Origin: Chordicoccus furentiruminis
GTDB taxonomy: Bacteria; Bacillota; Clostridia; Lachnospirales; Lachnospiraceae
Length of the DNA stretch: 64,000 bases
Assembly: GCF_019355395.1 (NCBI RefSeq)
Contig: NZ_CP048829.1
Coordinates: forward strand, 372,001 to 436,000
Direction of reading: 5' to 3'
Positions 1 through 64,000 of the stretch are shown in pieces. The notes beneath the pieces were generated by a model. It ran no database searches and was not told where the DNA came from. It worked only from the letters and a program-made list of their open reading frames with translations. How positions within the stretch are numbered: the first letter of the stretch is position 1; every line of letters starts with the position of its first letter. Position numbers and translations under genes: made by a program.

Positions 1-102
1 TTTCGTGTGTCGAGCCTGCCTCAGACGCGTTCCGCCGCGTCCCGATTCCGATTCAGATTTCCTTTCGTCCTGTCCGGTCTCTCCCCTTCCGGGCGGCTTC
101 GC

Positions 103-900
103 TTACCCTTCCTTCTCAGGAGATTCCTTCTCCCCGTCCCGGCGGATCAGCACCCGGATCGCCTCGATGGCCGCCCGGATCGGCTGATCAATGTCGTGCA
201 CCACCGGATTGTCGAGCCCGCGGGCCTCCCGCTCCTGATTCGCCATCACCAGGAAAAGCGAGCCCACCCGCACCCGGAGGAAGCTCCCCGCGATGAAGAG
301 CGCGGCGGACTCCATCTCCGATGCAAGGCATCCCATCCTGAGCCACGCCTGCCATTTGTCGAGCAGCTCATAGCTCACCGGCATCGTCTCCGGATGGTGC
401 TGACCGTAGAACGCGTCCTTGCATTCCACAACCCCCACATGGTAAGGCGCGCCCACCTTCCGGGCGCCTTCGATCATAGCCGAAAGCACCTCATAGTCGG
501 CGAGAGCCGGGTACTCGATCGGCGCGTATTCCTTGCTCGTGCCTTCCATTCGAACCGCGCCCTGCGCGATCACCATGTCCCCGCTCTTCACGTCGAGCTG
601 CATGCCGCCGCAGGTTCCCACCCGGAGAAACGTATCCGCGCCGCAGTTCGTCAGCTCCTCGAGCGCAATCGACGCGGACGGCCCCCCGATTCCGGTCGAG
701 GTCACCGATACCTTCACGCCGTCCAGAAAGCCGGTATAAGTCGTGAACTCACGGCTGTCCGCGATCAGACGCGGCTGGTCGAAATACGCCGCGATCTTCG
801 CGCAGCGCTTCGGATCCCCCGGAAGGATCACGTAACGCCCTACCTCGCCCTTCGCCACCTGAATGTGATACTGTCTGTCAGGATCTTCCGAATAATGCAT
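103..900 (-). CDS. udp: Nucleoside phosphorylase, uridine phosphorylase type
   Basis: A 265-residue protein of the PNP/UDP phosphorylase family, cytosolic, which would split a nucleoside (most likely uridine) with phosphate to free base plus ribose-1-phosphate in salvage. Visible family marks are VILPGDPKR near the N-terminus (phosphate site), STGIGGPS around residue 69 (family signature), RVGTCG near 92, and SEMESAALF near 194, the Glu-Met-Glu ribose contact. Length is normal for bacterial uridine phosphorylase (about 250). The ATG is preceded by an AGGTGG-type binding site. Purine or related nucleoside specificity cannot be excluded by eye. The neighbouring minus-strand genes are unrelated in function. 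Confidence 0.85.
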
Positions 901-927
901 ACTGCCACCTCCTTACCGGAATCTTAC

Positions 928-2826
928 TCACGCCGACGGCGCGCCGGAATCATCAAGAAACGCCTCGGGCACATGCGCCCGGACCATCTTCCAGAGCCCG
1001 GAAAGCGACATCGGCGAATCAAACGTCTTCACCCCGTTCTCCGCCGCGAGCTTCTCCGTATAATCCTTCAGCGGATAAATCTGAACGTTCTGCCTGTCCC
1101 CCGTGTAGTGGGTCACAACGGGAAGACAGCGGAGCCCTGTGCATTTCACATCCCCCGTATCCGGGTTCTTCGCAAAGGTCGCCGTCGTCAGGATACTGAG
1201 AAGATGATCCTTCTCCTTCTGGCCCGACACGAAATTGCCTCCTCCGTACTGAACCGGCACCAGGGCGCCGTCCGACGACCGCCGCACCGCCGTCACCTGC
1301 TGCACCAGATGAGAGTGATTCCCGATGATGAAATCCGCGCCGAAGTCAGCCAGCTTCTGACTCAGCGACTTCATCGCGTCCGTCACCTTGTCCGAGTTCT
1401 CGACGCCCCAGTGGCAGTGAACCACGACCACATCCGCGTTGTCGTGAGCCGTCCGGATCAGCTTCTCCATCCTCTCGTCATAGGACTCGCTGACCAGATT
1501 CTCATCATAGACCTCATCCAGCTCATCCGCGGTAAGCTCAGACGGCAGACTGCCCGAGCTCGGATCGTCGGAATTGGTCATCGCGAGGAATCCGAGAAAG
1601 GCCACCCGGATCCCGTTGACCTCGAACACACGCATCGTGTACATATCGTCCCGGTCCTGATAGGCGCCGCAGTAGGTATAGCCCTTGCTGTTCATGTATT
1701 CCAGCGTCGCCTGAATGCCCTCCGGACCCTGATCGAGAATATGGTTGTTCCCGAAATTCAGGATGTCGAACCCCGCGCCGATCAGCGCATCCGCCGCCTG
1801 CACCGGCGTGTTGAAGGTCGGATACCCCGATACCGGATACAGCTCAGACGCCAGCGGCCCCTCCTGATTCACCGTCGCCAGATCCGCCGCCTGAATATAA
1901 GGGCTGACCCTCCGGTAGAAAGAAGCGAAATCATAGCTGCCGTCCTTCGTCTTCGCCTGCTTATAAAGCGCTTCGTGAATGATGTTATCGCCGGTCCCAA
2001 GAATCGTGACCTGCTCCGAATAGGCCGGGTCAGAGGTAAAGGAAGCCGTCTGACCGTCCGCCGCCGTAAAGGAGACCGAACCGGCCGCTGCCTCCGCGGA
2101 CTGAGCCGCGGAGAAGCCGGCGGCCGCCGTCCCCGCGCTCTGCACGCCGCCTCCGGCAGCCGTCCCACCGTTTCCTGCGCCCGATGGCACCGTCCCGCCG
2201 GAACGCCTCATAAACAGCGCCGCTCCGATCAGAACAAGGACCGCCGCCGCGGCGATGATCCCAAGCCGGACCGTCCGCTGCACCTGGAACTGCCTCTCCA
2301 GCATCGACATGTTCGGATCACGCCGGCGGGGAGCCGGCCCGGTCCTTTCGCTCCGCCGCGCACGCAGCGCCTCGCGAAGCTCCTCTTCCCGCCTCCGGAG
2401 TTCCGAATCCGGCTGATCCCGCCTTTTTCCCGTTCCGGCTGTTCCGTTCCTGCCTTCCGAGCCGTTTCCGGTTTCAGCTCCGTTCTCCGGCCTCCTGTCT
2501 CCCGTTTCATTCCCAGGCTTGTCCCCGGAACCCGATGCCGTATCAGGCGCATGCTCCGCTTTGCCCCCGTCCCCGTTTCCGGCCGTCCGCGCGGCTTTCG
2601 CCTCCCGGTGCTCCGTCCTGACTTCCGCGCTGCCTCCGTTCCCGTTTCCGGCCGTCCGCGCGGCTTTCGCCTCCTGGCGCTCCGTCCTGCCTTCCGCGCT
2701 GCCTCCGTTCCCGTTTCCGGCCGTCCGCGCGGCTTTCGCCTCCCGGCGCTCCGTCTTGCCTTCCGCGCTGCCTCCGTTCCCGTTTCCGGCCGGATTCGCG
2801 CCTTTCTTCTCCTCTTCCACTCTCAC
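928..2826 (-). CDS. CapA-family metallophosphatase-like membrane protein
   Basis: A 632-residue protein with three parts: a charged N-terminus (1-180) containing a 23-residue tandem repeat, one membrane segment at about 187-206 (LGIIAAAAVLVLIGAALF), and an extracellular CapA/PGA_cap domain from about 272. The domain shows GTGDNIIH (Asp280), NFGNNHILDQG, VVHCHWG and IGNHSH, the metal-binding blocks of this calcineurin-like fold. The family is named for poly-gamma-glutamate capsule synthesis, but many members have no capsule genes nearby, as here, so substrate is unknown. The start used is a GTG; the binding site AGGAAGGA lies about 12 bases upstream, so the start is not certain. It lies 33 bases downstream of the carboxypeptidase gene and could share its transcript. 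Confidence 0.8.
   Translation of the reverse strand: MRVEEEKKGANPAGNGNGGSAEGKTERREAKAARTAGNGNGGSAEGRTERQEAKAARTAGNGNGGSAEVRTEHREAKAARTAGNGDGGKAEHAPDTASGSGDKPGNETGDRRPENGAETGNGSEGRNGTAGTGKRRDQPDSELRRREEELREALRARRSERTGPAPRRRDPNMSMLERQFQVQRTVRLGIIAAAAVLVLIGAALFMRRSGGTVPSGAGNGGTAAGGGVQSAGTAAAGFSAAQSAEAAAGSVSFTAADGQTASFTSDPAYSEQVTILGTGDNIIHEALYKQAKTKDGSYDFASFYRRVSPYIQAADLATVNQEGPLASELYPVSGYPTFNTPVQAADALIGAGFDILNFGNNHILDQGPEGIQATLEYMNSKGYTYCGAYQDRDDMYTMRVFEVNGIRVAFLGFLAMTNSDDPSSGSLPSELTADELDEVYDENLVSESYDERMEKLIRTAHDNADVVVVHCHWGVENSDKVTDAMKSLSQKLADFGADFIIGNHSHLVQQVTAVRRSSDGALVPVQYGGGNFVSGQKEKDHLLSILTTATFAKNPDTGDVKCTGLRCLPVVTHYTGDRQNVQIYPLKDYTEKLAAENGVKTFDSPMSLSGLWKMVRAHVPEAFLDDSGAPSA
2581..2790. repeat. 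69-bp coding minisatellite in the CapA-like gene
   Basis: Three consecutive 69-bp units plus partial flanking units, with the GGCCGTCC block recurring at 2581, 2650 and 2719 and a partial one at 2788. On the minus strand they encode a 23-residue unit rich in Ala, Gly, Asn, Arg and Glu (AARTAGNGNGGSAEG...). The unit is a multiple of three, so copy number change keeps the frame and would lengthen or shorten the cytoplasmic tail before the membrane segment. Confidence 0.9.
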
Positions 2827-2859
2827 GCTATTGCCATATCCTTCCTCGTCTATACGCCG

Positions 2860-3780
2860 TCAGCTCTCCGGCCCGCCGGAAGCAAAATCCGACCCGTCCC
2901 GGGGCGTCGAATTTCCGTACTTCGAAAGAAACTCCTCGAAGCAGAGATCCTCCTTCTTCATAACCTCCGCCACCGTCCGTCCGACATACCGGTAATGCCA
3001 GGGCTCGTAGATGATGCCGGTCAGCGCCTTCTTCTCCGGCGGGTACCGCAGGACAAAGCCGTATTCCCACGAGTGCTCCATCAGCCACTTCTGCGTCGGC
3101 GTATCCTCCTGCTTCGTATTGAGGTCCAGATTATCCGCCGAGACGATGTCCACCGCCAGTCCAAGCTCATGCTCCGATGTGCCCGGATAAGCCACCACCG
3201 TAGCCGCCTTCTCCTCCGCCTCCTCCTGCGGAAGTCCCTGCTTCCGATATTCCTGTGTCTTGTTGTCGAACAGCTCCTGCTGCTGCGCCAGCGTCCGGAA
3301 CGCGCCGCGGATGATGATCGAATGTCCCGCCTGCTCGCAGGCATCCACCAGTTTCTCGAGGTTTCCGACCGCCCGGGCGTCGAATCGCACGTCCGGATCC
3401 GCCGGAAGCGCCGCCGTTTCCACTGAAAAGTCGTCCGGAAGACGATGCGACGGATTCACAAGAATCAGCCGCCAGTCGCAGTCCGTATCCGTGAGCACCG
3501 AATGTCCGATACCCGGCGAAGCAATCAGAGCGGAAAGACTCTCCGCGCTTTCCGCTTCCGCCTTCGATGACAGCGCCTCAGAAACGGAGGACGCGCCGGC
3601 CAGAGCGGGAACCGTTTTCTCCGGAACGGAAAGGGATCCCGCCGCCCGGCCGCGGCGAAGCAGGATCGTCATTCCCGCGAAAGCAAAAAACAGCAGCGCT
3701 CCGGCCACCAGGAGATGCACAAGAAGCTCGACCTTCCTGTTCCGTATCCATCTGCCATGTCTTCGTCTGTCATCTCTCAT
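2860..3780 (-). CDS. VanY-type D-alanyl-D-alanine carboxypeptidase (M15B)
   Basis: A 306-residue protein with an N-terminal membrane anchor at about 19-41 and an extracellular M15 peptidase domain from about 95. The zinc and catalytic residues are visible: SEHELGLAVD (His204, Asp211) and YEPWHYRYVG (Glu259, His262). The family trims the terminal D-Ala from peptidoglycan stem peptides outside the membrane. RGAFRTLAQQQELF near 158 is the usual substrate-side motif. No van regulatory or ligase genes are nearby, so a housekeeping cell-wall role is more likely than glycopeptide resistance. The 33-base gap to the CapA-like gene suggests co-transcription. Confidence 0.85.
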   Translation of the reverse strand: MRDDRRRHGRWIRNRKVELLVHLLVAGALLFFAFAGMTILLRRGRAAGSLSVPEKTVPALAGASSVSEALSSKAEAESAESLSALIASPGIGHSVLTDTDCDWRLILVNPSHRLPDDFSVETAALPADPDVRFDARAVGNLEKLVDACEQAGHSIIIRGAFRTLAQQQELFDNKTQEYRKQGLPQEEAEEKAATVVAYPGTSEHELGLAVDIVSADNLDLNTKQEDTPTQKWLMEHSWEYGFVLRYPPEKKALTGIIYEPWHYRYVGRTVAEVMKKEDLCFEEFLSKYGNSTPRDGSDFASGGPES

Positions 3781-3821
3781 GCTTCTATTTTAACATCAAA
3801 ACCAGACCCCTACCACCTGAA

Positions 3822-4496
3822 TCAAAGAGATCCCGCCTTCCTGACCGCCAGCAGGTACGCCATCACATGGCCCATCTGCTGAAACCTTCCTTCTGAAATC
3901 ATCGTCTCAATCTCTTCCTTCGTGACGATCACCGGCTCGAGATCCTCCGTCACGTCGAGGTGAAGCCCCGATACCTTCCGGCAGTTCCTCGCAAGAAAAA
4001 CATGCGCGTAGTTGTCCGCGATCGTCGCATTGGACGGAATCGTGATGAGATGCGTCCACTCATCCGATTCGTACCCCGTCTCCTCCTTCAGCTCCCGCTT
4101 AGCCGCCGCCAGCGCGTCCTCCCGGGTCACCTGACCGTATTCCGACCCGTCCGCCTCAATGCCTCCGGCCGGAAACTCCGTCGTCGTCTCGCCGATCCCC
4201 TGACGGAACTGCCGGACACAGAGAAACCGCCCGTCCGGAAGAACCGGAACGATCACTGAATAGCTCTTCCGACTGTACTGGTAAAACGGTCCGAATTCTC
4301 TGCCGTCCGGGTAACGGTAGCGCACCTTTCTGAAGTCGATCCATTCATCCCGCACAATATGCTCCACACTGACCGGCTCCCACGCCAGCTCCTGATCCGT
4401 CCTCACCGCGATGATCCTCCAGTCTGCTGATTCTCTTTTCAAGCAGCTCCTTCCCGGACCGCCGGTCCAGACCGGCAGATTGGGGTTCCCGTCCAT
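3822..4496 (-). CDS. NUDIX hydrolase, probable ADP-ribose pyrophosphatase
   Basis: A NUDIX-fold protein, up to 224 residues. The Nudix box is seen as ...EDALAAAKRELKEETGY (REUxEExGU core), preceded by EFPAGGIE, which is typical of ADP-ribose or sugar-nucleotide pyrophosphatases. Expected reaction: a nucleoside diphosphate-X split to NMP plus X-phosphate in the cytosol. The long ATG start at 4496 has no convincing binding site; a TTG at 4442 follows GGAAGGAG and would remove 18 unlikely residues. The exact start is open. An ADP-ribose-directed function would fit with the PARG-like gene at 29.6 kb, but they are far apart and a link is only inference. Confidence 0.8.
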   Translation of the reverse strand: MDGNPNLPVWTGGPGRSCLKRESADWRIIAVRTDQELAWEPVSVEHIVRDEWIDFRKVRYRYPDGREFGPFYQYSRKSYSVIVPVLPDGRFLCVRQFRQGIGETTTEFPAGGIEADGSEYGQVTREDALAAAKRELKEETGYESDEWTHLITIPSNATIADNYAHVFLARNCRKVSGLHLDVTEDLEPVIVTKEEIETMISEGRFQQMGHVMAYLLAVRKAGSL

Positions 4497-4544
4497 TTCG
4501 GACTGTCTGCACGTTCACCGCCTGAATGCTCATAACAGGAAATT

Positions 4545-4578
4545 GAAAAAGAACTCCGTATCACATCATACAGAGTTC
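4545..4578 (-). terminator. Rho-independent terminator of the 43-residue peptide gene
   Basis: Read on the minus strand, 11-base arms (4568-4578 and 4551-4561, one U-G wobble) enclose a 6-base loop and are followed by a run of T. It lies 20 bases after the stop of the small gene at 4598-4729. Confidence 0.8.
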
Positions 4579-4597
4579 TCAATTGGCTTATCTTGAT

Positions 4598-4729
4598 TCA
4601 ATTGATATGAGGACCTCCCTCTTCCGGCTTCGTGTTGCCCGGGATAGAGACCCATACGCAGCGAATGTCCTCGTCCGAAAACACGATCACATCAGCTTCA
4701 GGCTTCTGATATTCTTTTCTATGATCCAT
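4598..4729 (-). CDS. 43-residue peptide, unknown function
   Basis: A small gene with GGAG seven bases before the ATG and a strong terminator after it, so it is a complete transcription unit. The product begins MDHRKEYQKPEADVIVF, continues with SDEDIRCVWVSIPGN and ends in EEGGPHIN. The KEYxKPxxxVIxFxxED pattern recalls short leader-like peptides of Clostridia, including some RiPP precursors with a K-Y-x-K-P start, and there is one Cys and one Trp. No modification enzyme or transporter gene lies nearby. The function is unknown. Confidence 0.6.
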   Translation of the reverse strand: MDHRKEYQKPEADVIVFSDEDIRCVWVSIPGNTKPEEGGPHIN

Positions 4730-4909
4730 CCTGTCACTCCTTCTATACCCAGCTGCTCCAGACGGAATACGATGACCGACCCGAACTGGATCCGAAATAG
4801 ATTTTATGAAGAGATCATAGTGACTTTCTGTCCATGCGTCAACCCGGAAAAGATGCCGGTATGATGGTCATTCATGCGATTTTTCCGGATGCATTTTCAT
4901 TCCTGGCGG

Positions 4910-6391
4910 TCATGAGCCCTGCCCTCTGAGCGATGCGAGAAGCTCATCCGTGATATCCGTATCCTCCCTCAGCCCGTGATCCTGTTCATATTTCAGGATC
5001 TGATTGTTCGTATTCTTTCCTGCGACGCCGTCCGCATTTCCGCAATTGTAGCCGGCCGCATTAAGCAGCGACTGGACTTCTGCGACTGTCGCTTTGTCCG
5101 TGTATACGACCTTGTTAACAATGCGGCCGTTTTCGTCAATGGAGACATGGAGCGGGCCGATTGTCCCAAGCTCATTATAATTGTCATTGTCCGTAACCAG
5201 AAACGTAAACGATATATCTTCAATCGCTGTGATGCCGGCGTTCTTGAGATCCTCGCTCCAAAAATTGACACTCTGAGTTTCCGTTTTGCCAGCTGCGATC
5301 TCAAAACTCGGCCCAGTCGACATAGCCGCGCCATTCACATACGGATTCGTGTCACTGATCTCCACATTATGATGCGTCAGATTCGTAATCTTCATGGTCA
5401 GCGCCGGCCCCATATTGTACTGACCTTCCGGATCATAGCCGAGCAGTTCAATGGTATATCCGTCCTGATTATAGAGCACAAAGGGCGTATCTTTCGAATC
5501 GGCTGCCGCTGCTGAAGACGCACCGCTTTCTGCGGCTGCGCCGGCCGTCGCTTCAGTCAGATTCGTTTCCGAGGACGCCGCCCCGCTTTCTTCTGCATCT
5601 GTGCCATCCGAAAGATCAAGGACAGTCGGATCTTTTGCCGTCAAGGCCAGACTGATCCTGTCAGTCAGATCATTTTGCTGCGATGCCGTCAGCTTATTGG
5701 ATGTCCTCACAATACAAGTGCCCAGGACTTTATGGGACCCGCTTGCAATCAAAGAGCCGTCAAAACCCGCAAGATATGTATTGCGGGCTTCCGCCCCGGC
5801 CGCATCCCCGTATATCTCGATGCACCCGCCGCCCTCGGTTCCCACTTCAATGACATCATCCGTCCCGACATATAGCTGAGACCAATTGACTGCGGAATCC
5901 CGGAAATATATACAACCAGTATAGCCGCCCTGCTTGTGAAGCAATCCGTTCGGATCATGATCTTCTGTAACGGCCTCCATATCGGTAATTGAACCAATCA
6001 GCTTGAGACGGCTGATCACAAAATCATCGGTCGGGGAAACCGCGAGTTTTTCGTCCGTATCAATCGCGGCTTCTGCGCCAGACGCCGAAACTGATTCCGT
6101 GCCTTCCATGCCCGAAGCAGAACTTTCCACCGAATCAGGAGCCGCATTACTTCCTATACCGAGCTGTTCATCAATCCTGGCGAGTCTCTCCGCGAGCGTA
6201 CCGGTTTTATCCGTAATACCCAGTTCATCTTCGAGCGAAGAAACCCGGTCAATCGCCTTTTTATCTGAGTTGTCTATACCGAGCGCCGCTTCAGCCGATG
6301 AAATATCGGTCGTAATATCAGCAAATGCCGGTACTGATACGAGGACAGATGCTGTCATGACAGCAACAGCAAAAAGCCTTCTCTTTTTCAT
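4910..6391 (-). CDS. Secreted protein with C-terminal peptidoglycan-binding-like domain
   Basis: A 493-residue protein with a clear Sec signal peptide (MKKRRLF, hydrophobic core, cleavage about AFA-DI at residue 24). Residues about 30-90 hold repeated IDxxxxLGI segments suggesting short helices, followed by a Ser/Ala/Glu-rich linker, a middle domain (about 125-245) and an Ala/Ser-rich linker near 260-300. The C-terminus (VQSLLNAAGYNCGNADGVAG onward) looks like a PG_binding_1 unit. GGGAGG precedes the ATG by 7 bases. It probably acts at the cell wall. No enzymatic motif was recognised; the middle domains could not be named. Confidence 0.65.
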   Translation of the reverse strand: MKKRRLFAVAVMTASVLVSVPAFADITTDISSAEAALGIDNSDKKAIDRVSSLEDELGITDKTGTLAERLARIDEQLGIGSNAAPDSVESSASGMEGTESVSASGAEAAIDTDEKLAVSPTDDFVISRLKLIGSITDMEAVTEDHDPNGLLHKQGGYTGCIYFRDSAVNWSQLYVGTDDVIEVGTEGGGCIEIYGDAAGAEARNTYLAGFDGSLIASGSHKVLGTCIVRTSNKLTASQQNDLTDRISLALTAKDPTVLDLSDGTDAEESGAASSETNLTEATAGAAAESGASSAAAADSKDTPFVLYNQDGYTIELLGYDPEGQYNMGPALTMKITNLTHHNVEISDTNPYVNGAAMSTGPSFEIAAGKTETQSVNFWSEDLKNAGITAIEDISFTFLVTDNDNYNELGTIGPLHVSIDENGRIVNKVVYTDKATVAEVQSLLNAAGYNCGNADGVAGKNTNNQILKYEQDHGLREDTDITDELLASLRGQGS

Positions 6392-6745
6392 AAAATGCCT
6401 CCCTATTAAGCTTTAAAACCTTACCGTATCCAGCTGCAGTCTTCTGGCTCTTCAGCATTCGATCTATCTGATGCGGATTCATGCATGTGCAATGACGTCA
6501 TGCGGTTTTGCCAAAGTCTGCACAGTGATAACTTCCATGATTCAACCGTCTGAGCAAGAGCATCATTGTGCACTCTTCACATGTATCTCTAAATTGTACA
6601 CAATTTCTATGGGCATTTTCATTGTAGCACGTTCTTATTGCTTCCGCACTCATTTCATATATCTTTCCAGATTACGTCTTCCACCTCAAAACCGCTCGCG
6701 AAGATCTTACCGGTACTATCGGCGGCAGTTGCAAACGATCCTTTT
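6392..6745. other. Gene-free stretch before the IS1380 fragment
   Basis: About 350 bases holding the binding site and presumably the promoter of the secreted-protein gene (minus strand). No convincing small gene, hairpin or repeat was seen. Any left end of the IS1380 element must lie here but could not be placed. Confidence 0.4.
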
Positions 6746-7150
6746 CTCCTCTTAAGCAAATTTTCGCTCGAAAGCAATAAGCAAATTAAAATAAACTTCA
6801 ACGGTGGCGATCTTTCTTCTGACGGAGGAATGCTCCTCATCAAAGAATTCGCTGCCAGAGTCGGCCTTACAAGGCTCGTAAAAAAGCTCTTCAAGACCAA
6901 TGACCATACTGCCCGCAGGCATACGGACCCTGACAACCTGATGCAGATAATCTACCAGATCATAGCCGCCTACTTTGAGGATGACTGTGCCGATGAACTG
7001 ACAAACGATCCCGTACTGACAGCCATCCTGGGAAAAGAGAAGCTGGTCTCACAGCCTACTTTGTCCCCTTTCTGGAACCGGATGGATGAAGATACCCGCT
7101 CTCAGCTGGAAGCCATTACAGAAAGAATGAGAGAGCTCGTCTATTCCGTT
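6746..7150 (+). pseudogene. IS1380-family transposase, N-terminal fragment
   Basis: The reading frame from about 6746 encodes KFSLESNKQIKINFNGGDLS, then SSDGGMLLIKEF, HTDPDNLMQIIYQIIAAY and TLSPFWNRMDED, which match the N-terminal quarter of IS1380-type DDE transposases (normally about 430 residues). Homology stops near RELVYSV at 7150, where the sequence turns into the end of an unrelated phage gene on the other strand. The catalytic core is absent, so it cannot transpose. Confidence 0.75.
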
Positions 7151-7401
7151 CAGAATCCGACCTCCTGCTTTAAGAGAAGCAGCCGGTTCAGCTCTTCCGA
7201 TATCTTCTGTTCCATCTCCCACACCCGATCAAGTGTTTTTACAAACGCTGCGTCGGTCGGACGATTCGGGTTATAGTGTTTCTCAAAGCCGGGGCTTCCC
7301 ACACTCACCGCCAGTGTTCTTAAGTTATCGAGTTCCGCCTGATCCAGCTGAATTCTCTGGTCCAGCCGGTACGCCTGACCGAGATATTCCCTTGCTGTCA
7401 T
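7150..7401 (-). pseudogene. DUF1492 phage protein, C-terminally truncated
   Basis: Starts at the ATG at 7401 (MTAREYLGQAYRLDQRI) and reads 83 residues to a stop at the IS1380 junction. The start and coiled middle match DUF1492/ArpU-like late-gene regulators of siphophages, whose C-terminal sigma-like part (about 50 residues) is missing here. The end of an upstream phage gene (GVDPDYLIRRLREKVAS) overlaps its ATG by four bases, as in intact phages. Confidence 0.65.
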
Positions 7402-7550
7402 GACGCCACCTTCTCTCTTAATCTCCGGATCAGATAATCCGGATCCACACCGGTCAGGACGCCGTACCAACTGGAGTGAAAAACCGCTCAATCTCCATGG
7501 CTTCTGCCATAGCTGCTGTGTTCCTCGGATTCTTTTTGAAAAATAGCATG

Positions 7551-7580
7551 AAAAAAGCACCGACTATATTGGTCAGTGCC
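7551..7580 (-). terminator. Terminator after the parE-type toxin gene
   Basis: On the minus strand 8-base GC-rich arms (7572-7579 and 7557-7564, one mismatch) flank a 7-base loop and are followed by six T. It belongs to a recurring terminator style here, GCAC(t/c)...GGTGC followed by T6. Confidence 0.8.
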
Positions 7581-7622
7581 TTAGTGAATCAAAATGCTTG
7601 AGACTTCTTATGTTCATGGCCT

Positions 7623-7943
7623 TCACAGACCAAGAATGATATTCAAATAGTCCTGTCTCTGATCGACGACGGCATACACAATGACTTTTCTTCTTTCTTC
7701 GTTGATCTTGTAAAAAACAAGGTCCTTTTCCAGAATGAGGACCTTATATCCTTCTCGTTTTAACACCAGATATCTCGGATCGACTCCTACATAGGGATTT
7801 TCTCCCAGAGCCAGAATGCTTTTCCCCATATCGTCCAGTTTTTTCAGAGCAACCTCCGCCCCAAAATTCTGTGCAACATAAAGAATGATGCGCCGGATGC
7901 CCTCATCTGCGGTATCTGTTCTTACAACCTCGTACTTTTCCAT
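7623..7943 (-). CDS. RelE/ParE-family toxin
   Basis: A 106-residue protein of the ParE/RelE fold: MEKYEVVRTDTADEGIRRI, then LGENPYVGVDPRYL, GYKVLILEKDLVFYKI and VIVYAVVDQRQDY, the usual order of helices and C-terminal beta strands in ParE-type toxins. It would poison gyrase or cleave mRNA at the ribosome; the subfamily cannot be decided by eye. It overlaps the antitoxin stop by one base and is followed by a strong terminator, so the two genes form a closed operon within phage debris. Confidence 0.85.
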   Translation of the reverse strand: MEKYEVVRTDTADEGIRRIILYVAQNFGAEVALKKLDDMGKSILALGENPYVGVDPRYLVLKREGYKVLILEKDLVFYKINEERRKVIVYAVVDQRQDYLNIILGL

Positions 7944-8221
7944 CAGCGCACCTGAAGCTGCTTCCTAAGGTCATCGAAGGTTTCCTTAATCGGAGCCACG
8001 CGACCATTCTTCACATCATCTTCACCTTGTGCCAGAAGCTCCAGCAATTCGATACGGGCTCTCATGTTCTGATATTCTTCATAAGAGATCGAAACCGTAT
8101 CGCCCCTGCCATTCACTGTGATGATCACTGCCTCCCGGTTTTCCCTGCACTGCTTTGAGATCTCGTTGTAATGATTCCGTAGATCGGCCGATGGTCTGAT
8201 GGATTCCTTTAATGTCATCAT
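7943..8221 (-). CDS. Phd/YefM-family antitoxin
   Basis: About 92 residues from the ATG at 8221, which follows GGGAGG by 8 bases (a GTG at 8230 is possible but too close to the binding site). Sequence MMTLKESIRPSADLRNHYNE, then VIITVNGRGDTVSISYEEY, is the Phd/YefM DNA-binding N-terminal domain; the C-terminal tail (APIKETFDDLRKQL) would wrap the toxin. The order antitoxin-toxin with overlap is typical. Autorepression is likely at the inverted repeat overlying its promoter. Confidence 0.85.
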   Translation of the reverse strand: MMTLKESIRPSADLRNHYNEISKQCRENREAVIITVNGRGDTVSISYEEYQNMRARIELLELLAQGEDDVKNGRVAPIKETFDDLRKQLQVR

Positions 8222-8245
8222 GACAATCACCTCCCATGAAATTTA

Positions 8246-8282
8246 ATATGCAAATTATATCATCAATTGCATATGCCTTCAA
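8246..8282 (-). promoter_or_regulatory. Promoter and operator of the antitoxin-toxin operon
   Basis: On the minus strand TTGAAG (8282-8277), a 17-bp spacer and TATAAT (8259-8254) form a near-consensus promoter. An inverted repeat, ATATGCAAATT (8246-8256) with AATTGCATAT (8265-8274), covers the -10 box, as expected for autorepression. Confidence 0.75.
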
Positions 8283-8408
8283 CGGCAGTTGATCGCAATA
8301 CAGGAAATTGCAGTCAGCGGATTCCAACGGACGGTTTTGCGGAGCAAAACGGACGCGATGCTTCTTTCTGTCGGGGCCCTATATTTAGATCCTACAGGAA
8401 ACTCCTTA

Positions 8409-8705
8409 TCACTTGCCGGAACCAGATGCGGTCGTACCTGTCGAGCTGGACGAAGCTGCGTTTATGCCAGTCTTCGACGCAGCAGGCGTATAGACCTTGT
8501 GATACCAGCTCTTGTAAGTGACATCGGTCGTATCCGCGCTGGAACGTGCTTTGACGATGTTCTTCCCAAGCATCGCATCCTTGATCGATATCGCATTGAT
8601 CGTCAGGCTCTCCGTCTGTACTTCGACAGAGTCCTCCTTCGTGGAAGATGCCACGGAGGGTCTCGATGCCGTGCAGTTATACATGACGTGGCGGATTTCA
8701 TTCAC
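8409..8705 (-). pseudogene. Major tail protein, C-terminal fragment of a second phage
   Basis: About 98 residues beginning [17 protein letters not shown] and including [13 protein letters not shown]. These align directly with NAIRHVLYCCSASRPSV and TKEDEKEVQTEEL in the complete major tail protein at 61771-62388. The N-terminal half is missing and no binding site precedes it, so this is a remnant from a related but distinct phage. The stop is intact and the C-terminal tail is Ser/Thr-rich, as in the complete protein's variable end. Confidence 0.8.
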
Positions 8706-8956
8706 ATTGCCTGTTCAGTTTTTGCGAACATTATTGTACGCTATCCGCTCCAGGCGGCGATCCGGCTGTCGAAATATTACGAAATGACTTTTATGAACTT
8801 TTTGAGCTCACCAGTAAATGATTTTCATGGATGGATCAGAAGTAGCCCCGAAAACGCAAAAGAGCCCCGGAGGCTGATCTGCTATCTGAATCGACATGCA
8901 GAAAACCTCCGGGGCTCTTTTGCAGGTTGCCATCGAAAAAGGGCATCGGCACCTTT
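8706..8956. other. Noncoding junction carrying a long inverted repeat
   Basis: Between the tail-protein fragment and the HTH/pRiA4b gene. It holds the 18-bp inverted repeat listed next; nothing else was recognised. Confidence 0.4.
8856..8923. terminator. Perfect 18-bp inverted repeat, probable terminator
   Basis: GCAAAAGAGCCCCGGAGG at 8856-8873 is repeated as its exact reverse complement at 8906-8923, with a 32-base spacer. The T-rich arm ends (CTCTTTTGC) make it a plausible bidirectional terminator, 34 bases after the stop of the 8957-11119 gene. The perfect arms could instead be an element end. Confidence 0.6.
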
Positions 8957-11119
8957 CTACAGAAGGTTAAAATCCGAGGAATTATCCTTGTGCCATCCCT
9001 GGCTTTTCGCCCAGGTCAGACTGTCCTTCTTCTCCTGTTTCCTGTCCGCTTTCTCATCCGGATCCAGTCCTTCCAGTTCCGGATGGATATTCCCCAGAAA
9101 TTCCGTGAAGCCGTGGAGGCCGCCTACATCATCGATCAGCATCTCCCCGTCACGTGCGAGAAGAACAGGTCGGTAAACCTCACGGCATTTCACATTCGCG
9201 CTGTCAAGCTCTGACTGTGTGATCCTTCCGGCAGTGACAAGATCCGGGCAGTTCCGACTCGCGGTGATCCGGATCTTCCAGCCGTCGCCAAAGTCATAAT
9301 GATAATAAAGCGTATCTGTCACCGGAGGCGGTACCACCTGTACCTCCGGAGAATCAACCTGAGCTTCGATGATCCTCTTCATGTACCTTCCTACACTTCC
9401 ATAGATCTCCTGTCCTGAGGAACAGATCTCGCCGTCAATATATTCCCGCTCTTTCTCAGAGCAGCCATCCGGAAGCTCATCCGTTCCCGCCGCAAGAACG
9501 GAAGAAATGGGCAGCCTCTCCAGGAGCGCCATGGGATTCCTTTCAAAGATGAACTTCAGTGCTTCCGCCGGAAGCTCCTCAAAGTTCTTCACTTCCACCC
9601 GGTAAGAGATTTCTTCACTGCCCCAGGGCTTTGGTGCCTCTCTCTTCCTGCCCTGATAGTCATACTCCGGAGATGCCATGGATATCAGTTCCGCTCCGTC
9701 ATACTTTCCTGTCTCCGCATTCCATGCATTCTGATAAAGCACATAATACTCTGCCCCCATGTCGAGCCTCATCATGTCTTCCTGACAGCTCAAGATCCCC
9801 TCCCCGCGGCATTGCGAAAGATACGGCCCCGTATATTTCTTCCGAAGCCAGTTCTTGAAGCTGCCGCCATTATAGTCATCCGCCCAGAATTCATCATTCT
9901 CGTCCATAAGAGGCGAACGGAACAGCACACCCACAAGGCAGCTCCACATGGAGGCATTATCATGTGTGATTCTCCGGAATACCTCTTCCGGCAGTTCAAA
10001 CTCACGCAGGTGAGAGTTCTGCCAGCCGAATGCCCTCTGAATCACGTAATGAAGGGCATAGAGCGGAAGGTCTTCCGGCACAGCGATGTCCCTGCTGATT
10101 CTGTCACCGTATTTAAGATTCCCATATTTCTTAAGAATCTGCGTGATTTCATCCGAATCATAATCATCGTAAAGTTCGAGGTGCAGGCGGATCACATCAA
10201 CCGGTTCCGGAGGAAGCCGGTCTCCCGCAATCTCTTCAAGTATTTTTCTATCCCGGTCTCCTAATGCGCCCTTATACAGGCCAAGCTCGTGTTCCAGCTC
10301 TCCAAGTCTGATCTTTTCCTCATCTGAAAATGCCTTCTTCTCTTTCAGCTGCTCATATTCTTTTTCCTTTTCAGCTTTCTCTTCTGTGGCCTTTTTTAGT
10401 ATAGCGGTAAGTTCTTCTGAGAGCCCTCCTGCCTCATCTGTATCTCCGGCGGCCATCTGTGCTTCCATCTCTTTCCGGATCTTCTCCACATCTTCCCAGG
10501 TATTCCTGTGCGGTCTGTGGTAGGCCTCTGTATAAGACATCCTGATATCCTTCTGCCATTCTTTATGGGTGCCTTTATCCTCTGCCATATTTTTTCCTTT
10601 CCGGTCAGTAGTAGCCTTATTTGCATCAGGAAAAGCTGCCTGTCTGTCTTTGCCCGCCTGTCTCTTTTCCTGATCCTGCCTTTCCTTGTGTCTCTGCCTC
10701 TTATTCTGCTCCTGCCTCTCCTGCAGCCCCTGCCTTTTTTTCTGCGCCTGTCTTTTCTTCTGCTCCTTCTCATATGCCCGATAATCGCGGACGTCCGAGG
10801 CATGCTCTGTCGGATCCAGAGTATGATCCACCTTGCTTTCATAAGGCAGGGAAGTTGACACCGTCGCTGTCGAGATGCCGAGATCCCGGGCAATATCACG
10901 AATACTCATGCCGGAATCCCTGAGCCGGATCACTTTATCCGTATATGGAGACTGCAGTTCTCCTATTGTTATCAAAATCTTTCGTACCTTGTTGCGGTTG
11001 ATATCAAAGGCTCTTGCCGTATCACGGATCGACCCGTCCGGCTCTGTGGGCGTTTTCGTATTCCTGAAATACGCCGCAACTTTCTCCATAAACTCCTTAT
11101 CCTTCTGAGAGATTGACAT
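8957..11119 (-). CDS. HTH plus plasmid pRiA4b ORF-3-like domain protein
   Basis: A 720-residue protein from the ATG at 11119 (MSISQKDKEF), preceded by AGAGGAA. Residues about 30-90 contain two helix-turn-helix units (SIRDTARAFDINRNKVRKIL and MSIRDIARDLGISTATVS). Then comes a long Lys/Arg/Glu/Gln-rich coiled stretch (about 105-290). The C-terminal half carries the pRiA4b ORF-3-like fold in two blocks, LHYVIQRAFGWQNSHLREF and LYYHYDFGDGWKIRI, with an insert of roughly 200 residues between them. The family is common on mobile DNA, and its function is not established; here DNA binding is likely. It lies directly downstream of a truncated mobile-element gene. Confidence 0.65.
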   Translation of the reverse strand: MSISQKDKEFMEKVAAYFRNTKTPTEPDGSIRDTARAFDINRNKVRKILITIGELQSPYTDKVIRLRDSGMSIRDIARDLGISTATVSTSLPYESKVDHTLDPTEHASDVRDYRAYEKEQKKRQAQKKRQGLQERQEQNKRQRHKERQDQEKRQAGKDRQAAFPDANKATTDRKGKNMAEDKGTHKEWQKDIRMSYTEAYHRPHRNTWEDVEKIRKEMEAQMAAGDTDEAGGLSEELTAILKKATEEKAEKEKEYEQLKEKKAFSDEEKIRLGELEHELGLYKGALGDRDRKILEEIAGDRLPPEPVDVIRLHLELYDDYDSDEITQILKKYGNLKYGDRISRDIAVPEDLPLYALHYVIQRAFGWQNSHLREFELPEEVFRRITHDNASMWSCLVGVLFRSPLMDENDEFWADDYNGGSFKNWLRKKYTGPYLSQCRGEGILSCQEDMMRLDMGAEYYVLYQNAWNAETGKYDGAELISMASPEYDYQGRKREAPKPWGSEEISYRVEVKNFEELPAEALKFIFERNPMALLERLPISSVLAAGTDELPDGCSEKEREYIDGEICSSGQEIYGSVGRYMKRIIEAQVDSPEVQVVPPPVTDTLYYHYDFGDGWKIRITASRNCPDLVTAGRITQSELDSANVKCREVYRPVLLARDGEMLIDDVGGLHGFTEFLGNIHPELEGLDPDEKADRKQEKKDSLTWAKSQGWHKDNSSDFNLL

Positions 11120-11286
11120 ATGAATTTCCTCTCTTTTCACACTTAGACATGTCTTAGCAAGAGAATACCCTGAGTCTTGATCAATGTCAATATATGTTCT
11201 GATGCTTTCACAGTTAGACACATCAAGGAAGAAAAACAGCCACACAAGGGGATTTCAAGGGAGGCGGGCACAGGGCACGTAGAGGA

Positions 11287-11442
11287 TCACAGCACCCCGC
11301 CGTCTTTGTCGACTGTGATGTCTCCGATCTCGTAGGCGCAGGTCGGCATCCGCATGTACTTTGATTCCTGTCCGGTGATCTCTGCGATGGCGTTTACCAG
11401 CTCTTTTCTCTCTGTTCCTGTCTTGTTGTAGTTTGCTTTCAT
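11287..11442 (-). CDS. Short mobile-element protein (virulence-protein-like), apparently truncated
   Basis: Fifty-one residues, MKANYNKTGTERKELVNAIA onward through MRMPTCAYEIGDITVDKDGG, with GGAGG well placed before the ATG at 11442. The start matches proteins found in Clostridial integrative elements and phages annotated as virulence-related, which are usually much longer after the VDKDG block. It stops right after that block, so it is probably truncated. IS110 copy 1 begins 30 bases upstream of the ATG. Confidence 0.5.
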   Translation of the reverse strand: MKANYNKTGTERKELVNAIAEITGQESKYMRMPTCAYEIGDITVDKDGGVL

Positions 11443-11643
11443 GGTATGTACCTCCTTTTGGTAGCACATACATACTACGAAACTAACCCCAGCCTTTGAG
11501 GTACGTCTATATACGCTCTACAGGCAAAAACAGTCAAGAGATATTTTTAAAGACCATGTTTTACGAAAAATGGGTGCAAAAAGTTAACCTTAACCATTTG
11601 CAAGGTTACGGTTTACCATGTAAGATAAATTTCAGAGAGATGC

Positions 11644-12894
11644 TTAAGCGGGTACAAGCTTAAATCCCAGTTTGGTGGCTTCGGATTTCAACTTCTGCTT
11701 ACGTCTCTCTTCTTGATTTTTCTTTGTTTGCTCATAATGCTCCTCGGAGTATTCCTCTCCACTCGTTAAGAGATTCCAGATAATAACAAGCAACTTCCGT
11801 GCAACAGCGATCAATGCCTTTTTGATTCCTCTGCGTGCTTTGAGCCGGTAAAACCAGTCCCGTAAGAAGAAATTCTTGCACCGTGTAGCCGCCCACGCAC
11901 ATTGCACCATCACGCTTTTAATTCTTGGATTTCCCTTCGTGAGGCGTGCTGTTTTCTTCTTTTTGGCACTTTCGTTATCTCCCGGACATAACCCAGCCCA
12001 TTTGACGAGATGTCCTGCAGTTGGAAACATGGAAAGATCTGTCCCAAGTTCGGAAATAATAATCGTACTCGCACGTCTTTGAACTGCCGGAATGGTTTCA
12101 AGCAACTCTAAAGCAGGTTCGTATTTTCCAGCGTATTCGGATATGCGGTTTTCGACCTCTTCAATCTCCGAATCGCAGTTTTCTTTTACCTTTACAAGAT
12201 TCTTGAGAAAAAGTCGATCGTGATCGGATAGCTGCCCGGCCACAGCAAGCTGAACATCTTCCATCTTATTCCGGAGAGTACCTTTCAAACATTCATCAAC
12301 ATCTGATGCCGTTAACTTTCCTTTTTCACAAAGCCTTTTTATCAACTGAATTCCGCTGACTCCGAAGATATCCGTAAGAATCGTTGAAAGTTTAAACCCG
12401 CACTGTTGCAGATATTTTTCAATCCGGTTTTTATGTCCGACCATTTCTTTTATCAGGATATCCCGGTAGCGTGTCCAGTCTCGCAGCTCTCGGATTTTTT
12501 TGGGTGGGATATAACTTGGTGCCAGGAGACCGGCCCTCAGGAGTGTTGCAATCCAGTGAGCATCTTTTATATCGGTCTTCTTGCCGGGTACATTTTTCAT
12601 ATGGTGCGGATTGGCGACAATGATTTTGACATTTTTCTGCTCGTCGTCATCGTAGAGAATTGATTCCAGCACGTTATAAATCGGAAACCAATAGACTCCG
12701 GTGCTTTCCATCGCCACATGTCGACAGTTGTTCTCAATGATCCATTTCTTGAATTCATCAAGACCATTGAGCAGTGTTGGAAATTCACGGATTTCAGGTT
12801 CTGGCTCTTCATCCAGTCTGCCTTTCAGCAGGCAGGCAACAAGAACTTCCTTGTGAACGTCCAGGCCACAACAGATGTCCAGAAGATTTTGCAT
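11644..12894 (-). CDS. IS110-family transposase (DEDD), copy 1
   Basis: A 416-residue transposase from the ATG at 12894 (MQNLLDICCGLDVHKEVL), preceded by GGGAGGA. The RuvC-like DEDD domain shows GLDVHKE, AMESTGVYW and GKKTDIKDAHW; the C-terminal Transposase_20 domain shows IPAVQRRASTIIISELG, WAGLCPGDNESAKKKK (catalytic Ser region) and RARRGIKKALIAVARKL. Length is normal. It would cut and rejoin DNA guided by an RNA made from the element's noncoding end. It is intact and identical to copy 2, indicating recent movement. Confidence 0.93.
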   Translation of the reverse strand: MQNLLDICCGLDVHKEVLVACLLKGRLDEEPEPEIREFPTLLNGLDEFKKWIIENNCRHVAMESTGVYWFPIYNVLESILYDDDEQKNVKIIVANPHHMKNVPGKKTDIKDAHWIATLLRAGLLAPSYIPPKKIRELRDWTRYRDILIKEMVGHKNRIEKYLQQCGFKLSTILTDIFGVSGIQLIKRLCEKGKLTASDVDECLKGTLRNKMEDVQLAVAGQLSDHDRLFLKNLVKVKENCDSEIEEVENRISEYAGKYEPALELLETIPAVQRRASTIIISELGTDLSMFPTAGHLVKWAGLCPGDNESAKKKKTARLTKGNPRIKSVMVQCAWAATRCKNFFLRDWFYRLKARRGIKKALIAVARKLLVIIWNLLTSGEEYSEEHYEQTKKNQEERRKQKLKSEATKLGFKLVPA

Positions 12895-12959
12895 AGACGG
12901 TCCTCCCTTCAAATGTGTAATTGACAGGGCGGATGTACTCCGGTGATATTGAATTATAC

Positions 12960-13090
12960 TACGCGTGCTATTCCTGAAATGCATAGGCAGATCAGGGCGA
13001 CATGTTCCTGTGCTCCAGAATACATCGAACCATGATCACTCACGATTTCTGAGAATCAGATGTATGTCGATCTTGCCCTGTATTTTCAGT
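12960..13090 (-). ncRNA. Candidate IS110 bridge RNA region, copy 1
   Basis: The 260 bases upstream of the transposase gene fold into a long stem with internal loops: CAGGGC (12993-12998) pairs with GCCCTG (13075-13080), and GACAT (12999-13003) with ATGTC (13064-13068), leaving an unpaired GATCTT on one side. Inside lies the hairpin CTGA-gaa-TCAG (13049-13059). Established work shows IS110 elements encode a bridge/seek RNA in a noncoding end. The exact ends and guide loops were not determined. The same structure occurs 27401 bases downstream in copy 2. Confidence 0.45.
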
Positions 13091-13163
13091 ATAGCGGATA
13101 AGGGCCACAGTTTCATTCCTACCTGTGAAAATCCATTTCATTGGTGATCACTCTTTCGAGCCG

Positions 13164-13403
13164 CTATAGCAACACATAGATCGAAGCGTCCTTTGCCATC
13201 ACGTCATGGAAACAGGAGAAAGCTTTCTTTAAGAACTCATATCCGTCCTTGTCGTTTAAGTCATCGTTTTTGATCTTCCCGGAGGTACTCTCCAGGTTGA
13301 CGAGATACGGAGGATCCGTGCAGACGATCTTATCCGCGGCGGAGTCGGGCTTGCTCCCGGCTCTAATCCGCCTGCCGCCGCGGTAGGTTCCGTCTTTTGC
13401 CAC
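13164..13403 (-). pseudogene. Chimeric fragment: small terminase start joined to a DNA methylase
   Basis: A GTG-started frame of 79 residues. MAKDGTYRGGRRIRAGSKP and the following ADKI resemble P27-type small terminase N-termini; from VCTDPPYLVNLESTSGKIKN on it matches an N6/N4 DNA methylase containing the DPPY motif. The methylase homology ends at SIYVLL where the IS110 end begins. A deletion seems to have fused two phage genes in frame. It cannot be a working terminase or methylase. Confidence 0.65.
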
Positions 13404-13558
13404 ACTTACACTTCCTTTCCATAGGCGGCATGGGGTTAATCCCCTGTTTGAATTGAAAAAATTGCATGCGTGAGGAGGCGGCGGTCTCCTGTGCCACTGG
13501 TTTTAGGGATCTTTACCTCCCCCGCCTCTCTCTTCTTTCAAATTACATTAATAATTTA
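13404..13558. other. Noncoding phage leader before the small terminase fragment
   Basis: GC-rich sequence between the HNH and small terminase remnants, containing on the minus strand GGCGGGGGAGGTAAAGATCC and a CCGCCGCCTCC block. Such noncoding stretches ahead of P27-type terminases often hold the packaging (cos) region; that role here is inference. Confidence 0.35.
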
Positions 13559-13587
13559 TTGAATTCGTCCTAGAATTTATCTATAAT
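13559..13587 (+). promoter_or_regulatory. Promoter of phd-doc
   Basis: TTGAAT (13559-13564), 17-bp spacer, TATAAT (13582-13587). The inverted repeat AATTC-GTCCTA-GAATT lies in the spacer and is a likely Phd operator. AAAGGAGG follows at 13597. Confidence 0.8.
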
Positions 13588-13612
13588 CAAAAATACAAAG
13601 GAGGTACTCATT

Positions 13613-13855
13613 ATGATTATTGATACAGATAAAACTGTTTCTATGACTGAAGCTAATCAGAACTTTTCCAAGGTTGCCCGCATGGCAATGGAATATGGCG
13701 ACGTCACTATTCTGAAAAACAACAAGGTTTTTCTAACTGTTCACTATGCCCAACAGGATGATTCTGTAAAGGCTGCTTCTGACGAAGACGTGCTTGCCTC
13801 CTCGGAAAAGCTCTTGAAACGAAACAAACACGTTTATGAGGAACTTGCCAAATGA
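13613..13855 (+). CDS. phd: Phd-type antitoxin
   Basis: An 80-residue antitoxin, MIIDTDKTVSMTEANQNFSK then VARMAMEYGDVTILKNNKV, the Phd/YefM N-terminal DNA-binding fold, with a charged C-terminal tail (SSEKLLKRNKHVYEELAK) that should bind Doc. The ATG is 9 bases after a perfect AGGAGG. Its stop overlaps the toxin start in ATGA. It lies antiparallel to the surrounding phage fragments, between HNH and small terminase remnants. Confidence 0.88.
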   Translation: MIIDTDKTVSMTEANQNFSKVARMAMEYGDVTILKNNKVFLTVHYAQQDDSVKAASDEDVLASSEKLLKRNKHVYEELAK

Positions 13856-14229
13856 ATATGCTGACCAAACAGCAGATTCTTCTGTTGCACTCACAACTGA
13901 TCAGACAATCGGGAGGATCCGATGGCATTCGTGATGAGGGAATGCTTGATTCAGCAATTAACCAGCCCTTTCAGACCTTCAACGGTATAGAGCTTTATCC
14001 CAGCATTGTCGACAAAGCCATCCGCCTTGGGTACGGACTGATTACAAATCACCCTTTTATTGACGGCAACAAGCGCATTGGAACACATGCCCTCCTTGTG
14101 ACGTTGGATATCAATGGTATTGAACTACAATATCGGGACGAAGATCTGATCCAACTAATCCTGAAAATTGCTTCGGGAAAAGCAGATGATCGCATCCTTC
14201 GAACATGGGTTCTTGCGCACATCGCGTAA
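13852..14229 (+). CDS. doc: Doc/Fic-family toxin
   Basis: A 125-residue Fic-fold toxin. The motif NHPFIDGNKRIGTHA (His67 to Arg75) is complete, so catalysis is likely intact. Doc kinases of phage P1 type have H-x-F-x-x-A-N-K-R; the Gly here (DGNKR) is nearer to AMP-transferring Fic enzymes, so the modification (phosphorylation of EF-Tu versus nucleotidylation) is open. The family kills or arrests the cell when the antitoxin is lost. Overlap by four bases with phd implies coupled translation. Confidence 0.88.
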   Translation: MNMLTKQQILLLHSQLIRQSGGSDGIRDEGMLDSAINQPFQTFNGIELYPSIVDKAIRLGYGLITNHPFIDGNKRIGTHALLVTLDINGIELQYRDEDLIQLILKIASGKADDRILRTWVLAHIA

Positions 14230-14256
14230 TGAGTTCTTTTTCTTACTCATCTCCCT

Positions 14257-14351
14257 TCAGTACCGATACGTCGGATTGCTATCCTCTCTCCTCGTCTTCC
14301 TGTCATGGCATCTCTTGCAGAGCGCCTGCCAGTTCGATCTGTCCCAGAAGC
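14257..14351 (-). pseudogene. HNH endonuclease, C-terminal fragment
   Basis: The minus strand reads GFWDRSNWQALCKRCHDRKT and ends SNPTYRY-stop. NWQALCKRCHDRKT is the C-terminal half of the HNH motif in phage HNH nucleases, normally encoded just upstream of the small terminase. An in-frame stop precedes the fragment, and the IS66 end starts 9 bases further on, which removed the rest. Confidence 0.7.
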
Positions 14352-14360
14352 CTTAACTTC

Positions 14361-14472
14361 GTAAACGTCAAACCATTTGCCCTGGACGAAAGAAATGCCG
14401 CTGACTTTCATCAGCGGTAAACGTCAAACCATTCGCCCTGGACGAAAGAAATGCCGCTGACTTTCATCAGCG
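14361..14472. repeat. Two tandem 56-bp copies of the IS66 end
   Basis: The unit beginning GTAAACGTCAAACCATT occupies 14361-14416 and again 14417-14472, differing at one position (TTGCC/TCGCC). GTAA... is the usual IS66 terminus. Each unit ends with a hairpin (GCCGCTGA...TCAGCG), the second of which runs into the tnpC stop region and may act as a terminator. Confidence 0.85.
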
Positions 14473-16125
14473 GCGCGGTTTGTGACACTTTTCGGGAAGC
14501 TGATCTGACCATGGTAACAATGGTTCAAGCTTTGATGTGCCGATATCTCCTTTTTCATCGGCGAGCTTTGGCAGCTCAGTCAGGAGGTGTTCCAGATAGC
14601 AGAAGACGTTGAGTTTATTGAGCTTCGCAGTCTCTACAATTGAATAGATAACCGCACTGGCCTGGGCTCCACGTATGGAATCAATGATGACCCAGTTCTT
14701 CCTTCCGATCGTAAACGGCCGGATGGCACGTTCCGAGGCCGAGTTGTCCATCGGGACATACCCGTTTGTCAGGAAGACGCGGAGATATTTCTCCTTGTCG
14801 ATGCAGTAGTTCAGGCCCTCAGCCGTTTTTCCACGCGGAAGGACTGTGGTATCACTGACGCATTTCTTTACCCACATGAAAAACTCATCAACAAGCGGGG
14901 CAATTGACTTCTGCCGCTCCCTGATCCGTTCCTCTGCTGAAAGATCCCGGAGAGTATCTTCAATCTTGTACATCGCTGCGATCCGAACCAATGCCTGATA
15001 AGCGATGGCGTTCTTTGTTCTCTTTTTATTATCTTTACTGAGAGCTTTGATCGCATCCGCGAAATCCCGTCGGGCATGTACCCAGCAGTTCGCGTTCGTG
15101 ATTCCATCCATCGAATCATCCAGGATGTGATACTGCTGGAGACCATCCGTTTCCAGGATTCCTTTGAACTCCTTCAGGAATTCTTTCGGATGCTGATGGT
15201 GCCGGGTGCGCTGATAATCGTAGATTACGATCGGACGCTCTTTGTTGAATTCCCCGGTCCGGTAAACCCACATGTAATTCTTGTGGCCCGGAGCGCTTTT
15301 CTTATCATCCGGATTTTTCGGATCGTTATCGTGGATGACCTGGCAGGTGGTTTCATCTGCCTGGATGACTCCTTCATCATTATGAAGGAGTTCTTCCTTC
15401 ATCAGCCCCCAGACCGCCTTGAGATATTTCTGACTGACCGCAATGGTCCAGTTGGCCATGTTCTGTCGGGGGATGTTGACACCGTTCATCTCAAACTGCT
15501 GCTCGATCCGGTAGAGCGGCATTGCGTTGAGGTACTTCGCATTCAGAATCGCGGCCACCAGGGAAGGCGTTGCATCGCTGTTCTTCAGAAGATCCTTTGG
15601 ACGGTCGCCGCGGAGAAATTCATCCTGATGATCACCGTCCGTTCCGACAGCGGCATCAACCGTATATTTCTCTGCCGTAAAGGTCGCAGGCTGGCAGCGG
15701 ACACGGGTGAATTCTTCCTGCTTCATCCTTCTCCAGCAGCCTTTCCCGAAGTACTGGTCGAGCTGTTCATCCGTAAGGGCATGATGAATCTCTTCCTGAG
15801 GGAGATCCTTGAAGTCTTCCTGCCGTTTTCCCTTCTGCTTCGGCTTCTTTACAATGACCTTGATGAGGACTTTGTCAGCATCCGGCTCAGGAATATCGGG
15901 ATCGGCGTATTCTTCTGCCTCATTGAAAAGAGACATCTGGCCTGCGATCTGATCGATCTTCTCGGCTCTGCGTCCGAAACGGTTTTGCTGGGCAAGACGG
16001 ATCTGTTCGATCAGTCTGTCCAGGTTCTGATTCGTCTGATCGAGCTGATCCTGAAGGGTGCAGAACAGGCTGATGATCTGTTCCTTGCTGAAATCATTCA
16101 GTTGTTCCGGAGTGTATTTTCCCAT
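14467..16125 (-). CDS. tnpC: IS66-family transposase TnpC
   Basis: A full-length 552-residue IS66 transposase. Coiled N-terminus (QDQLDQTNQNLDRLIEQIRL), AQQNRFGRRAEKID, then the DDE region with IQADETTCQV, YHILDDSMDGITNANCWVH (ARRDF follows) and NSASERAIRPFTIGRKNW, followed by the IS66 C-terminal part (IVETAKLNKLNVFCYLEHLL). It is separated from tnpB by an inserted ISL3, so its normal operon expression is broken. Confidence 0.92.
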   Translation of the reverse strand: MGKYTPEQLNDFSKEQIISLFCTLQDQLDQTNQNLDRLIEQIRLAQQNRFGRRAEKIDQIAGQMSLFNEAEEYADPDIPEPDADKVLIKVIVKKPKQKGKRQEDFKDLPQEEIHHALTDEQLDQYFGKGCWRRMKQEEFTRVRCQPATFTAEKYTVDAAVGTDGDHQDEFLRGDRPKDLLKNSDATPSLVAAILNAKYLNAMPLYRIEQQFEMNGVNIPRQNMANWTIAVSQKYLKAVWGLMKEELLHNDEGVIQADETTCQVIHDNDPKNPDDKKSAPGHKNYMWVYRTGEFNKERPIVIYDYQRTRHHQHPKEFLKEFKGILETDGLQQYHILDDSMDGITNANCWVHARRDFADAIKALSKDNKKRTKNAIAYQALVRIAAMYKIEDTLRDLSAEERIRERQKSIAPLVDEFFMWVKKCVSDTTVLPRGKTAEGLNYCIDKEKYLRVFLTNGYVPMDNSASERAIRPFTIGRKNWVIIDSIRGAQASAVIYSIVETAKLNKLNVFCYLEHLLTELPKLADEKGDIGTSKLEPLLPWSDQLPEKCHKPRR

Positions 16126-16353
16126 GAAACCGTTCCTCTTCTACCTGTCATTATACGAAAAAGTGCGGTTTTAAGCCACTTTCCGGGCTTTCGGTCTTCG
16201 TCATTCTGCCTATGGTTCAGCTTCCGCAGGCTGCCCGTATGCGGTATGGAAAGATAGACTTTTCAAAGTGCAATGCCTCATCCAGAAGCAGAGCAGCACA
16301 CCCTCTGCTCCGGTATGAGACCTTCTGCGAAGCACAGAAGTAAGTTTTGATCA
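16126..16353. other. IS66 leader of tnpC up to the ISL3 end
   Basis: About 230 noncoding bases. An 11-bp sequence ACTTTTCAAAG at 16258-16268 recurs at 18164-18174 just beyond the other side of the ISL3 element, but not immediately at the element ends, so it is not a clean target duplication. Confidence 0.4.
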
Positions 16354-16399
16354 TGCAAAACAGAGCCGAAAAATTTGGGTCAATCACTTTTTCTGTGTG

Positions 16400-16723
16400 C
16401 TTGATGGTTACTGGTTACGTACGCCACCCTTGACTGAACCTGTCAGAAACGCTGCGGCTTAAGTGCCGACGGTGAAGAACTCAAGAACAGCCTGCCTTCT
16501 TCACCATATCGGCTGCTCAGTATAGCGTTTCTGCCAGAACCCGCCAAGGGCAGGCCCTGCTTCGCAGGGTGGCTGTTTCTATGCCTCAGGCTCAGGAGCC
16601 TAAGAACAGCCTGCTTATAACACTTTGCACCTTTACACTTGAATAAAAGAAGGATCATCCTGTAAGGTTGTACGTATCATCCTGGCAAGATGAGATACCA
16701 CAATCCAAAGGAGACCCTTCATC
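16400..16723. other. Long noncoding leader of the ISL3 transposase
   Basis: About 320 bases with several short inverted repeats (for example GGCAGGCCCTGC-ttc-GCAGGG near 16550) and two related GAACAGCCTGC blocks at about 16491 and 16613. No gene is visible. It is long for an ISL3 leader and may hold a structured RNA or an older small insertion. Confidence 0.35.
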
Positions 16724-18136
16724 ATGCAGTATATCCGACCTGAGGCTGACGGACAACTCACATTTGCAGAATCAACAGATTTTTTGATGATTCCGTGCTG
16801 CCTGTATGGCTTCCATAATACGGAGACTACCGTTCATGAAGCGGTATCCGGCAGAAAAGTCTTCTGCTACCACGGTACGCTGGATGTCCCTCCGGAAGAA
16901 ACGGTCTGTCCGGAGTGCGGCGCGAGGATGCATGTGAACCAGCATCCGGAGATCACTCTGCGGCATCTTTGCATCGGCGGGAATCTCTCCAGTGTTGTGT
17001 TTCCGCATAACCAGTTTCGGTGTCCGGAATGCGGCGGGACACATTCCCAGTTCATCTCTTTTAAAGCGGATGGGCACCGGATCACGGAAGAACTGTACCA
17101 GTACACCCGGGATCTTTTGGCTCATGGAACATATACACTCAAGCAGGTTTCCGAGATCACCGGCCTTGGGAAAAACGTTGTCAAGGCAATCGATAAAAAG
17201 CGCCTGCAGGATGCGTATACGATTGACGGCAAAAAGCTGCGTAAGCCGGAACATAAGGCAAAGTTTCTTGGTATCGATGAGTTCAAGCTGCATAACGGGC
17301 ACCGCTACGCTACGCACATCATCGACATGGAGCGCGGCCACGTCCTCTGGATCGGCCACGGCAAGAAGAAGCAGGTCGTCTACGACTTCATTGACCATGT
17401 CGGGATGGAGTGGATGGAAAGCGTAGAAGCTGTCGCCTGCGACATGAATTCCGATTTCCAGGAGGCCTTCGAGGAGCGCTGCGAATGGATCCAGCCGGTA
17501 TTCGACTACTTCCACATCGTCAAAAACTTCAATGATAAGGTGGTCAGCGAAGTCCGGCGCGATGAGCAGAGACGGCTCACTGAAGAAGGAAACCTCGAAG
17601 CAGCCAGGGCACTCAAGCGCACCCGCTATATCCTTACGTCCAGCCGCTCGACCCTTCAGCGGAAGGATCAGGAAGCATCTGAGGGCAAAGTGTTGTCAAA
17701 GGGCGGCGGTCTCTTCAATAAGGAAGAGGTCATCCGGAAGTCCGGATATGAGGCAAAGTATGACGCGCTCCTTGCGGAAAACGAGCTCCTGTTCACGCTG
17801 GATCTCATCAAGGAGAAACTCAGCGAGGCGTACCGGCAGACCAGTGAAGTAGTCATGGCGGAGATGATGACTGAGACCATAGATATCTGCTTCGCCACAG
17901 GGAACAGACATCTGCGGTGGTTCGGCCGCCTGATTGAAAACCACTTTGAAGGTATCATTGCCCATGCGACTTACCGGATCTCAGCCGGAAAGATCGAAGG
18001 ACTGAACAACAAGATCAAAACACTCAGGCGGCAGGGCTATGGCTATCCAGATGACGAATACTTCTTCCTGAAGATCTTCGACATCAGCCGTCGGGACTAT
18101 GACCGGAACCCTGCATCACACAGAAAATGTGACTGA
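16724..18136 (+). CDS. ISL3-family transposase (intact)
   Basis: A 470-residue ISL3 transposase. The N-terminal zinc finger shows CPECGARM and FRCPECGG; an HTH follows (TYTLKQVSEITGLGKNVV). The DDE domain has FLGIDEFKLHNGHRYAT, AVACDMNSDFQEAF with VFDYFHIVKNFNDKV, and the late Glu in ISAGKIEGLNNKIKTLRR. Length is slightly above the usual 400-440. ATG follows GGAGAC. It lies antiparallel to the interrupted IS66. Confidence 0.92.
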   Translation: MQYIRPEADGQLTFAESTDFLMIPCCLYGFHNTETTVHEAVSGRKVFCYHGTLDVPPEETVCPECGARMHVNQHPEITLRHLCIGGNLSSVVFPHNQFRCPECGGTHSQFISFKADGHRITEELYQYTRDLLAHGTYTLKQVSEITGLGKNVVKAIDKKRLQDAYTIDGKKLRKPEHKAKFLGIDEFKLHNGHRYATHIIDMERGHVLWIGHGKKKQVVYDFIDHVGMEWMESVEAVACDMNSDFQEAFEERCEWIQPVFDYFHIVKNFNDKVVSEVRRDEQRRLTEEGNLEAARALKRTRYILTSSRSTLQRKDQEASEGKVLSKGGGLFNKEEVIRKSGYEAKYDALLAENELLFTLDLIKEKLSEAYRQTSEVVMAEMMTETIDICFATGNRHLRWFGRLIENHFEGIIAHATYRISAGKIEGLNNKIKTLRRQGYGYPDDEYFFLKIFDISRRDYDRNPASHRKCD

Positions 18137-18168
18137 GCCAAAAATTTCTCTGTTTTGCACAAAACTTT

Positions 18169-18525
18169 TCAAAGGACACGGTCCGGATGGACTTCCTTGA
18201 TCTTCGGATCAATCGGATTCAGTCCCATCATCAGCATGGAGTACTGCTCCCTTGTAATCTCGGCAGCTTCTTCCGGAGTCCGCGGCCAGGAGAAGGAACC
18301 CGATTCCAACCTTTTATAGAGGAGGAGAAACCCTGTTCCCTCCCAGAGGAGGCCTTTGATCCTGTCGCAGCGCTTGCCGCAGAACAGGAACAGCACATCC
18401 TTCTGGAAAGGATTGAGATTGAACTTCGTCCCGACAAGCTGGGCAAGACCATCGATTCCCTTGCGGAGATCCGTGTAGCCAACAGCGATGAAGATCCGTT
18501 GTATCCCGGCGGCTTCAGCAAGCAT
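18169..18525 (-). CDS. tnpB: IS66 accessory protein TnpB (Orf2)
   Basis: A 118-residue IS66 Orf2 protein: AAGIQRIFIAVGYTDLRKGI, DGLAQLV, NPFQKDVLFLFCGKRCDRIK and LLWEGTGFLLLYKRLESGSF are the family's hallmark blocks. Needed together with TnpC for IS66 transposition; its biochemical role is not known. It starts 31 bases after the preceding gene and is cut off from tnpC by the nested ISL3. Confidence 0.93.
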   Translation of the reverse strand: MLAEAAGIQRIFIAVGYTDLRKGIDGLAQLVGTKFNLNPFQKDVLFLFCGKRCDRIKGLLWEGTGFLLLYKRLESGSFSWPRTPEEAAEITREQYSMLMMGLNPIDPKIKEVHPDRVL

Positions 18526-18556
18526 GATTCACCGCATCGAGGATAATATCCTCCCA

Positions 18557-19100
18557 TTATTGATTTTGCAGTTGTAGTTCCTGCTGATCAGAAAATCCCT
18601 CTAACGATTGCAAAGAGATCCTGTCTTCGTGTTTTTCGACAGGTACGCCATAAGTATCTATATCTCCCGGATAGAAGGGTGTTCTCGAAACCTTAGCCTC
18701 CCTCTGCTTCATCGCCTCCAGTTCTTCCAGCGTCATCTCTTCGCGCAGCTTCTGCAGTTCCACTTTGGTGCGCTTCGGTCTCTCACGGAAGATTTCTGCA
18801 TCATCCAGCTCAAAGACATAAAGAGTTTCTCCCTGATAATCGATGCGGTGGCCAAGAATCTTATATCGGCACAACACATCCCAGCTCATCATCTTATAGA
18901 TAATGCTGGAAAACTGCCTGCCCGTAATTTTTCTGCTCTTTCTCTTGTCATTCTTCTGGATACACCACCGGAGTGAGTCCCTGTCGTCTTTCCCGCATCT
19001 TCGGATTACCAGCCGCTTCTGGTCCTGATTGACGAGGACCTGAATGTAGACCGTATCCTCGAACCCCTCAATACAGGCATTATTGAACGTAATGCTGTCT
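18557..19100 (-). pseudogene. First gene of the IS66 unit, 5'-truncated, unknown family
   Basis: The frame ending at 18557 stays open to about 19100, covering DSITFNNACIEGFEDTVYIQ, DSLRWCIQKNDKRKSRKI, MSWDVLCRYKILGHRIDYQG and ETLYVFELDDAEIF. It occupies the usual tnpA position but lacks the TnpA helix-turn-helix look. Similar proteins occur in Clostridial mobile DNA without known function. The 5' end is lost at the junction with the tape measure remnant; an internal ATG at 18892 would give 111 residues. Confidence 0.5.
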
Positions 19101-20005
19101 GTCCGAATGGTCCTTCGAGCTTGCTGATATCGCTCTCCCCGGCGTTCATCAGTGCCAGGAATCCGGACATTGCGTTCTTTCCGGCGATTGATTCAGCCGT
19201 TGCCGCCTGCTCCGATTCAGATAGCTGCCCCGAAAGCCGTAAGGGCATCCGTTACGATGTCACTTGTGGTCGCCAAATCCTCGCCAGACGCGGCCGCCAG
19301 ATTCATGATCCCCTCGATACCGCCGAGCATGTCTTCCGTCTTCCAACCGGCCATGGCCATATAATTCATGGCTTCTGCGGCCTCGGAAGCGGAGAACTTC
19401 GTCTTCTCGCCCATCTCACGTGCTTTGTCCCTCAGGGCTTCCAGATCGGAACCAGTCGCGCCGGAAACGGCGGAAACCTGGCTCATGCCGGAATCGAAAT
19501 CAGCCGCAGTCTTCACCGCCGCGACACCCGCTGCCGTGACAACGCCCGTAATAGGAAGCATTTTTGTCCCGGCTCCGGAGATCTTGTCTCCGACATCCTG
19601 CATCTTCTTTCCTGCAGTCTGCAATTCCTGTCCCGCGACGGAGCCGAAGTTCTGATATTCTTTCGTCAGACTTTTCAGCTGCTGTTCGGTATCCGCGATT
19701 TCCCTGGTCAGCGCTTCCTGCTGACGGATTGTATCATCAGTCTGCGGTCCGTTTTTCAGCTGCTCGAGGGCTGACTTTTCTTCTTCCAGCTTCTTCTTGG
19801 TCGCGTCAATCGCGTCTGTCAGATACTTCTGCTTCTGCGCCAGAAGATCGGCATTCCCCGGATCCATTTTGAGTAACTTGTTCACATCCCGGAGACTGCT
19901 CTGTGTGTCCCTGATCTGCTTGTCAACCTGCTTCAAAGCCGTGGTGAGCTTTGTGGTATCGCCGTCAATCTCGATTGTAATGCCCTTTATACGTCCGGAT
20001 GCCAT
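19100..20005 (-). pseudogene. Tape measure protein remnant of the second phage
   Basis: From the ATG at 20005 (MASGRIKGITIEIDGDTTKL, RBS GAGGTGA) 262 residues match the start of the complete tape measure protein at 59294, including AGWKTEDMLGGIEGIMNL and TTSDIVTDALTAFG. At about 19225 an internal deletion of roughly 110 codons shifts the frame; LSESEQAATAESIAGKNAMS through DISKLE then continues to about 19100, where the IS66-side gene begins. It cannot make a tail. Confidence 0.85.
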
Positions 20006-20051
20006 GCGCTCACCTCTTCAACTTCTGATGGAGATATACTTCTCCACATGA

Positions 20052-20088
20052 TATACTATCCGTGAAATCACAATTTGTGATTTCACGG
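20052..20088 (+). promoter_or_regulatory. Promoter -10 box and 29-bp palindrome before the ORF6N gene
   Basis: TATACT at 20052-20057 is followed by a perfect palindrome, 14-base arms around one base, at 20060-20088 (CCGTGAAATCACAA / TTGTGATTTCACGG). Its position at the expected transcription start suggests an operator for the ORF6N protein itself. It lies between the ORF6N gene and the divergent tape measure remnant. Confidence 0.65.
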
Positions 20089-20114
20089 AATTTACGAAAG
20101 GATATATTTGTTTA

Positions 20115-21056
20115 ATGGAAGAAAAACAGCCACCTCAGGATAATAAATCTGCCGGCCTGATAGAAATAAACAGCACGACTCTCCAACCAATGATCTATAC
20201 CATTCGGAATCAACAGGTTATGCTTGATTTTGACCTTGCCGGAATCTACGGTTACGAAGTCAGGACTTTGAACCAGCAGGTAAAACGTAACATTTCCAGA
20301 TTCCCGGATGACTTTATGTTCCAGCTGACGCCACAAGAAGTTGAGCTCGTGAAATCACAAATTGTGACTTCAGGAAATTCATCATTCTTTTCCGGACAAT
20401 TAGGAGGACGCCGTAAACCTCCATATGCTTTCACAGAGCAAGGAATATATATGCTTGCAACAGTTTTGCACGGTGATACTGCAGACAAACAGACAATCTT
20501 CATCATGCGTGCTTTTAGAGAAATGCGGCGTTTTATTGCCAGTAATGCATATATGTTTGACCGGATTTCTTCTGTTGAGCTGCGCCAGATTGAGTATGAG
20601 AAAAAAACTGATACAAAATTGGACCAGATTTTCGATTATATCTCCGATCATGAGGAATCTACTCAAAAAGTCTTTTTTGACGGCCAGATTTATGATGCGT
20701 TCAGTTTAATCTCAACATTGATACAAAAGGCATCAAACGACATCATACTTATTGATGGCTATGTCGATACTGGAACATTAGATCTTCTTTCAAAAAAGAC
20801 TGATGGAGTCTCTGTTTCTCTTTATACAACGAATAGAGGTTGTCGCCTTACAGCATCCGAAATATCCACTTTCAATGGACAATATCCGACCTTGACTGTA
20901 AATTATATAAATACTTTTCATGATCGTTTTCTGATCCTTGATCAAAAAATCGGATATCATATAGGCGCATCGCTAAAAGATGCTGGCAAAAAAAGCTTTG
21001 CAATCACTTTACTTCAAGATCATCAGATGATTATCGATATTATAAACAGACTTTAA
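20115..21056 (+). CDS. ORF6N-domain protein with PLD-like C-terminal domain
   Basis: A 313-residue phage-type protein. Residues about 24-115 form an ORF6N (KilA-N-like) DNA-binding domain: IRNQQVMLDFDLAGIYGYEV, TLNQQVKRNISRFPDDFMFQ, PYAFTEQGIYMLATVL. A charged helix links to a C-terminal domain (about 185-313) with IILIDGYVDTGTLDLL and FHDRFLILD...YHIGASL, a phospholipase-D-like fold in which the usual Lys of HxK is Arg. It sits on the plus strand exactly between the tail chaperone and tape measure remnants, with its stop only 7 bases from the chaperone stop. Role unknown; regulation or phage exclusion are options. Confidence 0.75.
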   Translation: MEEKQPPQDNKSAGLIEINSTTLQPMIYTIRNQQVMLDFDLAGIYGYEVRTLNQQVKRNISRFPDDFMFQLTPQEVELVKSQIVTSGNSSFFSGQLGGRRKPPYAFTEQGIYMLATVLHGDTADKQTIFIMRAFREMRRFIASNAYMFDRISSVELRQIEYEKKTDTKLDQIFDYISDHEESTQKVFFDGQIYDAFSLISTLIQKASNDIILIDGYVDTGTLDLLSKKTDGVSVSLYTTNRGCRLTASEISTFNGQYPTLTVNYINTFHDRFLILDQKIGYHIGASLKDAGKKSFAITLLQDHQMIIDIINRL

Positions 21057-21063
21057 TTTGCTT

Positions 21064-21602
21064 TTAAAAAGCATCCATCATGCGCTGATCCGCTACCTGG
21101 CAATATTCATCCGAACAAGCATCATTACCGGATTCGATGACCATGTCCATGACGAGGCCTTCTTCCATTTCATCAAGCTCCGCGATGGACAGACCCATCT
21201 GTTTTGCGCGGAGCATGTAGACGGCGGTATTTATTTCCCGGTCGGTCGGGAGACTCCTTTTTTTGGCGTCGATGTGGTCTGCCGGGAGCCAAGATACATG
21301 GAAACAAAATCCTTCATGTGAAGAAACAGCGCTGCACCGTCAAACTGATCCGCCCATTCCAGGAAAGCATCAACATTCAGCTTGTTCATGTCCTTCTTTT
21401 CCGCCTGGGCATTCATGATGAAAGCCAGCTTGTCACCGACGGTCATATCCGCCTGATCATCTGCGGTGTCTTCCATGTTGTTCAATGCAATCATCAGATC
21501 CTGATGAAAACACTGCTTATATCTGTATGCTGTTGTTCCTGTCGCCAGGAAGGGAAACGTTTTCTTCCCCTCCTGCGTTTCCAGTTCGATTTCCTTATAC
21601 AT
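21064..21602 (-). CDS. Tail assembly chaperone G/GT of the second phage, -1 frameshift
   Basis: The zero frame (21231-21602, 123 residues, MYKEIELETQEGKKTFPF; AGGAGG upstream) is homologous in position and size to the G protein at 61333-61692. It contains A-AAA-AAA-G at 21264-21258 on the minus strand. A -1 slip there opens a second frame (KRSLPTDREINTAVYMLRAK... ending QRMMDAF at 21064), the T part, similar to TERPMTTALFMLRCVELGL in the intact phage. Both products would normally chaperone the tape measure protein. The gene looks unbroken, although its phage is not functional. Confidence 0.75.
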
Positions 21603-21830
21603 CAGCCTTCATCCTCCTAAGGAGAAGCTTGTATCTGGCCTTATCCCCGAGATGCTGCATGCCCTTGGACTGGCGTGACCGGTTGTCTTTTAGCTTGTGA
21701 CCCTCATCGGCGATAATGAGGTCTGCATCGAACCTTAAGAGTTCTTCTTCCAGCCTCCATGCGGATTCATAATTGACAACCAGAACCTGCAGCCCCTCGG
21801 ACGGGATCCGATCAATCTGCTGACGCTTGG
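21595..21830 (-). pseudogene. SNF2-type helicase fragment
   Basis: About 70 residues: GLQVLVVNYESAWRLEEELL then LIIADEGHKLKDNRSRQSKG and LGDKARYKLL. VNYE, the DEGH Walker B box and the following S-R-Q-S-K are typical of phage SNF2/DEAD helicases (full length about 450). It begins and ends abruptly, at about 21830 and about 21620, where it runs into the leader of the tail chaperone gene. Confidence 0.75.
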
Positions 21831-21980
21831 ATCAGATTAAATGCAAGAAAGTACTTCACATACATGGAATTAATAAGTTCAGCTGGGACAAGGCAGACTT
21901 TGCTGATCTGAAACATTTCTCTTATAAAATCTGGAAGAATTTCCGATGGGGATGTCTGTACAAGTTTAATGGTAATGCCA
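21831..21980. other. AT-rich segment of uncertain origin
   Basis: Distinctly more AT-rich than both sides. A plus-strand frame (21827-22015) encodes aromatic- and Lys-rich sequence such as HIHGINKFSWDKADFADLKH, which looks protein-like but was not recognised and has no start signals. It may be a captured piece of a polysaccharide gene. Confidence 0.3.
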
Positions 21981-22175
21981 TCAAGCAGTACCAAGCTTCT
22001 CTTGTTCCTCACTGATCACAGCATCAAGCTCGTCGGTCAGTGGTCCATCACACACAAGAACGAAGTCATCTGTAGGAACCGTCTGACACCGCATACTCTC
22101 CATCGCCTGACGCAAATTATTCGGTTGTTCTTTGAAATAAACGGACATTAAGACCGAATAGTTCTCCCTGCTCAC
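21981..22175 (-). pseudogene. Family 2 glycosyltransferase, N-terminal fragment
   Basis: A GTG-started frame of 64 residues: SVLMSVYFKEQPNNLRQAME, QTVPTDDFVLVCDGPLTDEL. VLMSVY and DGPLT are characteristic of GT2 enzymes of the AmsE type for surface polysaccharide. Homology ends at about residue 60; the D-x-D and the rest are missing. The ISL3 target duplication lies 32 bases upstream of the start. Confidence 0.7.
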
Positions 22176-22507
22176 AGCTGATTCTCTTCCCTCATTAATA
22201 ACACCAATATTTCTGAGGCTTCTGGCACATGTGTGAGAGCCCTCTAGCCTCTCTTTGATGTTATGGCTGTTTGTGCAGCCTGGTTACCGAAGCAATCTCG
22301 AAGGGGGATCACCTCCCGTTCTTCCCCTTGATGTGCTTTTCATAACGAGCCCCGTTTGGCGCGGGCGGCGGGTCCCATGGGGCAGTGGGTCGACGCGCCG
22401 GGGCGACCGGTGACATAACCTTCCGGGTTCGCATCAATAATTGAAAAAAATCACCCGGGCTCCCATAATGTATAGCTGACAAAGAAACACAGAACGGGAG
22501 GCTCCGA

Positions 22508-22905
22508 GTGATTTCAGTTACTACATTATGCAAAGAACTGTTGAATGTCAATGGTCTTGTCGTTGACGATGCCGATTTTTTTACCAACAAGTATGGTGAA
22601 CTATGTGTCTTGATCAAAGTACATCTGCGCAAGGGTTTACAGTGGAGATGCCCTGTATGCGGCAAGCGTTATACCCGGATCTATGACGCTCCTTATGAGA
22701 ATAAGCGCTGGCGGGCGTTGGATTTCGGTGGAATTCTTGTTTACATCGAAGCATACCTTCCGCGTATTTGCTGCAAGGAGCATGGTGTCAAGACCGCCGA
22801 TGTCCCATGGGCTTTCCCGAATTCGAACTTTACTAAAGACTTCGATTACACCGTCACCTGGATGGGCAAGTATCTCAGCCGCAGTGCCATCTCCAAATAT
22901 ATGAG
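22508..22905 (+). pseudogene. ISL3 transposase, 5' part (interrupted by IS21)
   Basis: GTG start after GGGAGG. Encodes the zinc-finger N-terminus (WRCPVCGKRYTRIYDAPYEN, ICCKEHGV) up to LSRSAISKY. The frame continues in the 3' part at 25541 if the IS21 and one 6-bp duplication are removed: 398 plus 967 bases give 455 codons with no shift. Confidence 0.9.
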
Positions 22906-23106
22906 TGTGTTTTGTCAATAAGAAATCCCCAAAATCGGAAGGAAAATTCCCCAGTTTCGTATTGGGAATTCCTCAGTTTCGGAAAGTGGCATGATTTCTC
23001 CTCATCTGGGTTCCGCCGAGGCCTGCCCATCGTCGGGCAGAGAATGGAACTGTTTTCCGCGGCTGAGGATTTTCTGTGCCTCTTTTTCAGGGACTGCCCG
23101 GCCGCT

Positions 23107-23907
23107 TCACGTCAAGCGGTCTGTCCCCTTGACAACGCCCGCTCCAGGCTGGCGTGCCGTCTGCTTCATCAGCGCATGCTCCATACGGTAGCTGTTTCCT
23201 TCGAAGAGGAGCAGATGCCCGTGATGGACAAGACGGTCAATCATCGCCGCGGCCATCTGGTCATCAGTAAATATGCTGCCCCATTTAGAGAATTCCAGAT
23301 TGGTAGTAAGAATGAGGCTTTTGCTCTCATAACTGTCTGATATTACGCGGAACAGGAGCTGGGATCCGTCACGGTCTACCGGGACATATCCCCACTCATC
23401 CAGAATTAGCAGATCAAGGGAGTTCAGATCACTGCGGAGCCTCTCGAGCGTTCCATTCTTCCTGGCCTCTGCCAGTTTCAGGACAAGTTCCGTCACTGTA
23501 TAAAAGCGCACCTTGTATCCTTTCCGGCAGGCATTCACGCCGGCGGCGATCGCCATATGGGTCTTGCCAACACCTACGGGCCCATAAAGGACAAGGTTAT
23601 GCTTATGCTCTATGAAACGGACAGCTTCCAGATCTTCTTTGGATAGCGCCGGCGGAAGTTTTACACAGCGGTATTCATATCCGTCGAACGTTTTATAAAC
23701 CGGGAACCGGGCGCGTTTGACCAGACGTTCGCGCTTGTTCTCGTCCCTGCGGACAACTTCTTTTCGGAGGGCAGCCGCAAGATATTCGATCTGCTTCGGC
23801 GTGCCGTCTTCCTTGATGAACTCCGGGATCGCGGAAGTAAGAAACAGGGACTTGCAACAGGCTTGTATGCTTTCTTCCATCTCAGTTCTGGCGATTGCCG
23901 TGATCAT
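23107..23907 (-). CDS. istB: IS21 helper ATPase IstB
   Basis: A 266-residue AAA+ protein of the DnaC/IstB family. Walker A is seen as LVLYGPVGVGKTHMAIAAGV and Walker B as DLLILDEWGYVPVDRDG; LILTTNLEFSKWGSIF is the sensor region. It assembles with DNA and activates IstA for strand transfer. Start ATG overlaps the istA stop by 4 bases, the usual coupling. Length is normal. Confidence 0.93.
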   Translation of the reverse strand: MITAIARTEMEESIQACCKSLFLTSAIPEFIKEDGTPKQIEYLAAALRKEVVRRDENKRERLVKRARFPVYKTFDGYEYRCVKLPPALSKEDLEAVRFIEHKHNLVLYGPVGVGKTHMAIAAGVNACRKGYKVRFYTVTELVLKLAEARKNGTLERLRSDLNSLDLLILDEWGYVPVDRDGSQLLFRVISDSYESKSLILTTNLEFSKWGSIFTDDQMAAAMIDRLVHHGHLLLFEGNSYRMEHALMKQTARQPGAGVVKGTDRLT

Positions 23908-25379
23908 GATGCCGCCTCCTTGTCTGTGGCCTGGTTGGGCAGAAAGGCCTGGTCATAAACAACAAGTGACGGGCCGGGTTCCGGCGGAGTATCAATGCCG
24001 TATCCGGTGATACGCGCCGCGAGAATGGCGGTATCCGACTTGTTGACACTGTTGCCTTTGATGGCGAGCTCCAGCGCGTTTACAGCTGCCTCATAGCCGT
24101 ACTGTTTTGACAGGCTGCTTAGCATCCGGATACAGGATTTGCGCCCTGCACGGGGCTGGCTGTCAACGTACTCCCGGATCAGTTCCGGTGCGTCCTTCCG
24201 AAATCCGCTGTTCGGCCAGGCACCGATATTCTTTGAGAGCATCTCAAGCGATGTACTGTAATCCGTAAGATCGGTACGTTTTTCCCCATATTGACGCCTG
24301 TGGCGGACCAGAAGACCGCCGTTTGGTTCCAGGATGTCTATGTAATGGGCGCGGATGCCGACCATGACCTTCTGGTTGTGGTTTTCGGGCTTGGTGGAGT
24401 AAAAATGTCTGCCATCAAGGCAGATCTTTCCATATCCGTCGGCCTTGCAGGTCTCATACCGGCATACATTGAACGGTTTTGCCGGAAGCGGGAGGAAATG
24501 CTTCTTATCTTCTTCAAAGAGCTCTGATATCGTAGTGCCCTTCTTATAGTGGGCTTCTGCCGCTTTCTTTGCATGCTGGCCAAGAAGGCCGCGGTTGAAC
24601 TCTTCGATGTCGTGGTATGTGGGAACAGGAACAAACAGGTTCCGCCGGCTTGTACCTACTTTATTCTCGACGTTGCCCTTCTCGTATCCGGCATGCGGAT
24701 TGCAGAACCGGATACGGAACCCGTAATGGGCACGGAACCGGGCAAACAGCTCGGTCTCATGGATCTTATCCATGACCCTGCGGCCAACGCCGGTTGCGTT
24801 GTCGAACACAAGAAGCGAAGGGACACCCCCAATGTAGTTGAAGATATCCTGAAGCCCCTGGCAGACGCATTCGGCAGTTTCGCCCCGAAATACCTGGTTA
24901 TATCCGTCGTTGCTGAATGGGAAGGATACGGTAAGGTATTTCCGGCGGACGCATTCGGTATCCTCATTGAAATCCGCCTCTCCGAAGTCAACCTGTGCGC
25001 AGCCGGGCTCCCAGACGAGTTCTTGTGTTCCTTTGGTTTGGATATCGGTCCGGATTCTGTGCACGAATTTCTGGACAGAATCATAGCTTCCGGTAAAACC
25101 GTATTCCTCCTGCAGGCGTTCGTGGATGCGCTTGGCAGTATGCCGCTGCTTGGACCAGTGTTTCTGGTCCTCCTCAAGCCATTCCGTGATGATATCAATG
25201 TACGGCGTGACGATGGATGTTCTGGATTTCGCCACAGGCGGCTCCGGTGAGAAGTCGTCTTGTTCAAGGTATTTACGGATCGTCTTGCGATCCTTTCCTG
25301 TGAGGGATGATATTTTGGAAATCCCATATCCCTTTCGGCTCAAATCTCTGATATCATTGATTTGGGACATAGTCAGCAT
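23904..25379 (-). CDS. istA: IS21 transposase IstA
   Basis: A 491-residue transposase with an N-terminal HTH (IRDLSRKGYGISKISSLTGK, DRKTIRKYL) and an rve DDE core: WEPGCAQVDFGEAD, PSLLVFDNATGVGRRV, and GYEKGNVENKVGTSRRN holding the final Glu. The C-terminal beta-rich part (YETCKADGYGKICLDGRHFY) is typical. Intact and in the normal operon with istB. Confidence 0.93.
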   Translation of the reverse strand: MLTMSQINDIRDLSRKGYGISKISSLTGKDRKTIRKYLEQDDFSPEPPVAKSRTSIVTPYIDIITEWLEEDQKHWSKQRHTAKRIHERLQEEYGFTGSYDSVQKFVHRIRTDIQTKGTQELVWEPGCAQVDFGEADFNEDTECVRRKYLTVSFPFSNDGYNQVFRGETAECVCQGLQDIFNYIGGVPSLLVFDNATGVGRRVMDKIHETELFARFRAHYGFRIRFCNPHAGYEKGNVENKVGTSRRNLFVPVPTYHDIEEFNRGLLGQHAKKAAEAHYKKGTTISELFEEDKKHFLPLPAKPFNVCRYETCKADGYGKICLDGRHFYSTKPENHNQKVMVGIRAHYIDILEPNGGLLVRHRRQYGEKRTDLTDYSTSLEMLSKNIGAWPNSGFRKDAPELIREYVDSQPRAGRKSCIRMLSSLSKQYGYEAAVNALELAIKGNSVNKSDTAILAARITGYGIDTPPEPGPSLVVYDQAFLPNQATDKEAAS

Positions 25380-25540
25380 CTTCCTTTCCTCCTTTGCCTT
25401 TGGTCGTGCTTAGACAAAGGATAAATGATTGGTTTGTTTGCTACAACATGTCCCTTTCCGATTTCGGGGATTTCCCCTTCTGAAACTGGGGAATTTTGTT
25501 TCCGATTCCGGGTACTTTTATTTTACGCTACACATATGAG

Positions 25541-26507
25541 GATTGACTGGCGCACTGTCGGCAGATGTATCGCACGAGTCCACGAAGATCTCGAACCTGA
25601 TGTCAACGTCCGTCTTGACGGAGCTGTGAAGATCGGGATCGATGAAACCAGCTACCGTAAAGGGCACAGCTACATCACAGTTGTTGTAAACCACGAGACC
25701 AATACCGTTATCTGGGCTGCAAAGGATCACGGCAAGTCGGTTCTGCAGAAGTTCTGCGAACAGCTGACTCCAGAGCAGCGCGCATCCATCAGGGTAGTGA
25801 CCGGCGACGGCGCACGTTGGATCACAGACTGCGTAAAGGAGTATTTCCCAAATGCAGAACGCTGTGTTGATCCGTTCCACGTCGTGGAGTGGGCAACCGA
25901 AGCGCTTGACAAGGTACGTGTCGTCGCCTGGCGAAGAGCACAGGAGGCCGCAAAGGCCGTTGCTGTATCCAGAGGCAAAGGCCGTCCCAGGAAGGACGAT
26001 ACAGAAGCCCAGATCGCAGCGGCTGCCAAGAAGAAAGCTGACCAGATCAAAAAGTCCATGTACTCCCTGGGCAAGGCACCGGAACACCTGACATCGAATC
26101 AGGCAGTCCGCCTCGAAATGATCGCCAAGTCTGATAATCAGCTGTATCGAGCATACCTTCTAAAAGAAAAGCTGCGGTTGATCTTCCAGATCGATGACGT
26201 CGATGAGGCGGAGCAGGAACTCATTGCCTGGGTTAAATGGGCCCGGCATTGCCGCATACCTGAGTTCGTAGAACTGCAGAGAAAGATCATGCGGCAAAAG
26301 GATCATATCCTGAACACGATACGGCTTGATGTCAGCAACGCACGTATCGAAGCAACCAACAACAAGATAAAACTGCTCATCCGACAGGCCTACGGATTTC
26401 GTGATGTCGACAATATGATTCACATGGTCATGCTGTATTGTTCGGACCTGAAAATCCCGTTGCCGAATCGAGGTACTCGGAGAGGCGTTTTATCTCATGC
26501 GGCGTAG
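25541..26507 (+). pseudogene. ISL3 transposase, 3' part (interrupted by IS21)
   Basis: Continues the split transposase with RIDWRTVGRCIARV and holds its DDE core: VKIGIDETSYRKGHSYITVV, RVVTGDGARWITDCV with CVDPFHVVEWATEAL, and VSNARIEATNNKIKLLIRQA. A different ISL3 lineage from the element at 16.4-18.2 kb. An ATG at 25536, overlapping the duplication, could start a 324-residue C-terminal product, but zinc finger and HTH would be missing. Confidence 0.9.
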
Positions 26508-26592
26508 GGAAAAGTGGGGGTTACGCTTCCACACCTATGCCAGAAGAGCCATATTTCTTTAAGATTGCTTCTAAATTATTTCTTCTAAAACT

Positions 26593-26620
26593 AAAAAAGA
26601 CTGCCCTCTCAGACAGTCTT
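26593..26620. terminator. Bidirectional terminator
   Basis: AAGACTG (26597-26603) and CAGTCTT (26614-26620) form a 7-bp stem with A-run before and T-run after on the minus strand. It overlaps the end of the gene fragment at 26609. Confidence 0.75.
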
Positions 26621-26740
26621 GTTCACTACTTCCTGCCCTGCGTTCCCCTGTGAATCCTCCTTACTTCCCGCGGCCGCCGTGGTCTGCCCCTCCGCGACAC
26701 CCTCGGTGCTCTCCTTCATAAACAGGATCCAAGTTTTTTC
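26609..26740 (-). pseudogene. C-terminal end of an unrecognised gene
   Basis: A minus-strand frame ending in EDSQGNAGQEVVNKTV-stop directly before a strong terminator; upstream residues KTWILFMKESTEGVAEGQTT are readable to about 26740, then the repeat element begins. Probably the tail of a gene truncated by the neighbouring repeats. Identity unknown. Confidence 0.4.
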
Positions 26741-26803
26741 GGCGAGATGCCAACCACAATATATTGTGATGTGCGCCTCGTTTTCTTCTATATATAGAAA
26801 GCC

Positions 26804-27170
26804 AACGTTTTACAGAAGGATGCCCAAAAGTGCTCTAAGCCCAATAGACAAAGGGTTTTCGGACTGTTACCCTGATATGTGTGGAGGGTAACGTTTTACA
26901 GAGAGATGCCGAGGGCGACCGGACGACAATTTCAGTGGATTTTCCCTCCGTGAACTGCAGAATTTTCCTTACCGCCCGTCACCTGCCCCAAGGCGCAAAA
27001 AAAAGACCGCCTCCGCCAGCAGTTCTGGCAAAAAGCAGTCATATGTATCCCTTCATTTATTCAGTTTTCAACACATCCGGCATCTCCGTATAAAACGTTA
27101 CCCTACTCGGAATATTGGCCGATATGCGCTTCTGATTTTCCCAAAAATCCGGCATCTCCCGTAAAACGTT
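26804..27170. repeat. Four-copy inverted-repeat element (GTAACGTTTTAC...GATGCC)
   Basis: A 20-21 bp motif, AACGTTTTACrGArrGATGCC, occurs twice forward (26804-26824, 26890-26910) and twice inverted (27079-27099, 27151-27170). The two forward and two inverted copies face each other across about 170 bases. No gene lies inside. It looks like a small non-autonomous mobile element or paired recombinase sites. Confidence 0.7.
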
Positions 27171-27224
27171 ACCCCTCTGAAAAAAATCCGGAAGCAGCAC
27201 ATAATTCGGGTATGTTCAACTTGA

Positions 27225-27335
27225 AATCGCCGCACATATCCGATAATCTGAGGCGCATATCCAATAATTTGGCACACATACCGGTTAATCACCTACATAT
27301 TCCGCGAGAATGATCTACATATCTGGCTGGAAATG
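27225..27335. repeat. ATATCC iterons
   Basis: About five degenerate 20-bp units built on CrCATATCCgATAAT (for example at 27236, 27256 and 27275) follow the inverted-repeat element. They resemble serial binding sites for a recombinase or replication protein. No such protein is encoded next to them. Confidence 0.5.
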
Positions 27336-27344
27336 AAAAATATA

Positions 27345-27423
27345 CAAAAAAAGAAGCCCACTCTGCCACTATTCCACTCACATATCTCTATGTCAGTAGA
27401 ACAGCCGCAAGGTGAGCTAATAA
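27345..27423 (-). terminator. Long structured terminator, copy A
   Basis: On the minus strand a branched hairpin: GCTCACCTTGC...GGCTGTTC at the 5' side pairs in blocks with GGAATAG...GCAGAGTGGGC, followed by T-rich sequence. It is clearly related to copy B at 28327-28403 and lies downstream of the 27453 gene. Confidence 0.6.
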
Positions 27424-27452
27424 ACTCGTTATCATGCTTTATGTTTTTTTTA

Positions 27453-27884
27453 TCATTCTCGCGATCCAGTTTCGATAATTAGGCTTGGATAAATAGCATC
27501 TTTTGCCAGCTTCAACCACTTTCCGATACGTATCTTGCCAGCTAAATACTCAGGATCCATAGCCCCATGCAAATGATTTGATATACGGCCTTTTCTTCCC
27601 CATTCATCAGCATAGAAGCAGAAATCATCAACGGTCTCTTCATCGAAGCCTGAATAATCAATGTTACGCCCCAGATACATCAAGCACATCAGGTCGTGCC
27701 GTTTGTGTTCTGACATATCGGAAATATACCGTAAAATGCTTCCATACGGTTCGCCACAGGATGGATCACGGTCCAGGTTATAACGAAAGCTATCCATTTC
27801 GATCAGTCTTTCGATCTCGGATTCTTTGAGTTCAAACCATTTAATACGTCGTGCTGCTTTCGATCGCAATTCACATTTTTTCAT
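27453..27884 (-). CDS. Unknown protein, possibly DUF3775-like
   Basis: A 143-residue soluble protein. HKRHDLMCLMYLGRNIDYSG followed by an acidic segment (FDEETVDDFCFYADEW) and YLAGKIRIGKWLKLAKDA recall DUF3775 proteins, which have the D-L-M-x-L-M-x-x-G-R core, but this is tentative. It overlaps the upstream gene by 14 bases, so the two are co-transcribed, and a long structured terminator follows. The size, overlap and island context suggest a toxin-antitoxin-like pair without proof. Confidence 0.5.
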   Translation of the reverse strand: MKKCELRSKAARRIKWFELKESEIERLIEMDSFRYNLDRDPSCGEPYGSILRYISDMSEHKRHDLMCLMYLGRNIDYSGFDEETVDDFCFYADEWGRKGRISNHLHGAMDPEYLAGKIRIGKWLKLAKDAIYPSLIIETGSRE

Positions 27885-28242
27885 ACACCTTCATCCCCAT
27901 ATACAGATCGGCTAGATACTGATAGAAGCCCACAGGCTCGGTTCTCAAATACCGTTCCCCGTCGAAGTCCTCCATCAGCTGATCGATGGCCTCGTTCATC
28001 TCCCTGGTTAGCTTCTCCTCATAGCCGCGTGAGCTGCTTTTATACCAGTCCAGTGCTGCGTTCAGAAGCTCTGCCAACGCCGGAAAGTCTATCTCGGTAC
28101 TGATCGGTGTCCAATCCTTTACAGCGATCACCCTTGGATTGATTATCCTTCCCAGTTCTGTCCTACTCACATGGTCTGATATGTACTGCGTAGTGATCAG
28201 CGCTATAACGGTCTCAAAGGGCTCGAATCCGTAGTTCTTCAT
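27871..28242 (-). CDS. Unknown protein, first gene of a two-gene unit
   Basis: A 123-residue, mostly helical protein: MKNYGFEPFETVIALITTQY then ISDHVSRTELGRIINPRVIA and VKDWTPISTEIDFPALAELL. AAAGGGG precedes the ATG. No membrane segment or signal peptide. I do not recognise the family. The 14-base overlap with the following gene implies coupled expression and probably a shared function. Confidence 0.5.
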   Translation of the reverse strand: MKNYGFEPFETVIALITTQYISDHVSRTELGRIINPRVIAVKDWTPISTEIDFPALAELLNAALDWYKSSSRGYEEKLTREMNEAIDQLMEDFDGERYLRTEPVGFYQYLADLYMGMKVYEKM

Positions 28243-28326
28243 ATGTACGGCCCCTTTCGGAAGATTTTTTCACGGGTCAGGATAAAGCGGAATTCTGCAC
28301 ATTGCAAGAGGGAGGGGCAGATTTAA

Positions 28327-28403
28327 CAAAAAAGAGGCCCACCCTGCAACTATTCCGCTGACAGGGTATATGTCACTGGAACAGCCGCAAAGTGGGCTGG
28401 GTT
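28327..28403 (-). terminator. Long structured terminator, copy B
   Basis: AGCCCACTTTGCGGC...GTTCC...TGACA pairs stepwise with TGTCA...GGAA...TGCAGG...GTGGGC on the minus strand and ends in CTTTTTTG. It follows the GNAT gene by 7 bases and is about 75 percent alike, by eye, to copy A. Confidence 0.65.
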
Positions 28404-28409
28404 TTACAA

Positions 28410-28997
28410 TCAGCTCAGTTGCTGAAACATGAATATGCAGTTTTCATCATAGTTCGGCTTTAGCCTCTTATGCAGTTCATCTTCCGACGCACTGTCCAGC
28501 CGCAAGAAACCATATTCACCGTATCTTTTGATGAGACGTTCAAAAGGCAAAGCGAAAATATAAATGATTTTCACACCAATACTCTTGGCCGCTTCTTCAA
28601 TCGTTGGAACGATAAAATCGTTGAAAATAATCAGTCCCGTACCACGCATTTCCTTATGCTTTTGAAGGTACGTATTGTTTACTGCAAAGTTTGCTACTTC
28701 CACTCCTGGAATCGTATCGAATGTCGTTTCACCTTCTGTGTGGACTTCGTTTACGGAAATAAGGCCAGCCTTAAGAGAAAAATAGCCCACCAATTCAGAT
28801 GAAAAATTATCTCTTACCACATAGGTTCGCATGGTACCTGCATCTTCTTCGGGAAATGCCATAAATCGAAGATAATTCATAAGTCCCTGCCCATGCTGAT
28901 CCTTAACGGTAAAATTCAAGATATCCTGTTCATCATGCTCCGAAACTCCTAAATGGTTGCAATAGAACAGATCATTTTGCAGTATTCCCTTGAGCAA
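28410..28997 (-). CDS. GNAT-like acetyltransferase, putative toxin
   Basis: A 195-residue protein with a GNAT-type core: TYVVRDNFSSELVGYFSLKA, VANFAVNNTYLQKHKEMRGT (GLIIFNDFIVP follows; acetyl-CoA binding region), and the late KRYGEYGFLRLD beta-bulge motif. Size and pairing with a small upstream gene resemble TacT-type toxins that acetylate aminoacyl-tRNA, but the substrate here is inference. Its start overlaps the upstream gene by 26 bases. A strong terminator follows. Confidence 0.6.
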   Translation of the reverse strand: MLKGILQNDLFYCNHLGVSEHDEQDILNFTVKDQHGQGLMNYLRFMAFPEEDAGTMRTYVVRDNFSSELVGYFSLKAGLISVNEVHTEGETTFDTIPGVEVANFAVNNTYLQKHKEMRGTGLIIFNDFIVPTIEEAAKSIGVKIIYIFALPFERLIKRYGEYGFLRLDSASEDELHKRLKPNYDENCIFMFQQLS

Positions 28998-29166
28998 TTT
29001 CTCTCTTCCTCACTTCGACATTTTCTTTGACTAAGCGTCTGCTTTCAGAACGCATTTTCTCTCGGTCCGGCGCAGGAGAATTAAGAATCTGCTTGAAAAT
29101 CGCCACGCCAAGATCCCGTGGAAGATTGGTCATGCTCGGCTTGTTATATCTGGAAATCTCAGCCAT
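28972..29166 (-). CDS. Small protein before the GNAT gene, putative antitoxin
   Basis: Sixty-four residues from the ATG at 29166, which follows GGAGGTGTAGAC; a longer start at 29214 lacks a binding site. MAEISRYNKPSMTNLPRDLG, VAIFKQILNSPAPDREKMRS and a basic-acidic helical tail. It is not a recognisable ribbon-helix-helix antitoxin. Overlap of 26 bases with the GNAT gene and a repeat-bearing promoter point to an antitoxin role. Confidence 0.55.
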   Translation of the reverse strand: MAEISRYNKPSMTNLPRDLGVAIFKQILNSPAPDREKMRSESRRLVKENVEVRKREIAQGNTAK

Positions 29167-29199
29167 GTCTACACCTCCAATCGCATCTATGCCAACCAG

Positions 29200-29234
29200 A
29201 TAAGTATAATACACCTATCTTAAGATAAGTATAA
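29200..29234 (-). promoter_or_regulatory. Palindrome and direct repeats upstream of the GNAT pair
   Basis: TATACTTATC occurs twice on the minus strand, flanking the 12-bp palindrome TATCTTAAGATA. TATACT is a plausible -10 box. The arrangement suggests an autoregulated promoter. Confidence 0.55.
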
Positions 29235-29306
29235 GCCCAAAGCCCTGAAAAATCAAGGCTTAAAGCGTTTCCAGGGCTTGAAAATTCTGTGAACACAGGG
29301 CTTTGG
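29233..29306. repeat. Inverted repeat AAGCCCTG...CAGGGCTT
   Basis: AGCCCAAAGCCCTG (29232 region) is matched in reverse complement by CAGGGCTTTGG (29294 region), with a second CCAGGGCTT/AAGGCTT pair inside, giving a long imperfect cruciform between the two transcription units. Confidence 0.6.
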
Positions 29307-29549
29307 CTTTGCGTTCAAACGATCAGAACCCTTCCGATGATCACGATTATTATAGAAATGGGTGGAAGGAAGCTTTCCGTAGGCCGATCACATTCCTATC
29401 CTACGCTTCTGTACTCCCGGTTCTCACTATCTCGCTCTTTCTCGACAATTCTGCATTGCGCTCCTTCGCCGGGAATACATGTGTGCACCCCTGCCCGGTT
29501 CTCGCCCATTTTCTTTTTGAATCCTTTTCCTCTACTACATTTCTGGGTA
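29307..29549. other. Noncoding gap after the PARG-like gene
   Basis: About 240 bases downstream of the PARG-like gene. Only short unsupported reading frames are present; nothing recognised. Confidence 0.4.
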
Positions 29550-30392
29550 TCAGGTGATGCCAGCAGAGAAAGCATCGTAGTTTTCTGTCTCGTCTTCGCG
29601 GCAATACACCGCGAACTCAATCACATGGAAGAATTGCTTGTAATCCGCAATCGCATCTCGGTATGCCCTGGAAACGATAATCGGATCATTCGCAAAGGCA
29701 CCACAGCCGAACGCACCGAGAATCATGGCATCGACTCCATTTGACGCCGCTATATGCATGATATGCTTAGCCCGCTTCAGATGGAGCTGATAAAGTCCAT
29801 CATCCGATATTGAAACCGTCCTTCCGTATTCCGGGTTGTGAACATTCCCCGGACGCCTGCGGAGGTTCGGCGCAGCACAGCTGATCACATCCACTGTCGC
29901 CCAATCGCTCTCATCCATCCTCTCAGGGAAAGAATCATCGTTTTTGCAGATGACTACGCCCGGAGAATAGATGCATGCGTCGGTGTGAAGATTATTCTGA
30001 GCATCACGATTCTTCTGATAATAACACTGCCAAAGCCAGTTCTGGTTCAGGGTTGGATACAGGGTTGAACAGCGACATAGACTTTCCTCCTGTGCACTGC
30101 TACCCGTTTTCACTCCTCCGCCAGGATTTGTGGCTGAAGCGAAATTCAATACAGCGATTTTCCAATCTGGATGTTCCTTATGGATCAGCATCGCGGCTTC
30201 GAATGTTTTATGCTTTGAAACTGCAACAGTTCCTTCCAAGTCCGCTTGTTTCGTAATTGCGGGGTAATCGTCCGCCTCATACAGTTTTGTTGCTTTCCTG
30301 GCATCCTGTAGCGCTTTAGCAAGAGCCGCGTTTTGTGCATAAAACCGCTGTGTATCATCAAATATCTCAATCAATCTTTGACGTCTGTCCAT
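29550..30392 (-). CDS. TIGR02452-type PARG-like macrodomain protein
   Basis: A 280-residue protein of the microbial poly(ADP-ribose) glycohydrolase group. The signature GGG-x7-QEE is complete: LNFASATNPGGGVKTGSSAQ then QEE (Gly91-93, Gln101, Glu102-103). AMILGAFGCGAFANDP near the C-terminus is the second macrodomain loop. Such enzymes remove ADP-ribose from proteins or nucleic acids in the cytosol. It lies 13 bases after a metallophosphoesterase gene in one operon. Intact catalytic motif and normal length argue that it is functional. Confidence 0.85.
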   Translation of the reverse strand: MDRRQRLIEIFDDTQRFYAQNAALAKALQDARKATKLYEADDYPAITKQADLEGTVAVSKHKTFEAAMLIHKEHPDWKIAVLNFASATNPGGGVKTGSSAQEESLCRCSTLYPTLNQNWLWQCYYQKNRDAQNNLHTDACIYSPGVVICKNDDSFPERMDESDWATVDVISCAAPNLRRRPGNVHNPEYGRTVSISDDGLYQLHLKRAKHIMHIAASNGVDAMILGAFGCGAFANDPIIVSRAYRDAIADYKQFFHVIEFAVYCREDETENYDAFSAGIT

Positions 30393-30405
30393 TCTGTTTC
30401 CCCCT

Positions 30406-31122
30406 CTATTCCAACATGATCACATCATGGAATAGGAATCGAATTTTCCCATCCTGTTTTTCGGTATGCCAATGTCCGCAATACAAAGCGTTATACTCCG
30501 TAGCATCCACAATCTCCTGCAGGAAATACTCCATAGTGTTGTCCACAGTTCGTTCATCAACACCGGAGATAAACATTTCAACCGGCCGATGATCATAAGG
30601 ACAGGTGTGCGCAAGAATAATATCCTCCCGATTTCCGTGTGCAATCATGTTGTTCCGTATTGCTTCCATCTCCGCTGTCGTCAGCTGTTCATCAGGGAAC
30701 CAAAGATATCCCCGCTGCAGCCGATAGTACTTGTCAACAGAATAAGCGCCGCCGATCACAAGGAAATCCCTGCCGTTAATATGATACCTTGCGCCATCCG
30801 CCGCCATGATAAAACGCGGATAAGTATCTTCTATATAGGCTGTATCGCCCATCCATTGGACCGGCTGATATAGCGCTGCCACCTTCGGACTGGTTGGCCG
30901 CAGCTCATGGTTTCCATGAATACATAGGATCGTCGCTGGAATCATTGCCAGCATGTCCTTGCTTCGCAAATCTTTCCGGCCAGCATAATAGTTTATGCTC
31001 ACATCCCCCAGAATAATCAGGAGGTCACGATCTGTTATGCCGTACCGTACAGCCTTGGCGATCAGATCACTAAAATCCGCATGAGTATCGCCAGTCAAAT
31101 AAATATGATCAAAATCGTGCAT
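30406..31122 (-). CDS. Calcineurin-like metallophosphoesterase
   Basis: About 238 residues from the ATG at 31122 (MHDFDHIYLTGDTHADF), with GAGGG close upstream; a GTG four codons earlier is possible. Metal-binding blocks in order: GDTHADF, LIILGDVSINY, LCIHGNHELR, ILAHTCP and YCGHWHTEKQ. The family hydrolyses phosphomono- or diesters, sometimes nucleotides. Its place between a small unknown protein and a PARG-like enzyme suggests processing of ADP-ribose or nucleotide signals, an inference from context. Confidence 0.85.
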   Translation of the reverse strand: MHDFDHIYLTGDTHADFSDLIAKAVRYGITDRDLLIILGDVSINYYAGRKDLRSKDMLAMIPATILCIHGNHELRPTSPKVAALYQPVQWMGDTAYIEDTYPRFIMAADGARYHINGRDFLVIGGAYSVDKYYRLQRGYLWFPDEQLTTAEMEAIRNNMIAHGNREDIILAHTCPYDHRPVEMFISGVDERTVDNTMEYFLQEIVDATEYNALYCGHWHTEKQDGKIRFLFHDVIMLE

Positions 31123-31145
31123 AAATTCCCTCACCCTTGCCTTTA

Positions 31146-31514
31146 TTATTTTGCTGATTTAACCTCAATAAATGGCGGATGCTCCAGTTGCTTCTTTATT
31201 GCCTCAAGAAATCTGATTTCCTGTTCTGAGTAACTGGATTCAAACCCAGCAATGCTAAACCAATCCGGATCATTAAGCAAAGCCTCAACAACCCCATCAA
31301 AGGTGTGTGCATGCCCGCTGTAGTCCTTATCCCTCGTTTTCTTGTTGTTGTAAGGGTAATACAGCCCAGTCCTGGCAAACTCTGAAGCAACATAGAGAAG
31401 GTCGCCCTCCTCGTCGTCGCGGTCCGGGAATCGTACTCTCCAGCATTTCTTGTCATGATCAAAAAATGGGCAACCGGTACGTCTATAAAGTTCATTCGTC
31501 TTTTCACTCAACAT
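31146..31514 (-). CDS. Unknown 122-residue protein, first gene of the PARG operon
   Basis: MLSEKTNELYRRTGCPFFDH, DKKCWRVRFPDRDDEEGDLL and FDGVVEALLNDPDWFSIAGF are the most distinctive segments. Soluble, acidic, two Cys near the N-terminus. The family is not recognised. It lies 23 bases before the metallophosphoesterase start and its ATG follows GAGGT. It probably works with the two enzymes downstream. Confidence 0.55.
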   Translation of the reverse strand: MLSEKTNELYRRTGCPFFDHDKKCWRVRFPDRDDEEGDLLYVASEFARTGLYYPYNNKKTRDKDYSGHAHTFDGVVEALLNDPDWFSIAGFESSYSEQEIRFLEAIKKQLEHPPFIEVKSAK

Positions 31515-31533
31515 TTTGTTTTACCTCTTTTCC

Positions 31534-31653
31534 TTAATCATCTTCCGATATTCTCTCATCAAATATTTCATCTACATACCGTTCATAGGTAGAGATCGAA
31601 TCCGGATAGAGTGGTTTGTATCGGTCGCAAATCTGATGATAGAGCATCTCCAT
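31534..31653 (-). CDS. 39-residue reading frame, probably the cut end of a gene
   Basis: MEMLYHQICDRYKPLYPDSI then STYERYVDEIFDERISEDD. Protein-like composition and close spacing (19 bases) to the next gene. There is no good binding site and the frame stays open a further nine codons upstream, so this may be the 3' end of a host gene truncated at the prophage boundary, with part of the sequence replaced. Confidence 0.4.
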   Translation of the reverse strand: MEMLYHQICDRYKPLYPDSISTYERYVDEIFDERISEDD

Positions 31654-31853
31654 AGGCTCTTTTGTATTAACTCTGAATTGCAGTTAATTCAAGCAACTGC
31701 TGGTATAATTATCCGAATCGTTACAATCTTCTGCCAGTTCTCCGGCACGGACACAACATACCCCAAAGTTTTGCACATAGCAATAAAAAAATTGCCCGCC
31801 GGGCATATTTCTGCTCAGCGGGCAAACATATGTCTATGAGATTGCAGCATTGA
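31654..31853. other. Prophage left boundary region
   Basis: About 200 noncoding bases between the last recombinase gene and the island operon. It holds a bidirectional terminator and is the expected place of one attachment site, but no duplicate core can be identified because the other prophage end is outside the window. Confidence 0.4.
31785..31825 (-). terminator. Terminator of the recombinase operon
   Basis: On the minus strand TTGCCCGC (31825-31818) pairs with GCGGGCAA (31799-31792) and seven T follow. The inner GCCCG/CGGGC adds a second pairing option. Confidence 0.8.
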
Positions 31854-33059
31854 TTACGCAGCCTCTTTCATAATCAGTTCAAGTTCATCCTCGTGGATGA
31901 CCACACGGACAATCTCCCTGTTAAACCGGGCTTCGTCCATCACGCTCCATTCGAGGGCTTCCCGGATCTCCTCAATCAGTTCCTCCTCCCGGATGATTCT
32001 GCATTTACAGCCGTTTCCCCTCCGGCCCTTTTGCCGTTCGGAGCAGTTCCAGACCTTGTAGTAGGTTCCATCCCTGCCGGTCAGGGTCCTGCGTTTAAAA
32101 ATAGCACCACATTCTCCACAGATGACTTTTCCGTAGAGAAAGTGATGCTCCGTGCAGTGCTTCGCGCCGTTTTCCATATCTGTTCCGGCCCGCTCCAGTT
32201 TCGCTTTTACTTTTTCCCATACCTCCCGGCTGATGATTCCCTCGTGGTCATCCCGCAGGTAGTAATCAGGCGCATGCTCATTGGGATCAGGTTTATGGGT
32301 AATGTAGTCTTTGGGCGGATTCTTTTGAAGATGCTTGTCTCCCACATACGTCTCGTTTCCGAGGATGTAGCGTATGCCAGGTGCATTGAACGGTTTTCCC
32401 ATCAGCGTCTTCGCGCCCTTTTCGTTTAGGGCTCTTGCAATGCCGTGGAAAGTTTCACCTTCAATATACATATTGAAGATTTCGCGTATGATCCACGCAT
32501 CCCTGTTCGGTACCAGCTTTCCTTCCTTATTCGTATCGTAGCCAAGGATGCGGTTGTTGCCCAGATTGAATTTTCCCCTTGAAAACCGCTCATGGTACCC
32601 CATAGCTACGTTCTTGCTGATTGAGTGGCTTTCGTCCTGGCTCACCGCGCCGATCAGCGCCAGGGCAAAATTGCTGGACGGATCATCCGTTCGGATGTGC
32701 TCACGTTCAAAGAAAATCACAATCCCTTTCTCCCGGAGCATGTCAACGTACCGCTGACAGTCACCGACATTTCTCGCAAACCGGCTGATGCTCTTCACAT
32801 AAAGAACATCGAACTTTTTCTCATCTGCATCTGCTATCATCTGCTGAAACCCAGGACGATGCTTGTAACTGGTGCCGCTCTTGCCCTTATCAGAATAGAT
32901 GCCTGCAAATTCGTATTCCGGATTGCTCTCTATCATCTTCTTGTAGACAGTGTACTGAGTTTCATACGATTCTTCCTGCAGATTCGTTGAAACCCGGCAA
33001 TATGCCGCTGCCCGCTTCTTTCTGACCGGCTGTTTGGGGTCGATTCTTCTGATAATCAT
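31854..33059 (-). CDS. Large serine recombinase 1 (last of three)
   Basis: A 401-residue serine recombinase. Catalytic domain: AAAYCRVSTNLQEESYETQ (Ser24), YVKSISRFARNVGDCQRYV; recombinase domain near 170-260 (FHGIARALNEKGAKTLMGKP); zinc ribbon CGECGAIFKRR...WNC...CKC near the C-terminus. These enzymes integrate and excise mobile DNA between att sites. Overlaps gene 2 by 4 bases; all three are presumably made from one mRNA. Confidence 0.9.
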   Translation of the reverse strand: MIIRRIDPKQPVRKKRAAAYCRVSTNLQEESYETQYTVYKKMIESNPEYEFAGIYSDKGKSGTSYKHRPGFQQMIADADEKKFDVLYVKSISRFARNVGDCQRYVDMLREKGIVIFFEREHIRTDDPSSNFALALIGAVSQDESHSISKNVAMGYHERFSRGKFNLGNNRILGYDTNKEGKLVPNRDAWIIREIFNMYIEGETFHGIARALNEKGAKTLMGKPFNAPGIRYILGNETYVGDKHLQKNPPKDYITHKPDPNEHAPDYYLRDDHEGIISREVWEKVKAKLERAGTDMENGAKHCTEHHFLYGKVICGECGAIFKRRTLTGRDGTYYKVWNCSERQKGRRGNGCKCRIIREEELIEEIREALEWSVMDEARFNREIVRVVIHEDELELIMKEAA

Positions 33060-34588
33060 TCAGCTTCCTCCTTCTTTGAGATTCTTGTAACGGAAGCGCC
33101 CCTGTTGGCTTCCTTCAGCTTACGCTCATGAATGCTTTTAGGCCTAGCTGGGACATATTCGCCGCTTATGATTCGATCCAAGAACTGTTTGTAAAGTTCC
33201 GCCACATGGACCGGCTCCTCAGTTCCTCGGCTATCGACGGGCAGCGGAACCACAGACTGAAGTCCATACTGCCAATCAATATGCACCGTCCAGGAGTACA
33301 CTGTCTTTTCTGTGGCAGGTCCCTTTTTGTGCTTCTGCATCGTTGTGCCTGTTTCATAACTGAAAGAGATCTTTTTCACCATATCATCGAGAAAAGCATA
33401 TTCTATGCTCTCCGGAGCCCCGCGCATCTTCCATTCTCTCATGCGCTTCGCCTGCTCAGTGTAATTGGTCACACCCGTAAGATCGAGCGAAGCAAATGCC
33501 TGCTTCAGGGCCTCATCCAGCATCCAGGTTTTCACTGAAAACCTCTGGCAGCCGTCGTCCCCAAAACAGCAGACTGCTTTTTTCTCCTTCTGTACATGCA
33601 TCTGCCTTGTTACCATCGGCTTCCCACAGAATGGGCAGATGATCTTCGTATCTACGTATGGATAGCGTGTAATCTCTCCTCGTGGTGCCCTTAATTCAAG
33701 GATTCTCTGCACCTGATTAAAGGTTCTCTTGCTCACAATCGCATCATGGTGGTTACGGACATAGTAGCTGGGAACCTCGGTTTCATCGTTAGGGATACAT
33801 TTATGCGAGATGTGATCTGTCGATATCCATTTCTGCAATTTCATATCCCCAATATACTTCTCATTCATGAGGATTCCCTGAATACATGTCGTAGTCCAGG
33901 TTTTTCCGCGAGGAGAAGGAATCATTTCCTTGTTCAGCGCCTCTACAAGTTGTGTAATCGTTATCCCGGTTCGATAATCTTCGAAAATGCGTTTAACAAC
34001 AGCAGCCTCTTCCGCCTGAATTACGATATTGTCGTCCTTATCCTTTTTGTAGCCATAAGTGGCACTCCACCTGGCCTCGCCGGTCTCATAGCGTTTTCGA
34101 ATGCCCCATTTAAGGTTTTCCGAAATACTGCGGCTTTCCTCCTGCGCAAAAGCTGCAAGCACGGTCAAAAGCATTTCGCTCATAACAGAAGAGGTATCAA
34201 TCGCCTCTTTCTCAAAAATCACATTGACTCCGATGTCTTTCAGTTTTCTGACATACTGCAAGCATTCAACAGTATTGCGGGCAAATCGACTGATGCTCTT
34301 GGTCATGATACAGTCGATCTTACCGTCTTCTGCGTCACGGATCATCTGCAGAAACTGTGTGCGTTTTCGTACGGAAGTGCCCGTGATGCCTTCATCTGCA
34401 TACACGCCTGCCAGGATCATTCCCGGAGTCTCGTTAATCTTTTTCTTGAATCCCTCCATCTGAGACTCCAGGCTGAGCTGCTGGCAATCCAGCGCTGTCG
34501 ATACCCGGCAATAGCATGCTGTCCTGATCAGTCTGCTCTTTCCGGCAGAAGAAGGTCTCAGTTTAATCTTCTTTACGTTTTCTTCCAT
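33056..34588 (-). CDS. Large serine recombinase 2
   Basis: A 510-residue serine recombinase. RTACYCRVSTALDCQQLSLE gives Ser30; MTKSISRFARNTVECLQYV and QEESRSISENLKWGIRKRY complete the catalytic domain; a DNA-binding recombinase domain follows, then a zinc ribbon (IICPFCGKPMVTR, CCFGDDGCQRF) and a long C-terminal region. It overlaps gene 3 by 26 bases and gene 1 by 4 bases. It is the largest of the three and may be the main integrase; their division of labour is not known. Confidence 0.9.
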   Translation of the reverse strand: MEENVKKIKLRPSSAGKSRLIRTACYCRVSTALDCQQLSLESQMEGFKKKINETPGMILAGVYADEGITGTSVRKRTQFLQMIRDAEDGKIDCIMTKSISRFARNTVECLQYVRKLKDIGVNVIFEKEAIDTSSVMSEMLLTVLAAFAQEESRSISENLKWGIRKRYETGEARWSATYGYKKDKDDNIVIQAEEAAVVKRIFEDYRTGITITQLVEALNKEMIPSPRGKTWTTTCIQGILMNEKYIGDMKLQKWISTDHISHKCIPNDETEVPSYYVRNHHDAIVSKRTFNQVQRILELRAPRGEITRYPYVDTKIICPFCGKPMVTRQMHVQKEKKAVCCFGDDGCQRFSVKTWMLDEALKQAFASLDLTGVTNYTEQAKRMREWKMRGAPESIEYAFLDDMVKKISFSYETGTTMQKHKKGPATEKTVYSWTVHIDWQYGLQSVVPLPVDSRGTEEPVHVAELYKQFLDRIISGEYVPARPKSIHERKLKEANRGASVTRISKKEEAE

Positions 34589-35588
34589 CTACCTTTCCTC
34601 CTCCAGGTAAAATCACGCCATTCGCGTTCTTCTTTCTCTCTGCTTGAGATGCTTCCAACGCTTCCTGGCCAATCTTCCAGCTCTCATCAGCGACAAATTC
34701 TTTTTCCTCAGGTGTCAGAAAACGCCGCCAGCATTTGTAATGACTGTTTTTGAAAGCACTGAGCCGCCTCACTCGATCGAAAACCTCACGAGTCACAATT
34801 GGTTCATGATGGCCTTCCAGATAATAGCTTGGGCGCTGACCGTCATTCGGCTTTGATTTCCCATTAATGACATACCTTTTTCCTGTCAGCACATCGCCCT
34901 TGAAGGCTTCATGCCGCAACATGCGATAGACTCTCGATGGAGTCCACTTTGTGTCCGTTCCTTCTGCCTTCTCCATTTCATTAAGCGCAGCGCTGATTTC
35001 TTCTCCGTTATGAACTCCTGCCGCCATCCGGAATGCAAGCCGGATTCGTTTAGCTTCTTCCTCCATAATCCCCCAATCTGCATCCTTATTCAGCCTGCGA
35101 TATCCATACGGAGGCTGTCCTGTTGGGTGTCCTGTTGCATGGCGGAGTTCAAATCCCAGCCTGACATTCTCTCCGTAAGACCTGCTTTCCTCCTGCGCAA
35201 TGATGCCAAGAATGTGAAGAAGGAGTTCCGTGCTGCGGTCCATGGTGTTAAGGCATTCCCTTTCAAAATAGACACAAACCCCAAGGCTTCTGAGTTTTTG
35301 CACTACCTCTACCAGGTCGGCAATGTTACGGGCAAAGCGTGAAACTGATTTTGTGTAGATCACCTCGATCTTTCCCGCTTCACAATCCCTGATCATTTTC
35401 TGAAATTCAGGACGTTTTTCTGCAAACCGACCGCTCTTTCCATAATCCCCGTAGCAACCGACAAACTCAAGTTCCGGATCTTCTTTGATCATGTTAATGA
35501 AGTACTCTTTTTGCAGAATAAAGGATCCTTCCTGTTCTTCCCTGTCGGTGCTTGTCCGCACATAACAAGCGGCTTTTGTCTTTGCCAT
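34563..35588 (-). CDS. Large serine recombinase 3 (first of three), without zinc ribbon
   Basis: A 341-residue serine recombinase: AACYVRTSTDREEQEGSFIL (Ser13), YTKSVSRFARNIADLVEVV, QEESRSYGENVRLGFELR, then a recombinase domain (PYGYRRLNKDADWGI...). It ends after a basic tail and lacks the Cys-rich zinc ribbon of the other two, so it may be an accessory or directionality partner. AAAGGAGCAAATT precedes the ATG. Confidence 0.88.
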   Translation of the reverse strand: MAKTKAACYVRTSTDREEQEGSFILQKEYFINMIKEDPELEFVGCYGDYGKSGRFAEKRPEFQKMIRDCEAGKIEVIYTKSVSRFARNIADLVEVVQKLRSLGVCVYFERECLNTMDRSTELLLHILGIIAQEESRSYGENVRLGFELRHATGHPTGQPPYGYRRLNKDADWGIMEEEAKRIRLAFRMAAGVHNGEEISAALNEMEKAEGTDTKWTPSRVYRMLRHEAFKGDVLTGKRYVINGKSKPNDGQRPSYYLEGHHEPIVTREVFDRVRRLSAFKNSHYKCWRRFLTPEEKEFVADESWKIGQEALEASQAERKKNANGVILPGGGKVDGRKRKED

Positions 35589-35713
35589 AATTTGCTCCTT
35601 TCTGGCGGTTCCCCGGAGTGCTTTCCGGTAAGAACACCGGCGTTTTGGTAGTGCTATTCATCACTCTAAAAGCCACACATATGAAGTCTGTAAATTGATA
35701 AATCTCAAAGAAA

Positions 35714-35758
35714 ATCCACCAGAATACTTGACTGGAAGCAGCCATTCTTCTGGTGGAT
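35714..35758 (-). terminator. Terminator after the endolysin gene
   Basis: Eleven-base arms ATCCACCAGAA / TTCTGGTGGAT, 23-base loop, followed on the minus strand by TTTCTTT. Confidence 0.8.
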
Positions 35759-35822
35759 AGTGACAAATTCAGATTCAGCAAGAAAGAAGGAGCCAGTATT
35801 TCATCGCCCCCTCCGTTGGTTC

Positions 35823-38270
35823 TTACAGCTTCGTTGTGTAGGACAGCTTGATCCATCCGTTACGATTCTGCGCATACGCTTTCAGCAAGCCCCAGCCATC
35901 CTGCTCATCCACAATCGTATAGACGCCCGGCTCGATATAGCCGTAGCTGTCGTAAGATGTGGACGGACCTTTCCGGTAGTTCAGATCACTGATGGTGATC
36001 CGTACCAGGTAAGAAGCGAATGCAGTTTCCGGATACAACTGATTGCCGTTGTCATCAAACGTGGCATAGCCGGGATTCGCATCCACACAGTTCTTGGCAT
36101 TCTGGAATACCGTGAAGGCTCCAATCTGGCTGGACTTCTCCGCCCAGGACTTCCGCACACGGTAATACTTTGTGACTGCTGGATCAGGCTGTGTCGGTGT
36201 AATCACCGCAGTTCCCGGATTCCAGGAAGACTTCACTTTTACGCCCAGCGTCACGTTCGTTGCTGTGTGATGACCGTCATTGAGGAGGATGTCCCCCGGC
36301 AGGAGGTAATCGCCACCAGTCAGATACTTGCTGTCGGTAAGCAGCTGGAATCCCGCCTTTGTGAGAGCAGAGCGCATATTGCCGGTGTAAGTCCCGGTAT
36401 GGTTCTGCAGTGCCGGGATACCCAGAAGATGACCAGCCGCTGTCACGTTGGCACACACGCCAGCGGAACAGTCCGCTTCACAGGCAACCGTAATTTTAGA
36501 CGGCTCCCAGCCCAAAGCTTTGAGCTGAGCAAGGTAGGTGCGGTTCTGACTCTGGTCATAGCCGACCTTATCGTTCAGGGCGGCATCGATAGCAAGCAGC
36601 GCATTCTTCAGCGCCACCTTCTGGTCCGGATACCGGAGCACACAGGACCAGGGGCGGTTATACCAGGAGCGCATCTGCCATTCCTTTCCGGTCTGATCTC
36701 CTGCCTGTCCGCCGGTGTAAGAGCCGTTCTCATCCGATCCGGAATTGCTGATATAATGGGTTTCTGTCGAGTTAATATACCTGGCGTACTTCTCTTCCAG
36801 GACAACCGGCTTATCCTCCTCTGCAGGAGCGGTGGCCACAGCTTTAGCGTACTTGTCATAGTACTTCTGCCCGTATCCCGCTCTCTTGATCTGCACCGCT
36901 TCACTCTGATCCGCCGGACGCTCAAACTTAGTGAGCACTGCATCTGACGCAGCACGAACAGAGGTCGCGGAAACCAACGCCTCCAGTGCGGAGGTATAAC
37001 CACCAGTCAGCTCTTTCCAGAGGAATTCGAGCTGAATCTGCAGATCTCCGATGCTCTTTCCCTGGCTTCTTGCATACTCCAGGAGTGCCTTCTTCCGACT
37101 GTAATACGTCCACTGGGCGAGCCCATATCCGTATCCATCATGGATGAAGGTGTCATCACCGTACAATCCGGCATCGAACGCAGCGGTAAACTCTGCATCC
37201 GTCATCTCCAGAGCCTTATTACCGTTGTTCTGCAGATTCTGCGGATTCAATGCGCTCTCTGCATACAGGTTTCCCATGAGACCGGCTACGCCAAAAGTAT
37301 TGTTGATCTTCTCCATGAAGAAATCCCAGATCGCCTGCTCTGTGGCAATGGTCGACTGGGAGACAGGAGACGTATCATGCGAGGCGTATGCCTTCTCCAG
37401 TGTCGCTTTGGTCGCTGGACTATAGATACCGTCAACTGTTAAGCCCTTATCTTTCTGGAATGCCTTCACTGCTGCCAGCGTATTATTTCCAAAGTTGCCA
37501 TCTGCACCTGTAGCGCCACAGCTGTAGCCGCAGGCAATCAACATCGTCTGCATTGTCTTGACCGCTTCCCCGGCGCTGCCCTTGGTGAGATTGCTATCGG
37601 CAACAGATGTGGACACAGCAGAATCATCCCCGGCCAGCAATGCCGCCACATCGTTACGGACGTTCTCCATAGTTTTACCGTACTTCCGGCTCCAATGCTG
37701 AACGTCACCATGGTTCGATCCTAAGCCGAGGGCATGGCTGCCGGTATGATCAATGATCGTCGGAACCGTCACACCGTTGCAAACGGTCGTTCCCTTCGGG
37801 TCAATACCGAACATCTTGCAAAGGTAAGCCGTCATCTCACAGGCTTCCTTGTAACAGGCTTCCCAGTAAGATTTATCGTTCAGCCCATCCTCACAGATCT
37901 CAAACTGGATGTGGGTATTGTTGCAGGAGCCGTTATTACCGGAACCGCATCCCCACGGACGATAATCCCAGGGCATGGTCTGTACCGCTGCCACAGTCCC
38001 ATCCGCCAGCTTGCCGATCCAAAAATTCAAGCCTGCTTCCCGCTCAATATGATTCCAGTCGTTCCCGTACTGGTTCTTGCCCAGAAGATTCAGCAGTTCA
38101 GAACGATTGGCAGCATTATCATCCGGCTGTACATACCGCTTCAGCCATGGATTATTCGCGCCGGTCGAATGCCACAGAACGCCCTTCGGAGTAAACTTCC
38201 GAGTTCCCTTATAGCAGGTGCTCTGCGTCATCATACAAACCAGCGGCTTGTTCTTATCGTTATACTTCAT
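35823..38270 (-). CDS. Multidomain phage endolysin (amidase, PG-binding, lysozyme, CHAP/NlpC-like, SH3)
   Basis: An 815-residue lysin. Order: amidase_2 (about 20-205; VLWHSTGANN with His34, HTGSHALGLGSNHGDVQHW); PG_binding_1 (about 225-295; VKTMQTMLIACGYSCG, FGNNTLAAVKAFQKDKGLTV); phage-tail-lysozyme domain (about 305-465; GVAGLMGNLYAESALNPQNL, YGYGLAQWTYYSRKK); cysteine-protease-like domain (about 490-690; CEADCSAGVCANVTAAGHLL with Cys, NDGHHTATNV with His); a linker; C-terminal SH3 (about 750-815; RKGPSTSYDSYGYIEPG). It would cut peptidoglycan at several bonds during lysis. AGGAGAACCTG precedes the ATG. Some large lysins of this plan act on the virion; no signal peptide here. Confidence 0.88.
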   Translation of the reverse strand: MKYNDKNKPLVCMMTQSTCYKGTRKFTPKGVLWHSTGANNPWLKRYVQPDDNAANRSELLNLLGKNQYGNDWNHIEREAGLNFWIGKLADGTVAAVQTMPWDYRPWGCGSGNNGSCNNTHIQFEICEDGLNDKSYWEACYKEACEMTAYLCKMFGIDPKGTTVCNGVTVPTIIDHTGSHALGLGSNHGDVQHWSRKYGKTMENVRNDVAALLAGDDSAVSTSVADSNLTKGSAGEAVKTMQTMLIACGYSCGATGADGNFGNNTLAAVKAFQKDKGLTVDGIYSPATKATLEKAYASHDTSPVSQSTIATEQAIWDFFMEKINNTFGVAGLMGNLYAESALNPQNLQNNGNKALEMTDAEFTAAFDAGLYGDDTFIHDGYGYGLAQWTYYSRKKALLEYARSQGKSIGDLQIQLEFLWKELTGGYTSALEALVSATSVRAASDAVLTKFERPADQSEAVQIKRAGYGQKYYDKYAKAVATAPAEEDKPVVLEEKYARYINSTETHYISNSGSDENGSYTGGQAGDQTGKEWQMRSWYNRPWSCVLRYPDQKVALKNALLAIDAALNDKVGYDQSQNRTYLAQLKALGWEPSKITVACEADCSAGVCANVTAAGHLLGIPALQNHTGTYTGNMRSALTKAGFQLLTDSKYLTGGDYLLPGDILLNDGHHTATNVTLGVKVKSSWNPGTAVITPTQPDPAVTKYYRVRKSWAEKSSQIGAFTVFQNAKNCVDANPGYATFDDNGNQLYPETAFASYLVRITISDLNYRKGPSTSYDSYGYIEPGVYTIVDEQDGWGLLKAYAQNRNGWIKLSYTTKL

Positions 38271-38312
38271 CAGGTTCTCCTTTCTCCCGCACTCCTGCGG
38301 GGCTTAAGGCCA

Positions 38313-38342
38313 TAAAGAAAGCACCGTCTTTTGAACGATGCC
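38313..38342 (-). terminator. Hairpin upstream of the endolysin gene
   Basis: Minus strand GGCATCGT-tcaaaag-ACGGTGC followed by TTTCTTT; same style as the hairpins at 7551, 38420 and 53084. Confidence 0.6.
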
Positions 38343-38419
38343 TCTAACATCCCTCTATCTTTCCACGGACAGTACCCGTCCGTTTGACAACCGGGATCTG
38401 TTATTTTTCTGCAGAAATG

Positions 38420-38446
38420 AAAAAAGCACCGCCGTTAAGCGATGCT
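38420..38446 (-). terminator. Terminator after the 38459 gene
   Basis: Minus strand AGCATCGC-ttaacg-GCGGTGCT then TTTTTC, 13 bases after the gene's stop. Confidence 0.75.
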
Positions 38447-38458
38447 CAGTCTGTTTTC

Positions 38459-38827
38459 TTAAAGCTTGATCTTCTCTCCGGTGATGATGTTCACCACCGT
38501 GGTGCCCTTCCCGAATGCGGCTTCCATCTCCGTCCGTTCCTCTGCCGTTGTTCTATGGCTCCGGCGGTAGTTTCCGAGGAATTCGGTTGTCTGTGCCTTC
38601 CGCTTTGCTGCGGTTGCTTCTTCAGAAAAGAAATCCGCTCCGGCGAAGATCAGCTTCTCGACCACATCGGCTGGAAGGTAGCTGCCGTTGTTCTTCCACT
38701 TGGCTGCGCCGTCTTCGTCGACCTCGATGTTGTCCCGCTGCGCCAGGAGCCTTGCGGCTTCCTCGTGTGCGTTCTTCTGCCAGAAGGCTCCAAGCTCTCC
38801 GTTCCATTCCCTTGCAAATCTCGTCAT
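38459..38827 (-). CDS. Unknown phage or mobile-element protein
   Basis: A 122-residue protein, MTRFAREWNGELGAFWQKNA to GKGTTVVNIITGEKIKL. Homologous-looking proteins with the same FGKGTTVVNxxTGEKxxL ending occur on Clostridial phages and conjugative elements, function unknown. AGGAGG precedes the ATG. IS110 copy 2 starts 46 bases upstream of the ATG and separates it from the phage lysis genes; whether it belongs to the original prophage is uncertain. Confidence 0.6.
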   Translation of the reverse strand: MTRFAREWNGELGAFWQKNAHEEAARLLAQRDNIEVDEDGAAKWKNNGSYLPADVVEKLIFAGADFFSEEATAAKRKAQTTEFLGNYRRSHRTTAEERTEMEAAFGKGTTVVNIITGEKIKL

Positions 38828-39044
38828 CGTCGTATCCTCCTTGATGTGTTTTCCCTTTCGGTGTGTACATATATACTACGAAACTAACCCCAGCCTTTGA
38901 GGTACGTCTATATACGCTCTACAGGCAAAAACAGTCAAGAGATATTTTTAAAGACCATGTTTTACGAAAAATGGGTGCAAAAAGTTAACCTTAACCATTT
39001 GCAAGGTTACGGTTTACCATGTAAGATAAATTTCAGAGAGATGC

Positions 39045-40295
39045 TTAAGCGGGTACAAGCTTAAATCCCAGTTTGGTGGCTTCGGATTTCAACTTCTGCT
39101 TACGTCTCTCTTCTTGATTTTTCTTTGTTTGCTCATAATGCTCCTCGGAGTATTCCTCTCCACTCGTTAAGAGATTCCAGATAATAACAAGCAACTTCCG
39201 TGCAACAGCGATCAATGCCTTTTTGATTCCTCTGCGTGCTTTGAGCCGGTAAAACCAGTCCCGTAAGAAGAAATTCTTGCACCGTGTAGCCGCCCACGCA
39301 CATTGCACCATCACGCTTTTAATTCTTGGATTTCCCTTCGTGAGGCGTGCTGTTTTCTTCTTTTTGGCACTTTCGTTATCTCCCGGACATAACCCAGCCC
39401 ATTTGACGAGATGTCCTGCAGTTGGAAACATGGAAAGATCTGTCCCAAGTTCGGAAATAATAATCGTACTCGCACGTCTTTGAACTGCCGGAATGGTTTC
39501 AAGCAACTCTAAAGCAGGTTCGTATTTTCCAGCGTATTCGGATATGCGGTTTTCGACCTCTTCAATCTCCGAATCGCAGTTTTCTTTTACCTTTACAAGA
39601 TTCTTGAGAAAAAGTCGATCGTGATCGGATAGCTGCCCGGCCACAGCAAGCTGAACATCTTCCATCTTATTCCGGAGAGTACCTTTCAAACATTCATCAA
39701 CATCTGATGCCGTTAACTTTCCTTTTTCACAAAGCCTTTTTATCAACTGAATTCCGCTGACTCCGAAGATATCCGTAAGAATCGTTGAAAGTTTAAACCC
39801 GCACTGTTGCAGATATTTTTCAATCCGGTTTTTATGTCCGACCATTTCTTTTATCAGGATATCCCGGTAGCGTGTCCAGTCTCGCAGCTCTCGGATTTTT
39901 TTGGGTGGGATATAACTTGGTGCCAGGAGACCGGCCCTCAGGAGTGTTGCAATCCAGTGAGCATCTTTTATATCGGTCTTCTTGCCGGGTACATTTTTCA
40001 TATGGTGCGGATTGGCGACAATGATTTTGACATTTTTCTGCTCGTCGTCATCGTAGAGAATTGATTCCAGCACGTTATAAATCGGAAACCAATAGACTCC
40101 GGTGCTTTCCATCGCCACATGTCGACAGTTGTTCTCAATGATCCATTTCTTGAATTCATCAAGACCATTGAGCAGTGTTGGAAATTCACGGATTTCAGGT
40201 TCTGGCTCTTCATCCAGTCTGCCTTTCAGCAGGCAGGCAACAAGAACTTCCTTGTGAACGTCCAGGCCACAACAGATGTCCAGAAGATTTTGCAT
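39045..40295 (-). CDS. IS110-family transposase (DEDD), copy 2
   Basis: Residue-for-residue identical to copy 1: ATG at 40295 (MQNLLDICCGLDVHKEVL), DEDD domain with AMESTGVYW and KKTDIKDAHW, C-terminal Transposase_20 domain with WAGLCPGDNESAKKKK. Upstream noncoding DNA (40296-40555) carries the same candidate bridge RNA fold (stem arms 40394-40404 and 40465-40481). Identity of the two copies means at least one moved recently or gene conversion keeps them equal. Confidence 0.93.
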   Translation of the reverse strand: MQNLLDICCGLDVHKEVLVACLLKGRLDEEPEPEIREFPTLLNGLDEFKKWIIENNCRHVAMESTGVYWFPIYNVLESILYDDDEQKNVKIIVANPHHMKNVPGKKTDIKDAHWIATLLRAGLLAPSYIPPKKIRELRDWTRYRDILIKEMVGHKNRIEKYLQQCGFKLSTILTDIFGVSGIQLIKRLCEKGKLTASDVDECLKGTLRNKMEDVQLAVAGQLSDHDRLFLKNLVKVKENCDSEIEEVENRISEYAGKYEPALELLETIPAVQRRASTIIISELGTDLSMFPTAGHLVKWAGLCPGDNESAKKKKTARLTKGNPRIKSVMVQCAWAATRCKNFFLRDWFYRLKARRGIKKALIAVARKLLVIIWNLLTSGEEYSEEHYEQTKKNQEERRKQKLKSEATKLGFKLVPA

Positions 40296-40360
40296 AGACG
40301 GTCCTCCCTTCAAATGTGTAATTGACAGGGCGGATGTACTCCGGTGATATTGAATTATAC

Positions 40361-40491
40361 TACGCGTGCTATTCCTGAAATGCATAGGCAGATCAGGGCG
40401 ACATGTTCCTGTGCTCCAGAATACATCGAACCATGATCACTCACGATTTCTGAGAATCAGATGTATGTCGATCTTGCCCTGTATTTTCAGT
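40361..40491 (-). ncRNA. Candidate IS110 bridge RNA region, copy 2
   Basis: Same sequence and fold as at 12960-13090 in copy 1. Guide loops not assigned. Confidence 0.45.
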
Positions 40492-40625
40492 ATAGCGGAT
40501 AAGGGCCACAGTTTCATTCCTACCTGTGAAAATCCATTTCATTGGTGATCACTCTGTTGGGAGATATTATCAAGTCAATTCTGAGGCATATAATGCACAA
40601 TTATCTGCAAGGGAAAATGGTCGTA

Positions 40626-41006
40626 TTACTGCTGTTTCCTGGCGTTTTTCCCATTCTCGTAGAGGATGAAGGTACCGTCCGTCAGGCAGAGCCAATCGTT
40701 CTTGATAGCCCTGACCTCAACAACGGCTTCGGCATCCAGCACCTTCAGCTTGGCTGCAGACAGAGAGGGAGCCTTGCGGACGTTCATCTTGCGGAGTAGG
40801 GTGTAGATCTCAGGCTTCCGTTCCTCCGCCACAACTGTTTCTTCGACAGCTTCCTCAGTAGGAGCGACAGTGCCCTGGTAGACACACTTGCCGTCGCAGA
40901 ACACCTCCGCGCCTTCCGTATCAGCCAGCTTCTTTGCAGCAGTCAGGCTCTTCAGTTCCTTCAATTCTTCTCCGTCCTTTATGACGGTATAAGTCTTATT
41001 CGCCAT
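40626..41006 (-). CDS. Phage SH3-domain protein
   Basis: A 126-residue protein from the ATG at 41006 (MANKTYTVIKDGEELKELKS; GGAGGTACAA upstream). The N-terminal half is a short alpha/beta unit with GKCVYQGTV; the C-terminal half (LLRKMNVRKAPSLSAAKLKV, NDWLCLTDGTFILYE) is a bacterial SH3-like cell-wall binding domain. Located next to holin genes, it probably assists lysis. Its start overlaps the preceding stop region by 11 bases. Confidence 0.65.
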   Translation of the reverse strand: MANKTYTVIKDGEELKELKSLTAAKKLADTEGAEVFCDGKCVYQGTVAPTEEAVEETVVAEERKPEIYTLLRKMNVRKAPSLSAAKLKVLDAEAVVEVRAIKNDWLCLTDGTFILYENGKNARKQQ

Positions 41007-41481
41007 TTGTACCTCCTCCAGCCCATAATGGCTGTGCTTCAATGCCATGATCCCGGCAAATTGCCGACACCTCTTCATGGCTCAGTATTCTTCTAATCCG
41101 TATACGATTGGAGATGATCCAGGGGAATGGCTGCTGGACTTTCGTCCTGAAATAATACCAGTCAGCAGGAAGGGATCTTTTCCCTCCCTTACCGACCTGC
41201 TCCTCTTTTCCGGTCACTTCGCATTCACACCAGACCGTATCCGGTCGCTGGACCAGACGATCGCCCTGACGCTTTCCGATCCAGTCCGTAAACGGAACCT
41301 CCGTAGAATGAAAACCAGGGCGAAGAGAAAGCGGACCGAGCCTGCTCTTCACATGACCCGCGTCCGCCAGTTCTCCGACTTTCGCCTCCACCCACACCCC
41401 CTGTGGCATCTCCTGCTTTGTATCCACAAAGAGCGGATACAGCTTTCCGCCCCTCAGACGGAACAGCTTATACGTCACCAT
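40996..41481 (-). CDS. Conserved phage protein, unknown function
   Basis: A 161-residue protein: MVTYKLFRLRGGKLYPLFVD, GVWVEAKVGELADAGHVKSR, LGPLSLRPGFHSTEVPFTDW. This type is frequent in Clostridial prophages and plasmids without known function. No signal or membrane segment. It overlaps the holin gene by 14 bases, so it is translated as part of the lysis cluster. Confidence 0.6.
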   Translation of the reverse strand: MVTYKLFRLRGGKLYPLFVDTKQEMPQGVWVEAKVGELADAGHVKSRLGPLSLRPGFHSTEVPFTDWIGKRQGDRLVQRPDTVWCECEVTGKEEQVGKGGKRSLPADWYYFRTKVQQPFPWIISNRIRIRRILSHEEVSAICRDHGIEAQPLWAGGGTNGE

Positions 41482-41863
41482 TCTTGATCCGGGCGATCAG
41501 GGCCTCGCCTGCGCCGGTCACAATGGCATTGATATCCACGTTGGCGGCCTTCAGCACACCGATACCGCTATCGGACATCTTGGCCAGCGTTCCCTCCAGT
41601 AGCTTCTTCCCAAGCACGGTGATCTCCTCCTGGGTGAGCTTCCCATCAGCACTGGCTGCTTTCAGGTCATCGACCACAGTCTGCTGCAGCTCATAGACTG
41701 TCTGCTCCGCCGCCGTGGTCAGTTCGCCAACTGCCGCGTTGATCGTTTTCAGCTGCTGGCTCTTTCCGATCTGAGTGACAAGCCATGCTCCGGCCACGCC
41801 GATCAGGGTAATGGCCAAGTTGGCAAGGACGCTCACGATGGTTTCGATAATGACAGTATTCAT
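41468..41863 (-). CDS. Phage holin, LLH family
   Basis: A 131-residue protein from the ATG at 41863 (MNTVIIETIVSVLANLAITL), with AAGGAGAAC upstream. One membrane segment spans about residues 5-30; the rest is an amphipathic, soluble tail (VYELQQTVVDDLKAASADGK, TLAKMSDSGIGVLKAANVDI), the layout of LLH holins. It would form the membrane lesion that frees the endolysin. Confidence 0.8.
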   Translation of the reverse strand: MNTVIIETIVSVLANLAITLIGVAGAWLVTQIGKSQQLKTINAAVGELTTAAEQTVYELQQTVVDDLKAASADGKLTQEEITVLGKKLLEGTLAKMSDSGIGVLKAANVDINAIVTGAGEALIARIKNGDV

Positions 41864-41892
41864 AGTGTTCTCCTTCCTGCCCGTTGGGCAAA

Positions 41893-42315
41893 TCAAATCT
41901 TGTGTTCCCGGCTGAGTTCCTGATAAAGATCGCGGACATACCGGGTATCCGCTTTCACCACACCGTTGCTGACAGCATGAGTGGAACAGTAGACCTCATA
42001 TTCATCGGCAAGCGCGAGAATATGGTTCCACTCCTCCGCATCGTGGTGAATATCGGCACGGCATTCCCGTGCAAAGGTCAGGATGCTCTGTCTGTGGCTG
42101 CTGATCCAGATATCCGTGATATGTTTCTGCAGATCGGCTACCTGCTTATGCAGCTCACCCTGCGTTTTCTTTCCGATCCATCCGAAGATACGATCCCACG
42201 GGTTTAGCTTCAGCGGACTGATCTGAATCAGGGACAGAAGCAAGATAAGCGCCGTAAGTGCCCACCCTGCCAATTCCCCGCTCGTGATCTTCTGAAACAC
42301 TTCAGTAATCGTCAT
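41893..42315 (-). CDS. Second holin-like membrane protein
   Basis: A 140-residue protein with one membrane segment (about 15-36, GWALTALILLLSLIQIS) and a helical cytoplasmic tail (GKKTQGELHKQVADLQKHIT, ADIHHDAEEWNHILALADEY). It precedes the LLH holin by 29 bases and probably acts as holin, antiholin or lysis regulator. Similar small proteins are common in Lachnospiraceae prophages. Confidence 0.65.
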   Translation of the reverse strand: MTITEVFQKITSGELAGWALTALILLLSLIQISPLKLNPWDRIFGWIGKKTQGELHKQVADLQKHITDIWISSHRQSILTFARECRADIHHDAEEWNHILALADEYEVYCSTHAVSNGVVKADTRYVRDLYQELSREHKI

Positions 42316-42343
42316 AGGGTTCTCCTTCCTGCCGCGATGGGCA

Positions 42344-42369
42344 TAAAAAATGACAGGATCACTCCTGCC
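42344..42369 (-). terminator. Weak terminator between tail-tip and lysis genes
   Basis: Minus strand CAGGA-gtga-TCCTG followed by TCATTTTTT, lying between the SGNH tail gene and the first holin gene. Confidence 0.5.
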
Positions 42370-42427
42370 TGCAAATGGTTTATATACACACCCCGCTGCC
42401 TGTGCGCATCAGGTGCGGGATGGGGTC

Positions 42428-44545
42428 TTATAGAAGCAAAGTTTCAAGGAATGCTACAAACCTCGGCGCAAGTATGGCGTGACCGTTCTCGTCCGGATGA
42501 CATCCGCCGCCGTCGTCTCTTGTATAGAACAGTTCACGAAAAGCAGCCTCCCACGGGCGCAGATTACTGCAATGGTAAAGGTCGAGGCACGGGATGCTCC
42601 TCCGTCTGCAAATCTCAACAATCGCATCGGAATACAGCGCCATATTGTTATTGGGATTTGAAGGGTTGCTGTTTGCCCAGGGACAAGGTGTCACGATGCC
42701 CAGGGGCTTGCCCGGAAACAGCTCATTATAACGATCAATCGTGGTATTAACGCATCCACAGAGAGTATCGGTTCCTGTGTCCGTGACCTCTCCAAGATCA
42801 GTCGCCAGATCGTTGCCGCTTCCATAGAAGGTGACCACGTCCGTATCTTCCGGGATTCTGTCAAGCAGCTGATAAAATGCCTTGTTATCCTCCCAGCGCC
42901 GCTTATAGCCGGAACCGGAAGACCCGAGATTGACTACTGTGATGCCTGTCTTCTCCGCCACATAATCATGATAGTTCTTCGTAGCACGGATGTTATGCTC
43001 CGTATGGCTATCTCCGATGGTGGCCCACTTCTTTCCATCCCACTTGAAGAACTCGCCTGTCAGCGTGCCCGTGATATTTCCAGACACATTTCCATCGATA
43101 CTGCCCTCAAAAGTGCCACTGAAGTTGCCCACAAAACCGCTACGGGTCATGCGCTTTACAAAACCAGTCAGGGTCGTGGGCATATAAGAGATTCTCAGGT
43201 AAGCGGCCCTGAGCGGAACAACAATCTTTCCATCAAATTCCGTTACAGGAGCGCCAACCTCTGAGACCAGCTTATCGATCATCTTTTCGTTGGCGTCGTA
43301 AAACACATAGACACAGTTGTTATAATGGCTGCAGGCAATGATGTGAAGCGGTTCCATCGGAGTAACGGGAATCATCTCCGAAACCTTATAATTATCACTG
43401 GGACGGACTAGGTCAGTAGGCACACCGGTTGACGCAGGAAGCACTTTGCTGCTGATGATTTCAAACTCCACATTTTCCTCTGTGTAGCTGTAATCATCGG
43501 AAATAAGCTCTTCCGAAGCGTGATCAAATGCCGCTTGCGCCTTTTCATTCAGGTATTCATAATCCTCCAAGAGCTCCCCAGTCAGCCTGTCCGTTGGGAA
43601 GATGAGCTTATTTACCACAGCTATCTTTCCAACGAACGTCGCTCCTTCAATCCAAGCGATCCTGAGCTTTGCGGCATTGATAGGGGCAACGACCAGTTTG
43701 TCGTAGATCTTCACAGGAGCCACTGTCGTGGTTTCAAGCTGCCCGGCCAGAAGATGGTCATTCTCGTCATAGAATGCGTAGAGCATCTTGTTGTAGTAGC
43801 CGCTTGCCGTAATACTATAGATATCACCCGGCTCGACTTCCACCGCATCAGATACGCGATACGCAGCTGTAAGGGTCTGCGCAATCGTAATCGCTCCGGT
43901 TTTCTCAATGACCGCGCATTCCGTGTATCCGTACTCGCAGGCTTCCGCTTCAACACCTTCTGCTGTTGCGAGGGCATTGCAAAGAGCGTCGTAATTTGTG
44001 ATCACCCGCTTTGTAACGGCGCGGATATGCTCTCCAAGGTTTTCATGGACTACATTATCCGTATCCACGCGGGCGTCCAGAACTTCCGTATCGGTTGTCG
44101 CTCCACCAACGATGCTGTCCATCCGAGCGGTCAGGGCAGCGCTGGTTGTGTTAAATGACTGCTTTGCCAGGTTCATCTCAGTCAGAGCGTCATCGGTCAC
44201 CTGATCCACATGAGACCTGGTATTTGCATTGTCCTGGGCAATGGTCTGCTCCGTCGCATCATTATCAGCCCTGATCGTTGCTTCCGTCGCATCATTATCC
44301 TCCAGGACCTGCCGAAGTGTTTCCGTCAACTGATCGGACACATTTTGGAGCTGCTGGCTGTAATCGCTGCTCTTCGCCCAAAAGGCGGTATCCGTAATGG
44401 CCGTTCCGGCAGGAACCTGCCGCTTTGCCATATAGCTGTCACCAGTTTCCGCATGGAGCACTACGGACAGCATTTCATACTCCTTGGTCTGTACCCACTC
44501 GCCGCAGGGCAGTGGGACGATCCGTTTTCCTACATATTTCGCCAT
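42428..44545 (-). CDS. Tail-tip protein with C-terminal SGNH hydrolase domain
   Basis: A 705-residue virion protein. Residues 1-200 are a conserved attachment module shared with the next upstream gene (MAKYVGKRIVPLPCGEW, EYEMLSVVLHAETG, then a coiled stretch of DNDATEAT repeats). Two related beta-rich units follow. Residues about 502-705 are an SGNH/GDSL hydrolase: IGDSHTEH (Ser513), SSGSGYKR, YGSGND (Asn578), GCHPDENGH (His683). The family deacylates or de-esterifies glycans, so it probably edits host surface polysaccharide during attachment. Its binding site is locked in a hairpin. Confidence 0.85.
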   Translation of the reverse strand: MAKYVGKRIVPLPCGEWVQTKEYEMLSVVLHAETGDSYMAKRQVPAGTAITDTAFWAKSSDYSQQLQNVSDQLTETLRQVLEDNDATEATIRADNDATEQTIAQDNANTRSHVDQVTDDALTEMNLAKQSFNTTSAALTARMDSIVGGATTDTEVLDARVDTDNVVHENLGEHIRAVTKRVITNYDALCNALATAEGVEAEACEYGYTECAVIEKTGAITIAQTLTAAYRVSDAVEVEPGDIYSITASGYYNKMLYAFYDENDHLLAGQLETTTVAPVKIYDKLVVAPINAAKLRIAWIEGATFVGKIAVVNKLIFPTDRLTGELLEDYEYLNEKAQAAFDHASEELISDDYSYTEENVEFEIISSKVLPASTGVPTDLVRPSDNYKVSEMIPVTPMEPLHIIACSHYNNCVYVFYDANEKMIDKLVSEVGAPVTEFDGKIVVPLRAAYLRISYMPTTLTGFVKRMTRSGFVGNFSGTFEGSIDGNVSGNITGTLTGEFFKWDGKKWATIGDSHTEHNIRATKNYHDYVAEKTGITVVNLGSSGSGYKRRWEDNKAFYQLLDRIPEDTDVVTFYGSGNDLATDLGEVTDTGTDTLCGCVNTTIDRYNELFPGKPLGIVTPCPWANSNPSNPNNNMALYSDAIVEICRRRSIPCLDLYHCSNLRPWEAAFRELFYTRDDGGGCHPDENGHAILAPRFVAFLETLLL

Positions 44546-44551
44546 GAAAAA

Positions 44552-44611
44552 TCTCCTCTCTTGAATTCATCTTTACCGGTGTTATCTGACAAGATGAACT
44601 CAAGGAGGAGA
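44552..44611 (-). promoter_or_regulatory. Hairpin sequestering the ribosome binding site of the SGNH tail gene
   Basis: On the minus strand TCTCCTCCTTGAGTTCATCTT (complement of 44591-44611) pairs with the complement of 44552-44573, which contains the binding site AGAGGAGA 6 bases before the ATG. About 20 pairs, one bulge, one mismatch, 17-base loop. The start signal would be closed in the folded mRNA. Confidence 0.75.
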
Positions 44612-44643
44612 CATAGCGTAGGGTCTTATTCTACAAGGGAGTA

Positions 44644-44670
44644 CCCCCCCCCCGCTTTAGTTCGCTAAAG
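44644..44670 (-). repeat. G10 tract and UUCG-type hairpin between the two tail-tip genes
   Basis: Ten consecutive C at 44644-44653 (G on the coding strand), adjacent to CTTTAG-ttcg-CTAAAG (44655-44670). The only such homopolymer seen in the window. Confidence 0.85.
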
Positions 44671-44706
44671 TATCGCATCGTATTTCCTTTCTCCGCCGCA
44701 GGCGGA

Positions 44707-47700
44707 TTACAGCGCCTCAATCTCGGCATCCAGTGCCTGCACTCGTAGCCGATACCAGTCGAGGATCTGGCTGAGGTTATTCGTATTCGTTCCGGGAATC
44801 AGAGGCCACCGTTCCACTTCCTTGTTCTGGATCGCACGAGGGATGTCCACCATGAAGTTCTCAAAGGTAAAGGCCACATTCTCCTCGCTCATTACACCGG
44901 CGCGGAGTTCCGCATACCGGGCTTTCAGCAGAGGACGCTTGTACTTGCGGAGCAAATACATCAGCTGATGCCCGTTGGCATAACTTTTGACTGTCGGGCT
45001 CATTGTTGCTTTGTTGTAGTACTTGCCTGTCCAATGATTGCCGAACACAGAGTCCATGTCGTAAGCTGTGAAGAACCATTTCACACCATCGTAGGTACTG
45101 ATGATATAGTTCTTGTCGGTCATATCACTTCCGCCCAGAAGGCACACAAAGAGGTAATAGTCAACGGCGCTGTCAAGGTCAACTTTGTCTGCCAAAGCAT
45201 CTACCGCCTCCTCACTGTCTGCCGCAAGGCAAGCGTCAATAAGGTTATTAAGGCTGTCAACTGCCCACTGGAAGTCCTCTTCATCAGGAACATACTTATA
45301 GGAGAAGTCTGATTCATCCACGATAGCATGACCCTTAAACTGGGTAGAAGTCGCGTGCGTATCTGCACAAAATACAGCCTGCGGAAGCAATGTTTCCTCG
45401 CCAGTCTCCGGATCAACCGTGCTTTCACCGATGCCAAAGAGATCTTCATCCTTCGGAGTATTGAGGGTATAAAGGCCATAGAACTCGCCATTGAGAAGCA
45501 TGATGCAGGGGAAACCGTCTATAGCACCACCATTTGGATATGGATACAGTCTCTCGTTTCTCACTGTTCTGCTCTTTACGATCTGCCCCCACAGTCTTGC
45601 ACAGACAATATTGCGAGCGTGTGAGAAGTCAATATAGTTGGCTTTCAGAACATATTTCTTCCTTTGACCCCATCCTTCTTTTGCCTCAAATTTCTGGTCA
45701 AACTTAACCGTGAAATTTTTCTTTGGATAGGAAAGCGATGAGCCGCCCTGCCATTTCATCGTGCAGGAACCGGAAAGGTCGCCATAGATATAATCAAACT
45801 TACCTGTTACATCCTTCGTCACCTCTTCCATAGAACCAGTCAGCTTCAGGACAGGAAGTCCAAAAGCCTCATAGTCCAAATCCTTAGTTCCTGAGGAATC
45901 CGCCATCATTTCGTTTTCACCGTAGATACCTTCCAGAACATAAAAGTGGAAAACATGGTGACTGAATACTTCATGGCCTGTGAGTTGGAGCGTCGCCTGA
46001 ATATAACCGTCCTCTTCCGGAGTAATGAACCCGTAGCGTTTATTCCGTACATGGAAGTAGTGCACGCTTCCATCCTGCCTCATTGCAGTCATAGCCGGAT
46101 AATTTACGAAATAAACCTGAAACATGGCTTCAGGATCTTCATCCGTGATTAGCACTGTGTAAGTTTTTCCGGCCTCCATAAAGAACGGCTCCGAATAGCG
46201 AAACGTTGGCATTCCGACCTCGCTGCCCAAATCACCATCCAAAACTGCCCCCGCTCGATCATGGGCTCCAACGGGCGCAGCTTTGATGGAGTACGTTCCC
46301 GTTGCTTCCGACTGAGCCCTGCTCCCACATGTTACAAGGTTCTTCCTTCGCACCCAGTCCTTCACACGAACCATATCCGAGACCGAATCCGCAATCTGAG
46401 TTCCACTTGCCATGCCCATGAACTCAGAACGGTCAAAGCGCCCTTTCACCACATAGGCATGAATTTCCTGATGATTCAGAATGGCATTCGAGGCATACAG
46501 GCCGACGCGATAACTGCCGCCGGTATCAGGAATCAGATAGGAAAACGGCTCACTCCGGACGCTGATGCCCCGGTTTACACCACCCTGCTGCAGCGCCACT
46601 CCTGACGGAGTATAGAAATACATGGAATAAGCTACCGACTGATCAGAAGAATCCAAGAAAACCGTATAGGTCTCCCCAGCCTCCAGGTCAAAGTAATCGG
46701 ACATCTGGATGACGCTGTGTCCTTCCGCTGCGCTCAGAGTACCGTTTACAACGCAGCCAGCAGGATCGTTCCTTCCAATCGGCACACAGGTGAGAACGAC
46801 TTCTCCACTTATATTTTTCTTTTCCAGCGGCATCATTTTGATCAGATTTCGCGCCCGGATCGCATCACAAATCGACTGCGCCTTAATGCTGTGAGAATTG
46901 AAGCTTTCTGCATCGGTTTCTGTCCGTCTGGCTTCTTCAGCTAGTTCCTCCCGGAGCACTCCCGCCGCCTCTTCCAGATTTCTTGCCGTCACCACACCTA
47001 CAATATCTTTCAGAGCCTTCTGCCCCTTTACCAGGTAAACATGGATCTTTTGGGCTTCAAAGCTCATATCCCTGGGAACACGGATGCGAAGGAAGACTGC
47101 ATCACTGGTATCAGGGACAAAACTCCCGTAAGGCATCGTCACCGCATTGAAGTTCACCGCCTGTCCGTTCATCGTGATTGTGGTGCTGTCAGTGGCCTTT
47201 CCGAACCACATCTGATAATCCAAGGATTTGTCGCTGTCCATATAGAACGTATACGCTTCTCCTGCTTCAAGTTCGATGGCTTCTGACAGAATGACATTGT
47301 TTTTCTCTACTGCCGGACCGAGAACGCCATTCAAAACCATTCCCGCATTATCAAGGCGATTCATTGGAGTACAGGAAAATAGCTTCTCGTCATCTGCGCT
47401 CCATGCATTATTAAGCCTTGAGATAACCAGGTTCTCTTTCAGAACTTCTGGCTGCACAAGCGCCATCGAGAGTAAAGTCTCCTTGTATTCTTCAAACGTA
47501 ATGCCGGAACGAATGTCCTGAAGAGTGTAATGCCCTTTCAGAACAATGAGACGGAGGGGATGATCGACAAAAGTACCGTCGTGGCAATAAATACCCGCCC
47601 GGTATTCGCCGCCCTCGTCCGGGGTGATATACCACAGAGGATAATTGATCACGCTCCTGCCAAGATTGACACCGTCCTGCTGCATCGCACCACCGCCGCG

Positions 47701-49608
47701 TTTGTAGAAATAGATTGAATAGTCTACGGTCTGCTTCTGGTCAAGGGCAAAGATGGTATATTCCTGTCCGGCTTCAAAAGAAGCAAAATCCGAAAAGTAA
47801 TGTGTTGTTCTCTGGATGGAATCACCGATATACCCGTTAAAAGTAACCATGGTCTTATCCGCGTCCGCGTCGCCGGTGCTGGTAATATAGATGTCTCCCT
47901 TCGTGTCGTAGGAAACTCTCGTCACCATGGAGAGGAGGCTCTGCTTACGTATCTCATCCCGTACCATGACTTCCGTTGCGATATTGGCAGAAGAAATGGC
48001 TTCTTTTCGTCGTCCTTCTTCATATCCCATATGCGAACGGATTTGTTCAAGTGGGACTGCGCCTTTCAGCAGATAAACCCTGAGCGGCTGCTCTTCAAAA
48101 TCGATTACATAGTTGGAATGGATTCTCACATGGTAGGTCTGGTCATCTGGTACGACAAACTGTCCATATGGGTTCTCCTCCATATGGAAATATAAAACGA
48201 CATCGTTGATTCGCATACCAGCACCTGCCGCATTGGCAAGAAGAATGCTGTAGATTTTTCCTGTACCGCCATCATCCGCATAGAGCGTATAGGTTTCTCC
48301 CTGTTCCAGTTCAAGGTCCTCGCTCAATCTCAGTATTGTCGATCCTGTTCCAAGAGACCCATTGATAATAATTGCCCCAGGATCAAAGTAACCGGCTTTC
48401 CGACCTTCGATCACTACATCGCCATCGCCATTTCTGGCTACACCGCTCCGCATCCGGATGATATTTTTCTCCCGAGCAAGATCCGAAACGTTTCCTAACG
48501 CTGTGAGTTCTTCCCTCATCTCGGAATAAGGAATGTAGGTCAGGAAATCAGAATCGGTGTACGTTCCTTCAAGCACATACAGTCTGAATTTGTAATCTTC
48601 AAAATTTGATCCATGGCTGTACAGACCAGCCACATAATCTCCCGATTCATCAGGAACAAAAGTTTGCACGGAGCAGTACAGCATGCTGAAAGATCGGTTT
48701 GAACCGTTTTCCCTCATAACCCCGCCGGAAACACCATAGAAGTAGATATTGGCATTCCCGGTTCTCTTCAAATCATCGAGGAACAGGGTGTAGGTTTTTC
48801 CTGCTTCGAGGGTAAGGGGCTCTGTGAATCTCAGTGTGTTTGCTCCGTAATCTTCGCCAAGCACACCGTTGACCACCGCTCTGGCCTCATCCGATTTCCC
48901 AATGGAGGAAACCCTGCAGATAGTAACACCGCCTGTTCCATTTACAGATGAATCCTTGACCTGGATAAGATTCTTCTGCCTGATCTCATCGGGAACAGAT
49001 ACCAGCACCTCACCGTAATCGAAGATGTTCTGAATATCCTCATCTGCTTTACGGATATGCTCACCGAGGTTAGCGTGGATTGTACCGTCCGCATCCGTCC
49101 TAGCATCGAGGATTTCCGTATCAGTGGTTGCCTGACCTGCGATACCGTTCATCCGTGCTGTCAGAGCTGCGTTGGTGTCGTTGATATTGGATACTGCCTC
49201 TTCCATATCGGCAAGAGACCGCGCCACTGCCTGATCCACATGCTGTTTAGTTGCCGTATTGTCATCCTTAACAGCCTGTTCCGTGGCGTCATTATCCTGC
49301 CGGATCGCCTGCTCTGTTGCATCGTTATCCTGACGGATAGCAGCCAGCGTATTGGCATTGTTCTGCGTGATCTGATTCTGCCGTTCCTCGAACTCTTCTC
49401 CCATATCCGCGATCTGCTGGGAAAACAGAGAGCAAATGGACCAGTAGTATTCATCGGTCAGAAGCGTGCCCGCCGGTACTACTCTCCGGGAGATATAGCT
49501 CTCGCCGCTGGCTTCATCCAGTACAATGGAAAGCATTTCGTATTCTTTGTTTTTCGTCCATGCGCCGCAGTGCTTAGGCACCACACGTTTGCCTACATAT
49601 TTCGCCAT
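44707..49608 (-). CDS. Giant tail-tip protein with C-terminal CotH kinase-like domain
   Basis: A 1633-residue virion protein. Residues 1-200: the same attachment module as the SGNH protein (MAKYVGKRVVPKHCGAW, KNNEYEMLS-like block, DNDATEQAIRQ coiled repeats). Residues about 215-1240: six diverged copies of a roughly 160-residue beta-rich unit, each with a KNLIxx start, a LEAGKTYTLFLDD block and a YVLKGxY end. Residues 1249-1633: CotH domain, with MKWQGGSSLSYPKKNFTVKF, AVDYYLFVCLLGG, MTDKNYIIS (Asp1498) and TAYDMDSVFG (Asp1517, Asp1519), the kinase-fold catalytic pattern. CotH proteins phosphorylate other proteins; the phage target is unknown. The stop of this gene is followed by the G10/hairpin region. 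Confidence 0.85.
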   Translation of the reverse strand: MAKYVGKRVVPKHCGAWTKNKEYEMLSIVLDEASGESYISRRVVPAGTLLTDEYYWSICSLFSQQIADMGEEFEERQNQITQNNANTLAAIRQDNDATEQAIRQDNDATEQAVKDDNTATKQHVDQAVARSLADMEEAVSNINDTNAALTARMNGIAGQATTDTEILDARTDADGTIHANLGEHIRKADEDIQNIFDYGEVLVSVPDEIRQKNLIQVKDSSVNGTGGVTICRVSSIGKSDEARAVVNGVLGEDYGANTLRFTEPLTLEAGKTYTLFLDDLKRTGNANIYFYGVSGGVMRENGSNRSFSMLYCSVQTFVPDESGDYVAGLYSHGSNFEDYKFRLYVLEGTYTDSDFLTYIPYSEMREELTALGNVSDLAREKNIIRMRSGVARNGDGDVVIEGRKAGYFDPGAIIINGSLGTGSTILRLSEDLELEQGETYTLYADDGGTGKIYSILLANAAGAGMRINDVVLYFHMEENPYGQFVVPDDQTYHVRIHSNYVIDFEEQPLRVYLLKGAVPLEQIRSHMGYEEGRRKEAISSANIATEVMVRDEIRKQSLLSMVTRVSYDTKGDIYITSTGDADADKTMVTFNGYIGDSIQRTTHYFSDFASFEAGQEYTIFALDQKQTVDYSIYFYKRGGGAMQQDGVNLGRSVINYPLWYITPDEGGEYRAGIYCHDGTFVDHPLRLIVLKGHYTLQDIRSGITFEEYKETLLSMALVQPEVLKENLVISRLNNAWSADDEKLFSCTPMNRLDNAGMVLNGVLGPAVEKNNVILSEAIELEAGEAYTFYMDSDKSLDYQMWFGKATDSTTITMNGQAVNFNAVTMPYGSFVPDTSDAVFLRIRVPRDMSFEAQKIHVYLVKGQKALKDIVGVVTARNLEEAAGVLREELAEEARRTETDAESFNSHSIKAQSICDAIRARNLIKMMPLEKKNISGEVVLTCVPIGRNDPAGCVVNGTLSAAEGHSVIQMSDYFDLEAGETYTVFLDSSDQSVAYSMYFYTPSGVALQQGGVNRGISVRSEPFSYLIPDTGGSYRVGLYASNAILNHQEIHAYVVKGRFDRSEFMGMASGTQIADSVSDMVRVKDWVRRKNLVTCGSRAQSEATGTYSIKAAPVGAHDRAGAVLDGDLGSEVGMPTFRYSEPFFMEAGKTYTVLITDEDPEAMFQVYFVNYPAMTAMRQDGSVHYFHVRNKRYGFITPEEDGYIQATLQLTGHEVFSHHVFHFYVLEGIYGENEMMADSSGTKDLDYEAFGLPVLKLTGSMEEVTKDVTGKFDYIYGDLSGSCTMKWQGGSSLSYPKKNFTVKFDQKFEAKEGWGQRKKYVLKANYIDFSHARNIVCARLWGQIVKSRTVRNERLYPYPNGGAIDGFPCIMLLNGEFYGLYTLNTPKDEDLFGIGESTVDPETGEETLLPQAVFCADTHATSTQFKGHAIVDESDFSYKYVPDEEDFQWAVDSLNNLIDACLAADSEEAVDALADKVDLDSAVDYYLFVCLLGGSDMTDKNYIISTYDGVKWFFTAYDMDSVFGNHWTGKYYNKATMSPTVKSYANGHQLMYLLRKYKRPLLKARYAELRAGVMSEENVAFTFENFMVDIPRAIQNKEVERWPLIPGTNTNNLSQILDWYRLRVQALDAEIEAL

Positions 49609-49611
49609 CGC

Positions 49612-50301
49612 TTAATCCTCCTCCTGATAGTACACAACGAGCCGCCCTTCCTCGTCCATGTCATAGACCAGGCCAAGTCGCTCATCTGTCTCGAAATTCA
49701 TATAACCGCTGTCATCGATGGAGCAATCCACCAGCACCTCGTGGACTCTTTCCACCGTTGCGGAATACGAGTCTGATCCAAGGCCGAGGCCGTCATTACT
49801 GTTGATGCCGAAGTACCCATCGTCTGTAATGAAGCACTCGAACACACCTAGGCGTACCGCCTCAGCCACAGCAGCATAGGTCGCTGTCAGAATCTTGCGG
49901 TTCTTGGTGGCTGCCCTCTCGACATAGAGGGTAAAAGAAAAGCTGCCGAGGATGTCCCCGTCAGCGTCGATCATGACCAGGTCAACTGGATAACGCCCGG
50001 AGACCTCCGTCATAAAGTCTGAGATTGTTACAATGATGCGGTTATTGACCACATCCACTTTGTCGTTATGCAGCGACTCTGTGCTGTACTGGAACAGCCG
50101 TCCATCTGGACGTGTCCCAGAGTAAGCCAGAATCACATTCGTCGGAATCGTGTATTCCACCGCATTGTTATAGAGGGCACATCGTACCTTCCGCGCCATG
50201 TGATCAAACTGTTTTACATGAACAACAGGAGGCACAAGGTGCTCTGTCAGGGAAAGCTCAATATCCTGATAAATGGATACAGCGCCGATATTGATCGCCA
50301 T
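49612..50301 (-). CDS. BppU-like baseplate upper protein
   Basis: A 229-residue protein: MAINIGAVSIYQDIELSLTE, KVRCALYNNAVEYTIPTNVI, RPDGRLFQYSTES and SDFMTEVSGRYPVDLVMIDA, typical of the N-terminal fold of BppU-type baseplate proteins of siphophages. It likely connects tail-tip proteins to the baseplate. It overlaps or abuts both neighbours (3 bases to the CotH gene, contiguous with the gene upstream), in one late operon. Confidence 0.75.
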   Translation of the reverse strand: MAINIGAVSIYQDIELSLTEHLVPPVVHVKQFDHMARKVRCALYNNAVEYTIPTNVILAYSGTRPDGRLFQYSTESLHNDKVDVVNNRIIVTISDFMTEVSGRYPVDLVMIDADGDILGSFSFTLYVERAATKNRKILTATYAAVAEAVRLGVFECFITDDGYFGINSNDGLGLGSDSYSATVERVHEVLVDCSIDDSGYMNFETDERLGLVYDMDEEGRLVVYYQEED

Positions 50302-52272
50302 TTAGCTGCTGCCTCCTTCCTCTCCCTCGCTGGGAGTTTCTTCGCCGCCGGACTCACTGCCTTCTTCTCCACCAGACTCGCCACCAGAATCATCACCGCC
50401 GCCTTCGTCTCCCCCTTCTCCGGGGTTATCCGGATCAGTTGGATCTGTAGGTGTATCCGGATCAGTCGGAGTATCTGGATCGGTCGGATCATCGGGCATC
50501 TCCGGCTCAAAACCAATATTGGCCCATTCAGTTCCATCCCACATGTGGAGCCGCATCTCGACAGAATCGATCCACAGGTCATGCAGTTCAGGGTTGGCTG
50601 GTGCTTCTGCCGCTCTCGTGATCAGATCCTGATAGATAATCGTCTGCCCTCCGCCTCCGCCGTGCAAGCCATCAAAGTCGATGATCGTTGTCCATGTCGT
50701 GCCGTTGTCGGTACTGACGGCAATGCCGTAATCTCCGGTCCGGTACTGACCGATCTTGATCAGCTTCGTGGCATCATTGGGAGCGACCATCACAATGGAC
50801 CCTCCGTCCCAGTAGAACTGATCCGTACCAAGGATCTTCACCAGCGCTGTCCGAAGGGTACCGGAGCCGAGGATGTTGGCATTAACGCCGACCGCTTCCA
50901 CTGCTGTTTTCACGACCTTGTCTGCTGTATCCCAGCCGAGCCGCCATGTCTGACCGCCGTCGTTGGAAACGAAGAATCCCCTGATGCCGCTCTTCCATGC
51001 CCAGGCTGAATCTTCCAGTCGTTCACTGGTGTGGGCATATCGGATTGTCGAGCCATCCTCCTCCACACCGGAGGAATAATGCAGGCCGAACAACCCGGAT
51101 GCCAGAGCATTGAAGTATTCCTGCTGCACCGTCAGCGTGCGCACATCCGTCACCTGCGTCTCCACCCGGTTAATCGCTTCCGTTGCCAGCTGCGCTTCAT
51201 CTCGAAGAGATCCCAGGGAACCGGACAAACTGCTGTTCCGGCTATAGACTGACGCATTGGAAAGTGTGATGCTCTTGTACCGCTCCAGTAGCACATCGTA
51301 CTCTGTCTCGGTGACCTTGCAACTGACTTCGATGCCAAGCTTTGAGATATACACATGGACCGTATCACAAAGGCTCACCCGCTCGGCTTCTGCAATATCC
51401 GCATAGCCAGGTGTCTGCCAGAGCTGCACAAAATCGATCTTGATGTCGATGTCCGGTTCCGTCAGGCTGGTATTTTTCAGGTAGGATTTTACGTAGTTTC
51501 GCAGTTGCGCTTCCGTCGGCTTTTCCTGAAACTGGCTGGTACAGTCCAGAACAGAGATCTTTTCAAACGGTCCGTCATGCTCGATGGTTACCACCTTCTC
51601 TGGCAGTTCAAAGAGCGTGCCGTCTTCTGAATGCTTCCAGTACGGATGCACACCCGTGATCATATTCTCTATGGATCGCTCCATCTCAAAATTGATCAGG
51701 TTTTTGCCGTATACGATCTTCACTCCATGATCGGCACCGCGATGTCCGTGGAGCATGGCCGTGTACATATCCCACTCATATTCGCCGCCGTAGGTGTCCA
51801 GCATGGAGCCGTCCATGCCGCCAAGGCATCCGCGCACCGTCGCCGGACTTGTAATCGTGAACGTGGCCTGTGAGTCGATATCTGTCCAGAAAGAAAATGG
51901 GCAGTCTGTTGTCGTATGGCTTTTCAGCGCTGCCATTGCTGCCTGACTTCCTACTGCCGAGAACGGGGAAACTGTGATGAAGTTCTCTTGGTACTGGATA
52001 TGCCGGGCAGCGACCTCCAAAATGCCGGAGAGAGGTGTCGTGATCTTATAGATCCGAAACGGCTGGAAGGTTGCCCGTTCACTCGGCTTTGCCAGAATAA
52101 TGTTCCCTTCCACCAGATCTTCCGCATGAAGCCCGGAGGCGGAGTACGTCATCTTCAGCTCATAGCTGCCGTTCCGCTTCTCTGTCACATAGCAGGATAA
52201 TGCATCGCAGAGCTTGCCGATGCCGTTGGTCGTGAAGGCTGTTTCTGTTTCGGTGTATAAACATGGAATCAT
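50302..52272 (-). CDS. Tail endopeptidase-like protein (Tal family)
   Basis: A 656-residue protein from the ATG at 52272 (MIPCLYTETETAFTTNGIGK), which overlaps the Dit stop in ATGA. The N-terminal two thirds is the prophage_tail (tail-associated lysin) platform: KRNGSYELKMTYSASGLHAE, ILEVAARHIQYQENFI, KIVYGKNLINFEMERSIENM. The middle continues with a coiled piece and WDGTEWANIGFEPEMPDD, then a low-complexity Asp/Pro/Thr and Gly/Glu/Ser tail. It forms the tail tip under the Dit ring. No separate lytic motif was recognised. Confidence 0.85.
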   Translation of the reverse strand: MIPCLYTETETAFTTNGIGKLCDALSCYVTEKRNGSYELKMTYSASGLHAEDLVEGNIILAKPSERATFQPFRIYKITTPLSGILEVAARHIQYQENFITVSPFSAVGSQAAMAALKSHTTTDCPFSFWTDIDSQATFTITSPATVRGCLGGMDGSMLDTYGGEYEWDMYTAMLHGHRGADHGVKIVYGKNLINFEMERSIENMITGVHPYWKHSEDGTLFELPEKVVTIEHDGPFEKISVLDCTSQFQEKPTEAQLRNYVKSYLKNTSLTEPDIDIKIDFVQLWQTPGYADIAEAERVSLCDTVHVYISKLGIEVSCKVTETEYDVLLERYKSITLSNASVYSRNSSLSGSLGSLRDEAQLATEAINRVETQVTDVRTLTVQQEYFNALASGLFGLHYSSGVEEDGSTIRYAHTSERLEDSAWAWKSGIRGFFVSNDGGQTWRLGWDTADKVVKTAVEAVGVNANILGSGTLRTALVKILGTDQFYWDGGSIVMVAPNDATKLIKIGQYRTGDYGIAVSTDNGTTWTTIIDFDGLHGGGGGQTIIYQDLITRAAEAPANPELHDLWIDSVEMRLHMWDGTEWANIGFEPEMPDDPTDPDTPTDPDTPTDPTDPDNPGEGGDEGGGDDSGGESGGEEGSESGGEETPSEGEEGGSS

Positions 52273-53051
52273 AGCGTCCACCACCTCGGTGTGATCTCCA
52301 CATGGTCTATCGCTCCGCTCCATGCGATATGGTTCTTGCCGGGTTTCAGATCCGGGAAGTCGTCGCTCTTCACATATCCGTTACAGAAGCCGGAAGCATC
52401 ATAGGCGTTGTGGGTCTCACAGTTCAGATCAATATAACCGTTGTTAGCAAGGATGCTGACTGACTGGTCGCCGATATACACGTTGCCAGCGCCGGAACCA
52501 TACACCCGGATCAGCGGCTTTGCCCGGAACTCAAACGGATTCTTGATCGTCGTTTCCTGTGTGAGCACCAGCTTCCGCTGTCCGTCCACGCTCCATCGTT
52601 GCGGCTGACAGTGAAAGGTCAGCTTCATGGTCGCGCCCTTATCCCGTTTCGGCTCAAAGGCAATCGCAGCCTTACAAAGCCCCATGCGGAAGAAGTCCGG
52701 GTCGTAAGTATCATGGAGGACCTGATATCCCACAGGCGACAACAGCCAGCTCTTTACGGAAGCTGTGCGAGCTGGAAGTCCATCAAAGAAGAAGGCATCA
52801 TAGGTAATGTCCAGATTCTTAAAGCGATGTTCCCCCGCCTTGGCGTTGTCCCTTACGATGTCGCCGTTCTTCCCAGGAACCGCCTGCAGCTCCATATCCA
52901 CCTCCGGGCTGTCATACACACCGGGAGCGGAAAGGTATAGGAGATAGTCTTTACTGTTCTTCCCGGCGAAGGTCAGATAGTTGCGGACGTATCGTGTTTT
53001 CAGTTCAAAGAGCGACATGTCTGAATCGCTCAGGATAGGCATTCTCTGCAT
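52269..53051 (-). CDS. Distal tail protein (Dit)
   Basis: A 260-residue protein from the ATG at 53051 (MQRMPILSDSDMSLFELKTR; AAAGGAGAAT upstream). LYLSAPGVYDSPEVDMELQA, AFFFDGLPARTASVKSWLLS and LHDTYDPDFFRMGL are the N-terminal Dit blocks; GNVYIGDQSVSILANNGYID is the C-terminal galectin-like part. Dit forms the hexamer joining tail tube and tip. It stands between higBA and the tail endopeptidase gene. Confidence 0.85.
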   Translation of the reverse strand: MQRMPILSDSDMSLFELKTRYVRNYLTFAGKNSKDYLLYLSAPGVYDSPEVDMELQAVPGKNGDIVRDNAKAGEHRFKNLDITYDAFFFDGLPARTASVKSWLLSPVGYQVLHDTYDPDFFRMGLCKAAIAFEPKRDKGATMKLTFHCQPQRWSVDGQRKLVLTQETTIKNPFEFRAKPLIRVYGSGAGNVYIGDQSVSILANNGYIDLNCETHNAYDASGFCNGYVKSDDFPDLKPGKNHIAWSGAIDHVEITPRWWTL

Positions 53052-53083
53052 CGGATTCTCCTTTCTCCCTGTCCCTGGGCATG

Positions 53084-53116
53084 AAAAAAGCACCCTGGAT
53101 TTCTCCAAGATGCTTC
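53084..53116 (-). terminator. Terminator after higBA
   Basis: Minus strand AGCATCtTGGA-gaaa-TCCAgGGTGCT followed by TTTTTC. It would isolate the toxin-antitoxin unit from the Dit gene, and also interrupts the late transcript from the tape measure gene unless antitermination occurs. Confidence 0.8.
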
Positions 53117-53142
53117 GTTTAGGTCTCTGTTCAATTTTCTTC

Positions 53143-53448
53143 TCAAATCGCTACTGCCTGAAACGGTTTAATATCAGCGATTTCTTTTTCCATGCTCATC
53201 TTCAAGTTACGGATATCAATGTCATTCTGCATATCAAGAAAATATCGATCAGACACGCCGAAGAACTTCGCCAGACGCAGCGATGTATCCGCTGTTATTC
53301 TCCTGCCGCTATTCAGAATTGCCTGTATCCGGGAAACAGGAACATGGATTTCCTGTGCCAGTTTGTATGCCGACAGATTCATCGGCTCCATAAACTCCTC
53401 CTTGAGAATCTCGCCCATCGTAGGAGTAGGAATAAAATCAGCCATCAT
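53143..53448 (-). CDS. higA: HigA-type antitoxin (XRE helix-turn-helix)
   Basis: A 101-residue protein with an XRE/HigA domain: TPTMGEILKEEFMEPMNLSA, YKLAQEIHVPVSRIQAILNS, ADTSLRLAKFFGVSDRYFLD. It lies downstream of its toxin, the HigBA order. AGGAGGAG precedes the ATG. It should neutralise HigB and repress the promoter at 53781-53818. The pair sits inside the phage tail operon between tape measure and Dit genes. Confidence 0.9.
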   Translation of the reverse strand: MMADFIPTPTMGEILKEEFMEPMNLSAYKLAQEIHVPVSRIQAILNSGRRITADTSLRLAKFFGVSDRYFLDMQNDIDIRNLKMSMEKEIADIKPFQAVAI

Positions 53449-53487
53449 GCTCCTCCTCTCTGTTTATCATAGTATGCCCATGCTCCG

Positions 53488-53772
53488 TCAGTGATAATCA
53501 ACGATTTCGACCGCTTGAAAGTCATTCTTTCCTTCGACCGAAAAGCAGATACGATACTGATCATTGATACGAATGCTGTATTGCCCTTCCCGATCTCCAT
53601 GCAGTGGTTCCAGATGATTTGCGGGTGGGACTTTCAGATCCTCCAAACATCCTGCATTGTCAATCATAATCAGTTTACGTAATGCCACTCGCTGAATATT
53701 CTGCGGAAGCTTCCTTGAGAAAATCTGGTTGTAGACTTTCTCCGTTTCCTTGTCAGCGAAGCTCTTTATCAT
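53488..53772 (-). CDS. higB: HigB-type toxin (RelE fold)
   Basis: A 94-residue Hig[61 protein letters not shown] and QYRICF, the full HigB/RelE pattern including the basic ribosome-contact residues. It cleaves translated mRNA in its family. The ATG is only 8 bases after the -10 box and has no binding site, so the mRNA is predicted to be leaderless or nearly so. HigA follows after 39 bases. Confidence 0.9.
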
Positions 53773-53780
53773 ACGGCTAC

Positions 53781-53818
53781 ATTATACCCGCTTCGCGTGT
53801 ATATGTCAAGCGGGTATA
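53781..53818 (-). promoter_or_regulatory. Consensus promoter and operator of higBA
   Basis: Minus strand TTGACA (53809-53804), 17-bp spacer, TATAAT (53786-53781). The inverted repeat TATACCCGC (53783-53791) / GCGGGTATA (53810-53818) overlaps both boxes and is the likely HigA operator. Confidence 0.88.
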
Positions 53819-53864
53819 TCGGTAATTCAGAGAAAAGTAACAAACTGGACGAAGGCGCAGGACT

Positions 53865-56800
53865 TTACCTGCCCCACACCTTATCGTCCTCATTAAGCAT
53901 TTCGTTGATCCGCTGGACAACCGTGTCCGCCAGATCGTTGTCGTTCCTGGCGTTGTAGCCGTTGACCACAACTTGCACCGAGCCGATGGATCTATTGTTG
54001 TTTACCACAGAACCCCCGCTTCCAGCCCCCGCCACCGCAAGCTGTCCCGCGCTGATCTCCGGCAAAGCAAGCCCTGTAAAGGCACCGCCCACAGAGGACG
54101 CAAGCTCTCTCACAGAGGCAACCAGCACCTTGCTGCTCTTCCGGATGCCTTCGGCCATCAATTCCATGAAGTCCGGCATATACTCATCCGCATCGGAAAG
54201 TGGGCCTTCCTTCGGGATGGAGAAGCCGACAATGTTGCTGACGGCATTGGCCAGGTTGCTTGCTGCATTGGTCACACGCCATGCGTTGTTATTGATGCCG
54301 CTTGCCATCTCAATACAGATATCCGCGCCCCAGCTGTATGCCGAGTTGGAAATACCGCCCAGGATGGAACTGCAGCTGTTGGCGATCGCCGTGCACGCAT
54401 TGGAGACGTTGGTCTTCATCGTATTCAGGGCATTGGTCATATTGGTATTGGCCGTTGCCATCTTTGTGCTGACTGTGTTCGCTACTGCTGTCAGGCCATC
54501 GCTGAAGCTGGTCTTGATCGCCGTCATGGCGTTGGTCACAGCAGTTTTGATATCATTCAGCGCCGTGGTGATCGTCGTTTTGATCGTTGCCCAGCTCGTG
54601 GTCGTGTTGGAGACCACTGCCGTCCAGGTGTTGGCGATGGTGTTTTTGATCACTCCCATAGCCGTATCCACCGAGGAACGGATTGCCGTCAGCGCCGTAG
54701 TGATGGTCGTCTTGATGCTGTTCCAGCTTGTCGTAGTATTGGAGTTTACCGCCGTCCAGGCATTGGCAATCGTGTTCTTGATGACGCCGGTTGCCGTGGT
54801 GACCGTACTCCGCATGGCTGTACAGGTCGTGGTGATGGTCTGCTGCATCTGCTTCCACATGGAAGAGGTGCTGTTGCCGGTTCCCGTCCAGGCTGTAGTC
54901 ATCACCTTTGTGATGGCCGAACCAACCTGGCTGATGCCGCTCTGCATCTTGGAAAGCTGCTGCGTCACCACCTGCCCGATCTGGTTCCAGCTCTGAGTGG
55001 TTGCCGTCTGCACCTGCGTCCAGGCCGTCCGAACAGCTGTGGTTACCTGCGTTGCAGCCGTGGTCGTGCTCTGGGCAATCTTCGTCCAGGCATTGGTGTA
55101 GGCTGTCTGCACTGCCGTCATACTGTTGGTGATGGAGTTACTTAGAGTCGTGCTCAGGCCGTTCGCCGCCGTTTCCACCAGAGACACGTTACTGCTGATG
55201 CCGTTTGCCAGATTGCTCATAAAGTCAGGCATCCAGCTCTGCATATCCGCCAGCGGTCCCTCATCCGGCACAGAGAAGTGCAGGAAGTTTCGGATCGCGC
55301 TTGCCACTGAAGATACAGCGCTCGTAACCGTCCCGATGGCTCCCCGGATACCGGAGGCAATGTTGCTCACCAGATCGGAGCCCCAGGAAGTCGCCGAAGA
55401 GATCACATTGGTAACAGCAGTCTTCGCATTATTGAAGCCGTTGGTGATGGCTGTTTTAATGCTCGTGATTTTGCTGGAAATGCTGGTGGCCATGCTCTGG
55501 AATCCGTTTACGACAGAGGTCTTCAGATTGGTAACGGTCGTGGAGACTGAAGTTTTGATATTGCTCCATGCCGTGGAGACAGATGTCTTGATTCCATTCA
55601 CCGCCGTCGTGACGGAAGTCTTTATGCCATTCCATGCCGTGGTCACGCTGGTTTTCAAGCTGTTCATCGTCGTGGTCACGCTCGTCTTCAGACTGTTCCA
55701 TGCCGTCGTTACGGCAGTTTTTAGGCCATTGACAGTCGTGGTAACAGAAGTTTTCAGCCCTGTCCATGCCGTAGAGACAGCCGTTTTCAGCGCCGTAGTC
55801 GCGGTTGTTACAGCAGTCTTCAGTCCGTTCCAGACGGTTGTTACCGTCGTTTTGATCGCATTCACAGTCGTGGACACAGCTGTCTTCAGTCCGTTCCATG
55901 CCGTCGTTACTGCTGTTTTTGTCCCGTTGGTGACTGTTGTAACCGTTCCCTTTATCGCATTCCAGACAGAAGTGATTACAGACTTAATCGCATTGACTAC
56001 CGTTGTGACAGCCGTTTTTATTCCATTCCAGACATTGGTGACGGTCGTTTTTATAGCATTAACGACTGTAGATACGGTCGTTTTAATTCCGTTCCAAGCC
56101 GTCGTGATGGCCGTCTTCAGTCCATTCACAATCGTCGTCACCGTAGATTTAATGCCGTTCCAGACCGTTGTGACGACTGTCTTTATGGCATTCACTACCG
56201 ATAAGACAACGGTTTTAATCGTGTTCCAGGCGTTGGAAATCGCAATCCGGATGCCGGTCATCACAGTTGTAACCACGGTTTTTATGGCGTTCCATACTGT
56301 GGAAATCACAGTCTTTATGCCATTTACCGTATTGGTAACCACGGTTTTGATCGTATTCCATACCGTGCTGATCACCGTGCTGATTCCGGACATTACAGTA
56401 GAAATGATCGTCTTTATGGCATTCCATACGGTTGTGATAATGGTCTTGATCGTGTTAATGATCGTAGAGATCACCGTTTTGATCGCGCCCCACACAGTCA
56501 TCTGCCCCGACTTTATGCCATTGGATACAGAATCCACCGTTCCCTTAATGGCATTCCAGATCGTCGTGATGATGGTTTTAATCGTATTGACTACCGTAGA
56601 AATCACCGTTCTTATGGTGTTCCACACGGTTGTAATTACAGTTTTTATTCCATTCACAACGGTTGTGACATTGGCCTTGATCGTATTCCATACCGTGCTG
56701 ATGGTCGTGGAAATCGCGCTCATAACCGTAGAAATCACGGTTTTTATCGTGTTCCATACGATGGAGATATGCGTCTTAATCCCATTGACCACGGTTGTAA

Positions 56801-59294
56801 CCGTCGTTTTAATTGCCGTCCATACCGTAGAGAAAATCGTCTTGATTCCCTCCAGTACAGAAGAGAAAAAGCTCTTGATGCCGTTCCATACGGTCGATGC
56901 CGTTGTTTTAATTCCCGTCCATGCCGTGGAGAGCCAGGTCTTGATGGCCGTCCATACGGTTGTGAAGGTCGTTTTGATTCCGGTCAGCGTATTGGAGAAG
57001 AACGTTTTTATAACATTCCATACGGTTGTCGCCGTCGTCTTGATCCCTGTCCAGGCATTGGAAAGCCAGGTGGAGATCGCCGTCCATACGGTAACCGCTA
57101 CGGTTTTGATTCCATTCAGGATTCCGGAGAAAAACGTCTTGATGCTGTTCCAGGTATTGACGAAGAAGGTCTTCACGCTCGTCCATACCGTATCCCAGTC
57201 CGTGCCGAACCAGGACAGGAATACATCCGCCACGCCCTTCAGCGCATTCAGCACCGTGGAGAAGATGGATTTAATCCCGTTCCATATCGAGGAGAACAGG
57301 CTCTTTACCGCTTCCCATGCTCCGGACCAGTTGCCCTGGAAGAGATTGCTGAAGATATCGAAGATATTGATCAGCGAATCAAGAACTGTGCCCAGCACAG
57401 TTGCGATCACCTGAAATGCGCCTTCAAACAGCGGGGCCAGCACCTGACAGAAGCCATCCCATACCGCCTTCAGCACCTCGGTGATGTTTTTAAAGTCAAA
57501 GCCGAGGGCATTCAGCCTGTCGGTGATGGCTTTCCCGAATTCCTGGAACTTGGCCTTCACGCTCTCCCAGATCGCCGTGATCTTATTGCGGAACTCCTCG
57601 TTGTTTTTCCACAGGCTCACAAAAGCCGCCGCAAGGACAGCAATGACCGCAACCACCGCTCCGATGGGGCTGGTCAGTGCGGCGAAGGCTTTCTTGAGCA
57701 AGCCTCCCATACTGCCGACCTTCTTCATGGCTTTCGCGATCTTCGTAAAGCCCTTCATGGCCGATCCGACCGTGGATACCGTTTTGCCCAGCACCACCAG
57801 CAGCGGACCGATGGCAGCCGCCAGAGCCGCCACCTTCAGGATCGTTTTCTTCTGCGCTTCACTCATGTTGTTGAGCTTGTCCACAAAGGCCTGTACCTTG
57901 GAGACTACCGCGCGGATAGCAGGCATGAGCAGCTCACCGAAGCTGATCGCCAGCTCCTCCAGCTGGGATTTCAGAATGGTCAGCTGTCCTTTCAAGTTGT
58001 CCTGCATGGTTGCAGCCATGCTTTCCGCTGTACCGTCGCAGTTTTCGATTGCAGAAGACAGCTTGTCGATATCCTCCGGAGCCGCGTTCATCAGGGCTAG
58101 GAATCCGGACATGGCGTTCTTGCCAACCAGAGATTCAGCGGCAGCAGCCGCTTCCGATTCGGAAAGGCCGGAAAAGGCCACACGGCAATCTGCCAGAATA
58201 TCCGACAGATCCCGCATGGAGCCATCTGCATTGGAGGTCTGGATCGTGACTTCACCGATATTCTTTCCGGCGATCTTCACTTCACCGGCGAGGTTGTTCA
58301 TGATGGTACGAAGGGATGTACCTGCCTGGCTTCCCTTGATCCCGGCATTGGCCATCAGGCCGATCGCCTCTGCTGTATCCTCTGCAGAGAAACCAAGAGC
58401 GCCCGCGATAGGTGCAGCATATTTGAAGGTCTCGCCCATCATGGAGACATTGGTATTCGCGTTGGAGCTTGCCGCTGCCAGAATGTCTGCAAAATGGCCG
58501 GAGTCAGAAGCGGAAAGCCCAAATGCCGTCAGGGCGTCCGTCACGATATCTGAGGTCGTCGCCAGATCTTCACCGGACGCAGCCGCCAGGTTCATGATGC
58601 CTTCAATACCGTCCATCATGTCGCCAGTCTTCCAGCCTGCCATGGCCATGTACTCAAAGGCCGACGCGGCTTCTGTCGCGGAGAATTTGGTCTTGGCTCC
58701 CATCTCACGGGCTTTCCCGCGCAGGTCATCCAGATCTTTCCCGGTTGCTCCGGAGATGGCTGCCACCTTGGACATGCCCTCGTCAAAATCCGCAGCAGTC
58801 TTCACCGCCGCCGTACCGAGCCCCACGATGGGAGCCGTCACATGGGTGGTCAGGGTCTTTCCCACAGAGGAGATCTTCTCGCCGACCTGTTGGAATTTGC
58901 CGCCCACCTCTTCGATCTTGGCAAGGGTTGCGTTGGTGGTAGATGCCTGGGACTCCAAGGATTTCAGCTGCTGCTCCGTCTCCTGGATCTCGCGCTGGAG
59001 CGCATCATACTGCTGCTGGGTGATCTCCCCTTTCTGCAGCTGTTCGTTTGCCTGCTCCGCCGCCGTTTTCAGTGTGGCCAGTTTCTCCTTGGTATCCTTG
59101 ATAGCCTGGGCGAGAAGCTGCTGCTTCTGCCGGACCAGTTCCGTGTTGGAGGGATCAAGCTTCAGCAGCTTTTCGACATCCTTCAGCTGTGTCTGGGTGC
59201 TCTTAATATCCTTGTTAACACCTTGCAGCGCTTTCGAGAGTTTCGTGGTATCGCCGCCGATTTCAACGGTGATTCCCTGAATTCTGCCAGCCAT
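53865..59294 (-). CDS. Tail tape measure protein
   Basis: An 1809-residue protein that fixes tail length. N-terminal coiled coils (about 20-115; STQTQLKDVEKLLKLDPSNT), then the TP901-1 core (about 140-400; AGWKTGDMMDGIEGIMNLAA, TTSDIVTDALTAFGLSASDS, AGIKGSQAGTSLRTIMNNLA). Hydrophobic segments near 540-570 (ALTSPIGAVVAVIAVLAAAF) suit membrane passage during DNA injection. Residues about 680-1280 are some 25 repeats of a 22-residue TVWNxIKTxVTTVVNxIK unit. Several amphipathic Trp/Ala segments and a beta-rich C-terminus follow. GGAGGGAT precedes the ATG. Long open frames on the opposite strand here are shadows of the repeats. Confidence 0.95.
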   Translation of the reverse strand: MAGRIQGITVEIGGDTTKLSKALQGVNKDIKSTQTQLKDVEKLLKLDPSNTELVRQKQQLLAQAIKDTKEKLATLKTAAEQANEQLQKGEITQQQYDALQREIQETEQQLKSLESQASTTNATLAKIEEVGGKFQQVGEKISSVGKTLTTHVTAPIVGLGTAAVKTAADFDEGMSKVAAISGATGKDLDDLRGKAREMGAKTKFSATEAASAFEYMAMAGWKTGDMMDGIEGIMNLAAASGEDLATTSDIVTDALTAFGLSASDSGHFADILAAASSNANTNVSMMGETFKYAAPIAGALGFSAEDTAEAIGLMANAGIKGSQAGTSLRTIMNNLAGEVKIAGKNIGEVTIQTSNADGSMRDLSDILADCRVAFSGLSESEAAAAAESLVGKNAMSGFLALMNAAPEDIDKLSSAIENCDGTAESMAATMQDNLKGQLTILKSQLEELAISFGELLMPAIRAVVSKVQAFVDKLNNMSEAQKKTILKVAALAAAIGPLLVVLGKTVSTVGSAMKGFTKIAKAMKKVGSMGGLLKKAFAALTSPIGAVVAVIAVLAAAFVSLWKNNEEFRNKITAIWESVKAKFQEFGKAITDRLNALGFDFKNITEVLKAVWDGFCQVLAPLFEGAFQVIATVLGTVLDSLINIFDIFSNLFQGNWSGAWEAVKSLFSSIWNGIKSIFSTVLNALKGVADVFLSWFGTDWDTVWTSVKTFFVNTWNSIKTFFSGILNGIKTVAVTVWTAISTWLSNAWTGIKTTATTVWNVIKTFFSNTLTGIKTTFTTVWTAIKTWLSTAWTGIKTTASTVWNGIKSFFSSVLEGIKTIFSTVWTAIKTTVTTVVNGIKTHISIVWNTIKTVISTVMSAISTTISTVWNTIKANVTTVVNGIKTVITTVWNTIRTVISTVVNTIKTIITTIWNAIKGTVDSVSNGIKSGQMTVWGAIKTVISTIINTIKTIITTVWNAIKTIISTVMSGISTVISTVWNTIKTVVTNTVNGIKTVISTVWNAIKTVVTTVMTGIRIAISNAWNTIKTVVLSVVNAIKTVVTTVWNGIKSTVTTIVNGLKTAITTAWNGIKTTVSTVVNAIKTTVTNVWNGIKTAVTTVVNAIKSVITSVWNAIKGTVTTVTNGTKTAVTTAWNGLKTAVSTTVNAIKTTVTTVWNGLKTAVTTATTALKTAVSTAWTGLKTSVTTTVNGLKTAVTTAWNSLKTSVTTTMNSLKTSVTTAWNGIKTSVTTAVNGIKTSVSTAWSNIKTSVSTTVTNLKTSVVNGFQSMATSISSKITSIKTAITNGFNNAKTAVTNVISSATSWGSDLVSNIASGIRGAIGTVTSAVSSVASAIRNFLHFSVPDEGPLADMQSWMPDFMSNLANGISSNVSLVETAANGLSTTLSNSITNSMTAVQTAYTNAWTKIAQSTTTAATQVTTAVRTAWTQVQTATTQSWNQIGQVVTQQLSKMQSGISQVGSAITKVMTTAWTGTGNSTSSMWKQMQQTITTTCTAMRSTVTTATGVIKNTIANAWTAVNSNTTTSWNSIKTTITTALTAIRSSVDTAMGVIKNTIANTWTAVVSNTTTSWATIKTTITTALNDIKTAVTNAMTAIKTSFSDGLTAVANTVSTKMATANTNMTNALNTMKTNVSNACTAIANSCSSILGGISNSAYSWGADICIEMASGINNNAWRVTNAASNLANAVSNIVGFSIPKEGPLSDADEYMPDFMELMAEGIRKSSKVLVASVRELASSVGGAFTGLALPEISAGQLAVAGAGSGGSVVNNNRSIGSVQVVVNGYNARNDNDLADTVVQRINEMLNEDDKVWGR
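55450..57240. repeat. 66-bp/22-residue repeat array in the tape measure gene
   Basis: Roughly 25 diverged units with a Trp about every 22 residues (VWNAIKTVISTV, VWNGIKTAVTTV). Third-position differences between units show age rather than recent slippage. Confidence 0.85.
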
Positions 59295-59328
59295 GACTTA
59301 TCCCTCCTTTCTGCCCTTAATGGGCGAT

Positions 59329-59646
59329 TTATTCAGCCTTTTCAGACTGCAGAAAAAGAGCCAATGGATGTTGCTCCATCAGCTCCTTGCATCGTTTCAG
59401 GTTTTCCTGTTTCAGCGCCTCCGTCTCCCGGAGAAACTGCTCAGTCACAGGCTTCACGCGGATCAGCTGCCGTCTCCGGCTATATTCCGTGATGTCGGCT
59501 CTGAGCGCCGTGTCTGTTGCAGAGATGGGGTAGACCGCGCCGCATTCCGGGCAGCGGAAGAAGGTATGCTCAATATCGCCATCTCTCACGCTCTCCGGTT
59601 TGACGGTCTCTGCCACAGCACCGCAGTTGTCACAATTGATTTTCAT
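59329..59646 (-). CDS. Zinc-ribbon phage protein before the tape measure gene
   Basis: A 105-residue protein from the ATG at 59646 (MKINCDNCGAVAETVKPESV); GGAAAGGA is better spaced for it than for the ATG at 59652. Two CxxC knuckles (CDNC, CPEC) form a zinc ribbon; the rest is a basic helix (EYSRRRQLIRVKPVTEQFLR). Function unknown; it lies 34 bases before the tape measure start, so may assist tail assembly or control. The related broken phage lacks it at this place. Confidence 0.65.
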   Translation of the reverse strand: MKINCDNCGAVAETVKPESVRDGDIEHTFFRCPECGAVYPISATDTALRADITEYSRRRQLIRVKPVTEQFLRETEALKQENLKRCKELMEQHPLALFLQSEKAE

Positions 59647-59690
59647 TAACATGTCCTTTCCTTGTTAAGACAAAGTTCACAATATGCTCG

Positions 59691-59719
59691 TTGCTATCCG
59701 GCGCATTTTGAGGTATACT
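59691..59719 (+). promoter_or_regulatory. Promoter of the DUF3791-DUF3990 cassette
   Basis: TTGCTA (59691-59696), 17-bp spacer, TATACT (59714-59719), then AAAGGAGGTG 20 bases later. It faces away from the zinc-ribbon gene, giving the cassette its own expression against the late operon. Confidence 0.75.
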
Positions 59720-59755
59720 GATTATGGATTTTTATATCCAAAGGAGGTGTTCGCT

Positions 59756-59977
59756 TTGAGTCAGGAGCAAATTGGCATTGCAGATATGCAGTGCTGGGTA
59801 TTCCGCAAAGCCCAAAGAAAATGGAATATCTCGCCATCTCAATGCGCACAGTTGTTCAAGAAATATGATCTGCTCGGCTTCATCTCCGAGTGCTATGATC
59901 TTTTGCATGTCAGCAGTTATGAACGCGCCCTCGATGATGTCGAAGATATCCTTCGCCGTAAGGGGGTATCCATATGA
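59756..59977 (+). CDS. DUF3791-domain small protein
   Basis: Seventy-three residues from a TTG at 59756, chosen because AAGGAGGTG ends six bases before it and the family motif begins right after. SQEQIGIADMQCWVFRKAQR, SPSQCAQLFKKYDLLGFISE and CYDLLHVSSYERALDDVEDI match DUF3791 (LFxKYxxxxFIxECYxxLH). Function not established; regularly found next to DUF3990 genes, hence a likely antitoxin or partner. Stop overlaps the next start in ATGA. Confidence 0.75.
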   Translation: MSQEQIGIADMQCWVFRKAQRKWNISPSQCAQLFKKYDLLGFISECYDLLHVSSYERALDDVEDILRRKGVSI

Positions 59978-60549
59978 TTCGCATCCCCGAAGACGGCATC
60001 CTTTATCACGGGAGTTATACAGAGGTGTCCCGGATTGATCTTTCCCTGTGCCGTTACGGCCTTGATTTTGGAAAAGGCTTCTATCTGACATCTTCCCTGG
60101 AACAGGCAGTCTCCTATATCCCGGCATCTGTCCGTAAAGCAAAAAGACGCGGGATTCTGCCAGACAGCTTCAAAGAAGCGGACGGTAAAGTGTCCGTGTT
60201 CCAATTCTGCTCAAACCCCAACCTGTTCATCCACTATTTTGATGAAGCTGACGAGGAATGGCTGCACTTCGCAGCATGCAACAGAAGCAGGGATCTTTTC
60301 CCTGAACTCAGGAAAAAGTATGCCCTTGTGGATGTCATCGGCGGGAAAGTCGCAGATGACCAGACGGCCATTACCCTGAACAACTATGTGTCCGGTGCAT
60401 ACGGGACCCCCGGAACCGAACGCGCGGACCGTACAGCCATAGGACTTCTGGAAGCAGACCGGCTGAAGGACCAGTTTTGTTTCAGAACGAAAGAAGCCAT
60501 TGCATCCCTTGCTTTCATAAGGAGCGACCGATATGGAAAATACCGTTAA
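59974..60549 (+). CDS. DUF3990 protein, ADP-ribosyltransferase-like toxin candidate
   Basis: A 191-residue protein. ILYHGSYTEVSRIDLSLCRY, then DFGKGFYLTSSLEQAVSYIP (residues 31-50), the DUF3990 hallmark, resembles the NAD-binding YHG...GxGFYxT pattern of PARP-like ADP-ribosyltransferases. VSVFQFCSNPNLFIHYFDEA, WLHFAACNRSRDLFPEL and DVIGGKVADDQTAITLNNY complete the family. Expected: NAD-dependent modification of an unknown target. Four-base overlap with DUF3791 and 17-base overlap with the next gene show a tight operon. Confidence 0.75.
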   Translation: MIRIPEDGILYHGSYTEVSRIDLSLCRYGLDFGKGFYLTSSLEQAVSYIPASVRKAKRRGILPDSFKEADGKVSVFQFCSNPNLFIHYFDEADEEWLHFAACNRSRDLFPELRKKYALVDVIGGKVADDQTAITLNNYVSGAYGTPGTERADRTAIGLLEADRLKDQFCFRTKEAIASLAFIRSDRYGKYR

Positions 60550-60787
60550 TCAGATAACCCCAGATCGGAAAGAAGCCACGGCGATTACCGTTATGCGCTG
60601 TATGCTGCTGATATATGCTGAAGAGCAGCATATTCCCTTTGAAGATGCCATGCTTTCTTTTTCGCAATCAAAAACCTACGAAGACCTGTTTGACTTCGAT
60701 ACCGAAATCTGGAAAGAAGGTCCTGAATACCTGCGCTGTCTTTACGATGAAGAACTGCATGGCGCTTCTCAGGCTGTAAACGCATAA
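60533..60787 (+). CDS. Small acidic protein of the DUF3990 cassette
   Basis: Eighty-four residues: MENTVNQITPDRKEATAITV, MRCMLLIYAEEQHIPFEDAM, KTYEDLFDFDTEIWKEGPEY. Helical and acidic. I know this type as a frequent neighbour of DUF3791/DUF3990 genes in gut Clostridia but cannot name a family. It overlaps the DUF3990 gene by 17 bases; GGAGCGACCG precedes the ATG. A second antitoxin or immunity protein is possible. Confidence 0.6.
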   Translation: MENTVNQITPDRKEATAITVMRCMLLIYAEEQHIPFEDAMLSFSQSKTYEDLFDFDTEIWKEGPEYLRCLYDEELHGASQAVNA

Positions 60788-60814
60788 AGACGACCACACC
60801 AGAAAGGCACAATT

Positions 60815-61027
60815 ATGGACACCGTTCTCCGGTATAAAGGATATTCCGGCAGCGTAGAGTTTTCAGAAGAAGATAGCCTTTTCTATGGAAAGGTTCAGCA
60901 TATTCGTTCATTGATCTCCTATGAAGGAAGAACAGAACAGGAACTTCTCCTGGACTTTCAAAAGGCAGTGGAGGATTATCTTACCCTTTGCGAAGCAGAA
61001 GGCATTTCTCCAGAGATAGCTTCTTAA
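60815..61027 (+). CDS. HicB-like short protein
   Basis: Seventy residues: MDTVLRYKGYSGSVEFSEED, SLFYGKVQHIRSLISYEGRT, ELLLDFQKAVEDYLTLCEAE. This is the HicB antitoxin core (usually about 110 residues with a C-terminal DNA-binding part), here ending before the DNA-binding domain and without a HicA gene. It may serve as a solo antitoxin for the DUF3990 cassette. AGAAAGG precedes the ATG; a strong terminator follows. Confidence 0.75.
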   Translation: MDTVLRYKGYSGSVEFSEEDSLFYGKVQHIRSLISYEGRTEQELLLDFQKAVEDYLTLCEAEGISPEIAS

Positions 61028-61033
61028 ACTGCT

Positions 61034-61067
61034 CCCCACCCAGTCACAACGACTGAGTGGGGTTTTT
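61034..61067 (+). terminator. Terminator of the DUF3990 cassette
   Basis: CCCCACCCAGTC-acaac-GACTGAGTGGGG (one mismatch) followed by TTTTT, 6 bases after the HicB-like stop. Confidence 0.88.
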
Positions 61068-61150
61068 ACATCTATCCGCAGTCCCGTCCTTTTTGCGTAT
61101 GATTTTCCAAACGTAACAGAATTTTTTGCAGCAATCCGCACTTTTTTCAC

Positions 61151-61692
61151 TTAGAACTTGTCCATATCCCCCTGGGAAGCTTCCTCCCGCCACTCAAGGG
61201 AGTCGCGCCTCTTCTCGTTGAACATGTCATTCACGGAGCCTATCGTCAGCAGATCCAGATCGCCTATATTCAGCCCTAGCTCCACGCATCTGAGCATAAA
61301 CAGAGCGGTTGTCATCGGCCGCTCTGTCTTCCTCAGTTTTTTCCCGCAGGCACCGTGGTCTTGATGTTCATGCCCCACAGATCGATCAGCTCCGGGAGAA
61401 TCTGATAAATGCTGAAGGTGTTGAACTGATCAAGCCATTCATCCGGGCTATCATACTTCTCCTCCGGATGCGCTGCCGACCACATCACAAACGCCAGGTC
61501 CTCAAACATCTCCAGGGAGAATCCGTCCAGCGTGGAAGCGTCCTCCGTCTGGTCCTTGATGGCGTCGTTCAGAGTCATAAGATCCTTATAGACATCGCGT
61601 CCGAACTTGTTTCTATAGATACGGGGAATGGCTGCAGAAGCCTTGAACTCCACCGGATTGCCGTCGATTTCAATTTTCTTTGTGACTGCCAT
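61151..61692 (-). CDS. Tail assembly chaperone GT (-1 frameshift product)
   Basis: Predicted fusion of the G frame (61692 to about 61338) with the -1 frame ending at 61151. The slip site on the minus strand is A-AAA-AAC at 61342-61336, a classical heptamer, and the zero-frame stop TGA follows it directly. The T part reads KKLRKTERPMTTALFMLRCV then ELGLNIGDLDLLTIGSVNDM, with no start signal of its own. In lambda-like tails the G:GT ratio controls loading of the tape measure protein. Confidence 0.8.
61333..61692 (-). CDS. Tail assembly chaperone G
   Basis: A 119-residue protein: MAVTKKIEIDGNPVEFKASA, IPRIYRNKFGRDVYKDLM, FEDLAFVMWSAAHPEEKYDS, ending TVPAGKN. It precedes the T frame and the tape measure gene by the usual order. 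AGAGGAGATTACGACC lies before the ATG. It likely coats the tape measure protein during tail assembly. The homologous remnant is at 21231-21602. Confidence 0.85.
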   Translation of the reverse strand: MAVTKKIEIDGNPVEFKASAAIPRIYRNKFGRDVYKDLMTLNDAIKDQTEDASTLDGFSLEMFEDLAFVMWSAAHPEEKYDSPDEWLDQFNTFSIYQILPELIDLWGMNIKTTVPAGKN

Positions 61693-61726
61693 GGTCGTAA
61701 TCTCCTCTCAAAAATCATGTAGATAA

Positions 61727-61750
61727 GGCAGGGAGTATTTCATCCCTGCC
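61727..61750 (-). other. Intercistronic hairpin after the major tail gene
   Basis: GGCAGGGA / TCCCTGCC, 8-bp stem without a T-run. Probably an mRNA stabiliser or partial attenuator after a highly expressed gene. Confidence 0.6.
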
Positions 61751-61770
61751 GGGTAGTGTGTGTTCGGTTA

Positions 61771-62388
61771 TCAGCCGCCTGCGGGCTCATCGCCGCTCTC
61801 GTCCTCGTCATCCGTGGTCTCTGGGATGGTCGGCTCATACACAGCATCGTACCAGGCGTCATAGACCGCCTTGGAGGTATTGGAGCTGGTCTTGGCTTTC
61901 ACAGCGCCGTTGGCCAGAGCAGAAGCGATAATGGCCAGCTCCTCGGTCTGGACTTCCTTCTCGTCCTCCTTGGTCTCGCCTTCCACAGAGGGACGGGACG
62001 CGCTGCAGCAGTACAGGACATGGCGGATAGCGTTCTTATCGCCGGTGAACTCGAACAGCAGAGCGAAACGCTCAAACTCATTATTCGCGTTCTCGGTCAG
62101 CACACCGTTGGCGTCCTCTTCCTCGTGCAGGATGTCCTTCAGGAACTCCTCCGGGATCAGCGCCAGTTCCAGGTCACCCTCATAACCGGCGTTGTTGTTG
62201 AGAACGTAGTAGACAATATCGTCGGCGTAGAAGTTTTCGTTCTCGCCTTCCGGGTCAAGGGACAGGGAAACCGCACCGGGCAGTCGCACCGGCTTGGCAT
62301 AGGTTACGTTGCCGTCCTCATCGAAGGTTGCCTTGGCATAGTGACAATTCTTGAGGCCGAAACGAACCTTGTTTTTCTTCTTGCTCAT
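61771..62388 (-). CDS. Major tail (tube) protein
   Basis: A 205-residue phi13-type major tail protein: KVRFGLKNCHYAKATFDEDG, PVRLPGAVSLSLDPEGENEN, YEGDLELALIPEEFL, IRHVLYCCSASRPSVEG. It polymerises as hexameric rings into the tail tube. The C-terminus is acidic (TTDDEDESGDEPAGG). It overlaps the upstream tail-terminator gene by 4 bases. A C-terminal fragment of a relative is at 8409-8705. Confidence 0.9.
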   Translation of the reverse strand: MSKKKNKVRFGLKNCHYAKATFDEDGNVTYAKPVRLPGAVSLSLDPEGENENFYADDIVYYVLNNNAGYEGDLELALIPEEFLKDILHEEEDANGVLTENANNEFERFALLFEFTGDKNAIRHVLYCCSASRPSVEGETKEDEKEVQTEELAIIASALANGAVKAKTSSNTSKAVYDAWYDAVYEPTIPETTDDEDESGDEPAGG

Positions 62389-62759
62389 GGATTCTCCTCA
62401 CTTTCCGGCTCCTCAGAGCCATCTTCATCCTCGTACTGAAGATCGAGCACGACCTCATAGAGGACTTCATACATCTTCTCTTCCTCGATCCAGACTTCGG
62501 ATTTATGGAAGAACATCTCATGCTCCGTCAGGAGCCGCTCCACCCGCTGTTCCAGCACGGGGTCTTTGGCATCGGTGTAAAGCTCTATGTCCAGCTCATG
62601 CAGCTGGTAGTACACCGTGTTGTCCGCGCCCGTGGGCAGGTTTCTCGGATAGAGGAAACAAAGAAAAGGCGGGTCCGGAGACTCACCTTCTGCAAAATGG
62701 TCATAGGCGATGGGAAGCGAAAGCTCCTCCAGCACCTCGAATACTTCATTATGGGTCAT
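62385..62759 (-). CDS. Tail terminator-like protein
   Basis: A 124-residue protein: MTHNEVFEVLEELSLPIAYD, PPFLCFLYPRNLPTGADNTV, YYQLHELDIELYTDAKDPVL, EKMYEVLYEVVLDLQYEDED. Position between the gp10-like and major tail genes and the alpha/beta pattern match tail terminator/completion proteins that cap the tube. Overlaps the tail gene by 4 bases. Confidence 0.75.
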   Translation of the reverse strand: MTHNEVFEVLEELSLPIAYDHFAEGESPDPPFLCFLYPRNLPTGADNTVYYQLHELDIELYTDAKDPVLEQRVERLLTEHEMFFHKSEVWIEEEKMYEVLYEVVLDLQYEDEDGSEEPESEENP

Positions 62760-62776
62760 GGCTTTACGCTCCCTTC

Positions 62777-63157
62777 TCAGCCCTGCAGCGTCTTTTCGAT
62801 CAGCCCTTCCAGCATCTCGATCCCCATCTCCTCAGCGGGCGCGATATGCGGAATGGCACGAACCCTTCCGCCGCCTCGTTTGGCATGCCCCTTTTCCAGC
62901 AGATGCGAAAGCATATACCTGCTGGGGCTGTACACGGTCTGTTCCAGGCTCTGGCTGCTTTCTGCCGTGGTCTTGACGGCCCAGCTCTTGGCATAACGGC
63001 CTGTACGGACCGGCGCGGAGCTGTTGATCTGCTCCTTCACCGCCTTCGCGGATTTCCGGACGGCAGACTTCACACCTTGGGCACTGAGATCGGCGTACTC
63101 TTCCAGACCTTCATTGATGGCAGCCGCCATCTCGTCAATGGAAACCGATCTGCTCAT
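62777..63157 (-). CDS. HK97 gp10-like head-tail protein
   Basis: A 126-residue protein from the ATG at 63157 (MSRSVSIDEMAAAINEGLEE), overlapping the upstream stop in ATGA. AVKEQINSSAPVRTGRYAKS, SPSRYMLSHLLEKGHAKRGG and GRVRAIPHIAPA are the family signature (PxRTGxxxxS ... LExGH...RPHIxPA). It acts at the neck in tail attachment. Confidence 0.88.
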   Translation of the reverse strand: MSRSVSIDEMAAAINEGLEEYADLSAQGVKSAVRKSAKAVKEQINSSAPVRTGRYAKSWAVKTTAESSQSLEQTVYSPSRYMLSHLLEKGHAKRGGGRVRAIPHIAPAEEMGIEMLEGLIEKTLQG

Positions 63158-63504
63158 GACGCGCCTCCTCTCTTCGCCAGCTTGCACACGATGCGGATGG
63201 TCTTTCTCTGGTAATTCATCATGTCCACAGACTGGATATCGTAGGAATCGCCATGGAAGGCGACCCGGTAGTGTGTGCTGTCTAAAGAAGCCAGCTCCGG
63301 GCAGTAACGAACTTCAAAGTTGATGGTCTGCTCCTCAGTCGTGGTAGCAGCCTCATTCTCCTTGTCGTACTGGTAGGTGCTGGCGTAGGTGTAGCAGGTG
63401 AAATAGTCCGTCCAGGTATTTTTGTGGTTGCCGTACTTGTCGACCACCACTTCGTTTTTCTGGACGGTCAGGCGTTCATTGAACCGGGCGATCTTTCTCT
63501 CCAT
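63154..63504 (-). CDS. Head closure (head-tail adaptor) protein
   Basis: A 116-residue protein: ERKIARFNERLTVQKNEVVV, DKYGNHKNTWTDYFTCYTYA, YRVAFHGDSYDIQSVDMMNY. This is the SPP1 gp16-type head-tail adaptor pattern (NERLTIQ...D..GN....W......A). It closes the portal after DNA packaging. It overlaps the gp10-like gene by 4 bases and follows the connector by one base. Confidence 0.87.
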   Translation of the reverse strand: MERKIARFNERLTVQKNEVVVDKYGNHKNTWTDYFTCYTYASTYQYDKENEAATTTEEQTINFEVRYCPELASLDSTHYRVAFHGDSYDIQSVDMMNYQRKTIRIVCKLAKRGGAS

Positions 63505-63505
63505 C

Positions 63506-63853
63506 TCAGAACACCCCTTCCCGCACAGAGGACAGAAGGTTCCGCAGGGTCATCACAAGGTCGTGGTGATCCGCTTCCTCCCGGTGCTCATACAGATAAC
63601 CGAGGGAATACAGCATGGCGGTACGAAGGAGAGATCGGAGCTGGAGAAGCGAGGCGTTGGAAAGCTCCTCGCCCCGGATCGCCACAGTCTCCGTCTCATC
63701 GTCCCAGAGGGTATTCCACTCTTCTGCCGTGATCCGGCCAACATCCGCCGTCAGCTTCTCTGCGCTTTGGAGGAGGCTTTCAATCAGGCCATCCTCCATG
63801 GAGCTGTCCACACGCAGGTAGGCTTTTGCTTCATCAAGTGTTATCAGGCTCAT
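63506..63853 (-). CDS. Head-tail connector protein (gp6-like)
   Basis: A 115-residue protein: MSLITLDEAKAYLRVDSSME, DGLIESLLQSAEKLTADVGR, LLRTAMLYSLGYLYEHREEA. The opening LDEAKxYLRVD...D..I..L...A is the gp6-like connector signature. It binds the portal ring. It is the first neck gene after the capsid gene. Confidence 0.9.
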   Translation of the reverse strand: MSLITLDEAKAYLRVDSSMEDGLIESLLQSAEKLTADVGRITAEEWNTLWDDETETVAIRGEELSNASLLQLRSLLRTAMLYSLGYLYEHREEADHHDLVMTLRNLLSSVREGVF

Positions 63854-63879
63854 CCTGTCAGCCTCCTCTCAAGAGTTAA

Positions 63880-63904
63880 GGAGCAGAGGAACTTCCCCTG
63901 CTCC
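63880..63904 (-). other. Intercistronic hairpin after the capsid gene
   Basis: GGAGCAG / CTGCTCC, 7-bp stem and 11-base loop, without a T-run, 12 bases after the capsid stop. Same type as at 61727-61750. Confidence 0.6.
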
Positions 63905-63915
63905 CGTTTAGGTCA

Positions 63916-64000
63916 TCAGCCGCCGGGCTGTTCGTCCGGATCGGTCGTCGGGTCGGTGGTAGGCGTAGTGGTGGCCTTGGTACCGGCCATCTTCAGCACC
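63916..64000 (-). CDS. Probable major capsid protein, C-terminal end only
   Basis: The frame entering from the right edge ends VLKMAGTKATTTPTTDPTTD then DEQPGG-stop. VLKMA followed by a Thr/Pro tail, directly before the gp6-like connector gene, is what HK97-type capsid genes look like in this position. Only about 27 residues are visible, so the assignment rests on place and ending. Confidence 0.55.
   Translation of the reverse strand, partial: VLKMAGTKATTTPTTDPTTDPDEQPGG

Follow-up and report, generated by a model that had tools for sequence, protein, structure and literature searches.

In Bacillus, CotH is a kinase that retains the counterparts of the protein kinase A residues D166, N171 and D184 and holds the adenine between Tyr142 and Trp245 (PMC12189002), and B. 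subtilis CotH mutants in Asp228 and Asp251 are inactive (PMC7821199). In Clostridia, the function of secreted and cellulosomal CotH proteins has been left unsettled in the literature (PMC12484212). For phages, CotH has been mentioned as one of the target domains of retroelements (PMC4159848), CotH domains fused to variable lectins have been named as unstudied (PMC8008677), and a GenBank record names a CotH protein of a Klebsiella phage. Beyond such passing mentions, we found no description of CotH as a general module of fibre tips in the open-licence literature. Here, we describe a prophage tail fibre of Chordicoccus furentiruminis that ends in a CotH domain, encoded in a stretch of 64,000 nucleotides of contig NZ_CP048829.1 (hereafter the window), and compare it with its viral and cellular relatives.

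The fibre gene occupies positions 44707-49608 of the window and encodes 1633 amino acids, in agreement with the open reading frame reported in an initial annotation, which had omitted the strand; this is the minus strand, stop codons being crowded on the plus strand across the same positions. The stretches which that annotation had singled out, KWQGGSSLSYPKK, TDKNY (D1498) and YDMDS (D1517, D1519), were found at the residue numbers it gave. The protein starts with an N-terminal anchor (residues 1-60, MAKYVGKRVVP...; 49429-49608, minus strand) that is common to a neighbouring fibre with an SGNH hydrolase tip. Over approximately 190 amino acids, this start aligns with 54% identity to the start of the product of that neighbouring gene and with 72% identity to a gene on L136, a contig of a Clostridiales metagenome-assembled genome. 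The anchor is followed by a coiled coil as predicted from its residue pattern (approximately residues 61-150, QDNDATEQAIRQDNDATEQA...; 49159-49428) and by six tandem beta repeats of about 170 amino acids (residues 208-1235; 45904-48987), which are 22-33% identical to the first repeat. A single repeat was modelled as a beta sandwich (pLDDT 85.9) of CBM4/22-like jelly-roll type, with carbohydrate-binding modules of families 4 and 22 as its top structural matches (Z 7-8); since even the best of these, a CBM4, is borderline (Z 8.2), the resemblance of the six repeats to carbohydrate-binding modules is suggestive. The remainder, from approximately residue 1250 to 1633 (44710-45861), is the CotH kinase-fold domain that forms the C-terminal tip.

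Profile, structure and gene context give good support to the assignment of this C-terminus to the CotH family, with a predicted kinase fold. PF08757 is the only Pfam domain in the fibre (residues 1287-1625, E 2.6e-24, 86.8 bits against a cut-off of 23.8) and is covered from model position 4 to 321 of 322; an NCBIfam search of the fibre returned nothing useful. The AlphaFold model of the tip, built from an input alignment with 37 viral relatives, has a pLDDT of 92.1 and a pTM of 0.90 and superposes on the B. cereus CotH kinase 5jd9/5jda, one of which was solved with Mg/AMP, over 331 residues (Z 33.8, 2.8 A), compared to a Z of 12.2 or less for other kinases; Foldseek likewise matched the model to 5jd9 (E 4e-17). 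The CotH pattern of the initial annotation is thus real, and the structure prediction and superposition it had proposed as a check return the CotH fold. The whole fibre protein has no phmmer match in the PDB, and a profile built from phage CotH domains matched 5jd9 as the sole PDB sequence. In this profile alignment, the FDGFVHN stretch of 5jd9 (D-x4-N) falls on Asp1495 and Asn1500 of the fibre (D166 and N171 of protein kinase A), forming the putative catalytic-loop motif (45109-45126), and WDYD falls on Asp1517 and Asp1519, an acidic pair of metal-binding type (45052-45060; D184 of protein kinase A). The spacing of 23 residues between B. subtilis Asp228 and Asp251 equals that of the two aligned B. 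cereus Asp residues, from which Asp228 can be inferred to match the catalytic Asp and Asp251 the metal-site Asp. The position of Trp245 is taken by another aromatic residue, Tyr1516, while sequence comparison gave no position for the counterpart of Tyr142.

Thirty-nine phage CotH representatives, less than 80% identical to each other and with a mean pairwise identity of 32%, share a number of invariant residues. Among them, Q1287, G1288, K1296 and N1298 belong to the QGGSSLSYPKKN loop (residues 1287-1298; 45715-45750), and others are K1322, D1327, D1483, D1495, N1500, D1517, D1519 and G1523. This corrects one detail of the initial annotation: Asp1498, which had been put forward as the catalytic residue, is an Asp in only 5 of the 39 representatives, and the invariant catalytic Asp is Asp1495. 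Of the ATP-site residues, the loss of which would have counted against a kinase, Asp1495, Asn1500, Asp1517 and Asp1519 are kept. Because the patterns with which the underlying loci were found included the KAN..D or YD.D motif of the site itself, a second scan was performed with the loop pattern QG..SS..YPKKN only. In this partly overlapping sample (42 representatives below 80% identity), D1495, D1517 and D1519 are kept in all 69 readable phage domains, one more open reading frame stopping short of the site; at position 1500, 66 of them have N and 3 have S, and position 1327 holds D or E. Pairwise dN/dS of the CotH part, estimated where a pair differs by more than two substitutions and dS is not saturated, ranges from 0.03 to 0.18, and the phage CotH domain is under purifying selection. 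An alignment of eight highly diverse phage CotH domains proved too divergent for scanning, and the CotH domain of the fibre as a single-protein query had no match in the viral contigs.

The fibre gene is part of a complete-looking prophage of siphovirus type that is read on the minus strand. Between the fibre and the tail endopeptidase/Tal-like protein (50302-52323, PF06605) lies a small tail-associated gene (49612-50301, phrog_16573), whose family also matches four upstream neighbours among the viral CotH loci; the tape measure protein is encoded at 53865-59294 (PF10145, phrog_1272), its gene containing tandem repeats of 33/66/132 bp at 55565-57152. The terminase subunits, portal and head protease follow within the next 16 kb, and head-tail connectors, tail terminator, tail tube, holin, endolysin and serine integrases are present as well, which agrees with the tail protein of the initial annotation. 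At 31854-35588 (minus strand), three large serine recombinases/integrases adjoin each other, and an IS110-family transposase (39045-40385, minus strand) is situated between the holin region and the endolysin. Open reading frames of equal 446-aa length were noted at 11644-12984 and, on contig L147, at 7258-8598 and 12984-14324. The sibling fibre (42428-44545, minus strand, 705 aa) carries an SGNH/GDSL hydrolase tip (PF13472, E 6.6e-15) on the same anchor, such that one phage bears two enzyme-like tips on one anchor type, and the two tips lend themselves to a paired comparison. The two fibre genes are separated by ten consecutive G (44644-44653, minus strand), a run that occurs once in the genome and could be a slippage site. 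Lying between the tail endopeptidase and the lysis genes, and combining a modular anchor with an exchangeable tip, the CotH protein has the arrangement of a receptor-binding fibre.

Many other phage fibres match CotH, as became clear from the search of phage tail proteins that the initial annotation had advised. Annotated examples include phages of Lactobacillus, Lacticaseibacillus, Klebsiella (P2-like) and Bacteroides as well as Bacillus phage G, and our own set comprises the best 80 of 109 confirmed CotH loci of an IMG/VR scan together with a few from another scan. Foldseek against viral models yielded more phage CotH proteins, mostly unnamed, and the main PHROG families covering phage CotH carry no function label. 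In most long fibre-like proteins, CotH stops a few residues before the C-terminus and the N-termini are unrelated: BppU_N was recognised in 3 of 39 CotH fibres and many N-terminal modules have no match. A subgroup from gut phages has CotH near the N-terminus, either in a short protein or ahead of a further 260-530 residues. The genes upstream of viral CotH belong to Prophage_tail (11), Sipho_tail, BppU_N, Baseplate_J and other tail families. Exchange can be seen in both directions, L087 and L090 sharing their tips on different anchors and L084 and L088 sharing their anchors under different tips. On L136, the related anchor is found in one gene, and the next gene, with another anchor, contains the start of a CotH domain that is 74% identical to that of the fibre. 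In Klebsiella P2-like phages of shared gene order, CotH may fill the slot after tail protein I, which on a related anchor is otherwise held by an endo-N-neuraminidase-like fibre or a beta-helix tailspike lyase, according to the record annotation. Across many unrelated phages, CotH recurs as a fibre tip that can be exchanged for others. Two of the IMG/VR CotH fibres were sought in E. coli genomes and had no match there.

The fibre CotH is the sole CotH in the 3.27-Mb host genome. Its nearest cellular relatives are found in gut and rumen Clostridia; they keep the same catalytic residues (35 of 35) and are mostly secreted. By a simple hydrophobicity count, a signal-peptide-like segment is present in 29 of 35 cellular and 1 of 83 viral rows, and both fit extracellular action. 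In a tree of 73 CotH domains, phage and cellular rows interleave and supported branches force at least four label changes, a count that is approximate because at least one row labelled cellular (L106, 6669-11395) looks like a prophage fibre: this CotH fibre gene has cellular genes around it and a recombinase behind it, and seems to be what is left of a prophage. The description of CotH proteins as secretory-pathway or spore-coat kinases in the initial annotation proved too narrow, given these mostly secreted relatives and a host without Spo0A: Spo0A_C is absent from the host genome, which is 98% complete, and was found in the B. subtilis control. A spore-coat role is ruled out on the same ground. 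Ser/Lys/Arg-rich stretches like those of the CotB/CotG substrates occur in the window in overlapping or antisense frames only, and not as a gene. A tip diversified by a retroelement was also ruled out, the nearest RVT_1 match being more than 100 kb away and CotH forming the C-terminus itself.

How such a tip would work can be read in several ways. We consider it very probable that the CotH domain is the tip of a host-recognition fibre, and the predicted fold with its intact site makes an enzymatically competent tip likely; action on a target at the host surface we find plausible, just short of an even call. The reading that joins these elements, a fibre of receptor-binding type with a competent CotH tip that modifies a host surface component or itself, is the one we favour over its rivals, although taken by itself it seems to us evenly balanced. 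It builds on the sequence, the predicted fold, the intact active-site residues, the tip position, modular exchange and purifying selection, and from these we infer presence in the virion, catalysis and a substrate. The anchor would attach the fibre to the tail, the six carbohydrate-binding-like repeats would act as a stalk contacting surface glycans, and the CotH tip, in the slot that esterase or depolymerase tips hold in related fibres, would engage a host surface molecule, where the Mg/nucleotide site would most likely catalyse phosphoryl (or nucleotidyl) transfer, the acceptor being either a component of the host surface or the tip. Against this reading stand the unplaced counterpart of Tyr142, the absence of a CotB/CotG-like substrate gene from the window and the borderline match of the repeats. 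ATP is scarce outside cells, which counts against extracellular catalysis by the tip and lends some weight to a kinase fold that serves as a receptor-binding domain without turnover, its metal site perhaps recognising phosphate-containing wall polymers. CotH indeed occupies the usual place of receptor-binding domains, and fungal CotH proteins are ligands of host cells (PMC9973265). We nevertheless hold pure binding to be unlikely: most surface positions vary and a pure binder would be expected to lose some active-site residues, but the catalytic Asp and both Asp of the DxD are retained in 69 of 69 domains that were not selected on them. The intact site across very different phages thus favours turnover over mere binding.

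Turnover might also take place before the virion is released. Bacillus CotH contributes to building the spore coat by phosphorylating structural proteins (PMC7821199), and a phage CotH, which without a signal peptide would fold where ATP is available, could similarly act in the cytoplasm prior to lysis, phosphorylating its own fibre or proteins of the virion. We regard this role in assembly as rather improbable, since CotH tips sit on unrelated anchors (siphovirus, P2-like and others) of phages that share no obvious structural substrate except CotH itself, the window has no Ser/Lys/Arg-rich partner gene and the cellular relatives are secreted. The tip position on unrelated phages points to a target outside the phage, or to the tip itself. 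The repeated exchange of CotH between cells and phages in the tree could finally suggest a captured cellular gene that is decayed or hitch-hiking and has no function in the virion, but this is very improbable, as it is contradicted by the conservation data: the low dN/dS of 0.03-0.18, the invariant active site and the fixed tip position.

Returning to a competent tip that modifies what it meets, its most specific form, in which a working fibre-tip kinase phosphorylates a host surface receptor on contact in several unrelated phage lineages, is doubtful. The shared kinase site, the tip position and the depolymerase-like exchange nonetheless make a new chemistry of phage-host contact a testable hypothesis, and suggest that binding may, in some phages, be accompanied by a chemical modification of the bound target. 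If true, a class of receptor-modifying enzymes would stand alongside depolymerases and esterases, and the phage CotH tips may hint at the role of the secreted CotH proteins that are widespread in gut bacteria.

Compared with the named systems, the fibre tip resembles B. cereus CotH (5JD9/5JDA) and B. subtilis CotH in the fold of nearly the whole domain, the D-x4-N motif and the DxD pair, the aromatic residue before the latter being Trp245 in Bacillus and Tyr1516 here. It differs from the spore-coat proteins in its low identity (16%), its fusion to a phage fibre, some invariant residues of phage CotH, such as Lys1322, that B. cereus CotH does not share, a host that lacks Spo0A and a window in which no CotB/CotG partner was seen. 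The CotH-lectin proteins of Bacteroides phages (hankyphage p00 type) also combine a CotH in the tail region with the invariant motifs, but in them a variable repeat takes the far C-terminal end, CotH lies further inside the protein and a reverse transcriptase is encoded close by, whereas our fibre ends in CotH and its prophage has no reverse transcriptase in the vicinity. The CotH of Klebsiella phage ST437-OXA245phi4.1 (Peduoviridae) is alike in its C-terminal position on a tail-fibre anchor, in a depolymerase slot; this phage is, however, a P2-like myovirus of a Gram-negative host, and its short fibre lacks the six repeats. The secreted and cellulosomal CotH proteins of Clostridia, the closest cellular kin, share the catalytic residues and are extracellular, and differ in having signal peptides and in not being tail proteins.
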